Positions 1-64,000 of a stretch of DNA of 64,000 nt are shown one piece after another (positions within the stretch are counted from its first letter, which is position 1; every line of letters starts with the position of its first letter). The position numbers were made by a program, and so were the translations under genes. The notes below the pieces were generated by a model. It was not told the DNA's origin and did no database searches. It worked only from the letters and a program-made list of their open reading frames with translations. The stretch is from Marisa cornuarietis (Eukaryota > Mollusca > Gastropoda > Architaenioglossa > Ampullariidae). The stretch covers positions 1,431,001-1,495,000 of the forward strand of contig SMMW01000042.1 of NCBI GenBank assembly GCA_004794655.1, read 5' to 3'.

Positions 1-843
1 AGTTGGCTTGCTGTAGAAATCCCGACTATCATGTCCATGTCCAGAATCAGATGACTGTGACGATGTAGACAGAACAACATTGTATTACTTCACTGGACAT
101 AGTCACAAGTGGTGGTGTCAATGCGATGTATTCTCTAGCGAGAGTCAAAGCAGCAGCTACACGGACCCTCTTTATCACCGTTTCCTCAGATATTGTGAAG
201 GTATGTGTATACCTGTGTCTTCTTGTCTGAAGAAGACTGTCAAAGGGAAATGGTGGAGCTATAATCTAATAATGGTAGGCTTTTTAAAAGGTCTGTGTTT
301 CCATCCAGCTTGTGAAAGCTTAACTTATTATACATTACATATCTCTATTACATCTGACGTACTTATCATACCTATCTGCAATGATAACATTTGTTCAAAA
401 TAAGTCTTTTAATTCAGGAAAAATATAGCTCAGAGTCACAGCTCGTAAGTTTTATCTCTGAGAAGCTATGTATCGATATACATTTAAGTTAACTATCATG
501 TACCGTTGATTTTCCATTTTTTCTCATTTATCACATTCAACCCTGGGAACAAACATTTTATTGAAATACATCAATTGTTGTAATAATAACTCATTACAAA
601 TAACTGCTGTTATTACTTTTTGTGATTTCAGTTTGTTTAGTCTTTTACCTGTGCTAGTCGTTGGGAAATTTGACAGACAACTAATCTGCTCAGCGGCAGG
701 AAACAGGTTCGCCATGGAAAGTTGACCTCTGCATGGATCTCACTGGCGCCCTGAGAGTTGGTCTTAGAGTGTTGTGACTGGTCACGTGGCTAAACCAGTA
801 AGATTGAACCGCTTTGGTATTGCCAGAATGGATCCTTGGGGGC
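1..843. other. Anonymous sequence, no gene seen
   Basis: AT-rich single-copy-looking DNA. An open stretch of about 107 codons at 80-403 on the plus strand shows no recognisable domain, low complexity or splice context. I treat it as chance. Confidence 0.5.
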
Positions 844-1261
844 CTACCAGCTGTGAATACACTACCAGCTGTGAATACACTACAGCTGTAAATATACTAT
901 CAGCTGTGAATACTTTATCAGCTGTAAATACACTATCAGCTGTGAATACACTACCAGCTGTAAATACACTATCAGCTGTGAATACACTACCAGCTGTGAA
1001 TACACTACAGCTGTAAATATACTATCAGCTGTGAATACACTACCAGCTGTAAATACACTATCAGCTGTGAATACACTACCAGCTGTAAATACACTATCAG
1101 CTGTGAATACACTACCAGCTGTAAATACACTACCAGCTATAAATACACTATCAGCTGTGAATACACTATCAGCTGTAAATACTCTATCAGCTGTGAATAC
1201 ACTATCAGCTGTAAATACTCTATCAGCTGTGAATACACTATCAGCTGTAAATGCCCTATCA
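844..1261. repeat. 18-bp minisatellite
   Basis: About 23 tandem copies of an 18-bp unit close to cagctgtgaatacactac, alternating with a variant reading gtaaatacactatc. Because 18 is a multiple of three, frames stay open through the array on both strands and give repetitive peptides that I do not regard as genes. Alternating gtgaat/gtaaat variants suggest a 36-bp higher-order unit over part of the array. Confidence 0.95.
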
Positions 1262-3805
<2,544 letters not shown>

Positions 3806-4481
3806 TGCACAACCTAGCAAAGCACACCCAATATACACAACCCAGCAAGGCACACCCAATATACACAACCTAGCAATGCACACCCAATACACACAACCCA
3901 GCAAGGCACACAAAATATACACATCCCAGCAAGGCACACCCAATATACATAACCCAACAAGGCACACCCAATATACACAACCCAGCAAGGCACACCCAAT
4001 ATAAACAACCCAGCAAGGCACACCCAATATACACAACCTAGCAATGCACACCCAGTATACACAACCTAGCAATGCACACCCAATATACATAACCCAGCAA
4101 GGCACACCCAATATACATAACCCAGCAAGGCACACCCAATATACACAACCCAGCAAGGCACACCCAATATACATAACCCAGCAAGGCACACCCAATATAC
4201 ACAACCCAGCAAAGCACACCCAATATACACAACCCAGCAAAGCACACCCAATATACACAACCCAGCAAGGCACACCCAATATACATAACCCAGCAATGCA
4301 CACCCAATATACACAACCCAGCAAGGCACACCCAGTATGCACAACCCAGCAAGGCACACCCAATATACATAACCCAGCAAGGCACACCCAATATACACAA
4401 CCCAGCAAGGCACACCCAGTATGCACAACCCAGCAATGCAAACCCAATATACACAACCCAGCAAGCCACACCCAATATACA
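3806..4481. repeat. 28-bp minisatellite
   Basis: About 24 tandem copies of a 28-bp unit with core cacacccaatatacacaacc followed by cagcaagg. Variants (acataa for acacaa, aaagc for aaggc) are interspersed. Three units make 84 bp, so all reading frames cycle and stay open on both strands, producing overlapping repetitive frames that are not genes. Confidence 0.95.
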
Positions 4482-4925
4482 ATAAGCACGCCCAGCGTGT
4501 TTGCACTTTTCCCCAACTTACACAAACGCACGTGCAAGTGGTCAGTCATGTTCTATAATGTCCTCTCCGACTCATTGATATTTAAAGGAAGTAGTCACAG
4601 GCGGTTAATGATCCACAACGATGCTGGTTCGAAGCTCTCTCGAACTGGTGACTGAAAAACATCCCCTTCCCACCCAGGGGAGAACCTAATTTTATCAGGG
4701 AGTGTAAAGAGCAGCAAAATAAGATATCTGATAAAAATTATCAGGAGAATAAATTCACTGTGATGGTTGCTGTATGAGACTTTGTTTGTCAAGAGTACGA
4801 GGTGTCAGTAATTTGGCTTAAAATATTCCTTGTGATATGATTATATCTTATTTTCCATATAAATATTCTATGCACTCATGTTTCTTCGTGTGCTTTCAGT
4901 GAGATAAACCTAAATTAATTTCAGC
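4482..4925. other. Anonymous spacer between two minisatellites
   Basis: About 440 bp of AT-rich DNA with no recognised element. Confidence 0.5.
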
Positions 4926-5960
4926 ATTGTGACATTGTTCCTGGTGAACACAGTACTGCCTTGTGACATTGTGAACACAGTTATATGCTGTGACATTGTG
5001 AACACAGTACTGTCTTGTGACATTGTGAACACAGTACTGTATTGTGACATTGTGAACACAGTACTGTATTGTGACATTGTGAACACAGTACTGTATTGTG
5101 ACATTGTGAACACAGTACTGTATTGTGACCTTGTGAACACAGTTATATGCTGTGACATTGTGAACACAGTACTGTCTTGTGACATTGTGAACACAGTACT
5201 GTCTTGTGACATTGTGAACACAGTACTGTCTTGTGACATTGTGAACACAGTACTGTATTGTGACATTGTGAACAGAGTACTGTATTGTGACATTGTGATT
5301 ACAGTTATATGCTGTGACATTGTGAACACAGTACTGTCTTGTGACATTGTGAACACAGTTATATGCTGTGACATTGTGAACACAGTACTGTCTTGTGACA
5401 TTGTGAACACAGTTATATGCTGTGACATTGTGAACACAGTACTGTCTTGTGACATTGTGAACACAGTACTGTATTGTGACATTGTGAACACAGTACTGTA
5501 TTGTGACATTGTGAACACAGTACTGTCTTGTGACATTGTGAACACAGTACTGTATTGTGACATTGTGATTACAGTTATATGCTGTGACATTGTGAACACA
5601 GTACTGTCTTGTGACATTGTAAACACAGTTATATGCTGTGACATTGTGAACACAGTACTGTCTTGTGACATTGTGAACACAGTTATATGCTGTGACATTG
5701 TGAACACAGTACTGTCTTGTGACATTGTGAACACAGTACTGTATTGTGACATTGTGAACACAGTACTGTATTGTAACATTGTGAACACAGTACTGTCTTG
5801 TGACATTGTGATTACAGTTATATGCTGTGACATTGTGAACACAGTACTGTCTTGTGACATTGTGAACACAGTACTGTATTGTGACATTGTGAACACAGTA
5901 CTGTCTTGTGACATTGTGAACACAGTACCTGATTGTGACATTGTGTTCCTGGTGAGTACA
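4926..5960. repeat. 27-bp minisatellite, open on both strands
   Basis: About 38 tandem copies of a 27-bp unit with core gtgacattgtgaacacagta. Two main variants differ in the tail (ctgtctt or ctgtatt), and a third has ttatatgct. The unit is exactly nine codons, so the plus strand reads as a 9-residue repeat (DIVNTVLSC-like) and the minus strand as another (MSQDSTVFT-like), each open for about 340-366 codons. The array begins and ends with related copies carrying gttcctggtga. Confidence 0.95.
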
Positions 5961-8430
5961 ATACTCTATTTCACTCTTGGTGTTTTCTTGATGAACACAG
6001 AAGCAGACCTAATTTACCGACAACCCTGATTTATTATTCCATTATCTGAGTTTGCGGTTAGCGAAAAATGTTAAAGTTTTCTTTTTCTTTCAGTCTTGTT
6101 TGTATCATGTTTCGCCGTGTTGAACTGTTTGTCTCTGTCATCGCGCAGTGCACTTTAATGATGATCTGCCAGAGTTTCTTGTGTTGTGTCTTTACGTAAT
6201 ACTACTGACCCGCCACTGACTTCGCTAGTTCGTAATAAGTGTTCAGACGAAAGTACGGCTCTAGTCTGTGCTACGTCTACAGGTGAGCGTAGAATTCCAG
6301 CTGCCTCTAGTCACGTGACTGGTGTCATCACTTTAGTGCCCTGGTCGCACCATTCACTTCCACTCCAAGCTGTCGCCAGGGTTAGAGTTAGGGTTACGCT
6401 CGTACTGCTGGAACAACTTTACAGCCTCTGCCAAGGAATAAACGTATCCTTTAAATATGAAAGATTTCTTTTCAAATTGTTATTATTTGATCACAGAGAA
6501 ATAGAAAGACTAGGTTTCAAGAAATATTTCCTCGACAAAACGTCTTCTGTATTCGTTTGATTTCATTGATGTTCATTTCCAGCTAATTGAATCGGAAAAA
6601 AGATTCCAATGCCAGCTGAAAGACAGCGCCTTTATGTTGTAGTCTGCGATTATTGATGAGAGACACCGGAAAACATCATTGTCCGTACACTGAGAGTGAC
6701 CCCTTCTTTCCTCAGGTTTGCTGACTAAATCATTCTTTTCCGGAGTCCCAAGTGACACAGAAAGAGAAAAGTTCAGAAAACTCAGATTTATTGCAAGAAA
6801 AAACTATGCATATGGATGCCTCTGTTCCATTGTTCTATTTGAGGACATGATACCAGACGCAGGCTGGGGAGATATTTGGAAGCTTAGCTACTGACATACG
6901 TGCACCTTACACGACAAGCCAAGTGCGCAGACGTCAGAAAAAACACGCCCACTTATGTGAATAGCTTGGATGACGGATGGGATGTTTCTGTAGTTCGTGA
7001 ATTGATTTCTAAGGGCATGGGAAAAAAGGACGGCAGCACAATGAATAAATATTAAGGAGCACGACTGCGACCTTTTGGAACATCTCGGTGATAACAAAGT
7101 GCCGCCTAGAGACCAACGTTAAGCCTGGGAAGAACCGTAGGTTAGCACGAGGGTCCTGCGCACCCTGACCTGCATCTCTTAGAGACCTCTGGCACTGAGT
7201 GCACCATAGCACGATTTGCGCAGTGTGCGTGTGTATGCGTACGTGCGCTCGTGCGCGTGTATGTGCGTGCGTGCGAGTAAGAGAGAGAGGACTATCTTCT
7301 AAATAAACCCGATGGCAGCCGTTGTTTGTCTGCCGTTGTCAGTCAGTTCCTGGTCAAATCCGCACAGTTTGTCTGATTTTTACCAAATTTAGCAAGGATA
7401 TTCTTTTTTTGTCTACTGGAAGGTCGTGGACTACGGCTGGCGTATGCTGTTCCTGAGCTCGTTTATTTATTAATTTTATTTCTTCCTTTTAAAGATGTTT
7501 TAGGGAGATGTAAGTTAAAAAATTACCAAGCAGAAGATATTGCAGTGCACGTCTACTACGCATCGCCAATTGTCACATCGTAAGTTGTGAGAGTGAAAGA
7601 CAGAGACGGGGAGAGAGGGGGGGGAAGGAACGAGAGAGAGAACGAAAGCAAGTGAGTGAGTCGCGTGATACCGGCACCACTGCAATGATCTTCCCCTTCA
7701 CTACACAGGGACAACAGTTGTCACCTCCCTCCTCCTCCTCCTTCACTTTCTGTGCTGTACATAAATCCATTGTGTGGGTATTGACAGTCATCTAGATGAT
7801 CTGAGTGAGTAGGTCAGTGATGGAATATGATGCATGTCCATCACCATGTTTATACATGCTTTATATTTGTATTTATATTTGTTTACATACAAATCACGAA
7901 CACGCACCTACAAGACTATGGATTCTGACTAAAGAGTGACACGGGAATGAACACATACTGGCTACGCAGTTATTCAAAATTTTAAATTTTCCAAAATGGT
8001 TTAAATTAGGGAAAAGGCATAAACATCAGCCTACCATTTACTGATTAACAAAAATAACTCAAGTGACAAAAATCATACAAGAATAGTTATTCTAAGCACA
8101 GTGGAAAACATTCAGCAAAAGTGAGTGGCACAACGGTCCCTGACAGCATGGAAGGTACCTGAAATTGTGGAAAATCAAAGTCAATGAACGCTACCTGTCT
8201 GAATATATCTTGCTTCTAATGGATTCTTCCAACGCGGCAAATAATTCGAGTTGCTTTTTCGAAAGTTTTTGTGTTCTGTAAGATTCAACTGATTGGCCTA
8301 AAGGTGGTTCACTTCACCGAAACTGTTATGGGCTGTAAACAAAGACGTGTTGTAAATGCAGTATTGCGGAAGATTATCATCCGGCATATTCCCTGGATGT
8401 CAATCACAATAAAATCTCTCGCAAAAAAAA
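5961..8430. other. Anonymous sequence
   Basis: No gene supported. 7215-7280 is a GT/CG-alternating tract and 7600-7660 is a purine-rich GA tract. Open frames around 6186-6560 and 7009-7212 show no recognisable motif. Confidence 0.5.
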
Positions 8431-8825
8431 TAGTGACAGCTCACAGAATAATACCAGTATAGATAACAGTCTGGAATAATATCAGTAGAGATAACTCACA
8501 GAATAATATCAGCAGCGACAACTTACAGGATGATATCAATAGAGATAACTCACAGGATAATATCACTAAAGATAACTCCCAGGAAAAACATAAGTAGAGA
8601 TAATTTACAGGATAATATCAGTAGAGACAATCAATAACAATATGATCAGAGATAACTCACAGGCTAATATCGCTAGTGGTAACCCACAGAATAATATCAA
8701 TAGAGATAACTCAGAATATCACTAGCGGTAACCCGCAGAATAATAACAATAGAGATAACTCACAAGGTAATATCAGTATAGACAACTCACAGGAATAATA
8801 ATTATCATGAGACAGCTCGCAGGAG
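8431..8825. repeat. Degenerate ~27-bp tandem repeat
   Basis: About 14 diverged copies of a unit near aataatatcagtagagataa followed by ctcacag, with indels and substitutions in most copies. It is clearly older or less homogenised than the other minisatellites in the window. Confidence 0.85.
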
Positions 8826-10088
8826 AGAAGAAACAATGAAAAGGCGATGATGGCGATCATTTGCTGTCTGGATCCCGCCTACAAGATGGCCGCATGTAGC
8901 AATCTACTGATTGTCCGCTTCCTTCAAAAACAAACCTGACACTTCGATTCAGAGCTCTTCCTGGGCTAAGAAAACAGCTACAAGAAAGTTTCTTCATTTG
9001 CTTTGTATAGTTACTTCTTTTTTTTTAAATCCACTTCGCCGCAAAGAAAATGTCTTGGCAGCCAACACTTTGTGCCGTTCGGGAAACATGTGTGTGTTTA
9101 GGTCTCAATACCACCCTACACACCTCAAACATCGCCCTTCTCTGTGATGACAGGCTAGTGGACATGCGCATGCGATCTCATTATTTCCTTTCAATGTTTT
9201 GGCGTGTAAATTATGTTTCACCATTTTACAGATTTCCAAAAATAGTAACACACTGTCTTCATGACATACTTTGGCGGAGACGAATTGCAATGAAAACAGA
9301 CAATTCCCAAATATTTTTTAAAAAGTATATCAAAGTATCTATATGCTCTATTTTCACAAAGTCTGTCAAATCACGTGATGCTGCTCTCAAATTAACTCGT
9401 TTTGATTCTCATTTGCAGCCCAAACGTGTGCATAAAATAAATTACTAAAATTATTTACCATAATACTTCTTAAAACAAAACGGCGCCTTAGCCAGCCAGT
9501 TCGCTTTGGAATCTCGATGAAAATGATGACAGCATTGAATAATGATAGCGGAAGGCTAGAAAACCTTCTAGAAAAGCTCTGATTTTTCACAAAAAGTCTT
9601 TTTGACCAATGTAAGCCCAGTTTTTTATGTTCCCATGACTTGAGGGTACTCCGCCTCGAGCAGTCTATAAGTAGGTATGATTTTCGAACGGCCTCGCAGA
9701 CTTGCACTCGGCACGTACGGTTTAATAGTCGTGAAGGATACCACAGAGCAAATAAGTCGAGGGCCGTGGAAGACCCTAGGGACGTGCACCGTGTGCTGCG
9801 GGAAACGTGCGCACCACGCCATCGCCTGCTAGACTTTCTGACTTCCAACAGAAGAGGCCGCACCTCCGTACAGTCATCATTGTTGTCCTGATCATCTTTA
9901 TTATTCAGATGATATACTTGTATATCTTCACATTAAGTTCATAAATATGTATTTTTAGGGCTTCGTGTGGGTGCATCTTAACTAAGAAATAATGAAAGAC
10001 ACAGCGACCGAGAAAGTGACTGACCTCAAATACAACATGTACAAGAGAAAGCTGTTAGTGGCAAATGGCCGGACCATGGAGAATTTTC
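8826..10088. other. Anonymous sequence
   Basis: No gene recognised. 9625-9890 is more GC-rich than its flanks and open on both strands for 65-83 codons, without motifs I recognise. Confidence 0.45.
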
Positions 10089-10189
<101 letters not shown>

Positions 10190-11513
10190 TCCATTTTTAA
10201 TGCGCAGGTATCCATTCAGAAGAATGCTCATTGCGCAGCAAAAATAAAAAAATAAAGAAATATAATAAAAAAGTAAATAAATAGATAAAACACCAGGAAA
10301 GTAAAAAATAAAGACTGAAGTGCTGCTTGGTTGTTTAAGTTTAAGTCCATCTTAAATAAACAGATGGGTCTTCAATCTTTTTCGAAACGTGGTTGGTGAT
10401 GTGATGGTGGACATGCACTCCCACACATATACTGAACTTTTAAATGTGTTGTTCTATGATTTAAGTACTTGTAATTTACTTTTAAATTCGTGATTCTATG
10501 GTTTAAGTGGTTCATAAAGTGTTACTCTTATAATGTTTAAAACGACACGAAACTGCCAATTTATAAAAAGAGAAGTTAGCAAATCAAGTTACGGCGAGAA
10601 GAAACGCAGGTTTATTATAACACTTCATTGTTATTAACCCATATTTCTCGAACTATCAAAGCTTATAACATAAGGAAAATGAGGCTACAAAACATTAGGA
10701 CTTAATTCAGTTCTGCCTCCTATACTGGTACCAAGAAAATATGTCCACAGGGAAATGTTGAGATAAAAAGTCACTGACTTGTAAACAACTGATAAACAAA
10801 TTAAAAGTTATACTTTATTAAAAAACGCCATGCATTTTTAAAATACATAAATTTAAAAATTCCACTTTTGGGTAATTTGCACTTCCGGGCTACATCTTAA
10901 GGTTTGGTAAGACTAACCTAGACCACACTTTATTTTTCAAAACATCTGCTACCGGAACAGGATCAGTGGTCCTTTCGTTATCAACAAAATGTTTACAGTG
11001 ATCTGACTTCCATGTGCTGTCGTATATGACAGTTAGCGTGTGTTCAGTGATGCTACCAGTGACAACTGACAGTAACCACATTCCCCAATCTCACTAATTT
11101 CTAATCGAGTCCAACTTACTGGACTCCGGTGAATGTACAGAGGCGTCCACTACTCTTAGTGTAATGTGAACTTACAGACTGATACTAGCAGTAGGTTGTT
11201 AGCGTTCACATGTTAGTATTCCTTACCCCATGCTAATTGTTTCATTTTGCATGTCTGTTGTCGACAGTTATTATGCCACTTGTCTCCATGTCACAAGTTT
11301 GAAACCTCAAGAGGACAAACTTGGCTGTCAGTGTCAGTATTAATGGATATTGTACGCTGGCGTTCATCTTTCTTAAAGTACTTTATTGAAAGTGAAAGCG
11401 AGTCGATACATGTGTGTTTTTTTCTAGATACCCAGCTTCTTGAAAAGTAGTGCTAAGGCCTTGTGGTCAGTAGTGAAGAAGAGAAGTGGCGAGTGTAAAC
11501 TCTTCGACTCTTC
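10190..11513. other. Anonymous AT-rich sequence
   Basis: Low-GC DNA with A-rich stretches after the microsatellite. No gene or element recognised. Confidence 0.5.
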
Positions 11514-11594
11514 TTAGTCTCAGTTCACACCACCCTGTATCTCGTCATCTTTGACAAAGATGACGAGATACAGGGTGGTGTGAACTGAGACTAA
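11514..11594. repeat. Perfect 81-bp palindrome (40-bp arms, 1-base centre)
   Basis: The arms 11514-11553 and 11555-11594 are exact reverse complements around a single A at 11554; the next pair outward (C at 11513, C at 11595) no longer matches. The arm contains gtgaactgagact. As single-stranded DNA or RNA it would form a 40-bp hairpin. The right arm runs into a degenerate direct repeat carrying the same ggtggtgtgaact motif, so it may have arisen by inverted templating from that repeat. Confidence 0.95.
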
Positions 11595-11700
11595 CACAGG
11601 GTGGTGGGAACTCAGACTGGGACACAAGGTGGTGTGAGTTGAACTCAGGCTGAGACCCAGGGTGGTGTGGTCAGGCTGCGACACAGGCTGGTGTGAGGGG
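11595..11700. repeat. Degenerate ~34-bp direct repeats
   Basis: About three imperfect copies of a unit with agggtggtgtgaactcagac. They share sequence with the right arm of the adjacent palindrome. Confidence 0.7.
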
Positions 11701-11842
11701 GAAAAACTGCTTGGGTTATCTCCTCCTTGCTTTCGTGCTGAGGGCATTGATTCGATCCTGCTTCTTTGTGTTTTTGTTCAATATAATAATGAATAAACTT
11801 TTATCAACGATGAACATGTGTTATAAGTTTTGTACATAGGTT

Positions 11843-11861
11843 TCACACACACACACACACA

Positions 11862-11892
<31 letters not shown>
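11843..11892. repeat. (CA)n(CGCA)n microsatellite
   Basis: A CA run passing into GCAC tetranucleotide repeats. Confidence 0.95.
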
Positions 11893-11893
<1 letters not shown>

Positions 11894-12165
11894 CATCCAC
11901 ACGGCACACGATTCATACATACGTGCGCGCTCGTTTCTGATACTTTTTATCACTGATCTAATTCATACAAAATTTGAAAAAGAGGTCCCCACTAGATGTA
12001 TATAAATATGTATAGAGAATTAACAGCGAATATGACAGCTGTAAACAAATGACAAATGATGCTATTAAGTTTGGTGTCCTGCGGTTCATAAATAAATTAT
12101 AAAAACAAAACAAATTATAAATTTTAGCCATTACCTGCTCATTGTGTTCTTCACAAAATCAAAAG

Positions 12166-12167
<2 letters not shown>

Positions 12168-12261
<94 letters not shown>
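12168..12261. repeat. (TG)47 microsatellite
   Basis: Uninterrupted TG run of about 94 bp, followed by a T-rich tract at 12270-12295. Confidence 0.98.
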
Positions 12262-12263
<2 letters not shown>

Positions 12264-13579
12264 AATTTCCATTTTCTTTTTTTTTTCTTTTTTGGTTCAG
12301 CAGGGAAGCGTGCCTTTATACTGCAGTTTCCAATTGCACTCAAAGTTTCAGAGCAAAGACACCCGATATCGTTATTTATTTCTGTAAGTCGCAGAAAAGT
12401 GCTAATCTGTTGGCTATGGACAAAAACAAAATCATCGATCAAGTGCCGAGGGTCTTCTGGTCTTATGACTCATTTTCATCTGTCCTACATTTACTGCAGA
12501 ATAAATGATACGATAATCACAGTATCAATCTGACAACACCGTTAGTCCAACACAAAATGCTAGCAAAAAGGCAAAGGATGAGGAATTAAGTGCCATGTTC
12601 TTAAGGCTAACTCTACAGCCATTCGCTTCTGCTAACACGTGAGGTGAGAGGCGGATGTCATGTTCTTGAAGCCAACTTTGGCGACACTCCTTCCTACCAT
12701 CAGGTGAGGCGACAGGTAGGGTACACGAAATAACGAGCTGAGACTGTGTATTATGACTGTTGGTCTCAGAATATCACTGGTGATAACATTCCTGTCCTGA
12801 CTACAGCGTGTGACAGTTCGTCATAGTCAGTAATTAAGGCCACTCCAGCTGCCTTGCCATAGACATTAAGTTCGCTCTTTGATCCTTTTCTTGGCGGAGT
12901 CCATGTATGTCAAGTACAATAAACTCCTTTAACTTCCTTCACCTGTTAAAGTGAATTTAAAATCCTTGTTTTTCTGTTTGCTCATAATTATATTTGATAA
13001 GGTTTATGTTGATGAGTGAAGTGTAGTTCAGGAAGTGCAGAATTTAGAATGTCTTAAGAAACAAGTGCGGAGGAACTCTGTGAAGAACCCAGAAGACAGA
13101 GAAATAAAAAAAAAACATACGAGGATATTATTTATGTGTCCTCGCTAGTAACATGTTGCATATTTGTAAACTTTCGTGCACATTATCTGCTAAGATATCG
13201 TTTGAACGAACATTATCAGAACACACACGGACAGATATTTTAAACCCGTTAATATTACATGCACAATTTTTCAAGCAGTCAAGCAAATGTTATTTTGAGA
13301 TCTCTTGATGAGACCTTTGAGACGTCCATTGGTCCGACAGTAACTACTACATCGATAAAAGACAAGAGGCAACGGGACTTACCTTCCGCCGCCGCACGGA
13401 CGCAAGTGGTTGTGCACGTGTAGTGTAGGGCCAGAACCAAGTGACAGCGAGGGAGGAAACAGTTGGAGGCACAGCTTTCTTGCGATACAACAGCCGGCAT
13501 CCTGGGCTGCTGGTCCCTGACGCATCAATCACAGGCTCGCGCAGTTCTCTCCCTCCCCTCCCACTTCTCTTTCTCTCTG

Positions 13580-13585
<6 letters not shown>
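12262..13585. other. Anonymous sequence
   Basis: No gene or recognisable element. Short ORFs only. Confidence 0.5.

Positions 13586-13645
<60 letters not shown>
13586..13645. repeat. (TG)n microsatellite
   Basis: Uninterrupted TG run of about 60 bp, preceded by a CT-rich tract. Confidence 0.97.
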
Positions 13646-13647
<2 letters not shown>

Positions 13648-13679
13648 TGAATGTATTTTTTTAATTTCCTCATATTCAT

Positions 13680-13960
13680 GGTTTTCCATCTCTTTCGTCT
13701 GTTCTTGCTTTTTTCTCTTTCGTGTCTTCTTGCTCTCTCTCTCTCTCTCTATCTCGCTCTTTCGTAACACTTCTCGCTCTTTTCCTCTAATCTCTATTTC
13801 CTCTCTTCTGTTTTTCCCCACTCTCACTCTTTCTCGTCTCTTCTCGTTTATGTCTCATTTTTTTCTGTGTTTATCTCACTGGTCTCCGAGTGTCTCTCTT
13901 CTGTCTTATCTGTCTTACTTTTGTCGCTCATCTCCTCTCACTCTCGTCCTCGATCTCAAC
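13680..13960. repeat. Pyrimidine-rich low-complexity tract
   Basis: About 280 bp composed mostly of T and C on the plus strand, including a (TC)n run at 13733-13750. Open frames across it are low-complexity Ser/Leu/Phe peptides. Confidence 0.8.
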
Positions 13961-16688
13961 TCTTTGATCTTGTGTGCACGTGTTTCACGATCTAATCTCA
14001 CCCGCTCAGTTATGGTCGACTTAATTCAGGAACACTTTTTTTCACAGTGCATAAAACCAGCGTCCCTGAGCGTTTGAAAATTCGCTGCAAATGCTACCCA
14101 ACACCAGTCCCTTTTCTGACAGAAAGCTGTTTTGCTGTGTATCTGACGGACATCAATATTGTGGAGTGAATCTAACAGACAATAATAATGTTATGCACAT
14201 TTGACAGACAGCAATATTTTGATAAGTGTCTTAAAGAAGTCTACTCTAGTATCCCCTTCCCCCGTCCCTTGTCCGCCCTTACACCGATGTCCACCTCCCC
14301 ACCGATGTCTTCATCCACACCCCGACAAAAAGCGAGCAAGTGCGGGTAGACGTGACAGCGTGCAACTAGGGGCGGCAACAAAACTCGTTAGTCGCTTGCC
14401 AGATGAGGCCAATTGATCCAAAAAACGGCGCTTCTGTTATCTTGTTTGAAATCTAAGCCAACTTAAGCGTGTCAGACAACAGAAGACACGCTCCCATCAC
14501 AGCCATTATTTTTCTCCCGCCCGTTTGCAATATCATCATGATAACCGTCAAGTTCCGTAACTCACGTCGCCTGTCAGGCTTCCAGGTCTGGAAACGCACG
14601 AGTTATGGATAATTTGTTGTATCTCCTTCACATTTTGCCTGCCTTCTTTTTTTTTACACTTGTGTGTTTGCTCTCCCATCCCTCCTTTCTCAATCTGACA
14701 GACCGCCACGACTGTCCTCAGCACCGGTCCATGACTCGGACAGACGTGTGGTGCAGTGTGTCTACGATCTCTTCTCTACACATCCCTGAGACGAGCGTAA
14801 CACAGAATGACTCTCTTTCTTTCCTGCTACATACGTTTATACTACGTTACCATTTATTATTGTTAACTTTAAAAGGCTAAAATCTAATCGAAATTTTGGC
14901 AACTTTTGAAAGTGTAGTCATAGTAGAGTACAGAAAAGTGACAGAAAAATCGGCAACGGAGAGAACGTCAATTAGTTACATTTGACAAATATTTCAAACT
15001 GCTTGTTAAATAGTATCCTCGTAGAAATCCACAGGATCTGTGGAACGGCAAAACATTATGTAGAAAAACATCATATAACAAAGTGCGGCGACTGAAGTAG
15101 CCAATACCAGGAAAGACAAGAGAAATGGTCGGAGCAGGAAGGACGCAGCCAGCGAAGAAGGTGAAAAACAAACAGCCCCTGGAGTGGAGTGACAACAGCC
15201 TGTCGACACTAACACATCTCAGCGTCAAAGATGGGATTTTTAGACGACATTTCTTCATTAGACAGATGTGATGTACAAGCATTTGAACTGGTTTCAAATG
15301 ACTTAAAAAAAAAAAAGAAAGTTAGCAGTAAGACAAGATAATAAATGTCCATCAACAAATTCTGCCAACTTCACACGTCTTCCCGATGAAGGAGGAAAAA
15401 AGAAAGTGTGTTGTAAGACCCGGCCTCAGCCATCGTAAAAGGAGATCATCCCCCCTCTCAGCTTTCACAAAGATTCTTGAGGCCGTTTGAACAGCTGGGC
15501 AAACACAGGGCGGGTAGACTTACTGGTTCCTGACAAAGACATGGCGGGTATAAGACATATGGCTGGTGTAAGACATATGGCTGGTGTACAGTCGGTGTAC
15601 GGCTGGTGTACAAGCTAACTGCTCACCACAACAACGAAATGCGCCGACCTTTGATGTTTATAGAGATACAGCTTTTGGTACTGGCGTGTGTGTCCGGGGA
15701 AGGAGATGGTACTTTTGAGAAATAGTATTTTGGATTTAAATAACTCACATATCACACATTTGTGTTTAATGGAAAAATCAGTACGTAATAATATTAATGT
15801 AAGTATAGGATAATATTAATAAATCTTTACACAATCCAGCCTACATCTCAGATTTCATGCAACTTATAAGCAGAAATGTATTGAGACTTAAAAATCAAGT
15901 AGCATTTAGCTCAAAGCAACATACATAATGCATCGCCACAAACAGATGGAATTGTTTACAATTACCAGTGCAATCCTTAGTTGTGCATTTGCACTTGTGC
16001 TTAGACTGTCACTAAATGTAATGTGTTATCTTATTCGGGATCTCTTGCGGCTGTATCAGTGCTGACTACTGAGTCAGTGATGACAGGATGAGATACTGAA
16101 AAAGGAAAAGTGAGAAAAAAAAATAAGACAGCGACCAGTTTCACCAGTATCTGTTCTTTTACCACACTCAGCCTGAAAACTATCTTTTATAAGTATTACT
16201 CTTCTCGAGAAACATGCTGAACATCCAAAGCACCTTCTCCCATCTGACCCTCAATGTCGTCCTCCACGAACATTGCTGCTGAACAGCACACATAGGTGTC
16301 TCCCTCATCTCCCTCATCACCCTCATTGCACAGTGAACATACATCTTCCTTAGCAACCCATTTTTTCACCTTTTTCCTACTTGCACTGATTGCCTTTGCT
16401 TTGCTTTGTTTTGTTTTGTTGGGTTTTTTTTATTCATCGACTGCCTTCCTTTCTTCTGGTGAACATGGACACAACATTCAAGTTTGTTTGTTTTATTGGA
16501 TTTTATTAACATTTCTCGCTGAAACATGTGTTTGGCTGTCTCCGTTTTCCCCAGAAAAGGTGAGTATTGCAACCAATGATGCGTTCCATGACAAAACACA
16601 GCTTTTTATTTCACAAAGATTTCTTACGCAGAAATTAGTTAGTTAGTGAAAACTTCAGAGAGGTCTGCTCAGGCTGGCTGTACGGTAT
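13961..16688. other. Anonymous sequence
   Basis: No gene supported. A short local repeat of ggctggtgtaagacatat with ggctggtgta variants lies at about 15550-15612. No transposon features recognised. Confidence 0.5.
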
Positions 16689-17012
16689 TCATGGTTGAAT
16701 GAGTAATCTGTTGGGACAGACTCTAAGAACACAGTACTGCAAATGCTGACAGTTTTCGGGTGAAACTGTTGTATTGTTCGACGAGAAAATATATTCTTCA
16801 CTACAGTCAGGACCTGATAGAAGACCAGTTATCAGTACCTCGAGCTCTCTTGCTGTAACGAAGAGGGCAGCATTCAGGAGCAAGCCACCCTTGTTTGTGC
16901 CCCATCGAGTAGTGTCCAAGTTGGCCCACACTTCTCTCAGTGTCGGATCGTTTGAGAAAATATGAACGTGAGGATTCTTTCCTGGTCCTTGAGCAAAGTC
17001 ACGTGAGTTTCC
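16689..17012 (-). other. Unassigned protein-like open stretch
   Basis: On the minus strand a frame is open for about 105 codons, from just after a TAA near 17013 to a stop near 16689. It has a balanced, non-repetitive composition and includes stretches such as NPHVHIFSNDPTLREVW and RWGTNKGGLLLNAALFV. I do not recognise a family. It lies directly downstream, on the same strand, of a decayed RTE-type LINE, so it could be an old element or an orphan exon. No convincing splice sites were seen. Confidence 0.2.
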
Positions 17013-17319
17013 CGTGAATTAGCACTTTGAGGTTCGATTACCTCTGTACCATTTGCATCACCTGTCGTCTGACATGTTTAGTAGGAGCAAACAACTGGCT
17101 CGGACATGATGTCACATGCGGTTCTTCGCTCAAAGGGAGATTTGAACCGTTGAGGGAAATCGTCTTCAGTTAATTTATCAAAATTCGTATTTCTTCTTGC
17201 TATTTCCTATGTCAGCCATTAATAAGCGATACAAAATCATCTTTGAGCCTGATATACGTCACTACTCAGTAATGTCTGTAAGTAAAAATACTTGTAACAA
17301 AAAATTCTCTACAGGTAGT

Positions 17320-18085
17320 TTCAGCTCCCTTCTTTTGAACGACATTTATAATGTCATCTGCATCTGGCGGTTTCTGGACTGGGCGATATTTGCCAAGGAT
17401 AACATTGGTTTTGCGAGTCACACCTTAACTGAAGATGAGCCTCCATGTCTGTGGCGTGTCTCGTATCGAAGATGGCGAATGGCACAACCTCCTTTCCCAT
17501 CCATCCTATGATTGCCTGAAAGACTCCCCCTATTTTTTGATTCTCTCAAATCTGAGCAATGTTATACTTGGCTTATCACCTGTATCAGGTGGAGGTGAAA
17601 TGTCATTATTTCAGCAGATTGTAGTAGATTCCAATTCTGCCCTTGGGAAACTTTATGTTTTGTCAAAGCTTATATTTGACTGGCACTTCTTTGTATCGTG
17701 ATTTAGTTGATCGTATGGTCTTCAACTGGGGTTGTGCTACGTCCAGCCTCGGAATGCTTTGTGGTGGTCACATCTGTTAACAGCATCATATTGTAACAGA
17801 AAAAAATTCAAGGAATCGTTTGCCTCTGCGTTGTAGAATATACTATATCAGCCCTTTCAGTTCTTTAAGGTATCGATCAAACTTAGGTATTGCAGTTACC
17901 AAACAACAAGATGTGCTTCTCTGAAATATGAGTTATACTGTCCTCCAACTGGTAGTGACACCCTGTCAGTCATCATCATAGTCTGATGTCGGACCATAGG
18001 TATGAATGACTTGAGCTGCATTAAAGAGGATGGATATAAGTCGTATAGAGACTGGATCATGACACAGTTCACGATGTCTTTCTAA
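17320..18085 (-). pseudogene. Decayed RTE-type LINE, endonuclease region
   Basis: The minus strand carries, in shifting frames, motifs of the endonuclease segment of RTE-type non-LTR retrotransposons. First comes KDIVN, then a TYGPTSDYDDD stretch (compare the family's YAPTSDYDDD). Next are pieces resembling the RGLRLLEF block and the H-S-P-x-G-x-x-HNQID block, then VFQAI followed by PFAIFDT, and finally ILGKYRPVQKPPDADDIINV. Several stops and frameshifts separate the blocks, so the copy is dead. Family assignment comes from remembered RTE/BovB proteins. The 5' end, reverse transcriptase and 3' tail are not recognisable. Confidence 0.7.
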
Positions 18086-18247
18086 AAGAAAAATCTGAAG
18101 ACATGCCTATGTGTGTGCTTACCTAAGCTAGAGTCTAGAGTATAGCTATGCTTTTCGTCCCCGTCATTTTAACATCTCTCATTCAATCTTCCACCTGAGT
18201 AGAGAGCCACACTACACCCTTCACGCCTACTGCCCGCAATGTCACAC

Positions 18248-18779
18248 CACGGACCTTCATTACTGGATAAGCGACAGGTTCATGTCCGGTGTAAGTCTCG
18301 GTTTTCCTTTAGACAGGCCTCGTGTTTCCGGTTCTTTGTTTGCGTACCTTAAATAAATTCTTAAAATAGATTTTTGTTTTCGTAACAGAACAATCTATAC
18401 AAATGTTTCCAAAAAATCAAAAACAATGTTTTTTTAATTGTTAGTGGTAAAAGAAGTCAATAGCATCTGTTGTGACGATGTTTTTATATTATAAAATTGT
18501 CGAAAAATTTTAATTCGTTTTCTATAAACAAACAGAATACATTTTACAGAAAATACTGTTTATTTTGCAAACAATCTTCTTTAACAAGGTTCTGATGACA
18601 GAAAAGCTTAATTACTCGATCACTTCTAAAATTTATTCTACGTTAGGAAGATCCGCCATTTTGACAGAAAACGGGAGCGAAAGCCCTTCGTTTATAGGGT
18701 TTGTTACAATTGGTCACTCCTATGATAGAGCAAAGATGCAAGGAATGAGAGACACTTATCCAGTGAATGAAGGTCCGTG
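18248..18779. mobile_element. 532-bp MITE-like element, copy 1
   Basis: A non-coding AT-rich element with imperfect terminal inverted repeats. It starts cacggaccttcattactgga and ends with the reverse complement cacggaccttcattcactgg, differing by one inserted base, and the inverted match covers about 26-28 bp. A second copy in opposite orientation lies at 43198-43731 and matches along its whole length. The 7 bases on either side (gtcacac, attacac) agree at 5 of 7 and may be a decayed target-site duplication. The superfamily is not recognised. A short ORF inside it is not conserved. Confidence 0.85.
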
Positions 18780-18804
18780 ATTACACTACATCATCTCGAC
18801 TGAA

Positions 18805-19290
18805 CCTATTTTTGTCGTTCGACTTATGTACCTAATCGTCAGATCAGTGCCATCAGACCCTACCTTGATGTTCAGGCAACAAAGGGACTGGCTTATTCAT
18901 TAGTGCTTTCAAGACTAGATTATGCCAAACTCCTTACTAGCTGGCTGTTCACTAAGAGTTCAGAACTCCGCCGCCTGCCTTGTTATCAAGAAGGCATCAT
19001 CAAGTTACACATCTTCTCCATTCGCTCCACTTCCTACCTTTTCACACCTGAACTGATTACAATCTGGCTGTGATATGTTATAGCTTCAACTGTTGCTCCA
19101 TTTTAATATGTTTACTGTCTGCTCTTGAAGCACCTTCGTTTCTCGTCAGATCTCTCTATCATACACTTGGCAAAAGTTCGCACCAAATGACCCCTTCTTT
19201 GAGGCTGCCATTCTCAGTTCGAACCATTCAGATTGTTCCAAGTTTTAAGAGGGCGTTAAAGGGTGTTTTGTTTCAGAAATACCTTTAGCA
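18805..19290 (+). pseudogene. Decayed CR1/L2-like LINE, C-terminal fragment
   Basis: Across several frames the plus strand reads as a worn copy of the region downstream of the reverse transcriptase in the LINE at 52.3-55.6 kb. Blocks in order are QISAIRPYLD, LVLSRLDYA, QNSAACLVIKK, HQVTHLLHSLHFLP (compare HVTPLLRFLHWLP), YNLAVICYSFNCCS and a final FKRALKGVLFQKYL (compare FKSALKTHLFLEHF). At least three frameshifts and two stops are present. It begins about 25 bp after the MITE-like element. No 3' microsatellite tail is evident. Confidence 0.75.
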
Positions 19291-19299
19291 GGAACTCCA

Positions 19300-20890
19300 T
19301 TCTCGTTGTAGTCTTGTGTTGTCTATGGTTCAGATGAGTGTATTGTGTGTGTACTATGTGTGTTGCAGGGAGTGCACAAGCTAGAATCAGTGCTATTCCA
19401 GTGGCCTTATTAGTGTATTCCTATATATTTCGACCTTCGTCTAAGGATGTGTCTCTAAAGTTCTTCAATCACACCTCGCAAAGACCACAAATGTGTCCCT
19501 GGAACTTTTTCATCTCAAGTGCCAGCTCTTTGAGTCGTCTTTCTGTTCTTAATGCCCTCATATTCCCAACGCCGATGGTTATACTGTTTCTACCAATACG
19601 TTTAGTTTAAAGATCATCATTAGCATATTTTACAGTTTCACCCTGCTAGAAAACGAAAGGTGTAATTTTTTTTTTTTACATGGGCGATTATCACCTGTAT
19701 TTAACCAAGCGGCTACTTTTCACGCTACTGCTTCAGACCCGCTACGACAGGTGAGCTTGTGTCAGCAGCAGCCCTCGCTCCTCGTCTCCTCTCTTTGTTT
19801 CTACACCTGGACCTTCCTTCGTTTTCCTTGTTCTCCCCGGCAGATCTCGTCTCTGTCTTTACCACTGGGTGCACTCTCCTCGCCTACCTGCCGGCTAAAA
19901 CACTTCATTTCCCCCATAAACTTTCATGTTTGCTTTCAACACAAACATCATTTACCACCCTTCTCCACAATAATCACACATATCAGATAACCCTGACGAC
20001 CCATTAGATAATAAAGACCATCCAATATAAAACTATCTACCACGCAGTCGTCATTACCCACAATCATTCAATTGCAGTCCTCCCTTTATGGTTTGAAGAT
20101 CCGGGTATTGTAAGAGAAAACGAATCGTTAAAAGAACATTGGGGAATTATAAGAGAAAACAAATCATTGTAAGCACATAACGGTATTAAAACAGGGAACA
20201 AAGCACAACAATGGCTCTGTCAATGACATCAGGCTGCAGAGCTACATCACAAACAAGGAAGTTCTCAAAACAACGTGTCTCCCATGGAGTCAATTCTTCT
20301 GAAACTGCATCTGGTACCATCTGAGAATGACTATAGCTTTTACCATGCCAGAGAAGTTGTCTTTGGTTATTTCAAGACTTTAAAAGCCGCCATAAAGGCG
20401 CTGTCACGACCAGTTAACGACGGCTGCTCTTAGCCTGATCACTCAGCTATTGTGACTGTGAAGTGTGCCACATCAAGTTACCTTAGTCCTTAGTCCTTAG
20501 TCCCTACAATGTCAACAGATGAAACAACTTGCAGGCCTCTTCAATGAAGTCTTTCTTGTGCGAGCTGTCACAGGGCGAGGCTGCCAAGATGGGTGTCCAG
20601 CCTCTGAAGATTTTAAAACAGTCTCTGCTTTGCTTTACTCTCTGTTGCCTTTCTTTCAGCGCAACTTGAGGGAAAGTCTTGGCAAGACTGTATTTGCGTA
20701 TCTCTTGGCCACACCATGATCGCATCCTCTTCTTGATTGTGGTAAGAACCGGCTAGAGGGTCTACTTTGCTACGAGTGTTGTACTCAGTCCATGAAATTT
20801 TTTGAAGTAAATAGAAACAGTTCATCTCGAAACCTTCAATCTTTTCTTCAATCAAACAACAAGCCTTATCCTGCGTTACAGTTGTTACGG
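19300..20890. other. Anonymous sequence
   Basis: No gene supported. Short frames at 19751-20007 and 20504-20725 have no recognisable domain. Confidence 0.5.
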
Positions 20891-21567
20891 GTTGTTAATA
20901 ACAATAATAGACATGATTTATATGGCACATAATCGCGCTCAGGAGGATGTTGTCAACGCTTAAGACAAGTAGGAGACTTGAACATAATGCGAAAGACAGA
21001 AGAAGAAACAACTATGCAGACTAGTAATAAAGCACAAACACAGAAAACACAAAGAGGAATGAGAAAACAAACAATGTGGTTGGAGAGTGTCATAAATTTG
21101 CAGAGACAGACTAACAGGCGGACTAGTCAATTGACTATAATCACAACTATAGACAACTATGTTAATTAGTGTAACGAGTAATGTTCGTGGAACAGATGTG
21201 TTTCACTGCACGTTTCAAGGATTTGATGGTGGGTAGATGGCGGATATGGAAGGGAAGAGAGTTCCACTGTTTCGTAGCACAGTAACTAAAAATTCGGTGA
21301 CCATAATTGTGGCTTCTCTGGTGATAAGGGGGACGGTCATCAGACGAAGCGCGGAGTAGTCTGGCCGGGATGTAGGAGAAGAGAAGTTCAGAGAAATAGT
21401 CAGGGCAGGAGCCTGCAAAGAAATTAAAAGACAGCACAGACAGTTTGTACTAGATGAGAGAGCGGATGGGTAGCCAGTGCAGACAACCTACAAGAGGATG
21501 GACATGGTCCTGTTTCTTAGCGCTAAGCACCAGACGTGCAGCGGAGTTCTGTACTTTCTGGAGCTTA
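20891..21567 (-). pseudogene. 5'-truncated CR1/L2-like LINE, 3' end
   Basis: The minus strand encodes the last ~130 residues of the same LINE family as at 52.3-55.6 kb. It starts near KVQNSAARLVL, continues through an LHWLPIRS block and FNFFAGSCPDYFSELL, and ends with YCATKQWNSLPFHIRHLPT. It then runs to a 3' tail where atataaatcatg precedes a degenerate (ATT)n at 20891-20910. One frameshift or stop lies before the 91-codon open piece at 21162-21437. 5' truncation with a retained 3' tail is the usual product of target-primed reverse transcription. Confidence 0.85.
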
Positions 21568-21589
21568 TGGTTTATGGTTAGACTATGAA

Positions 21590-22744
21590 TATGACATGGA
21601 TATGGTTAAAATACGTTTTCTTCTTTACTTGGTTTTAACGTTATGGATCTTAAAACATTTGAATTATCTTTAACGTTTCATTTTGACAATATTTAAATAT
21701 TACATTTACTAACTAAAATTCTTTACATTTGGTTCAGAGTGTTGCCGTGCATTGACTTCAATATTTTGTCAGTTAAACTAGTGCATCTGGTTTGCTAAAA
21801 AAAAAAAAAAGTCAGCCATGTCTTCCCTTAGTCCACCTCTGGGAATTGTTCCGTCCAGCGCCCCAGCTGCCGAGAATTGGCCCATCTAGCTCTACCAGCT
21901 GACAAGAATAAGCCAGACAATACCACGAGCTGCCTTCCCGGGTATGGCAAGAGACGTGTGGTCGTGTGCCATTCATAAGACTGAGAAACTAAGTCCATCA
22001 ATCGGGAATTGTTTCTAGATACATCAAGACACCATCACGGCGCTGCGTAAAGTGAATAAAAGCGGGCAATACCTCTGCTAGCACTGTTTTCCCTTGACAC
22101 TTCACTCAATCTTTACTTTGTCAAAAGCCCGCGTATCAGGTGATCAGCTTCTGGCCTTTAATACTTTCGTCAGAACTATTTTCTTTAAGGTGGTCATTCT
22201 CCCTATGGAGTATAAACCAAAGGCAAGAGAAAGCGTGTTTTCACACACTGTGTGGTCTGCCTTTATTCTCTGTTTCTGTATCGTCAGGATCGGGGTGATT
22301 ACAAGCTTGAGTGGACATTAGACTCATCAACACCAAATGGTCTTTGTGTCAGGGCTCGTTTTTATCAACATAGATAAGCACATAAAATATGTTCGTGGAT
22401 AGAGTTGCAAAGTGAGATGCGTGCTATTAAAAGGCAGGTTGCAAATAAAGGTTGCGCTTTTACAATAAATACTGAATTTTAAACTTCCATACAAATAAGG
22501 GGTTGCAGTAGAATCATTTTTGCCTACACCATACCTCGAGGGCGGTAGATGGAACCCGCTGTTCTGCTTCGTCCAACGACTTCACGGAGACTGCGAGGCT
22601 ACAGTAGGTCTGCAACCTTCTCGAGATGTTACTTGATGATCGTGAGTTTGAGTCACCACACACTGATGAATACAGTGATACATGCAATGATGAAAAGCTG
22701 AAAAGAGTGGAGCCCACTATAAGGAGAGATTGTAATACTTGGAC
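21590..22744. other. Anonymous sequence
   Basis: AT-rich DNA with no gene or repeat family recognised. Confidence 0.5.
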
Positions 22745-22950
22745 GATCACTGACATACAGTGTCAGTATATAAATTGCTACTGACATACAGTGTCACCAC
22801 ATGAACTGCTACTGACATACAGTGTCACATGAATTACTACTGACATACAGTGTCACATGAACTACTACTGACATACAGTATCAATACATGTGCTACCATT
22901 GACATACAATGTCAGTACTTGGACATACAGTGACAATACTTAACGACTGA
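22745..22950. repeat. Degenerate ~28-30-bp tandem repeat
   Basis: About seven copies around the core ctgacatacagtgtcacatg, with unit length varying by a few bases. Confidence 0.85.
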
Positions 22951-23904
22951 CCACGCTGCTCATCCTTTAGCTGTGCTCAGGCTATTTGTTGATAGTCTTG
23001 CTCTGAATATTTTTCACAACAGCAGTAGCCATCTCTCTTTCAAACCAAGAACAAACATATTATTATAATGACATAAATCAGAGTTAAAAGTCTTCTTCTT
23101 TCAGTTCTCTTCTTAAATGTTATTTTGTGTAAGCTCGCTCGGTATAATGAATGTCGGGACTTGGAGCTTTCGGCTTCGTGGCTAGGGATTGGGTGCGAAT
23201 TGTTTGAGGTCGAAGGTTATTTTGTTGTATACCGACCTCTGATTTTGCGGTGACATCTCATCTCCTTTACCACCTCAGCCCTCCATCCCTGGCCCCACTC
23301 TACATCCGCACATCACTGGTAGACATCTTGGACTGGCTACTCCTGCACGCACGACCATGACAGCTTCTAAAAGTGTTTCTCTCTGAGAAATCTGAAAAGA
23401 AATAGTTTTGGAATAAATTACAATTTATTTGAAAAAACATTCATATTATCCATCATCAGGCAAAGACTGTCGGACATAACTTAGTTTTCATGTTAACTCT
23501 CTTGTCACCGCACGCATACGCAAAACTTCAGTAGTCGATCCAATCAGTCCACAACCTGGTTGTGCAGGTCTTGAAGAGTCCATTAGCCTCGTCTGTAGCC
23601 CCGATAAAAAATAGTCTCTTCGAACAACTTGCCAACCCAATCGATGATTTTGCTTTTAAACCTGAAATGGGCTCTTCTCGGGGGGGCGCATGTATCTTGA
23701 CAGACCCACGCACATCCGGCAGATCAAGGTATGGACATTTGGTACTCAGCTCAGTCACGGCTCACAAACTCGAGTTCAGATAATCCATTTCGAAACCTCT
23801 TTGATTCAGCTGATAAAATAGCCTTTAATAACAAAAAAAGTTAGTTTTACTATCGATCCAGCCAACAGGAGGGAAATGAGCATATACCACAATAAGGTCA
23901 TCCG
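22951..23904. other. Anonymous sequence
   Basis: No gene recognised. 23528-23783 is open on both strands for 73-76 codons with ordinary composition but no known motif. Confidence 0.45.
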
Positions 23905-24612
23905 TCCAACTGCGAAAATAAACTTCACACCTTGCACTTCCTTTTGCGCTCACGCACACCAAGGTGAAAATAAACATCACACCTTGTCCACCAAGGAGAA
24001 AATAAACATCACACCTTGCACACCCACGTGAAAATAAACATCACACCTTGCACTTTCTTTTGAGCTCACGTACACCAAGGTGAAAATAAACATCCCACCT
24101 TGTACACCAAGGAGAAAATAAACATCACACCTTGCACACCCACATGAAAATAAAACATCACACCTTGCACACCCACGTGAAAATAAACATCACACCTTGA
24201 ACATCTAGGTGAAAATAAACATCACACCTTGCACTTCCTTTTGAGCTCACGCACACCAAGGTGAAAATAAACATCACACCTTGTACACCAAGGAGAAAAT
24301 AAACATCACACCTTTCACATCCACATGAAAATAAACATCACACCTTGAACATCCAGGTGAAAATAAACATCCCACCTTGCACACCCAGGTGAAAATAAAC
24401 ATTACACCTTGCACACCCACGTGAAAATAAACATCACACCTTGAACATCTAGGTGAAAATAAACATCACACCTTGCACTTCCTTTTGAGCTCACGCACAC
24501 CAAGGTGAAAATAAACATCACACCTTGCACACCCACATGAAAATAAACATCACACCTTGAACATCTAGGTAAAAATAATAAACATCACACCTTGCACACC
24601 CAGGTGAAAATG
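23905..24612. repeat. ~33-bp minisatellite with higher-order structure
   Basis: About 20 copies of a unit with the core gtgaaaataaacatcacacc followed by ttgcacacccac. Every few units a longer variant carries cttccttttgagctcacgca (starting near 23936, 24052, 24232 and 24477), so units are organised into blocks of uneven length. Length variation breaks frames, so there is no long ORF. Confidence 0.92.
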
Positions 24613-25447
24613 GCATTATTATAGTTCTTTGTAGTATTGTGAAATATTTCTGCATTAAGGGTGTGATTCAGCATGTGGCTTCAAACTGCACTCACACTCC
24701 TCACTCTGAAGTTTATGCCAATAGATACAAGCAACACCTTGCTTTAAAACTCACGTGAAGCTGATTTTTAAATACGTCTGTTCAATGCGCCGTTTTGTGA
24801 AGAAGAGCAATGCACATACAGTGGAATGTGGACAGCCGGTAGGTAAACATTCTACACGATGTCAAGTTGCCACACCAGCCAGTCTGTTAAGTTCTTCGCA
24901 ACTCTGTTTAATGAGATAACTTCGGAACAAACGACAAAAATGTGCACTTTGCCTACAGCAATACCGCAGACAGCTCTGTCAATATGGCGGGGCCAGATTA
25001 TTGGACTGAAAGTGATAATAATTATGATTTGATATTTCATCAATCTCACTTCTTCGCTCCAACCATCCACATCTCCATTCGTCCATCGCCTCAATTCTTT
25101 TTTATCCTTCTTTTTTTTTTGTCTAAGACATGTTCAGAGTTGATGTTGTGGACAAGGAGGTCCGTTCAAACGAAAGGACACTGGACATGCGCAACGCGAA
25201 CAAAAGCGAGCCGGAAATGCGTAGTAAATTATTTATTGATTTTTCATATTCTCCATCTTGTTCAACAAACGGTATCTTTATGCAACCGGCTGTTCTTTGA
25301 TCTTCGGCAACCATGGGGTCTTCCGCTTCTTCCGTTTGTTTTTCTTAAGGTGGATGACCAGTGACGCGGAGGAATTGATTACAAGATCGACGTGAATGAC
25401 TAGAAGTGACGTGGGGCGCGCCTACAGTGATCGACGTTTCATGTTGT

Positions 25448-25449
<2 letters not shown>
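24613..25449. other. Anonymous sequence
   Basis: No gene recognised. A T-rich tract lies at 25097-25120. Confidence 0.5.
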
Positions 25450-25502
<53 letters not shown>

Positions 25503-25504
25503 AC
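25450..25504. repeat. (TC)n(AC)n compound microsatellite
   Basis: TC run followed directly by an AC run. Confidence 0.97.
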
Positions 25505-25683
25505 TTCTCTTTGTCTTGAAAATTAATTTTTCCACACTGATTGCATTTCCGATATCTTGTGTAATGGAGTTCAGCGCACGCTCCACTCCCATCATACTTC
25601 ATCATTTCAGACGCTGCCTGTGCCTGGTTCGACCATTAACTTTGTGAGGAACTTAATAACTTTATTTATTTATTGCCTCTTTG

Positions 25684-25686
<3 letters not shown>

Positions 25687-25757
<71 letters not shown>
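25687..25757. repeat. (GT)n microsatellite
   Basis: Uninterrupted GT run of about 71 bp, followed by GA/GT-rich sequence to about 25800. Confidence 0.98.
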
Positions 25758-25759
<2 letters not shown>

Positions 25760-26394
25760 ACAGAGAGAGTGTGTGTGTGAAACACAGAGAGAGAAAGCGT
25801 GTTACTTTCTTAGTACCAAAATCCTAGACTAAAAACTAAGTAAAACAGAAGATAAAACTATCCGTGACAGCTAAAAGACATAAACCTTCGACACTTAGGA
25901 TAACTGGCACCGTACACCGACAACGAGCCTGCGTACGACTCGGGAATCAAATCTCTAACTTACATTATGGAAAATGAATATCACTGTATCATGTATCACT
26001 GTATGGAGAAAGAAAATGGCTGTAATATTTTCGTTTAAATGCCCTCAGTTACATTATCGAGAAAGAGCATCTCTATATTACTCCTGGACACCCATAATGC
26101 ACTAGCGACTGATGCTGGCTGAATAACCTATCAATTGTAAGAGTTCGCCAAGTTTGCAGAGTTTGCCCAGTCCACAGTTGTATCGTCCTCGTGCTGGGGA
26201 CTGTTCAGTTATTCAATCAAGAATTCGTTCAACAAAAGCCAGTAACGAAAGAACTGTGAATACAGAACAGCATCATTGCTCTTCACGACACTTTGACCTG
26301 CCTTCATCAGCAGCACAGAGTCGTCGAAAGAATGAATGTTTCTTTAACAGTAGTAATGGTGGTCCTACTGCTGCTGCAAATTGTGCATTGTACA
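25758..26394. other. Anonymous sequence
   Basis: No gene or element recognised. Confidence 0.5.
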
Positions 26395-26633
26395 TTTACA
26401 TAAATGTATGCCCAATTTACATAAATTATGTATGGCCTATTTACATAAATGAAGTACGGCCTATTTGTATAAATTATGTACGGCCTATTTACATAGTTGT
26501 ATACGGCCTATTTACATACATTATGTACGGTCTATTTACATAAATCGTGTACGGCCTATTTACATAAATTGTGTATGGCCTATATTTATAAATAGCACAT
26601 TGACATAAATTGTAACACATTTACTTAAATTGT
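26395..26633. repeat. ~24-bp minisatellite, left part
   Basis: About nine to ten copies of a unit near tttacataaattatgtacgg followed by ccta. The last copies are more diverged. The array is interrupted at 26633 by a GC-rich insertion and resumes at 27258. Confidence 0.88.
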
Positions 26634-27257
26634 CTGGTAGTGGGGCGACCATCCCCAACCCAGCGGGTCCCCAGGTGGCGGATAGGGGAGCGGCCCTTAG
26701 ATATGAGGGTCAGCTGCGAAATAAGCCTATAGGTTCCTTATAGGTCCTTGGTCGAATAAGCAGCCCCGGACCAACTGGCGGTACACCTAACAGGATGGGG
26801 CGGGTAAGCAGGTGGCACTGCTATACCCCATCAAAATCCCCCAGATGTCCCAGGACGGGTGTATCATGCGAGAAAGAGCCGCATTATAAGCTCTAGCCCC
26901 CTGTGTTCCCAGGGTCAGGTTCTAGGACCAGGAACGGGAGGAGGTTTGGCCCCCTACGTGTGGCATGCAGGCCCACCGGAGTGTGGACAAGTCCTGGTGC
27001 CCATGAACCAAGCTCCGAGGTGGATCCTCAGTTAACAAAAACCAACCCCGTACTCCCAGGGTCAGGCTTTGAGACAGGAGCTAGGAGAAGGAAAACTCCA
27101 TATAACACCCGGCCAGAGGATGGTCGTTAGCCTTGGTCGGCAAGTCTCTACGAGAAAGACACTCGGACAAGAAAACTGACGCCGAAGACGGATGTGCTGG
27201 GCCATCGGGCGCTTAACGGCAGCACAACGCACTGACACTCGCATGAATGGACAACGC
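26634..27257. mobile_element. 624-bp GC-rich insertion with perfect 13-bp target-site duplication
   Basis: The segment is flanked on both sides by the identical 13-mer ttacttaaattgt (26621-26633 and 27258-27270), and the host 24-bp array continues on the far side. It is visibly richer in G+C than the surroundings. Inside, the motif ccagggtcaggt with a following agga/ggag stretch occurs twice about 150 bp apart (near 26909 and 27056). No poly(A), terminal inverted repeat or tRNA-like head is evident. A truncated non-LTR element or a non-autonomous retroposon is most likely. The family is not recognised. Confidence 0.8.
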
Positions 27258-27297
27258 TTACTTAAATTGTGTATGACACTTTTACATAAATTATTCA
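27258..27297. repeat. ~24-bp minisatellite, right remainder
   Basis: About one and a half further units of the array interrupted by the GC-rich insertion, starting with the second copy of the 13-bp duplication. Confidence 0.75.
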
Positions 27298-28599
27298 TGA
27301 CGTCCACAATCTGTGTGAAATAAAAGTCTTTCAAAAGCTTCCTAACGATATATTTGTCAGTCACTGCTCTTCAAAAGTGTTTGCAAACTGTGTAAATCAT
27401 TTACTATACAAAGAGACTTACAATATCAGTATTTTGAAATGACAGAAGGTGAGAAAAGCCAAAGGTGAGAAAACCCGTAGTCATGTAACTAAACAACAAT
27501 ATTAAACAAATTAACGACTTTAAACAACAACATTATTTACCAGCTGTCAATCTCCTTTTGATAAACTTTAAAGCGAAATAGAGACACAACACTGACTGCT
27601 GAATAGACCACTAGACTGGCGGACTGACGGACTAACTGACCGGCCATGCCAGAGGACGGAGTGATGGAAGGAAAAACAAAGTAAGAGGTTTAAGGCGAGT
27701 CAGGGCTAAGGGTAGAAAGGACACAAAGAGGAAAGAAGAGAGACGAAAAGTACAGAGGAAAACTGAAAGAGACTGGGAAAGAAAGACGGAATATTTTAAC
27801 AGAAGCGTCCTAACACTACCATCAAACTCACTGAATGTCAGCCAGCCACTGAAAGAAAACAATGACTAGTAAATCGCAAAATAAGACAAACACAAACAAT
27901 GTGATGACACCATGTATCCAGCCAACTTTTGGTCCAGTCCGCATCTAGGAAAAGAAACAAGCGCATTGGTAAGTGAGCTCCAGGGAGTTAGGAATCGAAA
28001 GTGGGTTCAGACAAATCAAAACCGCCATTCCGGGACCCGCGGGCTACACTCAGGCGGCCAGCGATGCTGAAGCCTTGCAATCGTGCGATAGTCTTGACAG
28101 TCCGACTAGTGCTCACGTGGCTTGACTCTGAAACAATTAGCCCCCGGCTAGTACCGTAATGGGCACCATCACAGCACCAGCACACCACCACCACAGCACC
28201 AGCTGACCAATTTGCTGCCTTCTTCGTACCTTCCTGGCGACCCTGTGCTCGTGATCACCGTGTGTCTTCAGTCTCTCAACATCTGTTGAATGTAATACTG
28301 ACAACCAGTTTGCCATCAACTACTGAATATAATACTGACAAGCCATCAGCTGCTAGAGGACCGACTATCAGCTGAGGCAACTTACCCCACCGTGCATCAG
28401 AACGAAGGAGGTAGACGGATGGACACAGAAATAAAGCAAGCAATCGACGTTGCCACATCTTGAAACAGAATTTGATGATATTCTAGAATGCTCGAGGTTA
28501 TCAAAGCCTAGAACATCACTTGATGATAGTTCTGGAATGCTGCAAGAAATCCTGAAGGTACTATATAGCAGAAATAGACAAAGTTTGCTTTGCCTTTAT
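27298..28599. other. Anonymous sequence
   Basis: A purine-rich tract lies at about 27640-27790. No gene recognised. Confidence 0.5.
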
Positions 28600-28995
28600 C
28601 GTTTAATGAAATCTTGTCTGTAAAACCTCCTGCCCGAAACCTTCGCTCCTCATCTGACTCCCGCATTTTATCCCTCCCTCTCACAAAGACAGTCACATAT
28701 GGACAACGGATGCTCTCCCTTTGTGCTGCTCAGCAGTGGAACTCTCTACCACATCATATTCGCCACTCAGCATCTAAGGCCGTTTTCAAACGCTCTCTTA
28801 AAACATATATTTTTACAAAATACTATTCCTGACTTGTACCCCATCTCTATGTTGTCCAGTGTCCCTATGTGTACCTCACTGTCTACTGGTTGTTATGTTT
28901 TCGTTCTATCAAATTGTACTGCGCAGAGAGTGCGATCTATCCTATTCGTGATTCTGCGCATTATAAGTTCACATTATTATTATTATTATTGTTTG
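28600..28995 (+). pseudogene. 5'-truncated CR1/L2-like LINE, different subfamily
   Basis: An open frame at 28590-28832 ends in the last ~75 residues of a CR1/L2-like LINE: KPPARNLRSSSDSRILSLP, then TYGQRMLSLCAAQQWNSLP, then FKRSLKTYIF and a stop. About 160 bp of 3' UTR follows, ending gcgcattataag plus an (ATT)n tail at 28972-28990. It differs from the copies at 20.9 and 52.3 kb, indicating a second subfamily. 5' truncation is typical of retrotransposition. Confidence 0.85.
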
Positions 28996-31807
28996 TTATA
29001 TTGTCTGTTCTTTGATAAACTGTTGTTGTGATAGTCTGGTCATGTCTAGTCACACTTTCTGACATTCTGAAAAGTTAACGTTAGAGCATATAGTTTGCTA
29101 AATTGTGTAATATCACTAGTGGCCCCAGGATTGTGACATCTCACATTTCTACATCATGATGACCTTTGTTTTCTAAAGTCTAGGATCTTTCTCAATACAC
29201 TCCATGTCGCCAGACACGCAGACATCATCTGTTCTGCGGTCTTTCAGGTTATGGACAAAAGATCGCACGTCCTGAAGTCCTACCCTATGTGCAACCATGA
29301 ATAGGATGTTGCTGGCCTTTAGAGACTGCAGTTCCTAGAGACCGCATCTTCATCAAGGTACACCTGACAGTTTTCTTCGCTCGTGTAACTGTGAAAAGTC
29401 CAGTACCCCTAGTCTAAATTATTTGTTTTCAAGAGATGTCGATGAAGAGATTCCATAAAAAGACCAATTGAGGTTATCTGCAGAAGATCCTACTGGTTGC
29501 TCTCCGAGGGACTAGGGCTTGTACTTGAAGTGTCGTTGTATAGAGCTTCTCAACATATCACTGCTGAATGCGTCAAACAATTCATTCTCTTCATTCTGAT
29601 TTTTAGTTATTCTCACGTATTTCCACTGCAGTCAGATGCAGACCGAAAAGAAAGCGGACTCCAACAGGTGCAAACACGAAATAGACTTAAAAGGTCCTGG
29701 TCTTTCATTTAGTTGTCAGCTAATGGCCCGGGGCATCCCGTCATCAGCTGATAGTTAATGGCCCTGTGCACTCCCAGTGTCGGTAGCTAATGGCTCCGGG
29801 GCACTGTCGGCTTCAATAACTAGTGCCCGGATGTAAAGGACCATCGGATGTATTCCATATCTGGTGGGTTAACGGCACCTAATGTGAAAATCGCTCTTGA
29901 ATCAATCTTGCATTCTCATGAAAAAAAACACGCACTGCATGCAGCACTGGCTTCTAGTTGAAAAGCAGGTTAAACACAAGCGCTTCTGTCTTTACTTCGA
30001 CATAACTCCTCCCCTGGTTATCTATTCGATCTGTGTATTTTGTTCTTCGCCATACTAACATTCCACATTAACATTCCCCCTCCCCTATGCCAACATTTTA
30101 CCCAAGACTACAAGATCTCGGAGCCTTTCCACGTGCAGTGGCTCAATTATGAATTTTTTTTAACTCTCTGTCTCTCTCAGATAAAGCGACTTGAGAAAGA
30201 GACTGATTCCTAAAACAAAATATGTATTATACTCTTTTAGCTTTTTGTTTGTCCTTGTTATTAGCTAATGTTAGCAGCTCTGCGTCAATCTATGTCAAAG
30301 AAAAATGCAGCTATGAAGCGTTGAAGGTTTGAAATTAAACTAACAATTGACTATTCAACGCAGTCAGTAGTGTGTCTGTCCATATGTAACTAGTATTGCC
30401 TACTTTATTCTCTTGTACTGTTCTACCCATTGAAATGAACCGAAGGCTGCCTCAATAAATTTCAAATTTCAAACTTCAGATCTCTCTGTCTCCTTCTGTC
30501 TCTTTCTTTCAAGGTAAAGTTAATCAGTAAACCTGCTTTCGTAGTGTACTTTGAGTACCTGACCGCTTTAACACCTGTAGGTCCAGGATGTGTTTATGTG
30601 TCCGCGCGCGCGTGTCTGTGTGTGCGGACGTGTGTAAGTTGTATAAAGTCTTTAATGTTGTTTATGTTACTGTTGCTGGTATTAAGGACACGATCACTTG
30701 ATACCCCTCTAACTACCCAGATATGACTGTGAAAAGTGCGTGAAGATAACAGTTGATCTTGGGGTACTTTGCTCAGCTATCGTGTGATGCATTTGATGAA
30801 CCTTTTCACTGTCATACTGAACTGACATCAAAACTAAACTGTCTTGTGATGTAGATTTTTGACCGACAATTGTAAAATAAAAAAAAACTAGCGCCATTAT
30901 TGAGACTGTGTTAACACTAGTTTTGCCTGAGCCAACTGCTTCGACCGTTGTTGGTTCGGTCTGCTTTGTGCAATCTTTCGGTAATTGAAGTTGAATCCCT
31001 TTTAATTGGCCTTAATACTGACAGATCAATGGTACGCGTTGGTGATAAAGAAACTGATCTTAAAAAGTCTGATAAACTTTGGTGATACAAACACGACACA
31101 ATTATTTTTTTAACATTTGTGTGTTCCTATAGAGGCTTTAAATTCCTTTTTTGAGTAATTAGCCTTTAATTGACGACAGAAAAAGACTAGCAAACTTTTC
31201 TTGACAAAGAAAATATTTTTGAGGATTAGAGAAATTAAGAGATGAAATTCAAGTCCTGCCAGAGATGATTCTTTTATAAATGATGCTTCCCAAAAAAAAA
31301 AAGCAATCTGTTGTTGTGTCAGGGCTAAGAAAGCGGAGGCACTAAGCATCAAGCTGTATTGATCCCTGGCTGCGTCCCACTTACTACATCGTGAGAACAG
31401 CAGCATCCAGATTAATTTTCTTGATGACTGGCGCTGTTGCATTTGTGTAGGTCGAGATGAATTTCGTGTTCCGTGATCCTGTATAACGCATGCCTAGGGA
31501 CAGGCTGGCGCCATGACCACCCCTCCTGGTGACCGCACCAGACATGGCGCGCCGCCCTCCCACCCGACCACACCCCACGCCTTGTTTCTACTGACCTCGT
31601 TCACCACCTCGTCTACACTTTCTCACTCAAGCTACTGAGACTTGGCATCAGTAGGGGAGCCAGTAGGAAAATGTAGAGGCAGGTAGAAAGGGGAAACGCG
31701 TAAAGAGATTCTGCATTCACGACAACTGCAGTATTAAATGTGGAGAATGCGAAATACGTGTGATGCAAAAGAACTGAACAATTTTTTAACACATTTATTG
31801 TCGAAAC
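28996..31807. other. Anonymous sequence
   Basis: No gene recognised. 29705-29825 holds about three diverged copies of a ~50-bp unit with agctaatggcccggggca. 30600-30640 is a CG/TG-alternating tract. Confidence 0.5.
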
Positions 31808-31936
<129 letters not shown>

Positions 31937-32043
31937 GTCAGGTACTCGTGTAACAGCTATGTGAACTGGGGCAAGTAACTGTAGTAAGTCAGGTACTCGT
32001 GTAGAAGCTGTGTGAACTGAGGCAAGTATTTGTGGTAGGTCAG
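31937..32043. repeat. Two-unit outlier of the 51-bp minisatellite
   Basis: Slightly more than two copies of the unit that forms the large array at 34.8-35.75 kb, beginning gtcaggtactcgtgtaacag. They lie between (TGA)n on the left and a short (TCA)n run (32044-32063) on the right. Confidence 0.9.
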
Positions 32044-32063
32044 GTCATCATCATCATCATCAT
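32044..32063. repeat. Short (TCA)n run
   Basis: About six units, the reverse complement of the long (TGA)n run 107 bp upstream, so the pair forms an inverted repeat around the minisatellite outlier. Confidence 0.9.
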
Positions 32064-34810
32064 CTCGTCGCTAGGTGAGTTGATGACGTCAGATGAGTAT
32101 GCTGCTACATGACTTTCTTTATTAAATACCCGAGTAGCATCTTCTCGCCCGAAAAAGTGATCAAGTAATTGGTTCCACTTACTGGCGTCGCTCGCTGTCT
32201 TGACATCTCTCCTTCTTGCCGATCTGTAGTTGCATATTAACGGTGACCCGTTAACTGCTCCAGATTTCCGTCCTTCTCTGCCGCCAGAACACTTCAAAGA
32301 GTATCTTCTGAATGGCGGTGTTTCCTTGAGAAGCTGCTACTCACCCAACGTGAACTACATCTTCCCAATCATCAACGAATCAAAATGGTCTACAACTTTT
32401 CTGTTGCATCTATTACATTGAGATGCTGAGAACCTTGCTGATCGAACCTTAACACAATCAACGGCGTGAATTCAATATTAACATACGACCCTTAACCTAC
32501 CGTACTTTATGCCTCACGTTTACACGCAGTCTACAATTAATGGTTTGTGCCATGCAGTCACGTGACTTTCCTGAGACTGGCTGCAAATCTCATCAGATAC
32601 AAGTAACACTTCATCCAAATAAAAAAAAAAAACAGATTTAACATTCAAACATTTGTGATACGGATTGTTGCATACATGCCGTTATAGATATTGTTATGGA
32701 TGTGGGTGTGGGAGTCTAAGACTGATGTTTTCGTGTTTTTTTATTGTTTGAGGCAGATGTACATTGAACAGACTGCCTTCACCAGAGATCAACCTAACGT
32801 TATACTGTTTCAAAAAAAAAAGCAGGAAGGTCCAATAGCCTAGTGGCCGGGACAATTTCTAAGGCACTGGCTGCAGAAGACAGAGTACACCCCGTTCCTT
32901 CCAAAATCTTTGACCACAGTCCCTTATAAATCAGTTGTCCATCTTCTGGATGGCCAAGTGAACTTTTCCAGTCACGCTTTGACCAGCGACTTTGTGCACC
33001 GACATGGAATTCATTAACCGCCAGCATCCATGTCACGATCTCAGCTGTTTGTAAAGAAAATACGCACTGCGCTGGCTCCGATATTTCCACCTGTGCACGT
33101 GACTATTTCACGCACGACTGATCATACTGATTATCAACCTCTCAGGCTGTTGCAAGGCTGCCACTGAGGTCTGATGTCTGATTAGACACCCGAATTTTTA
33201 GGCATAGCTGGCCCTTTTATACTCACCCGCATGTTGAAATAACGATGTTTCTAATTGGTTTCACTAATCCTTGTCTTTACTAATCATCGTTACATACTAA
33301 TTTTGATAATTTAATACTTGGATTAAAATCACTTTTGTTTACCTAATCTTGGTGTTTTTCTTTATAGTTCACGAATAATAGTATGTAGTCCATGAATGAT
33401 AGTTTGTAGTTTCTACTGAGACTCCTTTTGTCTTCTCACGATCGTACGTTTCTCGCTCTTCCGCGCATGTACATCTACTGCGGTCTGCATGCGCAGTGTA
33501 TGTTTGGAAAGATCATCTCAAAATAAAGCAGAGAAGATGACACTTTTGCCTGAGAGTCTAGGGGAATAAATAATAGAGATACTGCATGGAAAAAGCATGT
33601 TTTCAGACCTATTTTTCCGCAGAAAAATTGGACCTTGGTCCCAAATCTTCTACTGGTCCCCACCCACCACCTCTACCGCATCCAAACTTGTTACAGCCAC
33701 CACAGCAAATGGCCTCGATACCGCTTCACCTTGTAATGCCCTTTCTTGCTCGTTACAAACAGTTTGATGGACTCACCCCTATCTCAGAGCATGCCAAGCA
33801 AAGTGCGACGATTTAATAGCATCCTTTCCAGAGCTTCATTTGCTATGTTTGCCTCACTGCGACAGGTTATCGACCGTATCGAGCATGATATACACACCAT
33901 GTCCACCAGGGCTTATTAACAGTCCTGAAGTCACGGCCATTATTTTAGCAGTCTTTCTCCAGGGTCAATAGTCAGTATCGTCAGCTTTCATGTTTTGTTT
34001 TTGTATACTGGTCTCTCCGGAGATTATTTTTGGTTTATGCTAGTAGCTTGTAATATTTAGTTATAAACATGCGTGAGTGAAATATACTCACTAGGGTGTG
34101 TCATTCAACAAAACAATAGACCAGCTGTGATAGAAAATAAATAACAAGATGAAAGAGTAATGACAACAGATTTTCATCTAATCTGACCTAAGAGTGTGTC
34201 AAGTGAACAAAAGAAATAGGGATGCACGTACGAGATATAAAACAAAACCAATCTACAGATAAGTAAAGCTGCTGATATACCAGGAATAAACATTAACGAG
34301 ATTATTTGATGAATGATTGTTGAGTAATGATGTTTTACCAAGCACTGCAGAAACTGGCTGCAGAGGTGACCAACTTCTGTTTACTCCGTGGATTATAAAT
34401 TACATAAGTAATTAGTGAGGCATTAGGTCAGTTTCACAGTAGAAACGCGACGGACTCAGAATTCTTCTCAATTCTATGTTCAACATTTCCTTTCTTAGTT
34501 AAAATAATGTGATGCTGTAAATGATATCAGTGTTCCTGGCCAAAAGAGTGGACAAGATGTATGAGTATTGTACTCTAGGCCAAAAAGCCTGACAATAATA
34601 GCAGAAGTTCATTGACCTGCTCACTGAGTAGGGTCTTCACATACATTTTACACGACCAACAGAATTGTTGGAATGTGCAGAAACTATTTAACTAGTGCTA
34701 CCCTGCGATCTAGAAGCACAATGACCTACATCTCTCAGTGGTCTCCACAACATTTTCCGCAAATTATTGTACTCCAAAAAAGTGGTTACCTAGACATGAT
34801 AAGTAGCCGA
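32064..34810. other. Anonymous sequence
   Basis: No gene supported. Short frames on both strands at 32040-32420 have ordinary composition but no family I recognise. Confidence 0.45.
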
Positions 34811-35753
34811 AGTAGCTCAGGTACTCATGTAACAGCTGTGTGAACTGGGCAAGTACCTGTAGTAGGTCAGGTACTCATGTAACAGCTGTGTGAACTGGGG
34901 CAAGTACCTGTAGTAGGTCAGGTACTCATGTAACAGCTGTGTGAACTGGGGCAAGTACCTGTAGTAGGTCAGGTACTCATGTAACAGCTGTGTGAACTGG
35001 GGCAAGTACCTGTAGTAGGTCAGGTACTCGTGTAACAGCTGTGTGAACTGGGGCAAGTACCTGTAGTAGGTCAGGTACTCGTTTAACAGCTGTGTGAACT
35101 GGGCAAGTACCTGTAGTAGGTCAGGTACTCATGTAACAGCTGTGTGAACTGGGGCAAGTACCTGTAGTAGGTCAGGTACTCGTGTAACAGCTATGTGAAC
35201 TGGGGCAAGTACCTATAGTAGCTCAGGTACTCATGTAACAGCTGTGTGAACTGGGGCAAGTACCTGTAGTAGGTCAGGTACTCGTGTAACACCTATGTGA
35301 ACTGAGTCAAATAGCTCAGGTGCTCGTGTAACAGCTGTGTGAACTGGGGCAAGTACCTGTAGTAGCTCAGGTACTCGTGTAACAGCTGTGTGAACTGAGG
35401 CAAGTACCTGTAGCAGGTCAGGTACTCGTGTAACAGCTGTGTGAACTGAGGCAAGTACCTGTGGCAGGTCAGGTACTCGTGTAACAGCTGTGTGAACTGG
35501 GGCAAGTACCTGTAGTAGGTCAGGTACTCATGTAACAGCTGTGTGAACTGGGGCAAGTACCTGTAGTAGCTCAGGTACTCGTGTAACAGCTGTGTGAACT
35601 GAGGCAAGTACCTGTAGTAGCTCAGGTATTCGTGTAACAGCTGTGTGAACTGAGGCAAGTAGCTCAGGTACTCGTGTAACAGCTGTGTGAAGTGGGTCAA
35701 GTACCTGAGGTCAGATACTCGTGTAACAGCTGTGTGAACTGGGGCAAGTAACT
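34811..35753. repeat. 51-bp minisatellite
   Basis: About 18 tandem copies of a 51-bp unit containing caggtactcatgtaacagct and ggggcaagtacctgtagtag. The unit is 17 codons, so the minus strand reads as a 17-residue repeat (QFTQLLHEYLTYYRY-like). A shortened unit near 35305 and another near 35655 break the register. Related outlier copies lie at 31937-32043. Confidence 0.95.
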
Positions 35754-37602
35754 GTACGTAGCAAGTAGCGCTGCGTCACGCGGCTGTCGAACAGACGTCC
35801 ATACACTTGGGTGCCGGTGCTCTACCACTCGATTCTGCCCTCTACTAAGATCCAGACAATGGACTAGCAAATGAAAATGCGAACCAAAGAGACAAGACTA
35901 TCAGAAGCATCTTTCCTACAAAAGTCACACAAAGAATGAGGAAGCACCAAAGTGAATTGGGCAAATAACTATAAAGTCATACGAAGACCTCCTGACTACA
36001 GTGAAAATAAACTGAACTGGTGTTGGTACATCTCATGATTATCATGACTGCAATGAACAGAGCAGGAAAGAGAAGAAGAGGCAGACAACAGAATGTTCAG
36101 ACAACTTCCAAGAAGGGAGACAAACAGATGGCTGATCGTCAACTCTTTGTTTTAGAACCCCGCTCAAGTTCTCGATGCCAGGTGTTCAAGGCTGGTCTCA
36201 TTTCCTCTTGCTTTGGAGGTTCCAGGTTAAGGCCTGTCTAGAGATTTGTCTGCCAGACTTGCGAACTGTGTGGCAAGTCTTTGTGGTCTTTCTTATTTCA
36301 CAGAAAGCTCTTGCACATTTGAAGATCATTTCTGGCGCTACTGTATAGCCAACAAATCTGAAGAATATTTTCTAAGCAAGTTTTCATTTTCATTAGATAA
36401 GAAAACGACTAAATGTAAATGCTAAATTGTATATTACTAAACTCTGCACAAATTGAATCAATGCATCCAAATTGATGAGCTCGTCAATCACCAGAGCAGA
36501 CGACCATGACGTATGAGAAGACTTTCATACATGAATGAAAAACATGGTGATTTTTGGTAATAAAAGTACTGTGAATAAGTAATATTAACAAAGTGAACCC
36601 CAACTTTCATTTCAAACAAAGTCATTTTATTGAGTTTGTCAAACCTAGAACTAACTTTGATGGGGAGTTTGTGTACATCCTGTGCAAAGATCCTGAACGA
36701 GTTTCGCCTGCACACAATATATGTTTCGAAGGACAGTCATCTTTCTCGACAACATTTTCGGCACTCAATGGCAAGGACTCTTTCATGTGTGACCACCGTG
36801 GAGGTATGAAGCTTGGCGGCCGGCGGTGCCTTAATGTTTAATTATCTGACCCCGCACTTAATGCGGCCGGCATCACAAGTGTCTGGAGTAGCGCTTCTAG
36901 GCACTTGACTACCACAGAGGTCTGTGCTGTCCTCGTCTATTACTCTACTCCTAAACATTACAATTCTAGTACAAGGTTTCGGTTCACTGTAGTTAAGCCC
37001 TTACATGAAATACACAGACGCCATTAAAATAAGGACAGCTATGTGAGCAAGACAGATGCAATCTTTCCACGTACCGCCTCTCCCGTTTATCGTTCGTTTA
37101 GCGCCCGCACACATATATATATATATATAGAAATAAATGTATCTTCGGTTACACGAAACAGAGATAGAGACTGCTTTAATGAAGTGTGATTTTTCAAACG
37201 TTTTCTGTACGTCAACTTTTTGCAGTTAACTTTTTTAGGATTTGTCTCTTGTCCTTATCTCACGTGACCAGGTGCTCATTTTGACACATCATTTAATGGC
37301 AAGGGGCACATATATTGATAGTTTTTCATCTGTGCAAGGGGCGCAGATAGTTATCTGCCTATGAATGGTGCAAAACGTGGTCAGAGCGGCAATAACGATA
37401 ATGGTAGTTGTGTCGAAACATTTTTGAATGTTAACTGTGCCCTTTGTGCTTTTAATGAGGAAAGGTAGTAATACTGGATTTGTTTTATAACTAATATGTT
37501 GATTAACTAAAATTCTGTACATTTTAAGCTTTTATACAAATAAAACGAAAAGACGAGTGTACTTTAAAGATAAAACCTAGAAAACTCTAGAAGGTGTTGT
37601 GA
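35754..37602. other. Anonymous sequence with one possible exon-like stretch
   Basis: No family recognised. The plus strand at 36593-36803 reads as a non-repetitive protein-like frame and ends at a fair donor (gag|gtatga), but no good acceptor is visible upstream. A (TA)n run lies at 37113-37129. Confidence 0.35.
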
Positions 37603-38165
37603 TAGATCTGTGCTGATCACGTTCAGGGACAGCAGGTGTATAAGCTTTGAAATCAGGTACAACCTATACAAGTCCCTGGTCGTTGCTATCATGGCTGCGA
37701 AACATGGACCCTGTTAACCGAAAAGCAGAGGAAGATTCAAGCATTCGAGGCGAAATGCTTCCGTAGACTCCTCCGAATCTCTTACAGGGAGTAGAAAATG
37801 AGTTTGTTTTCAATTCAGTCCCCCCCCCCTAACTGATGCCTGTCACCAATACAGGGAGGGTTGGCTGTCCTTGGTTCAGTTCTCGTCTCGGGCGCACTGT
37901 TCTTTCTCTGCATGTGGCATCCGTTTACAGGGCTGGCTGCTTTGCCGTGATATAGCCTTAGTTGCTGGCTCGGCGTAAAACACAAACCCCGGGAACCTCT
38001 GCTCACCAGCAGCGAAAACTGGTTTGGTTCGTGCATGTTGCTCGGCACGACACGCTACCCAATTAGTCCTCCAGAGATGTATGGAAGGAGGATGTCTAAG
38101 AGGCAATCAGCAGAAAGAGTGGTTGAACAACACCAAGGACAGGCAGTCAGTTGGTTGATCAACAT
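37603..38165 (+). pseudogene. RTE-type LINE, C-terminal fragment with nested insertion
   Basis: The plus strand reads ISFEIRYNLYKSLVVAI, then a one-base-shifted GCETWTLLTEKQRKIQAFEA and KCFRRLLRISYRE, then NEFVF. These are the post-reverse-transcriptase blocks of RTE-type LINE proteins (YKSLVVSILLYGCESWTLL..., RKLLRISY). After an unrelated ~170-bp insertion it resumes as QRKLVWFVHVARHDTLP and an EGG-x-RG block. Frameshifts and stops make it dead. It lies on the opposite strand from the RTE remnant at 17.3-18.1 kb. Confidence 0.8.
37816..37984. mobile_element. ~170-bp GC-rich insertion inside the RTE fragment
   Basis: A block starting with a C11 run separates two colinear parts of the RTE protein. 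It is GC-rich and, in reverse orientation, starts near ttttacgccgagccagcaac. A tRNA-promoter B-box-like ggttcagttct lies at about 37876 on the plus strand. A SINE is the likeliest explanation. Exact ends and a target duplication were not discernible. Confidence 0.5.
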
Positions 38166-41100
38166 CAAGGACATGCATTCAGTTGGGAGACCTACTGAAA
38201 GTGGTGCACAATGTCCCCCCACTGGCAGCCTTCACCACTGCTGCGTCTCATCATGTTCCCCATCCCCTTCTCTACGACTCGTCAAGTTAAGGGGGAGAGA
38301 GATAGAGAGAACTAGAATGATTGATCTTTGCGGCTGATTAGCTGAAATCTTAAACTGTAAAAATGGACGAGAAAACAAGTACGGTGTATTTTCAGGGACG
38401 AAGAAAGTGTTCAGTTAAAAATGAAAAACGAGCTAGCACTCAGTGACGACCAGCTGGCGCCTTCTGTGTATTTGTGTGAATCAAATCGATGTCTTTGGGA
38501 CTCTCGCATCTTGACTACAAAAGTAGGACGGCTCAGCACACTACTTTTGGGAGAATCCATCTTTTTGTTCGTCGGCCATAGGTGTGAGAAAACAAAGAAC
38601 TGAAACGTCGATCCGTTGACACAAAACCAGCTCATTGCTGATTCTGAACGAACCTCCGACTGTCTGAACCACTCACTTGATTGAGACACGGCTTATGAAA
38701 ACATACTTCTAGAGCAACATTACATGCACCTCTGTTCACAATGTCTGCCAGAGGCACTGTACACTGTCGGGGGCAGGCTGTCTACCACTGTCGACCTGTG
38801 GTCGGTATAGTCCGGCGAGCCTGGTGAATGGAGTTCACGCTTCCTAGACCTAAAATACTAGAACCCCAATGTATTATATAGCATGTATGAATGCAACATC
38901 ATGGGAACAGCTTGTGTGACCGACCGTGTGAATGACATTCTTACAACTACTGGAACAGTCACATGCACCATCACCAAGCTTTCGCCCCCCAACCCAACTA
39001 TCTTTTCACCACCCAAAACTGTGACCACCTTCTTTCCCTCCAAGTTTGGTTGGTTTTGGTGTGGTGCTGTTCTCAATAAAACTGCCAGTAGAGGCAGTGC
39101 TTGAGCCAACAGATGTCTGTTCAGACGTGAAATTGGACTTAAAGTAAGGCTATGAGTAAAGGAGAAGCTGGTCAGGCCAGACCCAGCTGCCAAGTCTCTG
39201 GCAAGATGGCAAGAAGGCAGGTGATACCCTGACAACCAAACGAGACATCTCGTACTAGTCGCTGTGGCTGTACTAGGCAGGCGTGAAGCTTGATGGGTGG
39301 GACATCTCTGATGAGGCGGGAGGTCGCCCTGACGTACTCTACTTTATGTAAAGGCCCCGGGTTCCTGGAGCCCAGCACAGGGTCTACAGACATAATGAGG
39401 GCAGGCCTTATTTCAAGTGTTGATATTGTCGATTGTGCCTTTGAATGGCGAAACTTGTGGTGGTCAGTATTAGTACATCGTAAACTCTTTTCTCCCAGGG
39501 TCCACCTGTTTCTGGCGAAGATTGTGGTGGTGATTACGAGTTACTTCTGACTGTGGGATCATTACAAGTACTGCTTACTGTGGTGAGCATTAAGAGTCAC
39601 TGCTTACTGTGGTGAGCATTATTAGTACTGCTTACTGTGGTGAGCATTAAGAGTCACTGCTTACTGTGGTGATCGGTATTAGTGCTGCTTACTGTAGTAA
39701 TCATTATTAGTACCTCTTCCTCTTTCTTTCTGAGTGGTGAACAATCCTGGTGATCTAAGCCCTGACGTTCGCTAGGAAGCTGTTTGTGTTTAATGTGTAA
39801 TTTATATAATTCTGCTGTGGCCTTTGTCTCCAGGGTTAGGATTTTACTGTTAGGACATTGTATAATTCTTTTTGTTTGTTGTTGTTTTTTTCATTTTATT
39901 ATTTAGAGTTGTAAACGTACAATTATCATAGCTCTTTGAAGTACTAATCTATTACTAGTGCCATTGTAGTTTATTGTGCCTTTAATTTTCAATTTTAAAA
40001 ATTAATTTAATACAGATATTATATAATCGTACTAATGAGAATGTTTGCCCCTTGACGGAGAGATACTCAAAACAAAGTGTTTGTGTTTTATGGTACCATC
40101 CTCTGCCCAGGAAGAACTCTCAGTTTTACGCAGATTTACTTCCACTAGTTTCCAAGATTATCTTCATGTCACAAACTAATTAACACTTTAGAGTGAAGTA
40201 CACAAAGAATTCCGCCATATTTTTTATTCCTCCACAAGCAAGACCTCCGCACATCTTTCTTGATTTCTCCAGAAGCATCAAGTTAAAGACGTTCTCTTTC
40301 TCGCTTGGTCTATAAAGTCAGAAGTCAGCTCGGGACGAGACTGTCCTCCACTTCTGTCCAGTCACATCTTCTCACACGATGTGTCCTTGGTCTGAACTTT
40401 CAGCTTCTTCAACAAACTGAGTCACACCACAATCGGATAGTATGTAACAAATGGACCTTTGTATATATATATATATAGTAAGTGATGTAATAAAACAATA
40501 ATATTTAACATGATGCAATTTCTAAGTAAAAATAGCGATACAAATGATATACAAACGTAAAGTTCTAAATACAAATGGCGTACAAACGCGAAAAATGGAA
40601 GTGTCAGTACAAATGAAACACAAACACGTGAAGGGGAAGTGTCAATATAATTTAGCTTCGTCTCCTCTCACGAAAGATGTTGACACAAAACATCCAGACA
40701 AAAGAAGGAGCAAAAAATAAAAACAGCACAAATTATTCTAATGCTTTTAGTTTTTCCGCGAAATAAATGTTTATCTTACAAGGTCAGGCACATTAGTTAT
40801 ACTGCTACCTGTGAGAAAACAAGTCTTAAGAGAGTACTTGCATGTCGCCCTCTTACTAACACCATTTAATGCAAGTCATTGAAACATCGGTTACTATCCG
40901 CAATGCTCCGCAGCTTTTGTGATACTGTCCCAGCGATAGGAAACCTTTCCTATGTGTCAAACTTAGGTGCAATTTGTTGTACTCATTCTTTACCTTCTAA
41001 AGGGAGGTTCACTACAATAAGAATCACCATGCTCTTTCTGTAAGTGCCATTTGTACAATAAACTTTGTACCAACTCGATATGGTGGTTCAAGCCCATTGG

Positions 41101-41366
41101 TATGCTGGTCTGATTTCGCTTAGCAACACTGTTCACGGGGGAAATCTTTTTAAGAACGCTGCTCATCTATCATTATTGAAGCAGCTCGAATTTTCTCTTT
41201 TCTTCAATCCAAGTAAATAAAATGGAAATACAACACTCTTTCGTGTTAACTTGGAGGGAGCAATACATGGCTGTGCTCAAGCTTAATATGCTAAAGCAAA
41301 CAAATGTATCGACTGGTTAACATCAGAATAATATATGGCATCTTCGTGGTCGTCGTCGTGTACATC
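38166..41366. other. Anonymous sequence downstream of the YeeE-like gene
   Basis: 39555-39710 holds about five copies of a ~31-bp unit with gcttactgtggtgagcatta. A short (TA)n run lies at 40457-40475. No other gene recognised. The 3' UTR of the YeeE-like gene must start at 41366 and run leftwards; no AATAAA is visible in its first ~300 bases. Confidence 0.5.
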
Positions 41367-41517
41367 TTAAATGACCAGAGTTTCGTTGACAAATCTGTCC
41401 AGTGAGCCGTTAGATGCACGCATGATGAATGCGGTGACGATGGCCCCGCCAAACATGCAGGGAACTGCCAGCAGGCTGAGCCACACCAGAAGCCCCACTC
41501 CCGAGATGCCGTGTCCA
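41367..41517 (-). CDS. YeeE-like gene, exon j (last coding exon)
   Basis: 151 bp including the TAA, entered in phase 2 after a strong acceptor tttctttatctctgcag. It encodes GHGISGVGLLVWLSLLAVPC, then MFGGAIVTAFIM and a short polar tail ending ETLVI. GHGISG completes the second signature motif begun in exon i. Confidence 0.92.
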
Positions 41518-44500
41518 CTGCAGAGATAAAGAAAACAGTTATTCGGGTCACGCACATCTAAAACACCGATTTCTTTGTTTTTCTAGGATAATTATGTATC
41601 CCTTGTTAATAAAAAGAGGATTTTTTATCGATGAAATATTTCTTTCTTTGTTCAGGCTTTCTATACTCACTGAATAAGGAACTAAATACCTCTCCACTCT
41701 CACTCCTCACTGAATAAGTAACCTAAATACTTCTCCACTCTCACCATGGCTGCTTATTTCTTTTTGCCGGTTAGGGTCATATTTATTAAAATTTTTGCAT
41801 TTCTCGCTAATTGCTGACCGTTCAATCTGAATATTCTGTTATTGAGTAATCTCTTTTCCTCCTGCCCCCCTCCGTATTAAGTAAACACCCCCCTCCCTGT
41901 ATTCAGTCTTTGATCATAAATGTTTAGAAATTCAGAAGCCACTCTTAAAGGACAACAGGAGCGCTCAGCGAATATCGCTGGAAATAAAGAACAACGTATC
42001 ACAAAAACATATTCCTGTGGTATTTTATGACAAAGAGGCATGAAAGATTTTATATTAATATTTTTCTGTTAAGCACACCTGGATTTGTCGAGAAAACAGG
42101 AAGTGACGAAACGGAAGAACTTCTAAAAATAGCCACGTCTGCACTAGCTGAAGTGGAAGAAAAAAGATGCAATCCTCGGTAAAAGAAAACTGACCAGGAC
42201 ACATTGCGCTGTGACTGAATGTTCTCTTCAACACTCGGAGTTTGTACTCATATAGGAAATCCTAAAGATAATGGCAGCAAACGCCAGTAGATTAACTGTG
42301 TTCAGAGATGTATATATACAGGTCTCTGCTTTGTTCAAACGTGCGTGCGAACTTCGTCCCCACACCGCACTCAAGAATTTGCTCAAAACATTTCAAAATC
42401 GACTGTTATTCAGTCACTTATACAGTACAAGCAAGTCTTGGACTTTCAGTAAAACGAAGAAATCTTATTCCTACAGCAGTGCTTACTATACAAAAGCATG
42501 AGATGTTAAAACCAACTACGACTGCTGGTAGATCAAGCACCAGATATGCAACATCGACGGTTTCTACACCAGATCTGGTCTACAAGTAACATCGGGACAC
42601 AGTCACAAACACATCATCATCAGTCGTATCTTTATTTAGCATAATGCTAAAAACAACTGACAGTGTGAGGACACCATTGATGTGCGTGATCGAAACAGCT
42701 AAAAAAAAGTAAAAAAAAGAATTGGGGGTGATAAACATATTATAACGGGAACACGTGGCACTACCAGTAAGTAAATAGAAATTTTTCATGCAACAACTAA
42801 ATGAAGAAGAAATAAGTTTTTACATCGATAAACATGTTTCAAACCATCATTATATTTTTAATTGTAAAAAAAATCCTTAGCAGCAGTCAGTTGTAACTAT
42901 TGTTTCCCATTAAATTTTGATCTGATTGACTTACCAGTCTGTTGAATGAATTCCCTTTGGACTATTTAATTATTTTTTAACTTCTTTCGAAGCTTCTAAA
43001 TAAAGTTCCAATCTGTAGGGCTGTATTCCAAATTCAGTTGTTTCATTTTTTGGGCCAAAAAAATCGCTTCTTGAACACGACAGCCTGAGCGATGTTTCTT
43101 CATTTGACTTGAAGACATGCAAATTCTGTTACAAATACTTCGCGCGTAAGAGAACCTTCAATACAGGAAAGTATTTTTCACGCCTTCCTATTTGCAGCAC
43201 GGACCTCCATTCACTGATAAGTGTCTCTAATTCGTTGCCTCTTTGCTCTATCATAGGAGTGACCAATGGTAACAAACCCTAAAAACGAAGGGCTTTCGAT
43301 CGCTTCCGTTTTCTGTCAAAATGGCGGATATTTCTATAACATAGTAGAAATATGAGAAGTGAGTAATTAAGCTTGTCTGTCATCATAACCTCGTTAAAGA
43401 AGATTGATTGCAAAATAAACAGTATTTTCTGTAAAATGTATTCTGTTTGTTTATAGAAAAAGTATTTAGATTTTTCAAAGATTTTATAATATAAAAACAT
43501 CGTCACAACAGATGCTATTGACTTGTTTTACCACTAACAATTAGAAACATTGTTTTTGATTTTTTGGAAACAATTGTATAGATTGATTTATTACGAAAAC
43601 AAAACATCTACTTTAAGAATTTATTTAAGGTAATCATACAAAGAACCGGAACCACCAGGCCTGTCTAAAGGAGAGCCGAGACTTACACCGGACACGAACC
43701 TGAGTCGCTTATCCAGTAATGAAGGTCCGTGGTTGCAGGTGAGAATGCCGATGTTTGAAGGCTTATATCTCTAAAACTAAGCAGAATTATGTACTCATGT
43801 TTTTGGAATTATTATTTTAAAACGAACTTAACTCGATCATAAAGAAATAATGTTGCACTCGGTTTGTCCTTTAAAGTCCATGTGTCTCACTTTTTATACG
43901 CTCATGGTAATAGATTATGTGAGAGGAAAATACAAGAACTGACCAAAAATTAGAAGAATCCCAATGGAATGATGTAGATAAAACATGAAAGTCAATTTTC
44001 ATTTACCTCGTGCATCCTGCGGCCAGCCGCGCACCTAACAGCATGAGGACCCCACCACACAGCGCCTCAAAAACACCCACACCTTGAGCTGAAGCCAGAG
44101 AGTGCGACGCAAGTGACGACGACAAGCCGCCCAAAATGGCCCCCGAGACATAAAATACCTGCAACAATATTACAGCTCGCTCAGTACATGAAATACCTGC
44201 ACGTCACGTGTGTGTATCCCCATGCTTGTTTGACCCGCTTGTTTGATAACCCTTGCACGTAGTCACAAAGGTCCGACAAAAGTTTCAAATAATGTGGCCC
44301 TGAAAATATCGAGCAGTATGTATTAAGAAAAATAGCATCCGAACTTTCAGATTTGGGTGTGTCCTGACTACAGTCAGACAACAATCCTCACAGCTGACTG
44401 CCCTCCGTCACAGGTAAGGGAGGTAATCCACACTTATTCCAAATACAAGAATCATCACGACTTGCCACAAACATGTAGATGATAAGTCTACATACATACA

Positions 44501-47500
44501 TACATACATACATACATACATACATACATGCATACATTCCACTGGGCGAGAGCCGCTTGATAGGGGAGGTAAGCGCGCAGCACTAGCGCTCCAGAAACAG
44601 AAGATGCTGAAGTTTGACTGTCCAGTGAGTGGTCCGACGGGCAGGTTTAATCCGAGTCACCGACACAAAATTGCCGGCCGCTTAATGCCAATAAGCCGAA
44701 TATTCCAAGGGCCAGTTACACATTTATAAATTTAATCACTTGAAGGTCTTAAATCTATTTAGATAAATCAGTTTTGTAGCAGCAGTGCTCAACACAATTT
44801 TAGAACTTGTTTAAAACTTAAATTGTTTTAGAACTATTTAAGCCAGAATTTTCTTCCCGTCAGCACATTTTTCGTAAGCAGTGTGAGCTGAAACGTTTGT
44901 GCAACGCTTCGGACAATTTGAACAAATTCTAAATTTGCTTCTTATAACAGTTTGAAGTTTATGTAAACAAGCTGTGCGACTAGCCCCAGGACTGTAGCTT
45001 GGAGAGTAAGACTAGTGAACGTGATCCCCCCCCCCCCCAGCGGAATCCTTGTCTCGCCAGAGACTGGCTTTAAATTGGTGGAGCACGTGCCGCTCGCATA
45101 ACGCTCAACAGCATAGCAGAGAGGACGACTCGCTCACTACACGATTGGTATACACTTTCATACACAGTCTGTAAAGGGGTATTTTGTCCAACAGTCAGTT
45201 CCTAATAAAGTGTCTGTACACTGTGCGTAATAAACATCGACTATTTCTCTTCCTAGCGTCCTGCTGAAAACGTTTTCTTATTAATGGCTAGTGACGAAGT
45301 AGTTTATCAAATATCTGTTATGATTCACCCAGGGTCACAGAATTTCCCCCCCTCTAGTGTTAGACTGTTTTTCCTTCTCAAATGATACAGTTAGATGCAC
45401 GTTCTTCTTGCATTTACTACACTCCTCCCAACTGCTTTATATTTGTCTGGCTTCTTTCACGCGGACAAACGAACTTCTGACTGAAAATATCCCAGGATTA
45501 GTTCCCCCCCCCCCCGTGCTTGATCAACCCTGGTGGTAGGCCGGAGACATTCAATACTGCATTCCCTTCCTACGATGATCTAAAATTACCCTCGGGGGCG
45601 GATCATACTGTTATATTTTAGAATCCTCCCTGGGGTTAAATCTCGATTAGGATGGAGTATTCTGGAATATCTTGACGTTCCTCGTCCATCACACCTTCAC
45701 AATTTCAGGAAAGTATAGCTTTGAGGGGGTAAGGGTTGTGTTTTTCCTATAAATTTAGTAGTGTCCCTCCTCTTCATAATCTTAGGGAAATTTTGACTTT
45801 TGTACCTACCAAATTAAAGCCAAAAAGCCAAAAGCAAACATCCCGGTCTCAGTATACTGGATCTATTCCAGGGTGGGATATGGTAGCGGTGTTCCGTACA
45901 CATCATACTCAACGACAAGGCACAGATTTTGCGCTATTCCATAGCTGACCACTCATGCTGAGACTGGCTGGCTCTTACTCGACTAATGAAGGTAATATAC
46001 AGAGTATATCTGGTTGATGTTTAGGACAGTGCAGTGTGTTTAAAGTGTCTTAAACATGTTTCGGCTAACAGCTTACTCACTTGCCACCAGTTTCCCACAC
46101 CAGTTCGTCGCACTGCCAAGTACTGGAACTTTCTTTGGAGGTTAGACGTGACCACCCACTGTGATATTACAGTTACGTAGCTGGAACTGCTTCCTATAGT
46201 GTCTTTTAGCACCAGCACCATTGGCACTTGAAGGGCGCCAACTATCATTCCTAAACAACAAAGTTAATATTGAAGACATGCACCGTTACAGCTGCACACG
46301 CGGTTGACAGATTGTTTGTTACAGTGACCACAGATATTTACAAGACATGCTGGAAAGAATTGTATGCGATGTCGACAATCAGTTCGATAGAGTGAGGGAT
46401 AACCAGCCAGAGTAAAAAGTCAAATCATACCACCATCTTGACTATATTTATTCTGGGATTATACCTTTGAAAGTTAATATCTGTTTATATATTTGCATTA
46501 TTTGTTTATGTGGCTACATACGATCATGTCACACCCTTATATATCACTATAAATAAGTTTTTGTTAACACCCTGCCTGTTACATGGATTGATTGGTATTT
46601 CTATGCAATATTTTTTTGTGTATTCTTTCATTCCTGTAAGAATGTTCAGTGACCGAGTTAGCTTTGTCTTTCATGCCCTCCCACACCCTCCCCCCCCCCC
46701 CGCACACACAAACATTTTTGTTTCGCTTATGAAACGCCTCCATTCGAACGACCTTACTGCCCCCGCCCTAGATCGCCTGACTTTTATATATAACCTGAAT
46801 GTTTTCAGACCATATTATGGGTTCTCGTCAGACAGGGATGTGGAACACACATGCACACGCACACACGCACAAGCACAGACTTGCAAGCGCACAGACACAA
46901 TGTGGCGACTTCCTGGAGCCTTGGACTTGAGCTGCCGGCGAAGGGTTAGCGGTCAAGGCCAGAGTGACCGGAAGCGGCCACATGACAATAAAGGACGTGC
47001 ATGGGCGAGAGGTTCTAGAACATTCGATGGGGGAGGGTATAATATAAGTAGTCCAGGTTTTCTTGAAATTATTAACATGTCCACATTGTCTGTTGGTGTG
47101 GGTCTCTGCTTCCCCTCACAACCATGGAATATTCATTCAAACAACTTCTTCCAACTATCAGCCACCTAATTCCTCTACTTTTCTTTTTTTTCTCTTTTAA
47201 CATGTCGGAATACATTTTTTCTAAGAAAATACTTACAGAATGATCTCTACTGTAGGTAAAACAAATATAGTTAAAGTCACTATATGATCTGAAAAGCTTT
47301 GGCTTTACATGAAGGGCGGAAGTTTGAAGATTTTTTAATTAGATAAAGATCTTCGCTTGAATTTTTTTTAAAGAGTAATCAAGTTTTATTGGCACTGGAA
47401 ATGAGAGGAGAAAGTCAGGGAACCTGCTTTTATATTTGTTAGAAATTCCTAAATAATCAGTACCAAAGTACTTGACATGTATGCATATGTCAAGATATGC

Positions 47501-50500
47501 GGGTTACCTCCAACAGACGGTGGCCAGGCAATCGTCTCCGCTATGTTGTAACTGAGCTTTTCAGGGTGCTGTAAAATTACAATTCACCAGTAGTTGTCTT
47601 TAGTTGCTTATGGTTTTTATAACATGCATAATTAAATACCTTGCTTACACAAAATAATTATTTATTCCTAAGTTTGCAGAAAAAACAACCCTTAGAAAAG
47701 TAGATAGCTATGACCAACAAAATAAGGGACAGAACCTATGTTGCTGGTTGGTTTCTTGTATTACTTCCCCTATGCTCTCTAGTTAACAGTCAGCCGTTGT
47801 AAGAGTCACATACCAAACAAAAATTATGGTTTTCTTGTCATGCAATTGTTTAGTACACATAATAAACCCGCAGAGATTAAAATATGCATGCAAGATCTTC
47901 TTCTATTCTATTCGTGTATATATATATATATATATAGCAACTCAATTTAAAGCCCTTACCCTGAACGGATTTTTTTTTAAGTAAAGAAAGCAACAAGTCA
48001 TATTGTACTCCTTTTACCTTTACTAGTTCCTGTCGGTAATCTTACACTTTTAATGAGCAGAGCATGTGGTATGAATCCTTATGGCGTGTGGTAGGCGCGG
48101 ATAAATGCTTACCTCTAGGTTCTCTTTATACGGCAGGAAGAGCTCCATAAGTAGTACAGTAACAGCCAGTAAGCAGCAAGTAGGCAGTGCTAACAGGGCG
48201 AATGGCTTGTTCAGCTTTTTGTGTACTCTTTCAAACATAAACACACACACGCACGCATACGCACGCACACACAAAACACGCGCACGCACGCACACAATAC
48301 TTTATAGATTTCTAAAAACGCGCGCGCGCGCGCACACACACACACACACCTCGACTATTACACGCAAGTGCGCTCGTGTATATTCGCATTCGTACGTCTG
48401 GCCCACTTTAATTTCATACATTTATTTATAAATGTACACGTCTGCATATACACCACACATTATAAAAGGGTTTATAGGGAGTGCAGCTATCCATAAATGT
48501 TTGATAAATGTTTGTATTTATTGTTTCCTTGTCGTGCCATCTGAACATACTACTACACAGCTAACACTCGTAACTTACTGCAAACCTGGTGTAACCTAGT
48601 GTAAACTGTTATCACCTACTGTAAGCCTGCTGTAAACTTCTGTAAACCTGCGGTTATCAACTGTAACCCTACTATTGGCTACTACCACCCTGTGCAACAC
48701 ACTGCATCACTGGAAAGGCGTGTGCATATTCTTGCCTGCTAATGTAAGAGTGCTATAACATATTTTCTCACTACCGACACTATAGTAGACTGTCGGCACA
48801 TTCTGCTTACTGGTGATGGATGAAAGGATTTTTGGGTTGTGTGAGCCGCTCGACTGTTGAAGCCACAAGGCCGTATAGCAAGGCACCCAGCAGACAACCC
48901 AGCAGCGTGAAGACTGCAGACAGAACTCAATCATTATCTTTCAAAGATGAAGAAAATAAAGCCTTTTCTTTCATGGACAATTAAAGAAACTCAATGATTT
49001 TACTCAAGGATAGAGAAATCAATCATTTTCTTTCAAAGAGAAATTCATTGTCTTTTAAAGAGGAATTCAATCATTTAATTCAAAGATGAAAATCTGTTTC
49101 GAGACATTGACACTAAGAAGAAACCACTGTGTTTTTGTAAACTAAACGACAAATGAATAATCGAAGAGGAGGGAGAGGGCTGACGGTATGATAATTTATA
49201 TTGTTAGTGCAGTATTCAGATTTTGTCTCTTTTGTATGTTTTATATCTTCTGTAAACATGCATTAGAAAAAAGGCTTAACAAATTAAAGTTTTCTTAGTT
49301 TTGTATACAGTACCTCCAACAATAAACAGAATGAATGAATAGCTCTGATGTCTCACTCACTGGAATTAGGAACCCAGGCTCCAACCTGCGCTAGGACCAT
49401 GCCGGGACACTGTGAACAACAGAAACAGGATGATGGTAAGTACAACACAGGATGATGGCAAGTACAGAAACAGGATGATGGTAAGTACAGACACAGGATG
49501 ATGGTAAGTACAGACACAGGATGATGGCAAGTACAGACACAGGATGATGGCAAGTACAGACACAGGATGATGGTAAGTACAGACACAGGATGATGGTAAG
49601 TACAGACACAGGATGATGGTAAGTACAGACACAGGATGATGGCAAGTACAGACACAGGATGATGGTAAGTACAGACACAGGATGATGGCAAGTACAGACA
49701 CAGGATGATGGCAAGTACAGACCAGGACTGAAGACTAGTGACGAGCTCTGTTAACAGTTAAAATTTAACGACCGCAGACGAACAATACAACTCACTGCGC
49801 CCGAGAGTGTCATTCCCACTCCTAGAAGGAATGGGCCCAGGCAGGAAGTGAGTATCCCCTTCTTCTTCAGACAGCACAGGTATTCCTCCTCTGCTAGCTC
49901 CAGACGGCTTTTGCAGATGGGTATTAGCGACATGACCCCTAGGACAAGGTGACCTGACATTCACACAAGCACGCACACAAAACACACGCAAACGCACGTA
50001 AGGACATATGTTATTAACATAGGAAACCTATATAACCACGACATTGCATCACATCTGTAAATGATGTTACCTAATGTAAACCTGCTGTTACCTACAGTAA
50101 ACCTGGTATATACTGGGAGGACGTAGAAAGAAACCACGTTTAATAATTGAAGTTATTTAAACGCCTGGCATTGTCAGACCAAAACAGTGATATGCATGTC
50201 ACTTCGCCGCCATGTTGATATGTGTCTTCGTTTTTTTCTTCTTCTTCTTCTTCTTCTTCTATCTTCTTCTTCTTTTATCTTCGTCTTCATCATCATCAAT
50301 TCTTTAGACTTGACTGGTCGTGAGAGAACCCCTTACGATCTTATCCCTCACTTTCCTCACATTTCTCTCCGTGCTCTGCTATTCTACTGAATGATAAGCG
50401 ATGTCAGTCTTGAATATTGTCTTTACAATTTTTCTTCTGCCTCCTTTTTCTTCTACTCTGTACCGATCCTAGAAATTTGTCATGATGATGTTACGGTGGT

Positions 50501-52267
50501 GTGTTGCCCAGTCATGATGATGTTAAAGACCTACCCTACTGGTAATGCTCAAAAGATTCCTTTCGAATTACTTATTAATACCTGGAACATGAAATCGCAA
50601 GGAGAAACACGAATCTCGAGAAATTAAATCAAAACGATTTCTTCGCCTGTTCAAATCTGAGATCTGAATCCGTGTGCGACTTCAGTACTGGGGGACCATC
50701 GCTGACCACAGTATGACTGATACAAGTTGCCCAGAAAATGTGAATGTCAAGCTCAGATATTGAAACTATTGTGTCGTTGTTGAATGCACAAGGAAACATA
50801 GTGACCGAATAAGGGCTCATACATTCCCAAAGGATTCACTGTTGAGAAGACAATGGAATAACTTTCTTTGTGTGTCAAGCTGACTTTACTGCGCCTACAC
50901 AGTACTCTGTCGTCTGAGAACTCCACTTTGCTCCTAAATGTTAGCCAGTAATATACACGATGAAGAATCAAGAGAGTTTTGAGATACCACAAAATCGTCT
51001 TCTTCCAAAAGGTCCTCCTTGCCTGTACACAGAAGCATGTTTTTTCTCGTCCAACAATACAGAGTAGCTGCGCAAACACCTGAGGTTATCTCGATAAATG
51101 TACTTCAAATACAACTATTCAAGCCACAGTATTATAGTTGTGATCAGCGACACAAAATGTTGTTAATAACATGCACACGATAAATAATAAGGAATATCTG
51201 CAACATCATTCCCCAAAAAATATATCTCCGCTTTTCCATTTTTTAATTAGTACGGGTGAAAGACTCTTTTTCTTACTGTTATTCACACCAACGATCGTGT
51301 GAGCAGTTATGTCCACATAAACGTGCAAATCTGTCCCAGTGGTAAATTTTCCCATTCGAGGCTTTTGTGACAGTACATAGGTAAACGAACAAACATCAAT
51401 TGTAATGTTCACCTGAAGGATGCAAAATTTGACGAACATCAACGATGCTCACCATGTGGTATTGTAAAGTTGTTCTTCGTCGTCTGCTGCCTGAGCATAT
51501 GGTGTTTGGGATTATGAACCCTCATAAATCTCATTTTTAAACAAGCAAAGTGTAATGCCTTCAAGGCTAGAGAACAGCATTTTACACTCGTCTTCGCTAC
51601 TAGAGCAGGATAAATGAAGATCGTCTGATGAACCCAGTGTCTTGCTACATCTTCTGGTCATCACATGCTGGGTGGCACGTCTTTTGTGACTTCACTCGCT
51701 CTCCCTGAGCAGGTGCTGGATGTTGCAGGACTTGCTGACTATAAGTGCAAATCTCCAACTTTGAAATTAGATAATAAATTTACCGCTATGTTTCAGGCTC
51801 TGACATTTACAGAATTTATTTTTATTATCTCTGCCTACCAGAATCTGTTTATAACTCGGACCAGTCGGGTAGGTCTCTAAGGTGGTCTGTTGTAGAGTCA
51901 CGATGATGTTACGGTGGTGTGATGGAGAGTCCACGTTTTTGCCTAATCCTTCCAATCTTACTGGGGATGTGACAGACACGAAGAGTCTTTCTATAACATC
52001 TCATTTCCATGAGATGTATTCGTCTGCAAATCCGCTGCCAAGGTCCAGTCCTCACACACTTATATCAAGATGGAGATGACGATGAAGCGCATTAACCTTA
52101 TTTTGGAATGGACAGTAATGTCGCCAATTTATCATCCACTACAGGTTATTTGATCGCAACGCTTTCTTGTCCTACTCTAAAGACCACGTCTGGCCGGGTT
52201 TCAGCCTTTGTATTAAATACCATTTGTCTAAAGCTGCAGACTGTCCAGTTTGTCACCTTTGACCTCG

Positions 52268-52326
<59 letters not shown>

Positions 52327-55300
52327 GTGAAGATTTGTATAGCGCATATTCACACTCATAGAGAGCATGCTCTTAGCGCTTAAAACGAGGAAGAGACGTG
52401 GACTAAGTAGACACAGAACAAAGGGGACGAAAGAAAACGACAGTACTGACGAAACAGAAAACAAAAGGCATCAAGTAACAGGAACAGAGAAATATAGTCA
52501 TTCTGCGAGAAAGATGGGTAAAGTAGCAAGAGGGGAGGGGGCGGGGTTAAGACGGACGAGCATTGTGCGGACTGTGTTAGGAGAAATGCTCAAGGAAGAG
52601 GTGCGTTTTCAGTGCAGATTTGAAAGATTCAGTTGTAGGAAGGTGGCGGATATGGAAAGGAAGAGAGTTCCATTGTTTTGCAGCACAGTAGCCAAAAGTC
52701 CTGTGACCATATGTTGTTGTTCTGGTGACAGGAACAGTTAGGATACGGTCGTCAGACGAAGAGCGTAGTTGTCTGGACGGAGAGTAAGGGATGAGAAGTT
52801 CAGAGAAATAGTCAGGACAGGAGCCAGCAAAGAAATTAAAACACAGCACAGACAGTTTGTACTGAATGCGAGAACGGACGGGTAGCCAGTGTAGAAAACG
52901 AAGGAGAGGAGTGACATGGTCCCGTTTCCTTGCTCTAAGCACCAGACGCGCAGCAGAGTTCTGTACTCTCTGGAGTCTCTGAATGAGGTAGTCAGGGCAG
53001 CCTGCCAGCAAGGAGTTGCAGTAGTCAAGTCGAGAAAGAACAAACGCACAGACAAGAGTGTTGGTAGCGCGTGTAGAGAGAAAGTGACGGATAGCACTGA
53101 TCTTACGGAGCTCATAATAGGCAGACCGACAGACAGCTGCTACATGTCTATCGAGTGTCATGTCATCAGTGACAATAAATCCCAGATTCCTAACAGATGC
53201 CGTGAAGGTGATGTTGCTGTCGCCCACCTTGATGTGATTGGGCAGACTGACGAGTGAAGGTTGATGTCTTCTTCTATGGCACAAGAGGGCTTCCGTTTTA
53301 TCATCATTTAGTTTAAGCTTGTTTTTTAGCATCCAGCCCTTGACATCACTGATACAAGCTTCTATAGAGCTAATAGCAGAGTAAGACTCAGCCGGCGGAG
53401 TGGAACAGTAAAGCTGGTGTCATCAGCATAGGATTGATGAGAAACCTGGTGAGACCGGATGCATGATGAAAGGGGCTTAGTATACAGGATGAACAGAACT
53501 GGGCCAAGTACTGAGCCTTGGGGAACACCACAGAAAAGTGAAGCAGGGCGAGATGTCTGACCATCAACTGACACAGTCTGGGTCCTATCAGTGAGATAGG
53601 AGTTGAACCATGAGAGGGCAGGTCCAGAAATCCCGTAGAGGGTGTGAAGTCTGTGAAGAAGCAGAGAGTGGTCTATAGTGTCAAATGCAGCAGACAGGTC
53701 CAGTAGGGTTAATGGAGAGACATCACCACTGTCAAGAGCAGATAATATGTCTGTTGTCACTTTAATAAGAGTGGTCTCGGTGCTGTGGAAAGGTCTATAC
53801 GCCGACTGAGCTTGTGGGATAAGATGGTGCTCTTGTAAGTAGGCCCAGAGCTGTGTCAAAACTATTTTCTCTATGATCTTAGAGAGAAAAGACAAGTTGG
53901 AAACTGGACGGTAGTTGTTCAGGACATTGACGTCAAGCGTGGATTTCTTTAGAAGTGGCCTCACCACCGCATTTTTGAACAAAGATGGGAAAACACCTGA
54001 CGACAGGCTGACATTTACAATATTAGTGATGGCAGGAAGTAGAGTATCTAGGCACTCGAGCAGAAGGCTTGTGGGCATCGGATCTAACTCGCAAGTTGTT
54101 GGTTTAGCTTTTAGGATAACCGCTTTCACATCGGTCTCAGAGACTGGTAGGAACTTGGACATGGAGCATCCTGGGAGGACATCACAGGAGATGCTGTCAA
54201 GCACTGACACAGAGTCTAAAGATGATCGAATGTCCAATATCTTGCTGGTGAAATAATCACTAAAAACTTGCGGCAGCAGTGAAGCAGGGTAGGCAGTAGG
54301 CAGTGGTGTTGCTGTCTTAGATCCAGTCATTTGAGAGCAGATGGCAAAAAGCTTTTTGGAGGAGGTGCAGTTAATTATTTGGCCCTGAAGATATGATGCT
54401 TTAGCCTCATAAATGCATTTTGCAACGCTTCGCTTTGCGGCATTATAAATTTCTTTGTGGATGGCGAGTCCAGTCTTCCGCCAAACAAGTTCAGCTCGCC
54501 GGCGCGTGCGCTTCAGGTCACGGAGTTCGACACGGATCTGTGAATGCCAAGGCGCACATTTAGACTGGCGCATCAGACGTCGAGACACAGGGGCATGGTC
54601 ATCAACTACTCGACGCAAAACACAGTCAAGTTGCTCGGCAGAGGGTGGTTGGAGGAGCGCCATCTGCAGCTGTGCTTTGAATGCTAGTCTATCCACATTT
54701 TGTAATGACCGAGTGGGTCTGAAAACTGGCGCCGATGATGGGCATTTGCGATCCAGTTCGATTAGTACAGAGTAGTGGTCAGATGAGAGATCGTGGGAAA
54801 CATCAACTGACTGGACTAAGTGGTCATCAGGTCGATGTATGACCCAGTCCAGGATGTGATCTCTTTTGTGAGTTGGTTGCGACACGGACTGGAGAAAACG
54901 AAAGGTGTGCAACATTTCGGACAGTTTGACAGTGTCAGGGTGAGAACTGTTGTCGAAGTGTACATTAACATCTCCGAGGAGAATTGCGGGTCCAATTAGT
55001 GCATTGCTATAATCCAAGAGATCATGGAATTCTGAGAAAAATGTAGAGGCTGTAAGTTTGTTCCTGGGGCTAGGAGGAGGTCTGTAGATGCAGAGCAGGT
55101 GCATCGAGCAATGAGGAGCCGAAGAGGAGACTTGTACAAATTCAAAAGACGTGTGAGGGAACGATACGGCAGTAGTAAAAGACAGGTACTTGGCAAGTGA
55201 TATCTGGGCTCAATCCGTGGGTGTTGATGCTTTGTCGAGGCGTTCGAACAACTCTCTTGGCAACTAACTGGTCAGTACCAGAGGTCAACTGCAAGCTGGT

Positions 55301-56374
55301 GATTGACCTGTTGCCTCTGTTCTCTCTAGTGCAGACCCGTTTGCTATTTTTTCTGCTACGACAGTCGTAATTTCCTTTTCCTAGGACGTCAGATCTGCTT
55401 AATTTTGATGCTTTATGTATGACATGGGTCGGAGATTGATTTTCCTTGCTCTGTTTCTTACGAGGATGTCGGGCTTCATCAAGTGGCGATTTGACCGTGA
55501 TATCAAGATATATATACTGCATCAGATACTGCATACACGCCTTTAAGTCAATGAAGGGCTTACGACAAAAAGTGTCTGTAGCCAAACCAGGTTTTTCAAT
55601 AGCTATAACTCGCACGGTATTGTTTGCAACCTTCTGGTAATGAAAAGGTCTGCAGGCCAGCTATGTGATATCAGTAAACTATGAGAGTACAGCAATACTT
55701 TGTATCAGTGGGTAATCTTTGGATCTCTACGAAATTATCTCTTTCCTGATTTTGTATTGTCTCTTGGGTTATACGAGTCCCATATAATTTTATAAAGTAA
55801 AGAAAAGGGTTGCAGGTAGATGAATACTGTTGTATTTTCAAAAGTGCTGGCTCTACCACCACCAAAGAAACAAATGGAAGCAAAATTTCATTCCAGTCAG
55901 TTTCACCATAGTTAACCATACCTTACACTGCTTACTGTTATGGTATCATCAGAGATGGCATACCTGTAGCAACTGCCGTCAAAAACATTTTCAACATAAT
56001 CCATCGCTCGAATACCATTTGCAATCTGATGGATTTCGGCTCAAACACTGAAAAATACCAAACGTTATATCACATCAATTTACAGATGTAAACTTCTTTA
56101 CGCACGCACCTAGTCACAGGCATCCCAAACCCCACCCTACCCACTCACACAAAAGTACGTGCAAACACCTCACCACAGTCACACAACCCTATGTTTGCGG
56201 GAACGAGTTAATGAATATTGCGATGTACACTATTCTGAACATGTAAATGAAAGTTGTTACACAGGCTGCGATTAATTTCCTTTCACCAGTGACCATAGAA
56301 ATGATAGCTATGACAACGACAACGAGGTCGTCGACAATGATTACAACAGCGACGACGACGACGACGACGACGAC

Positions 56375-56439
<65 letters not shown>

Positions 56440-56664
56440 CCTCTGCTTTTCTCTAGGGCCACGCCAAATGCCCATCCTAGCACCAATGACATGGCAAGTT
56501 GGATGACCTCCCTCGCAGACACGCATCTAGATTTGTCGGACGGTGTCAACTCGGCCCCTTCCTTGTCGTTAAAGTCAGTTTTGTCTACGTCTGTGGCATG
56601 TTGAACACTTGAAGTGGAGCCGTAGTCAGATAAGGGAGTTACGGTGTTGCTGTGGTTACTTGTC
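41367..56664 (-). CDS. YeeE/YedE-family (Sulf_transp) membrane protein, ten exons, 5' end missing
   Basis: Exons from 5' to 3' are 56664-56441, 56047-55964, 49953-49796, 49409-49361, 48913-48811, 48227-48113, 47568-47508, 46250-46081, 44158-44007 and 41517-41367. They sum to 1267 bases, and with GT-AG boundaries and matching phases (1,1,0,1,2,0,1,0,2) give 421 residues plus TAA. The chain has a hydrophilic acidic N-terminal part (1-50) and roughly nine hydrophobic segments. Family marks: a LGWAFGVALEKSRVFEP block (~62-78), IRLQM with MLKMFLTA (81-99), GVGMTLSGACPGMVLAQVG (~145-164, Cys156) and GARLAAGCTSGHGISG (~363-378, Cys370). Bacterial relatives (~350 residues; TsuA) import thiosulfate, with such cysteines proposed to pass the ion through the membrane. 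The substrate here is unknown. The first acceptor is in phase 2, so at least one upstream coding exon is missing. Several introns hold transposons or satellites, none of which interrupts an exon. Confidence 0.88.
41668..41745. repeat. ~39-bp tandem duplication
   Basis: Two copies of a unit with cactgaataag and ctctccactctcac in the intron between exons i and j. Confidence 0.85.
43198..43731. mobile_element. 534-bp MITE-like element, copy 2
   Basis: Inverted relative to copy 1 at 18248-18779 and colinear with it from end to end. It lies in the intron between exons i and j. The terminal bases cacggacc and ggtccgtg match those of copy 1. The 7 bases outside (tttgcag on the left, gttgcag on the right) agree at 6 of 7, consistent with a target-site duplication. 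Confidence 0.87.
44007..44158 (-). CDS. YeeE-like gene, exon i
   Basis: 152 bp, phase 0 in (acceptor attgttgcag), phase 2 out (cacgag|gtaaat). Encodes VFYVSGAILGGLSSSLAS, a short loop, then FEALCGGVLMLLGARLAAGC and T. The GARLAAGCTSG motif (its Ser completed across the splice) carries the second signature cysteine, Cys370. Confidence 0.92.
44489..44536. repeat. (TACA)n microsatellite
   Basis: About 12 CATA/TACA tetranucleotide units in the intron between exons h and i. Confidence 0.95.
46081..46250 (-). CDS. YeeE-like gene, exon h
   Basis: 170 bp, phase 1 in (acceptor ttgttgtttag), phase 0 out (ggcaa|gtgagt). Encodes MIVGALQVPMVLVLKDTIGS, then SSSYVTVISQWVV, a basic loop and a terminal NWWQ. 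The GALQ-x-P followed by D-x-x-GSSSSYVTV pattern is characteristic of the second half of YeeE/YedE proteins. Confidence 0.9.
47508..47568 (-). CDS. YeeE-like gene, exon g
   Basis: 61 bp, phase 0 in (acceptor attttacag), phase 1 out (gttggag|gtaacc). Encodes HPEKLSYNIAETIAWPPSVG, ending in the W-x-P-x-x-x-G turn that opens the next membrane helix. Confidence 0.85.
47917..47937. repeat. (TA)n run in an intron
   Basis: About ten TA units. Confidence 0.9.
48113..48227 (-). CDS. YeeE-like gene, exon f
   Basis: 115 bp, phase 2 in, phase 0 out at ctagag|gtaagc. Encodes VHKKLNKPFALLALPTCCLL and a continued hydrophobic run to MELFLPYKENLE. The acceptor, tatgtttgaaag, is the weakest in the gene and was chosen because it restores the frame; a TG/CG-alternating tract stands where a pyrimidine tract would be. 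Confidence 0.8.
48316..48350. repeat. (CG)n(CA)n alternating tract in an intron
   Basis: Seven CG units followed by about eight CA units. With the CA/CG-rich stretch at 48240-48297 it fills the intron upstream (on the gene strand) of exon f. Confidence 0.95.
48811..48913 (-). CDS. YeeE-like gene, exon e
   Basis: 103 bp, phase 1 in (acceptor ttctgtctgcag), phase 2 out (cacca|gtaagc). Encodes IFTLLGCLLGALLYGLVAS, a membrane helix directly after the CPG loop as in the family, then a polar segment TVERLTQPKNPFIHH. Confidence 0.88.
49361..49409 (-). CDS. YeeE-like gene, exon d (49-bp microexon)
   Basis: Phase 0 in (acceptor gttgttcacag), phase 1 out (tcca|gtgagt). The 16 codons read CPGMVLAQVGAWVPNS, completing the GACPGMVLAQ motif that marks the first half of the YeeE/YedE fold and carrying its cysteine (Cys156). 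Confidence 0.9.
49421..49728. repeat. 23-bp minisatellite filling an intron
   Basis: About 13 copies of the unit acaggatgatggtaagtaca followed by gac, occupying most of the 386-bp intron between exons c and d. A unit length of 23 makes all frames cycle open. On the plus strand each unit contains ggtaagt, a perfect splice-donor consensus, but the gene lies on the other strand. Confidence 0.95.
49796..49953 (-). CDS. YeeE-like gene, exon c
   Basis: 158 bp, entered in phase 1 after atgtcag and left in phase 0 at gca|gtgagt. Residues 103-155: GHLVLGVMSLIPI (membrane), a charged cytosolic-type loop with LELAEEEYLCCLKKK, then ILTSCLGPFLLGVGMTLSGA, which leads straight into the CPG motif of the next exon. 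Confidence 0.88.
50231..50275. repeat. (TTC)n microsatellite
   Basis: About 14 imperfect CTT/TTC units inside the large intron. Confidence 0.9.
50770..51030 (+). pseudogene. Decayed THAP-type zinc-finger domain
   Basis: In the large intron, antisense to the YeeE-like gene. The plus strand reads CVVVEC (the C-x2-4-C pair), then a TFPKD-S-LLRRQW block, the hallmark of THAP domains. After a frameshift comes PTQYSVV, a TGA stop (50915-50917) exactly where the third zinc-binding Cys is expected, and ELHFAPKC with the His ligand. A LLPKGPPCL stretch near 51010-51030 resembles the usual post-domain L-x-P-x-A-x-P-T segment. THAP domains are common in P-element-like transposases, so it is probably an element remnant. 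Confidence 0.65.
52577..53332 (-). pseudogene. LINE polyprotein, C-terminal part after the frameshift
   Basis: 251 codons from the first Met, colinear with the frame above. It contains LKLNDDKTEALL, a VRNLGFIVTDDMTLDRHV block, VLSRLDYCNSLLAG, VQNSAARLVL, HVTPLLRFLHWLPV, FNFFAGSCPDYFSELL and FGYCAAKQWNSLPFHIRHLP, ending in a stop before the 3' UTR. The same domain is found in fragments at 18.8, 20.9 and 28.6 kb. Confidence 0.92.
53362..55190 (-). pseudogene. LINE polyprotein, endonuclease C-half and reverse transcriptase
   Basis: An open frame of about 600 codons (580 from the first Met at 55104) covers the later endonuclease motifs and the polymerase core, including the D in LSAAFDTIDH and the YADD catalytic pair. 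It stops at 53362 because of a single-base frameshift near 53411-53416. The domain continues in another frame at 53332-52577. Few other lesions are visible, so the copy is fairly young. Without the front of the endonuclease it could not mobilise itself. Confidence 0.9.
55964..56047 (-). CDS. YeeE-like gene, exon b
   Basis: 84 bp, phase 1 to phase 1, between acceptor gtatttttcag and donor acag|gtatgc. Residues 75-103: VFEPKSIRLQM, then VFERW and MLKMFLTAVAT. The VFEP-x-x-IR-x-QM followed by MLKMFL pattern is typical of YeeE/YedE proteins between their first and second helices. Confidence 0.88.
56350..56439. repeat. (GAC)n(GAT)n microsatellite abutting a splice donor
   Basis: About eight GAC units pass into about 22 GAT units on the plus strand. 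Read on the gene strand it is (ATC)n beginning two bases inside the intron after exon a. Confidence 0.97.
56441..56664 (-). CDS. YeeE-like gene, exon a (first exon found)
   Basis: 224 bp, residues 1-74, entered in phase 2 after acceptor tttcag and left in phase 1. It encodes a Ser/Thr/Asp-rich hydrophilic stretch, then REVIQLAMSLVLGWAFGVAL, the first membrane helix of the family, and EKSR. The donor is agcagag|gtcatc, a poor match to consensus because an (ATC)n microsatellite starts at intron position +3. Confidence 0.82.
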
Positions 56665-57180
56665 CTGAAACATGACCAGACGGTCGAGGAAGTATGGGTG
56701 AGCAGTGAGCTCGTGCAATCCTGCCTGTACAGCGATAACTAACAGCAACAATAGCATTCACAGGCCCTAACTGTACAAAGTCTTCACACACAGTCCATTG
56801 ACAAACCTCTTCTTAGCTTTCTGATTTCTCTTTCTGACTTTTTCACTAACGGAGACAATTCTTGCGACTGTTTTCATGGTTACGTAAGGATTATCGAACT
56901 TTTGACTGTACCCGTTTACCTAAGGAGTTGAGAGGGCGTCAAGCAAAAGACTGAGTCAGAATCTTACAACTATTGGCTTAATTCGGGGGCTGCCAAAATA
57001 TCGTAAAAAGATTTTTAAGCATACAGCAAAGATTTTTCTCGACATTGTTTTTTAACAACTCTTCCGATTAACCGATGACACCAGGACCGGTTCTACCATT
57101 CGCCGAACTATAGCCAGTAGCCTAGGTCGCAGTCACGGAGGGGAGTGCACGAACGGTCTGCTGTTTATGTTAAAGATCAA
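56665..57180. other. Intron or upstream sequence of the YeeE-like gene
   Basis: No exon recognised. The missing N-terminal exon must lie here or further right. Confidence 0.45.
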
Positions 57181-57737
57181 CCTGAATGGTTGCGTTAATT
57201 GCAGATATCGGTAGATATAGGCGATATAAACCTAACCTGTAAATTTCAGACTATAAAACCCATCCGTTAATTAATTATCCGCTAGCAAAGTACGCTATTC
57301 GCACCTGCGATCAACGAGCGCCGTTAACAGTGTACTACGTCACACTAGTGCACCATTCACAACATTGCCAGCCGTCAACACCAAACAGAGAGAGAGAGTG
57401 AACGAGCGACAGTTGGGATTATTCGGACGTTGAAGTCTGCTTTTCTCGTGCTAAAGTAACAGTTTTTAAAAACCACGAGAAATGCAGACTTTCAGCGTCC
57501 CAAAACCCGAGCTGTCGCTCATTCTCTCTCTCTCTCTCTGTTTGGTGTTGACGGCTGCCAGTGTTGTGAATGGTGCACTACTGTGACGTAGTACACTGTT
57601 AACGACGCTTATTGATCATAAGTACGAATCGTAGCGGATGATTAATTAACGGATGGTTTTTGGAGGCTAAAATTAACAGGTTAGTCTTATATCGCCTGTA
57701 TCTACCGATATATGCAAACATCGCAAACCATTCATGG
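57181..57737. mobile_element. 557-bp foldback (long inverted repeat) element
   Basis: Two arms of about 265 bp (57181-57449 and about 57472-57737) are reverse complements at roughly 80-85% identity with few indels. They surround a short AT-rich spacer containing gtttttaaaaac. Landmarks found in both arms are ccgttaattaat, cgttaacagtgtactacgtc, gtgcaccattcacaac and an (AG)n/(CT)n run next to gtcaacaccaaac. No coding capacity. It fits a foldback-type MITE. Precise ends and a target duplication are unclear. Confidence 0.88.
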
Positions 57738-60700
57738 TACTACAGATTTCTTGTCTGCATGAGTGTGCAGTCGACGTGTCAAGACTCCATAAAGGCTTTT
57801 ATGCGAGTGTTTGAAATCCTCTTATTCATATGTCTAGGTAGGTGTGTAATTACCTGTGTGTGCATGATGCACGCCTGCAATTGACAAACAGATGTACTTT
57901 TTCTTCGCACAAAGTAATTCTTATTACTAATCAAAAACGGGAGCAAATTCTCGAAAAAAGTTTAATATTAATGAGCTATTTTTTTTTGATAATCTAGTTA
58001 GTGTTAACTTCAAACTTAAAACCCACAGGACGTTGTAAAAACCTCACTTTTCTGAGCGGCTGCAGACATCTCGTGAGAACATTAAAGCTGCTGCTTGATT
58101 TTCCTTTGTATTTGTCTGCTTGAGTGCTTGAAGCTATCATACTTGCGAAGTTGTATTGTTACGGGTCTATCAGAAGATGTGTGTACTGAACTGTACTATA
58201 AGTATACATTTGTAAACTGGATTTTGCCGTAAAGAATATCGGTGAACTGAACTGAGTTCTTCTGTAAAAATGTATCTGTTGATAAATTGTGCGGAAAAAA
58301 TATTTTTTTCGACACAGGAGTAAAGTGTGAATAAATCAAGACTCAACAGTAGATACAAGTCCGTGGTCCTACAACCACTAAGTCATGAAAGTCTGTAAAG
58401 ATAAGTTTGCATGATTTGTATACATTGTCATATAGCTGTATATATTTTATTAACACGATTTGTCTCTTTACCTTCATTTTTAATGTTTCCTTAATTCTTA
58501 TATCTCGTATGGATGCAAGTGGTTGAGTTAGTGGTGTTGTAAAGCTCAACAAAACATTTCATTTGGCGAACGGATCCGTTACAATCCTACGGTCTTTATC
58601 ACGGTGCGGAGGTGGGACGTGGGAGGGCAACGGAAAACACTTGAGTGGATAGGCTTGACACTGTTGTTGTGTGGAAAGAAGGGATGTCACATATAATGCA
58701 CATTCGGCTAGGTTATGCATGTTAATTTGTCACAAAAAAATCCTTTTTCACGGATTGATTGGCATTGTCGCTTGACTTGTCGAATGACTGTTAAATGTTT
58801 CGTGTGCATGTGTGCTCGCGAATGCAAATGTGAGGAGTCCTGAGACATACCACGACAATCATTACTGGTAATATGGAAGCTTATGTTTATTGTTTAAATT
58901 TTCAGTTAAGAAAAGCGTTCAGACAAAACGTAAAATTATTTAATAATTTTGTTGATAAATGGTTCACTTTTTTAGGAGAGTGGAGGCGCTTCAAAATCTC
59001 AAGACATGCACTCACGTACAATGACAATGTACATACACTTCGAACAACATAAATATTGATATAAAAGCAGGTATGTATATAAATGGATATGCACAAAATA
59101 AATGACACTAAAGTAAAATTGTAACCATATCACTTAATTAAATAATTAAATAACGCACTCAGACCTGGAGAAAACAATTTTAACAAGAAATTTGCTTTCA
59201 CTCATTACAGCAGATCTTTGTATACTTGGAGGAAATAGTAAGGATAAAAAAAGGCGTTTGGCGGGGAGGGTTTTTTTTAAGAATGAGCAAAGAATATTCG
59301 TTTTCGTCTGAAAACAGATGTGCGAGAAATCATAGTCACGGCTGCACTTTTATGGTGTAAATGTTTACAAACATTTATGCATCCACTCATTCTTTCTATT
59401 CATCTGTTCATTTATTCGTTCTTCTCTACGTACAGTATAAACATATCTGAGCACCATCCTTGGCATACATACCATACATAATACACACAAACAAGCATAC
59501 ATACATATCTGAGAGCGATGCTTGATAGTGACAGTCCGATGAAGACTCCGTGCATACGTTCAGTTGAAAAGTCAGGTGCGAGAGTTTCGTGACCCTCTCT
59601 GTCCTTTCTTCCGCGCGAAGGTCAAGGGACGACGAGTCTAAATGGACGGGTCTTGAAAAACTATGCGTCGGAAGGACCACGAACCCTCTTCTCAAAACCA
59701 CTAAGTGGAAAAGGTGACGTTGATGATAACGACAGTAGGCGGTCTCCTCCACTGTATCCCCACGACGACTGCACGAGACTGGCCACCTGCCGCACGCCCT
59801 GACTCTGGTGTTAACGTCGTTAGCACGCTTGACTGTGTACACTGATTTAACCCTTTATCTCACTCTCTCTCTCTCTCTCCTGTATAGTCATCAATTTGAT
59901 AAAACACGCCTTCCTGTCATGGAGCTACCTTCACAAGCGCGTGCTCTTGCAACACTGTGATATTTTAATCAATCGAAACCAACGATTAGGTGTAACTGTG
60001 TGCGCTCCTCTTCTTTTTTCCATATATTCATTCTGCATGTGAGCCAATATATCTTAATGTTTCTACATAAACTTTATAACATCTTGGTTTATTGTTAACC
60101 ACTGTCCATAGTTTATGAGACCGTCTCGTAGTACTGTCTTTTTTCAAACATCCAACTCTCTTATCAAGTGTGATTTCTGATCTCCAAACATAAGCGCCTG
60201 CTGCACTTGCGGGTTTTGCAAGCGTCTTGGGGTGAGCCACGTATCTTGCAGCCGCTCGCCCGACACTTGGGTCAGCAAACGGTTAAAGAAAGTCGAATCA
60301 CGCATGCGCCTTAACACACATCCCGCACGTTTGCTGGTAACTACAGTGTTACTAACACGGGTAGCATGGCCTGCTGGTGGGGTACGTATGTCCTGCAGTA
60401 AGTAGGTAATGACAAGGGTCACGCGGACAGGTGTCTCGCGGCGCGCTGCTCATGTGCTCACCCAGCTGTACCTCTCTATGCGACAGCATCACAATGTTAC
60501 CACTCACATGCGTAACCTACTTCTCAGGTGTAACTCTTTTATTAGTCTTTGCACGAAACGTTTAAACACCTGCTTAAGGAAAGACCACACAAACCAGATA
60601 CATGTGCCGTCACGTGACTTTCACAAGAGTCTGGACTGAACAAACGAGGAGCAGCTTGTATATAATTACCGGGCTATCTCTACTTTTCTTTACTAGCTAC

Positions 60701-60873
60701 AAAGATCAAGTGTGCTGTAACCACACAAAGTCATACTTCATTTGTTTGAAACAGCAAACTTGATTCTGTGCTTTGAATCCCTTGAGGGCTGACAGCACGT
60801 AACATTGCGCGATAAAACATGAATGGCAGGCAGACTCCTTGAGACATGCACTAACGCTCACAGTGCACACGCA

Positions 60874-60874
<1 letters not shown>

Positions 60875-60911
<37 letters not shown>
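60875..60911. repeat. (CA)n microsatellite
   Basis: About 18 CA units. Confidence 0.97.
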
Positions 60912-60913
<2 letters not shown>

Positions 60914-61521
60914 ATGACAAATGGGTATATGATTCACCAGATACAATCAGAACACGAGTTCAACCATATGAACCTGAGGCCTGTGTGTGTGTGTGTATTG
61001 AGAGGGAGGCCGATTTTTTCTGTCACTTTATCTCGTGTTAATTAACACGCTATCGAAGATTAATCCCACCATGTATAGCAGTCTTCAGTTACAGACACAT
61101 GTTCTCGATATCACCGCTCATTACACAAGTAAGTAATGGAGGTGGGGTTTTATGAAAGCCCTCTGACGACCCGTTTGCTTGGAATAGTCGTCGATACGTG
61201 ACACAACAGTCTCTCCTAGAAGTCTTAAAATTCATCCTAACCTTAATCTTATATAAGTGATTCCTCCAAAGTCACGGGACTGTCGTTGGGATGGGACAGC
61301 TTTTGCTTTCTAGCAATATACCTCCTAGGTTGGCAAAGTCCCATTTGTGACAATGATCGAGTGACATGTGTGGACAGTGGGTAATGCCATAGTGATTCGA
61401 CCACTATCAGTGATGGTCAATTTGACCGCATCATCCACCAGATAAATTGACCACGAAATAAATTTGAATGTAGTTGTCTTTATCGACATTGGCTACCACC
61501 ACACATCGGCCTGTCATCTTA

Positions 61522-61532
61522 TGTGTGTGTGC

Positions 61533-61563
<31 letters not shown>
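61522..61563. repeat. (TG)n(CG)n(TG)n alternating tract
   Basis: Continuous purine-pyrimidine alternation of about 42 bp, a sequence type prone to left-handed DNA. Confidence 0.95.
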
Positions 61564-62458
61564 GAGACCTCGCTTTAAGATGTTTTTTTCCTTAGGATTT
61601 AAATGTTTTTATAGTGCGTGTTTGTGAGACTTACATTTGCATGTAGTTCAATGTGCTCAGGATTTTTTTGCACAACTCACTGGATCAGAAAGTAGCCACA
61701 GGTACGTTTTACTAAACAAATCGGAATGGAATCCATGACATCGACGGCGTGATTCTTAATTCAAAGAAACCCCAAAAGCCTAGCATCTTTGGTTAGTCTA
61801 GTTCTTCTTTGTGCAGCAATATTAATAGGTTGGACTGCGCGACCCTCTGTGCGTATGAGAGAGAGTGTGTGTGTGCGCGCGCGCGCAGAACCGTTGGTAA
61901 GTTATGTTGCACCCTTTGGGCAACAGACAAGTGCTGTACGTCTGTACAGTTGTACCCCGCCCGTGAAGTTTCTTTTCCCAAAGGAAAATAATATACGGAG
62001 CCTATTTGAACTTTCTGATTGGCCATCTGGCTCACGTGGCTTAATCTCGTATCCTATTAAAATTGCTGCTGCTTATGAGCGTCTGAAACACTTCTATAAT
62101 GGTTGTCGTCTGCTCGATTCGAACATTTCCCATACCGCATTTTGTGGCATACTAAGCATCTTGCATGAAAATTACAAAAAATATCATTTTTAAAATAACC
62201 ATCGAAAGACAGTATTATTTTTAGGCTACAACATACTGTGAAAATTTACAGTAATGTATGACAACAATAAAGAAGGCTCCTAGAAGATACAGTTATATAA
62301 CACCGCGTTTCTATATTTAATTATTACTGTAGCAGTATGAGTTGAACAAAGTAAATTTGCACAGCATAGCAAGTCACAGCAGCAAGCTCATCATTTTACA
62401 AACCACAGCTTTCAAATGAAAATGAAACTGTCAACTACATGACACTATAATTTTTCAT

Positions 62459-63063
62459 TTGCAATCAAATGACTGGACTTCGCACAAAAACACCACTGCC
62501 CACTGCCTACCCTGTTTCACGGCAGCCGCAAGTTTTTAGCGATTATTTCACCAGAAAGATATCAGACATTCGATCATCTTTAGACTCGGCGTCGGCGCTT
62601 AATGTCCTCCCAGGGTGCACCATGATATCAAGTTTCTACCAATCTCTGAGGCCGATGTGAAAGCGATTATTCTAAAGGCTAAACCAACAAATTACGAGTT
62701 AGATCCAATGCCCACAAGCCTTCTTGAGTGCCTTGATATTTTACTTCCTTCCATCACAGACATTGTCGTCAGGTGTTTTCCCATCTTTGTTCAAAAATGC
62801 GCTGGTGAGGCCACTTCTTAAGAAATCCACGCTTGATGTCAACGTGCTAAACAACTACCGCCCAGTTCCCAAACTGTCTTTTCTCTCTAAGATCATAGAG
62901 AAAATAGTATTGACACAACTCTGGGCATATCTTAATATCTACAAGATCACCATCTTATCCCACAAGCTCAGTCAGCATATAGACCCTTTCACAGCACTGA
63001 GACTACTCTTATTAAAGTAACAACAGAAATATTATCTGCCCTTGACAGTGGTGATGTATCCGA
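62459..63063 (+). pseudogene. LINE fragment truncated at both ends
   Basis: A plus-strand copy of the middle of the LINE at 52.3-55.6 kb, clearly the same subfamily. It starts at QMTGLRTKTPLPTAYP, passes through QVFSDYFT, VLPGCTM, AIILKAKPTNYELDPMPTSL, FKNALVRPLLKKSTLDVNV, NNYRPVPKLSFLSKIIEK and LRLLLLK, and ends abruptly after an ALDSGDVS-like stretch. Internal deletions and frameshifts break it into three pieces (about 62469-62660, 62615-62821, 62724-63020). It lacks the YADD region, C-terminal domain and 3' tail, so it is not a simple 5'-truncated insertion. Confidence 0.9.
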
Positions 63064-64000
63064 CCGGCGATTTCCAAAAGTTGTAAAGCGCTAACACTCC
63101 CGTACAGTCGTAATCTTTCATTTGATTTGAATACTCGAAGACAAAACCTATGTATCTTAAAATTGACACCAAGTGAATCTTTTAAAAATGCTCTTTAAAA
63201 CAGTGTATTACTGATGGTTGTCTTTACTGTAGGTTAATAAATATAAATTTTCAAAGCTGCCGGTCGAACTTTCTACCCCGAGTATTTGCTAGCCATTTTC
63301 CAAACAAAAAGACAGGTACCATGGGAAAACGCAAAAAATGTCTATCAAACGTGCAAACTTCGTCATGAAAAGAAGATCACTCGATAGAAAAATGAATGAA
63401 CTATCGTATGCATTAATATTTTTTCCGAAACAACGCATTTTATGCGTGTATAAAATTAACAAAAATGTGCCTGAAGCGGAGTTAAGGCGCGTGTCAGCGA
63501 CGTTGCCGGCGTGCCTGAAGTCGAGTGGAGGCTCGAGTGAGATGGATTAATGCTGCTTTGTTGAAGCGAGCAGCTGTTTAATGTCGTTATTATTCAGAAA
63601 AGACTTAAAGATCAAAATTCAAATTGTATCATATAGCTTATCAATGCCATAGGGTATAACAATAACAGTATCATTGATTTTTTTTAAATTTTACACATAT
63701 TTTAAGAAACAGGATAAACATGTATCTCAACCATATATCCATTTTTGTGTTGTCACTATCAATAGCTAAAACTAATCTTGGGGAAGAGAGGGTGTGCATG
63801 TGTGTATGTATCACAGAGAGAGAGACTGCTATTTTTACAACTTTTTTAATCAACTTTCTCTCTTGAAACATGCTACAATGAAAAGCATTATCCTATAGCA
63901 TGTACATACACCCCCAACACCACATGCTCAAGCATTGATATTGTAATGAACTAAAACCCAATAATTTTAAAATAATTTTGTAGTCTAGTAAGCCTAAGAC
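63064..64000. other. Anonymous AT-rich sequence
   Basis: No gene or element recognised to the end of the window. Confidence 0.5.

Follow-up and report, generated by a model that had tools for sequence, protein, structure and literature searches.

The closest described relatives of the protein reported here are transporters of the YeeE/YedE family, which occur as long single chains or as two-gene pairs. In the long YeeE of Spirochaeta thermophila (StYeeE), three cysteines are described as a relay ending at YeeD, which is contacted by R28, R98, E101 and E261, and YeeE-like proteins are stated to occur in some eukaryotes (PMC11073785). Two of these cysteines, Cys91 and Cys293, are indispensable; the N-terminal half of long YeeE resembles PmpB and the C-terminal half PmpA, with one cysteine each; and a central helix, which lies outside the coverage of PmpAB, is proposed to have been gained at the fusion of the two genes (PMC11582611). 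The YedE1E2 pair, 59% identical to PmpA and PmpB, gives faster import of zero-valent sulfur with export unaffected and requires two essential cysteines, and a section heading describes the homologous YedE3 as probably uninvolved (PMC10812762). In open-licence full texts we found no account of animal members of the family or of a PmpB-PmpA origin.

Here we describe such a gene in a 64,000-nucleotide stretch of Marisa cornuarietis DNA (the window). Our preferred reading, to which we assign a probability of roughly 0.7, is that the window carries a YeeE/YedE (PF04143) transporter gene in working order, single-copy as far as detected and orthologous to P. canaliculata LOC112558218, that derives from an alphaproteobacterial PmpA-PmpB pair fused once as PmpB-PmpA and that uses a two-cysteine sulfur path.

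Gene structure and copy number

The gene model was rebuilt from the raw window sequence, and splice sites and phases were rechecked. The coding part consists of ten exons on the minus strand, running from 56664 to 41367. All nine introns (386 to 6010 bp) are GT-AG, the phases are compatible, and the joined exons encode 421 codons followed by TAA, free of stops and indels. The exons are listed below in window coordinates; the cysteines and the other positions aligned with StYeeE are numbered as in the 422-residue protein.

Exon 1, coding part: 56441..56664, minus strand, 224 bp; N-terminal tail with the first helix; bordered by acceptor cag (upstream of 56664) and donor GTCATC
Exon 2: 55964..56047, minus strand, 84 bp; VFEP...MLKMFLTAVATG
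Exon 3: 49796..49953, minus strand, 158 bp; ends at GA before CPGM
Exon 4: 49361..49409, minus strand, 49 bp; CPGMVLAQVGAWVPNS; Cys157 (aligned with StYeeE Cys91)
Exon 5: 48811..48913, minus strand, 103 bp
Exon 6: 48113..48227, minus strand, 115 bp; central helix; the PmpB-like half ends here
Exon 7: 47508..47568, minus strand, 61 bp; from codon 246, phase 0; near the join of the PmpB-like and PmpA-like halves
Exon 8: 46081..46250, minus strand, 170 bp; within the PmpA-like half
Exon 9: 44007..44158, minus strand, 152 bp; GARLAAGCT; Cys371 (aligned with StYeeE Cys293)
Exon 10: 41367..41517, minus strand, 151 bp; from SGHGISG to the stop TAA at 41369-41367

The rebuild returned exactly the exons, coordinates, lengths, splice sites, phases and 421 residues that the initial annotation had given, and the family motifs that it had read in the joined protein are in place. 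The P. canaliculata protein LOC112558218 (P0001, 422 residues) equals a methionine followed by the 421 snail residues, with 399 of 422 positions identical (95%) and no indel. No ATG is found in the first exon of the model and, since the methionine of the orthologue precedes the first of the 421 residues, the start codon is probably split by a phase-2 intron, an upstream exon supplying AT and base 56664 the G. The weak point of the model is the intron 1 donor, GTCATC, which borders an ATC microsatellite. This donor might be taken as a sign of a decayed gene or pseudogene, but such a reading is very improbable given the intact 421 codons, the match to the P. canaliculata model and the retention of both cysteines. 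A chance chain of exons was rejected because the orthologue matches without an indel. The initial annotation had also described an intron-rich animal gene and excluded simple contamination; the first statement is borne out, and so is the second, by the introns and the long contig.

Several other features lie in or around the gene. A LINE-like element in intron 2 (52580-55104, minus strand, the same strand as the transporter gene) contains a 580-residue open reading frame with endonuclease and reverse transcriptase domains and, next to it in a different frame, a 251-residue open reading frame that matches no Pfam model. Intron 3 (386 bp) consists largely of a minisatellite (49419-49727; 23-bp unit, 13.5 copies) that lies directly ahead of the exon with Cys157. 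Long minisatellites with 18-, 28-, 27- and 51-bp and mixed units occupy 844-1261, 3804-4481, 4944-5945, 23914-24611 and 34811-35761, and some of them overlap long repetitive open reading frames. At 38858-39235 (minus strand), an open reading frame contains the stretch LPSCHLARDLAAG, which by eye recurs in the unusual C-terminal end of another P. canaliculata model (P0002); this model may therefore run into downstream sequence.

The host genome was searched as an assembly of 534,278,870 bases in 572 contigs. With P0001 as a protein query (E up to 10), ten places were found, all inside the transporter gene on the window's contig, the weakest being the 49-bp exon (E = 0.05). A second animal paralogue type (P0051) matched seven places: six in the transporter gene and one elsewhere at E = 2.19. 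Since all the P0001 matches lie in the gene and the only match outside it is weak, we count a single detected copy. Two forms of the transporter, A and B, are each present in Lingula (P0026/P0037), Littorina (P0003/P0050), Babylonia (P0005/P0051) and Potamilus (P0009/P0053); the A form alone was detected in the host genome.

Family membership and cysteines

The joined protein matches PF04143 (Sulf_transp, YeeE/YedE) with 125.8 bits against a cut-off of 27 bits (E = 3.5e-36, residues 73-399), a match far beyond chance that establishes the family named in the initial annotation, and its predicted fold is the YeeE fold. More specific models gave scores below their cut-offs: 38.2 of 400 and 30.7 of 645 bits for the TsuA models NF052577 and NF041049, 19.3 of 200 and 18.2 of 350 bits for the YedE selenium transporter models TIGR04112 and NF033796, and 13.1 of 27 bits for DUF6691 (PF20398).

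Residues were paired with those of StYeeE through a 6LEO alignment, whose local scores are weak (13.7 and 10.7 bits). In this alignment the relay cysteines Cys91 and Cys293 correspond to Cys157 and Cys371, which are cysteine in all 54 alignment rows. The third, C22, corresponds to Phe77; position 77 is F in 33 rows, Y in 13, T in 6, S in 1 and a gap in 1 of the 54, and never cysteine. The YeeD contacts R28, R98, E101 and E261, read by hand off the same alignment with E261 the least sure, fall on Arg83, Gln164, Ala167 and His341, so that three of the four are missing in the snail protein; across the 54 rows, R occupies position 83 in 46 and Q position 164 in 52, and E is found at position 167 in none and at 341 in 3. 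Both cysteines are thus present with a non-cysteine at the C22 position, as in PmpA/PmpB (YedE1E2), and the two-gene, A-before-B arrangement of that system is replaced by one chain that is PmpB-like and then PmpA-like.

These data bear on the automatic NCBI names, under which the gene would encode a genuine thiosulfate transporter of the TsuA/YeeE type with the long bacterial form as its ancestor. This reading is opposed by the low scores on the TsuA models and by the absence of a third relay cysteine and of all but one of the four YeeD contacts. In blastp comparisons with P0001, moreover, the two halves of the alphaproteobacterial pair L002 scored 80.5 and 87.8 bits and those of a second such pair, L001, 73.2 and 89.7 bits, that is, 163-168 bits per pair, against 28.5 bits for E. 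coli TsuA and 30.8 bits for the long bacterial protein L022; two short PmpAB pairs scored 28.1 and 42.0, and 37.4 and 47.8 bits. A search of the host genome for the TusA family (PF01206) gave no match with 11 of 14 controls found, a weak argument as the PF04143 search there also missed this split gene. We therefore regard the TsuA reading as doubtful. The label 'thiosulfate-transporter-like' used in the initial annotation stands as far as the family is concerned; it does not extend to the TsuA models or the third cysteine, and the PmpA/PmpB (YedE1E2) side is closer.

Distribution, prokaryotic relatives and origin

The distribution of the gene was taken from two protein searches, of which 120 of 150 and 120 of 157 rows were listed. 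Animal homologues among the matches listed include: molluscs; the annelids Owenia, Capitella, Dimorphilus, Paralvinella, Ridgeia and Lamellibrachia; Lingula; Watersipora; and sea stars, urchins, a sea cucumber, a brittle star, crinoids, Ptychodera, Glandiceps and Branchiostoma belcheri. Also listed are the sponge Corticium, the choanoflagellate Salpingoeca, the fungus Paraphysoderma and the protists Guillardia, Goniomonas, Palpitomonas, the foraminifer Ammonia, Triparma, diatoms, the thraustochytrid Hondaea and Chrysophaeum. One further protein that was included in the trees (P0109, gene id Em0019g1131a) is, by the prefix of its id, probably from Ephydatia. The metazoan search that the initial annotation had proposed thus extends, among the matches listed, from molluscs to amphioxus and sponge, and the gene is spread through eukaryotes, being neither snail-specific nor animal-specific. 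No vertebrate, arthropod, nematode or cnidarian name occurs among the matches listed (120 of 150 and 120 of 157); since the absence concerns these matches, it suggests, rather than proves, loss in those groups.

Among ten long members scanned, only P0081, an unnamed 719-residue metagenomic protein, has a second domain above its cut-off: a BLH phosphatase-like domain (31.1 bits against a cut-off of 26.1) joined to the transporter. In Agrobacterium, yedE1E2 is described as lying upstream of blh, which encodes a persulfide dioxygenase (PMC10812762). The fusion may be a faint pointer to sulfide detoxification.

Prokaryotic relatives were sought in a collection of 84,980 species with a 17-row alignment of eukaryotic proteins, which gave at least 594 pattern matches; the best 80 of 172 relatives were examined. 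Within these 80, the two best loci, L001 (Devosia equisanguinis) and L002 (Alphaproteobacteria bacterium), are both from alphaproteobacterial metagenome-assembled genomes, and the nearest prokaryotic relatives among the matches listed are alphaproteobacterial two-gene PmpA-PmpB pairs, not TsuA. The gene order is PmpA-like then PmpB-like in all 67 of the 80 loci that have both halves; the other 13 have A alone (12) or B alone (1). In two of the relatives, L022:4754-5863 (Bradyrhizobiaceae) and L077:4421-5524 (Bradyrhizobium), a long family protein lies just upstream of a PmpA-PmpB pair, so that both forms are adjacent. With a threshold of E 1e-10, a profile of the N-terminal half (A2), which included both alphaproteobacterial sequences (L001 and L002), retrieved 2401 proteins. 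In the 120 rows listed, six bacterial entries carry taxon names (Ferrovibrio, Rhodospirillales and four Hyphomicrobiaceae), all Alphaproteobacteria. Pairs of the L002 type were found in 10 of 289 genomes sampled from its class, L002 included, the other nine being 41-64% identical to it. Among 398 genomes of its phylum there were six matches at E 1e-15: two strong ones already in the class sample and four at 35-38% identity.

In all 11 alphaproteobacterial loci (two of them L001 and L002 themselves), A lies upstream of B. By eye, the flanks of L001 and L002 are bacterial in look, with cytochrome c biogenesis, ABC, antiporter and NtrY/NtrX-like genes. Of ten flanking open reading frames of four other loci scanned with Pfam, eight have matches (MMPL, TetR, radical SAM, TauD family, HlyD, GST, integrase and polymerase III) and two have none; no obvious sulfur operon context was seen in either set. 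Trimmed alphaproteobacterial PmpB is 188-233 residues long and, by a simple hydropathy count, has a hydrophobic segment near the C-terminal end in each of 11 proteins, with five segments in eight of them and four in three, as against four in two short PmpB proteins. In the profile alignment, the C-terminal end of the large PmpB falls at the central helix of the eukaryotic protein (residues 216-237). Because the two coincide, the eukaryotic protein past its N-terminal tail can be read as a large PmpB followed by PmpA, the two meeting close to the phase-0 intron that separates codon 245 from codon 246.

A tree of bacterial, protist and animal homologues, also proposed in the initial annotation, was built in several versions. 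In a 90-row quick tree, whose bacterial pairs were 32 hand-picked from 67 available, 49 eukaryotic or fused rows are set apart from the rest by a branch with support 98 and adjoin eight alphaproteobacterial rows (91). Dropping 15 rows (11 divergent bacterial pairs and four metagenomic proteins) gave a 75-row careful tree with the eukaryotes at 100/97 and with the alphaproteobacterial pairs at 96/94. A 74-row careful tree left out six bacterial rows with the N-terminal half only (two of the six without a taxon name), together with P0088, P0115, P0079 and P0085 (two of these four had been flagged in the 75-row tree because of long terminal branches), and added nine pairs, sought in Alphaproteobacteria only; here the sampled eukaryotes form one clade at 100/99 and group with the alphaproteobacterial pairs at 98/97, the pairs forming no clade of their own. 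In a 59-row quick tree, 40 fused proteins form one clade (100) inside the alphaproteobacterial pairs (supports 82 and 88). In this last tree, the 15 unnamed fused metagenomic proteins all lie within the clade containing the eukaryotic rows, with P0116 in the polytomy at its base, and since none is a clear bacterial fusion, a fused bacterial ancestor was rejected as a candidate.

An alphaproteobacterial origin of the eukaryotic gene is thus favored by these trees. It falls short of proof since AU tests rejected neither a grouping of the eukaryotes with the long forms (p 0.116) nor one with other pairs (p 0.219), and since the added pairs were sought in Alphaproteobacteria only. The old bacterial acquisition raised in the initial annotation accordingly takes a sharper form, eukaryote-wide and nearest to alphaproteobacterial two-gene pairs, with rivals left standing by the AU tests. 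A recent bacterial transfer into snails or molluscs, which the reputation of the family as a bacterial one might bring to mind, has next to no probability: the gene has ten exons, homologues occur in molluscs, annelids, echinoderms, hemichordates, amphioxus, a sponge, a choanoflagellate and protists, and the 90-, 75- and 74-row trees, which reject it, place the window protein with Littorina, Haliotis and Lottia.

A further question, of history only and compatible with the functional explanation below, is whether one fusion was followed by early horizontal spread among eukaryotes or whether the fused gene was present in their last common ancestor. We consider horizontal spread plausible, at somewhat below even odds. 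The distribution among the matches listed is patchy, and in three trees Salpingoeca, a choanoflagellate, clusters with cryptophytes and stramenopiles, apart from animals; but resolution is poor deep in the eukaryotic part of the trees, and vertical inheritance combined with losses yields the same pattern.

Descent from the mitochondrion is put forward as a hypothesis. In its full form, the gene would be a relic of the sulfur metabolism of the mitochondrial ancestor. A PmpA-PmpB pair of alphaproteobacterial origin would have been fused, with its order reversed, at about the time of the last common ancestor of eukaryotes or earlier. The product would continue to transport thiosulfate or sulfane sulfur in present-day molluscs, echinoderms, amphioxus and sponges, and vertebrates, arthropods and nematodes would have lost the gene. 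We offer this only tentatively and think it unlikely as a whole; if true, animal lineages would be split into those with and those without a dedicated reduced-sulfur transporter. A mitochondrial presequence is unsupported, as a residue count of the N-terminal 57 residues of P0001 gives five basic and nine acidic residues.

Possible sulfur path and comparison with known systems

Under our preferred reading, an alphaproteobacterial two-gene transporter (PmpA then PmpB) would have entered eukaryotes early, a single fusion event would have given the PmpB-PmpA chain, and animals would have inherited it vertically with duplication and losses. A central path would run between two homologous helix bundles, and a reduced sulfur anion, either thiosulfate or sulfane sulfur/persulfide, would cross the membrane along it, touching first Cys371 and then Cys157. 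Transfer may occur by transient S-H...S contacts, by analogy with the proposal for Cys293 and Cys91 of StYeeE, and the snail path would have neither a third cysteine nor docking of a TusA-like YeeD. The missing third cysteine and three missing YeeD contacts argue against TsuB-coupled uptake, and most likely thiosulfate or sulfane sulfur would be passed without a TsuB partner. Sequence cannot tell the substrate, since TsuA carries thiosulfate and YedE1E2 is reported to import zero-valent sulfur; thiosulfate and sulfane sulfur appear about equally likely.

Animals convert sulfide to persulfide, sulfite and thiosulfate. A likely use of the transporter would be the movement of reduced sulfur made or met in sulfide detoxification; as in the initial annotation, a sulfide or thiosulfate role is something that we infer. 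The family offers a widespread, well conserved candidate reduced-sulfur transporter in invertebrates, which in the records examined bears only automatic names that may mislead on substrate and partner, and its two cysteines make the mechanism directly testable. The split-to-fused history would also provide an intermediate for YeeE evolution, in which alphaproteobacterial PmpB already has a helix at the place of the central helix. What appears to be new is that the nearest prokaryotic relatives are alphaproteobacterial PmpA-PmpB pairs and that the eukaryotic chain has the reverse order, B then A.

Among known proteins, the orthologue P. canaliculata LOC112558218, of equal length, is named 'uncharacterized protein' in the database, and some animal homologues, which have their family in common with the snail protein, carry the automatic NCBI name 'thiosulfate transporter TsuA-like'. 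SoxT of sulfur oxidizers is described as comprising long proteins of the same family and differs in having three conserved cysteines reported as essential (PMC11582611). TsuA/YeeE of Spirochaeta thermophila and E. coli shares with the snail protein the predicted fold, the single chain and two of three aligned relay cysteines, but the snail protein has F77 in place of the third cysteine, lacks three of the four YeeD contacts and fails the TsuA models. PmpA/PmpB and YedE1/YedE2 are the closest in sequence, with two cysteines reported as essential and no counterpart of C22 (PMC10812762, PMC11582611); they are, however, two proteins encoded as A then B, whereas the snail protein is a single chain in which B precedes A.
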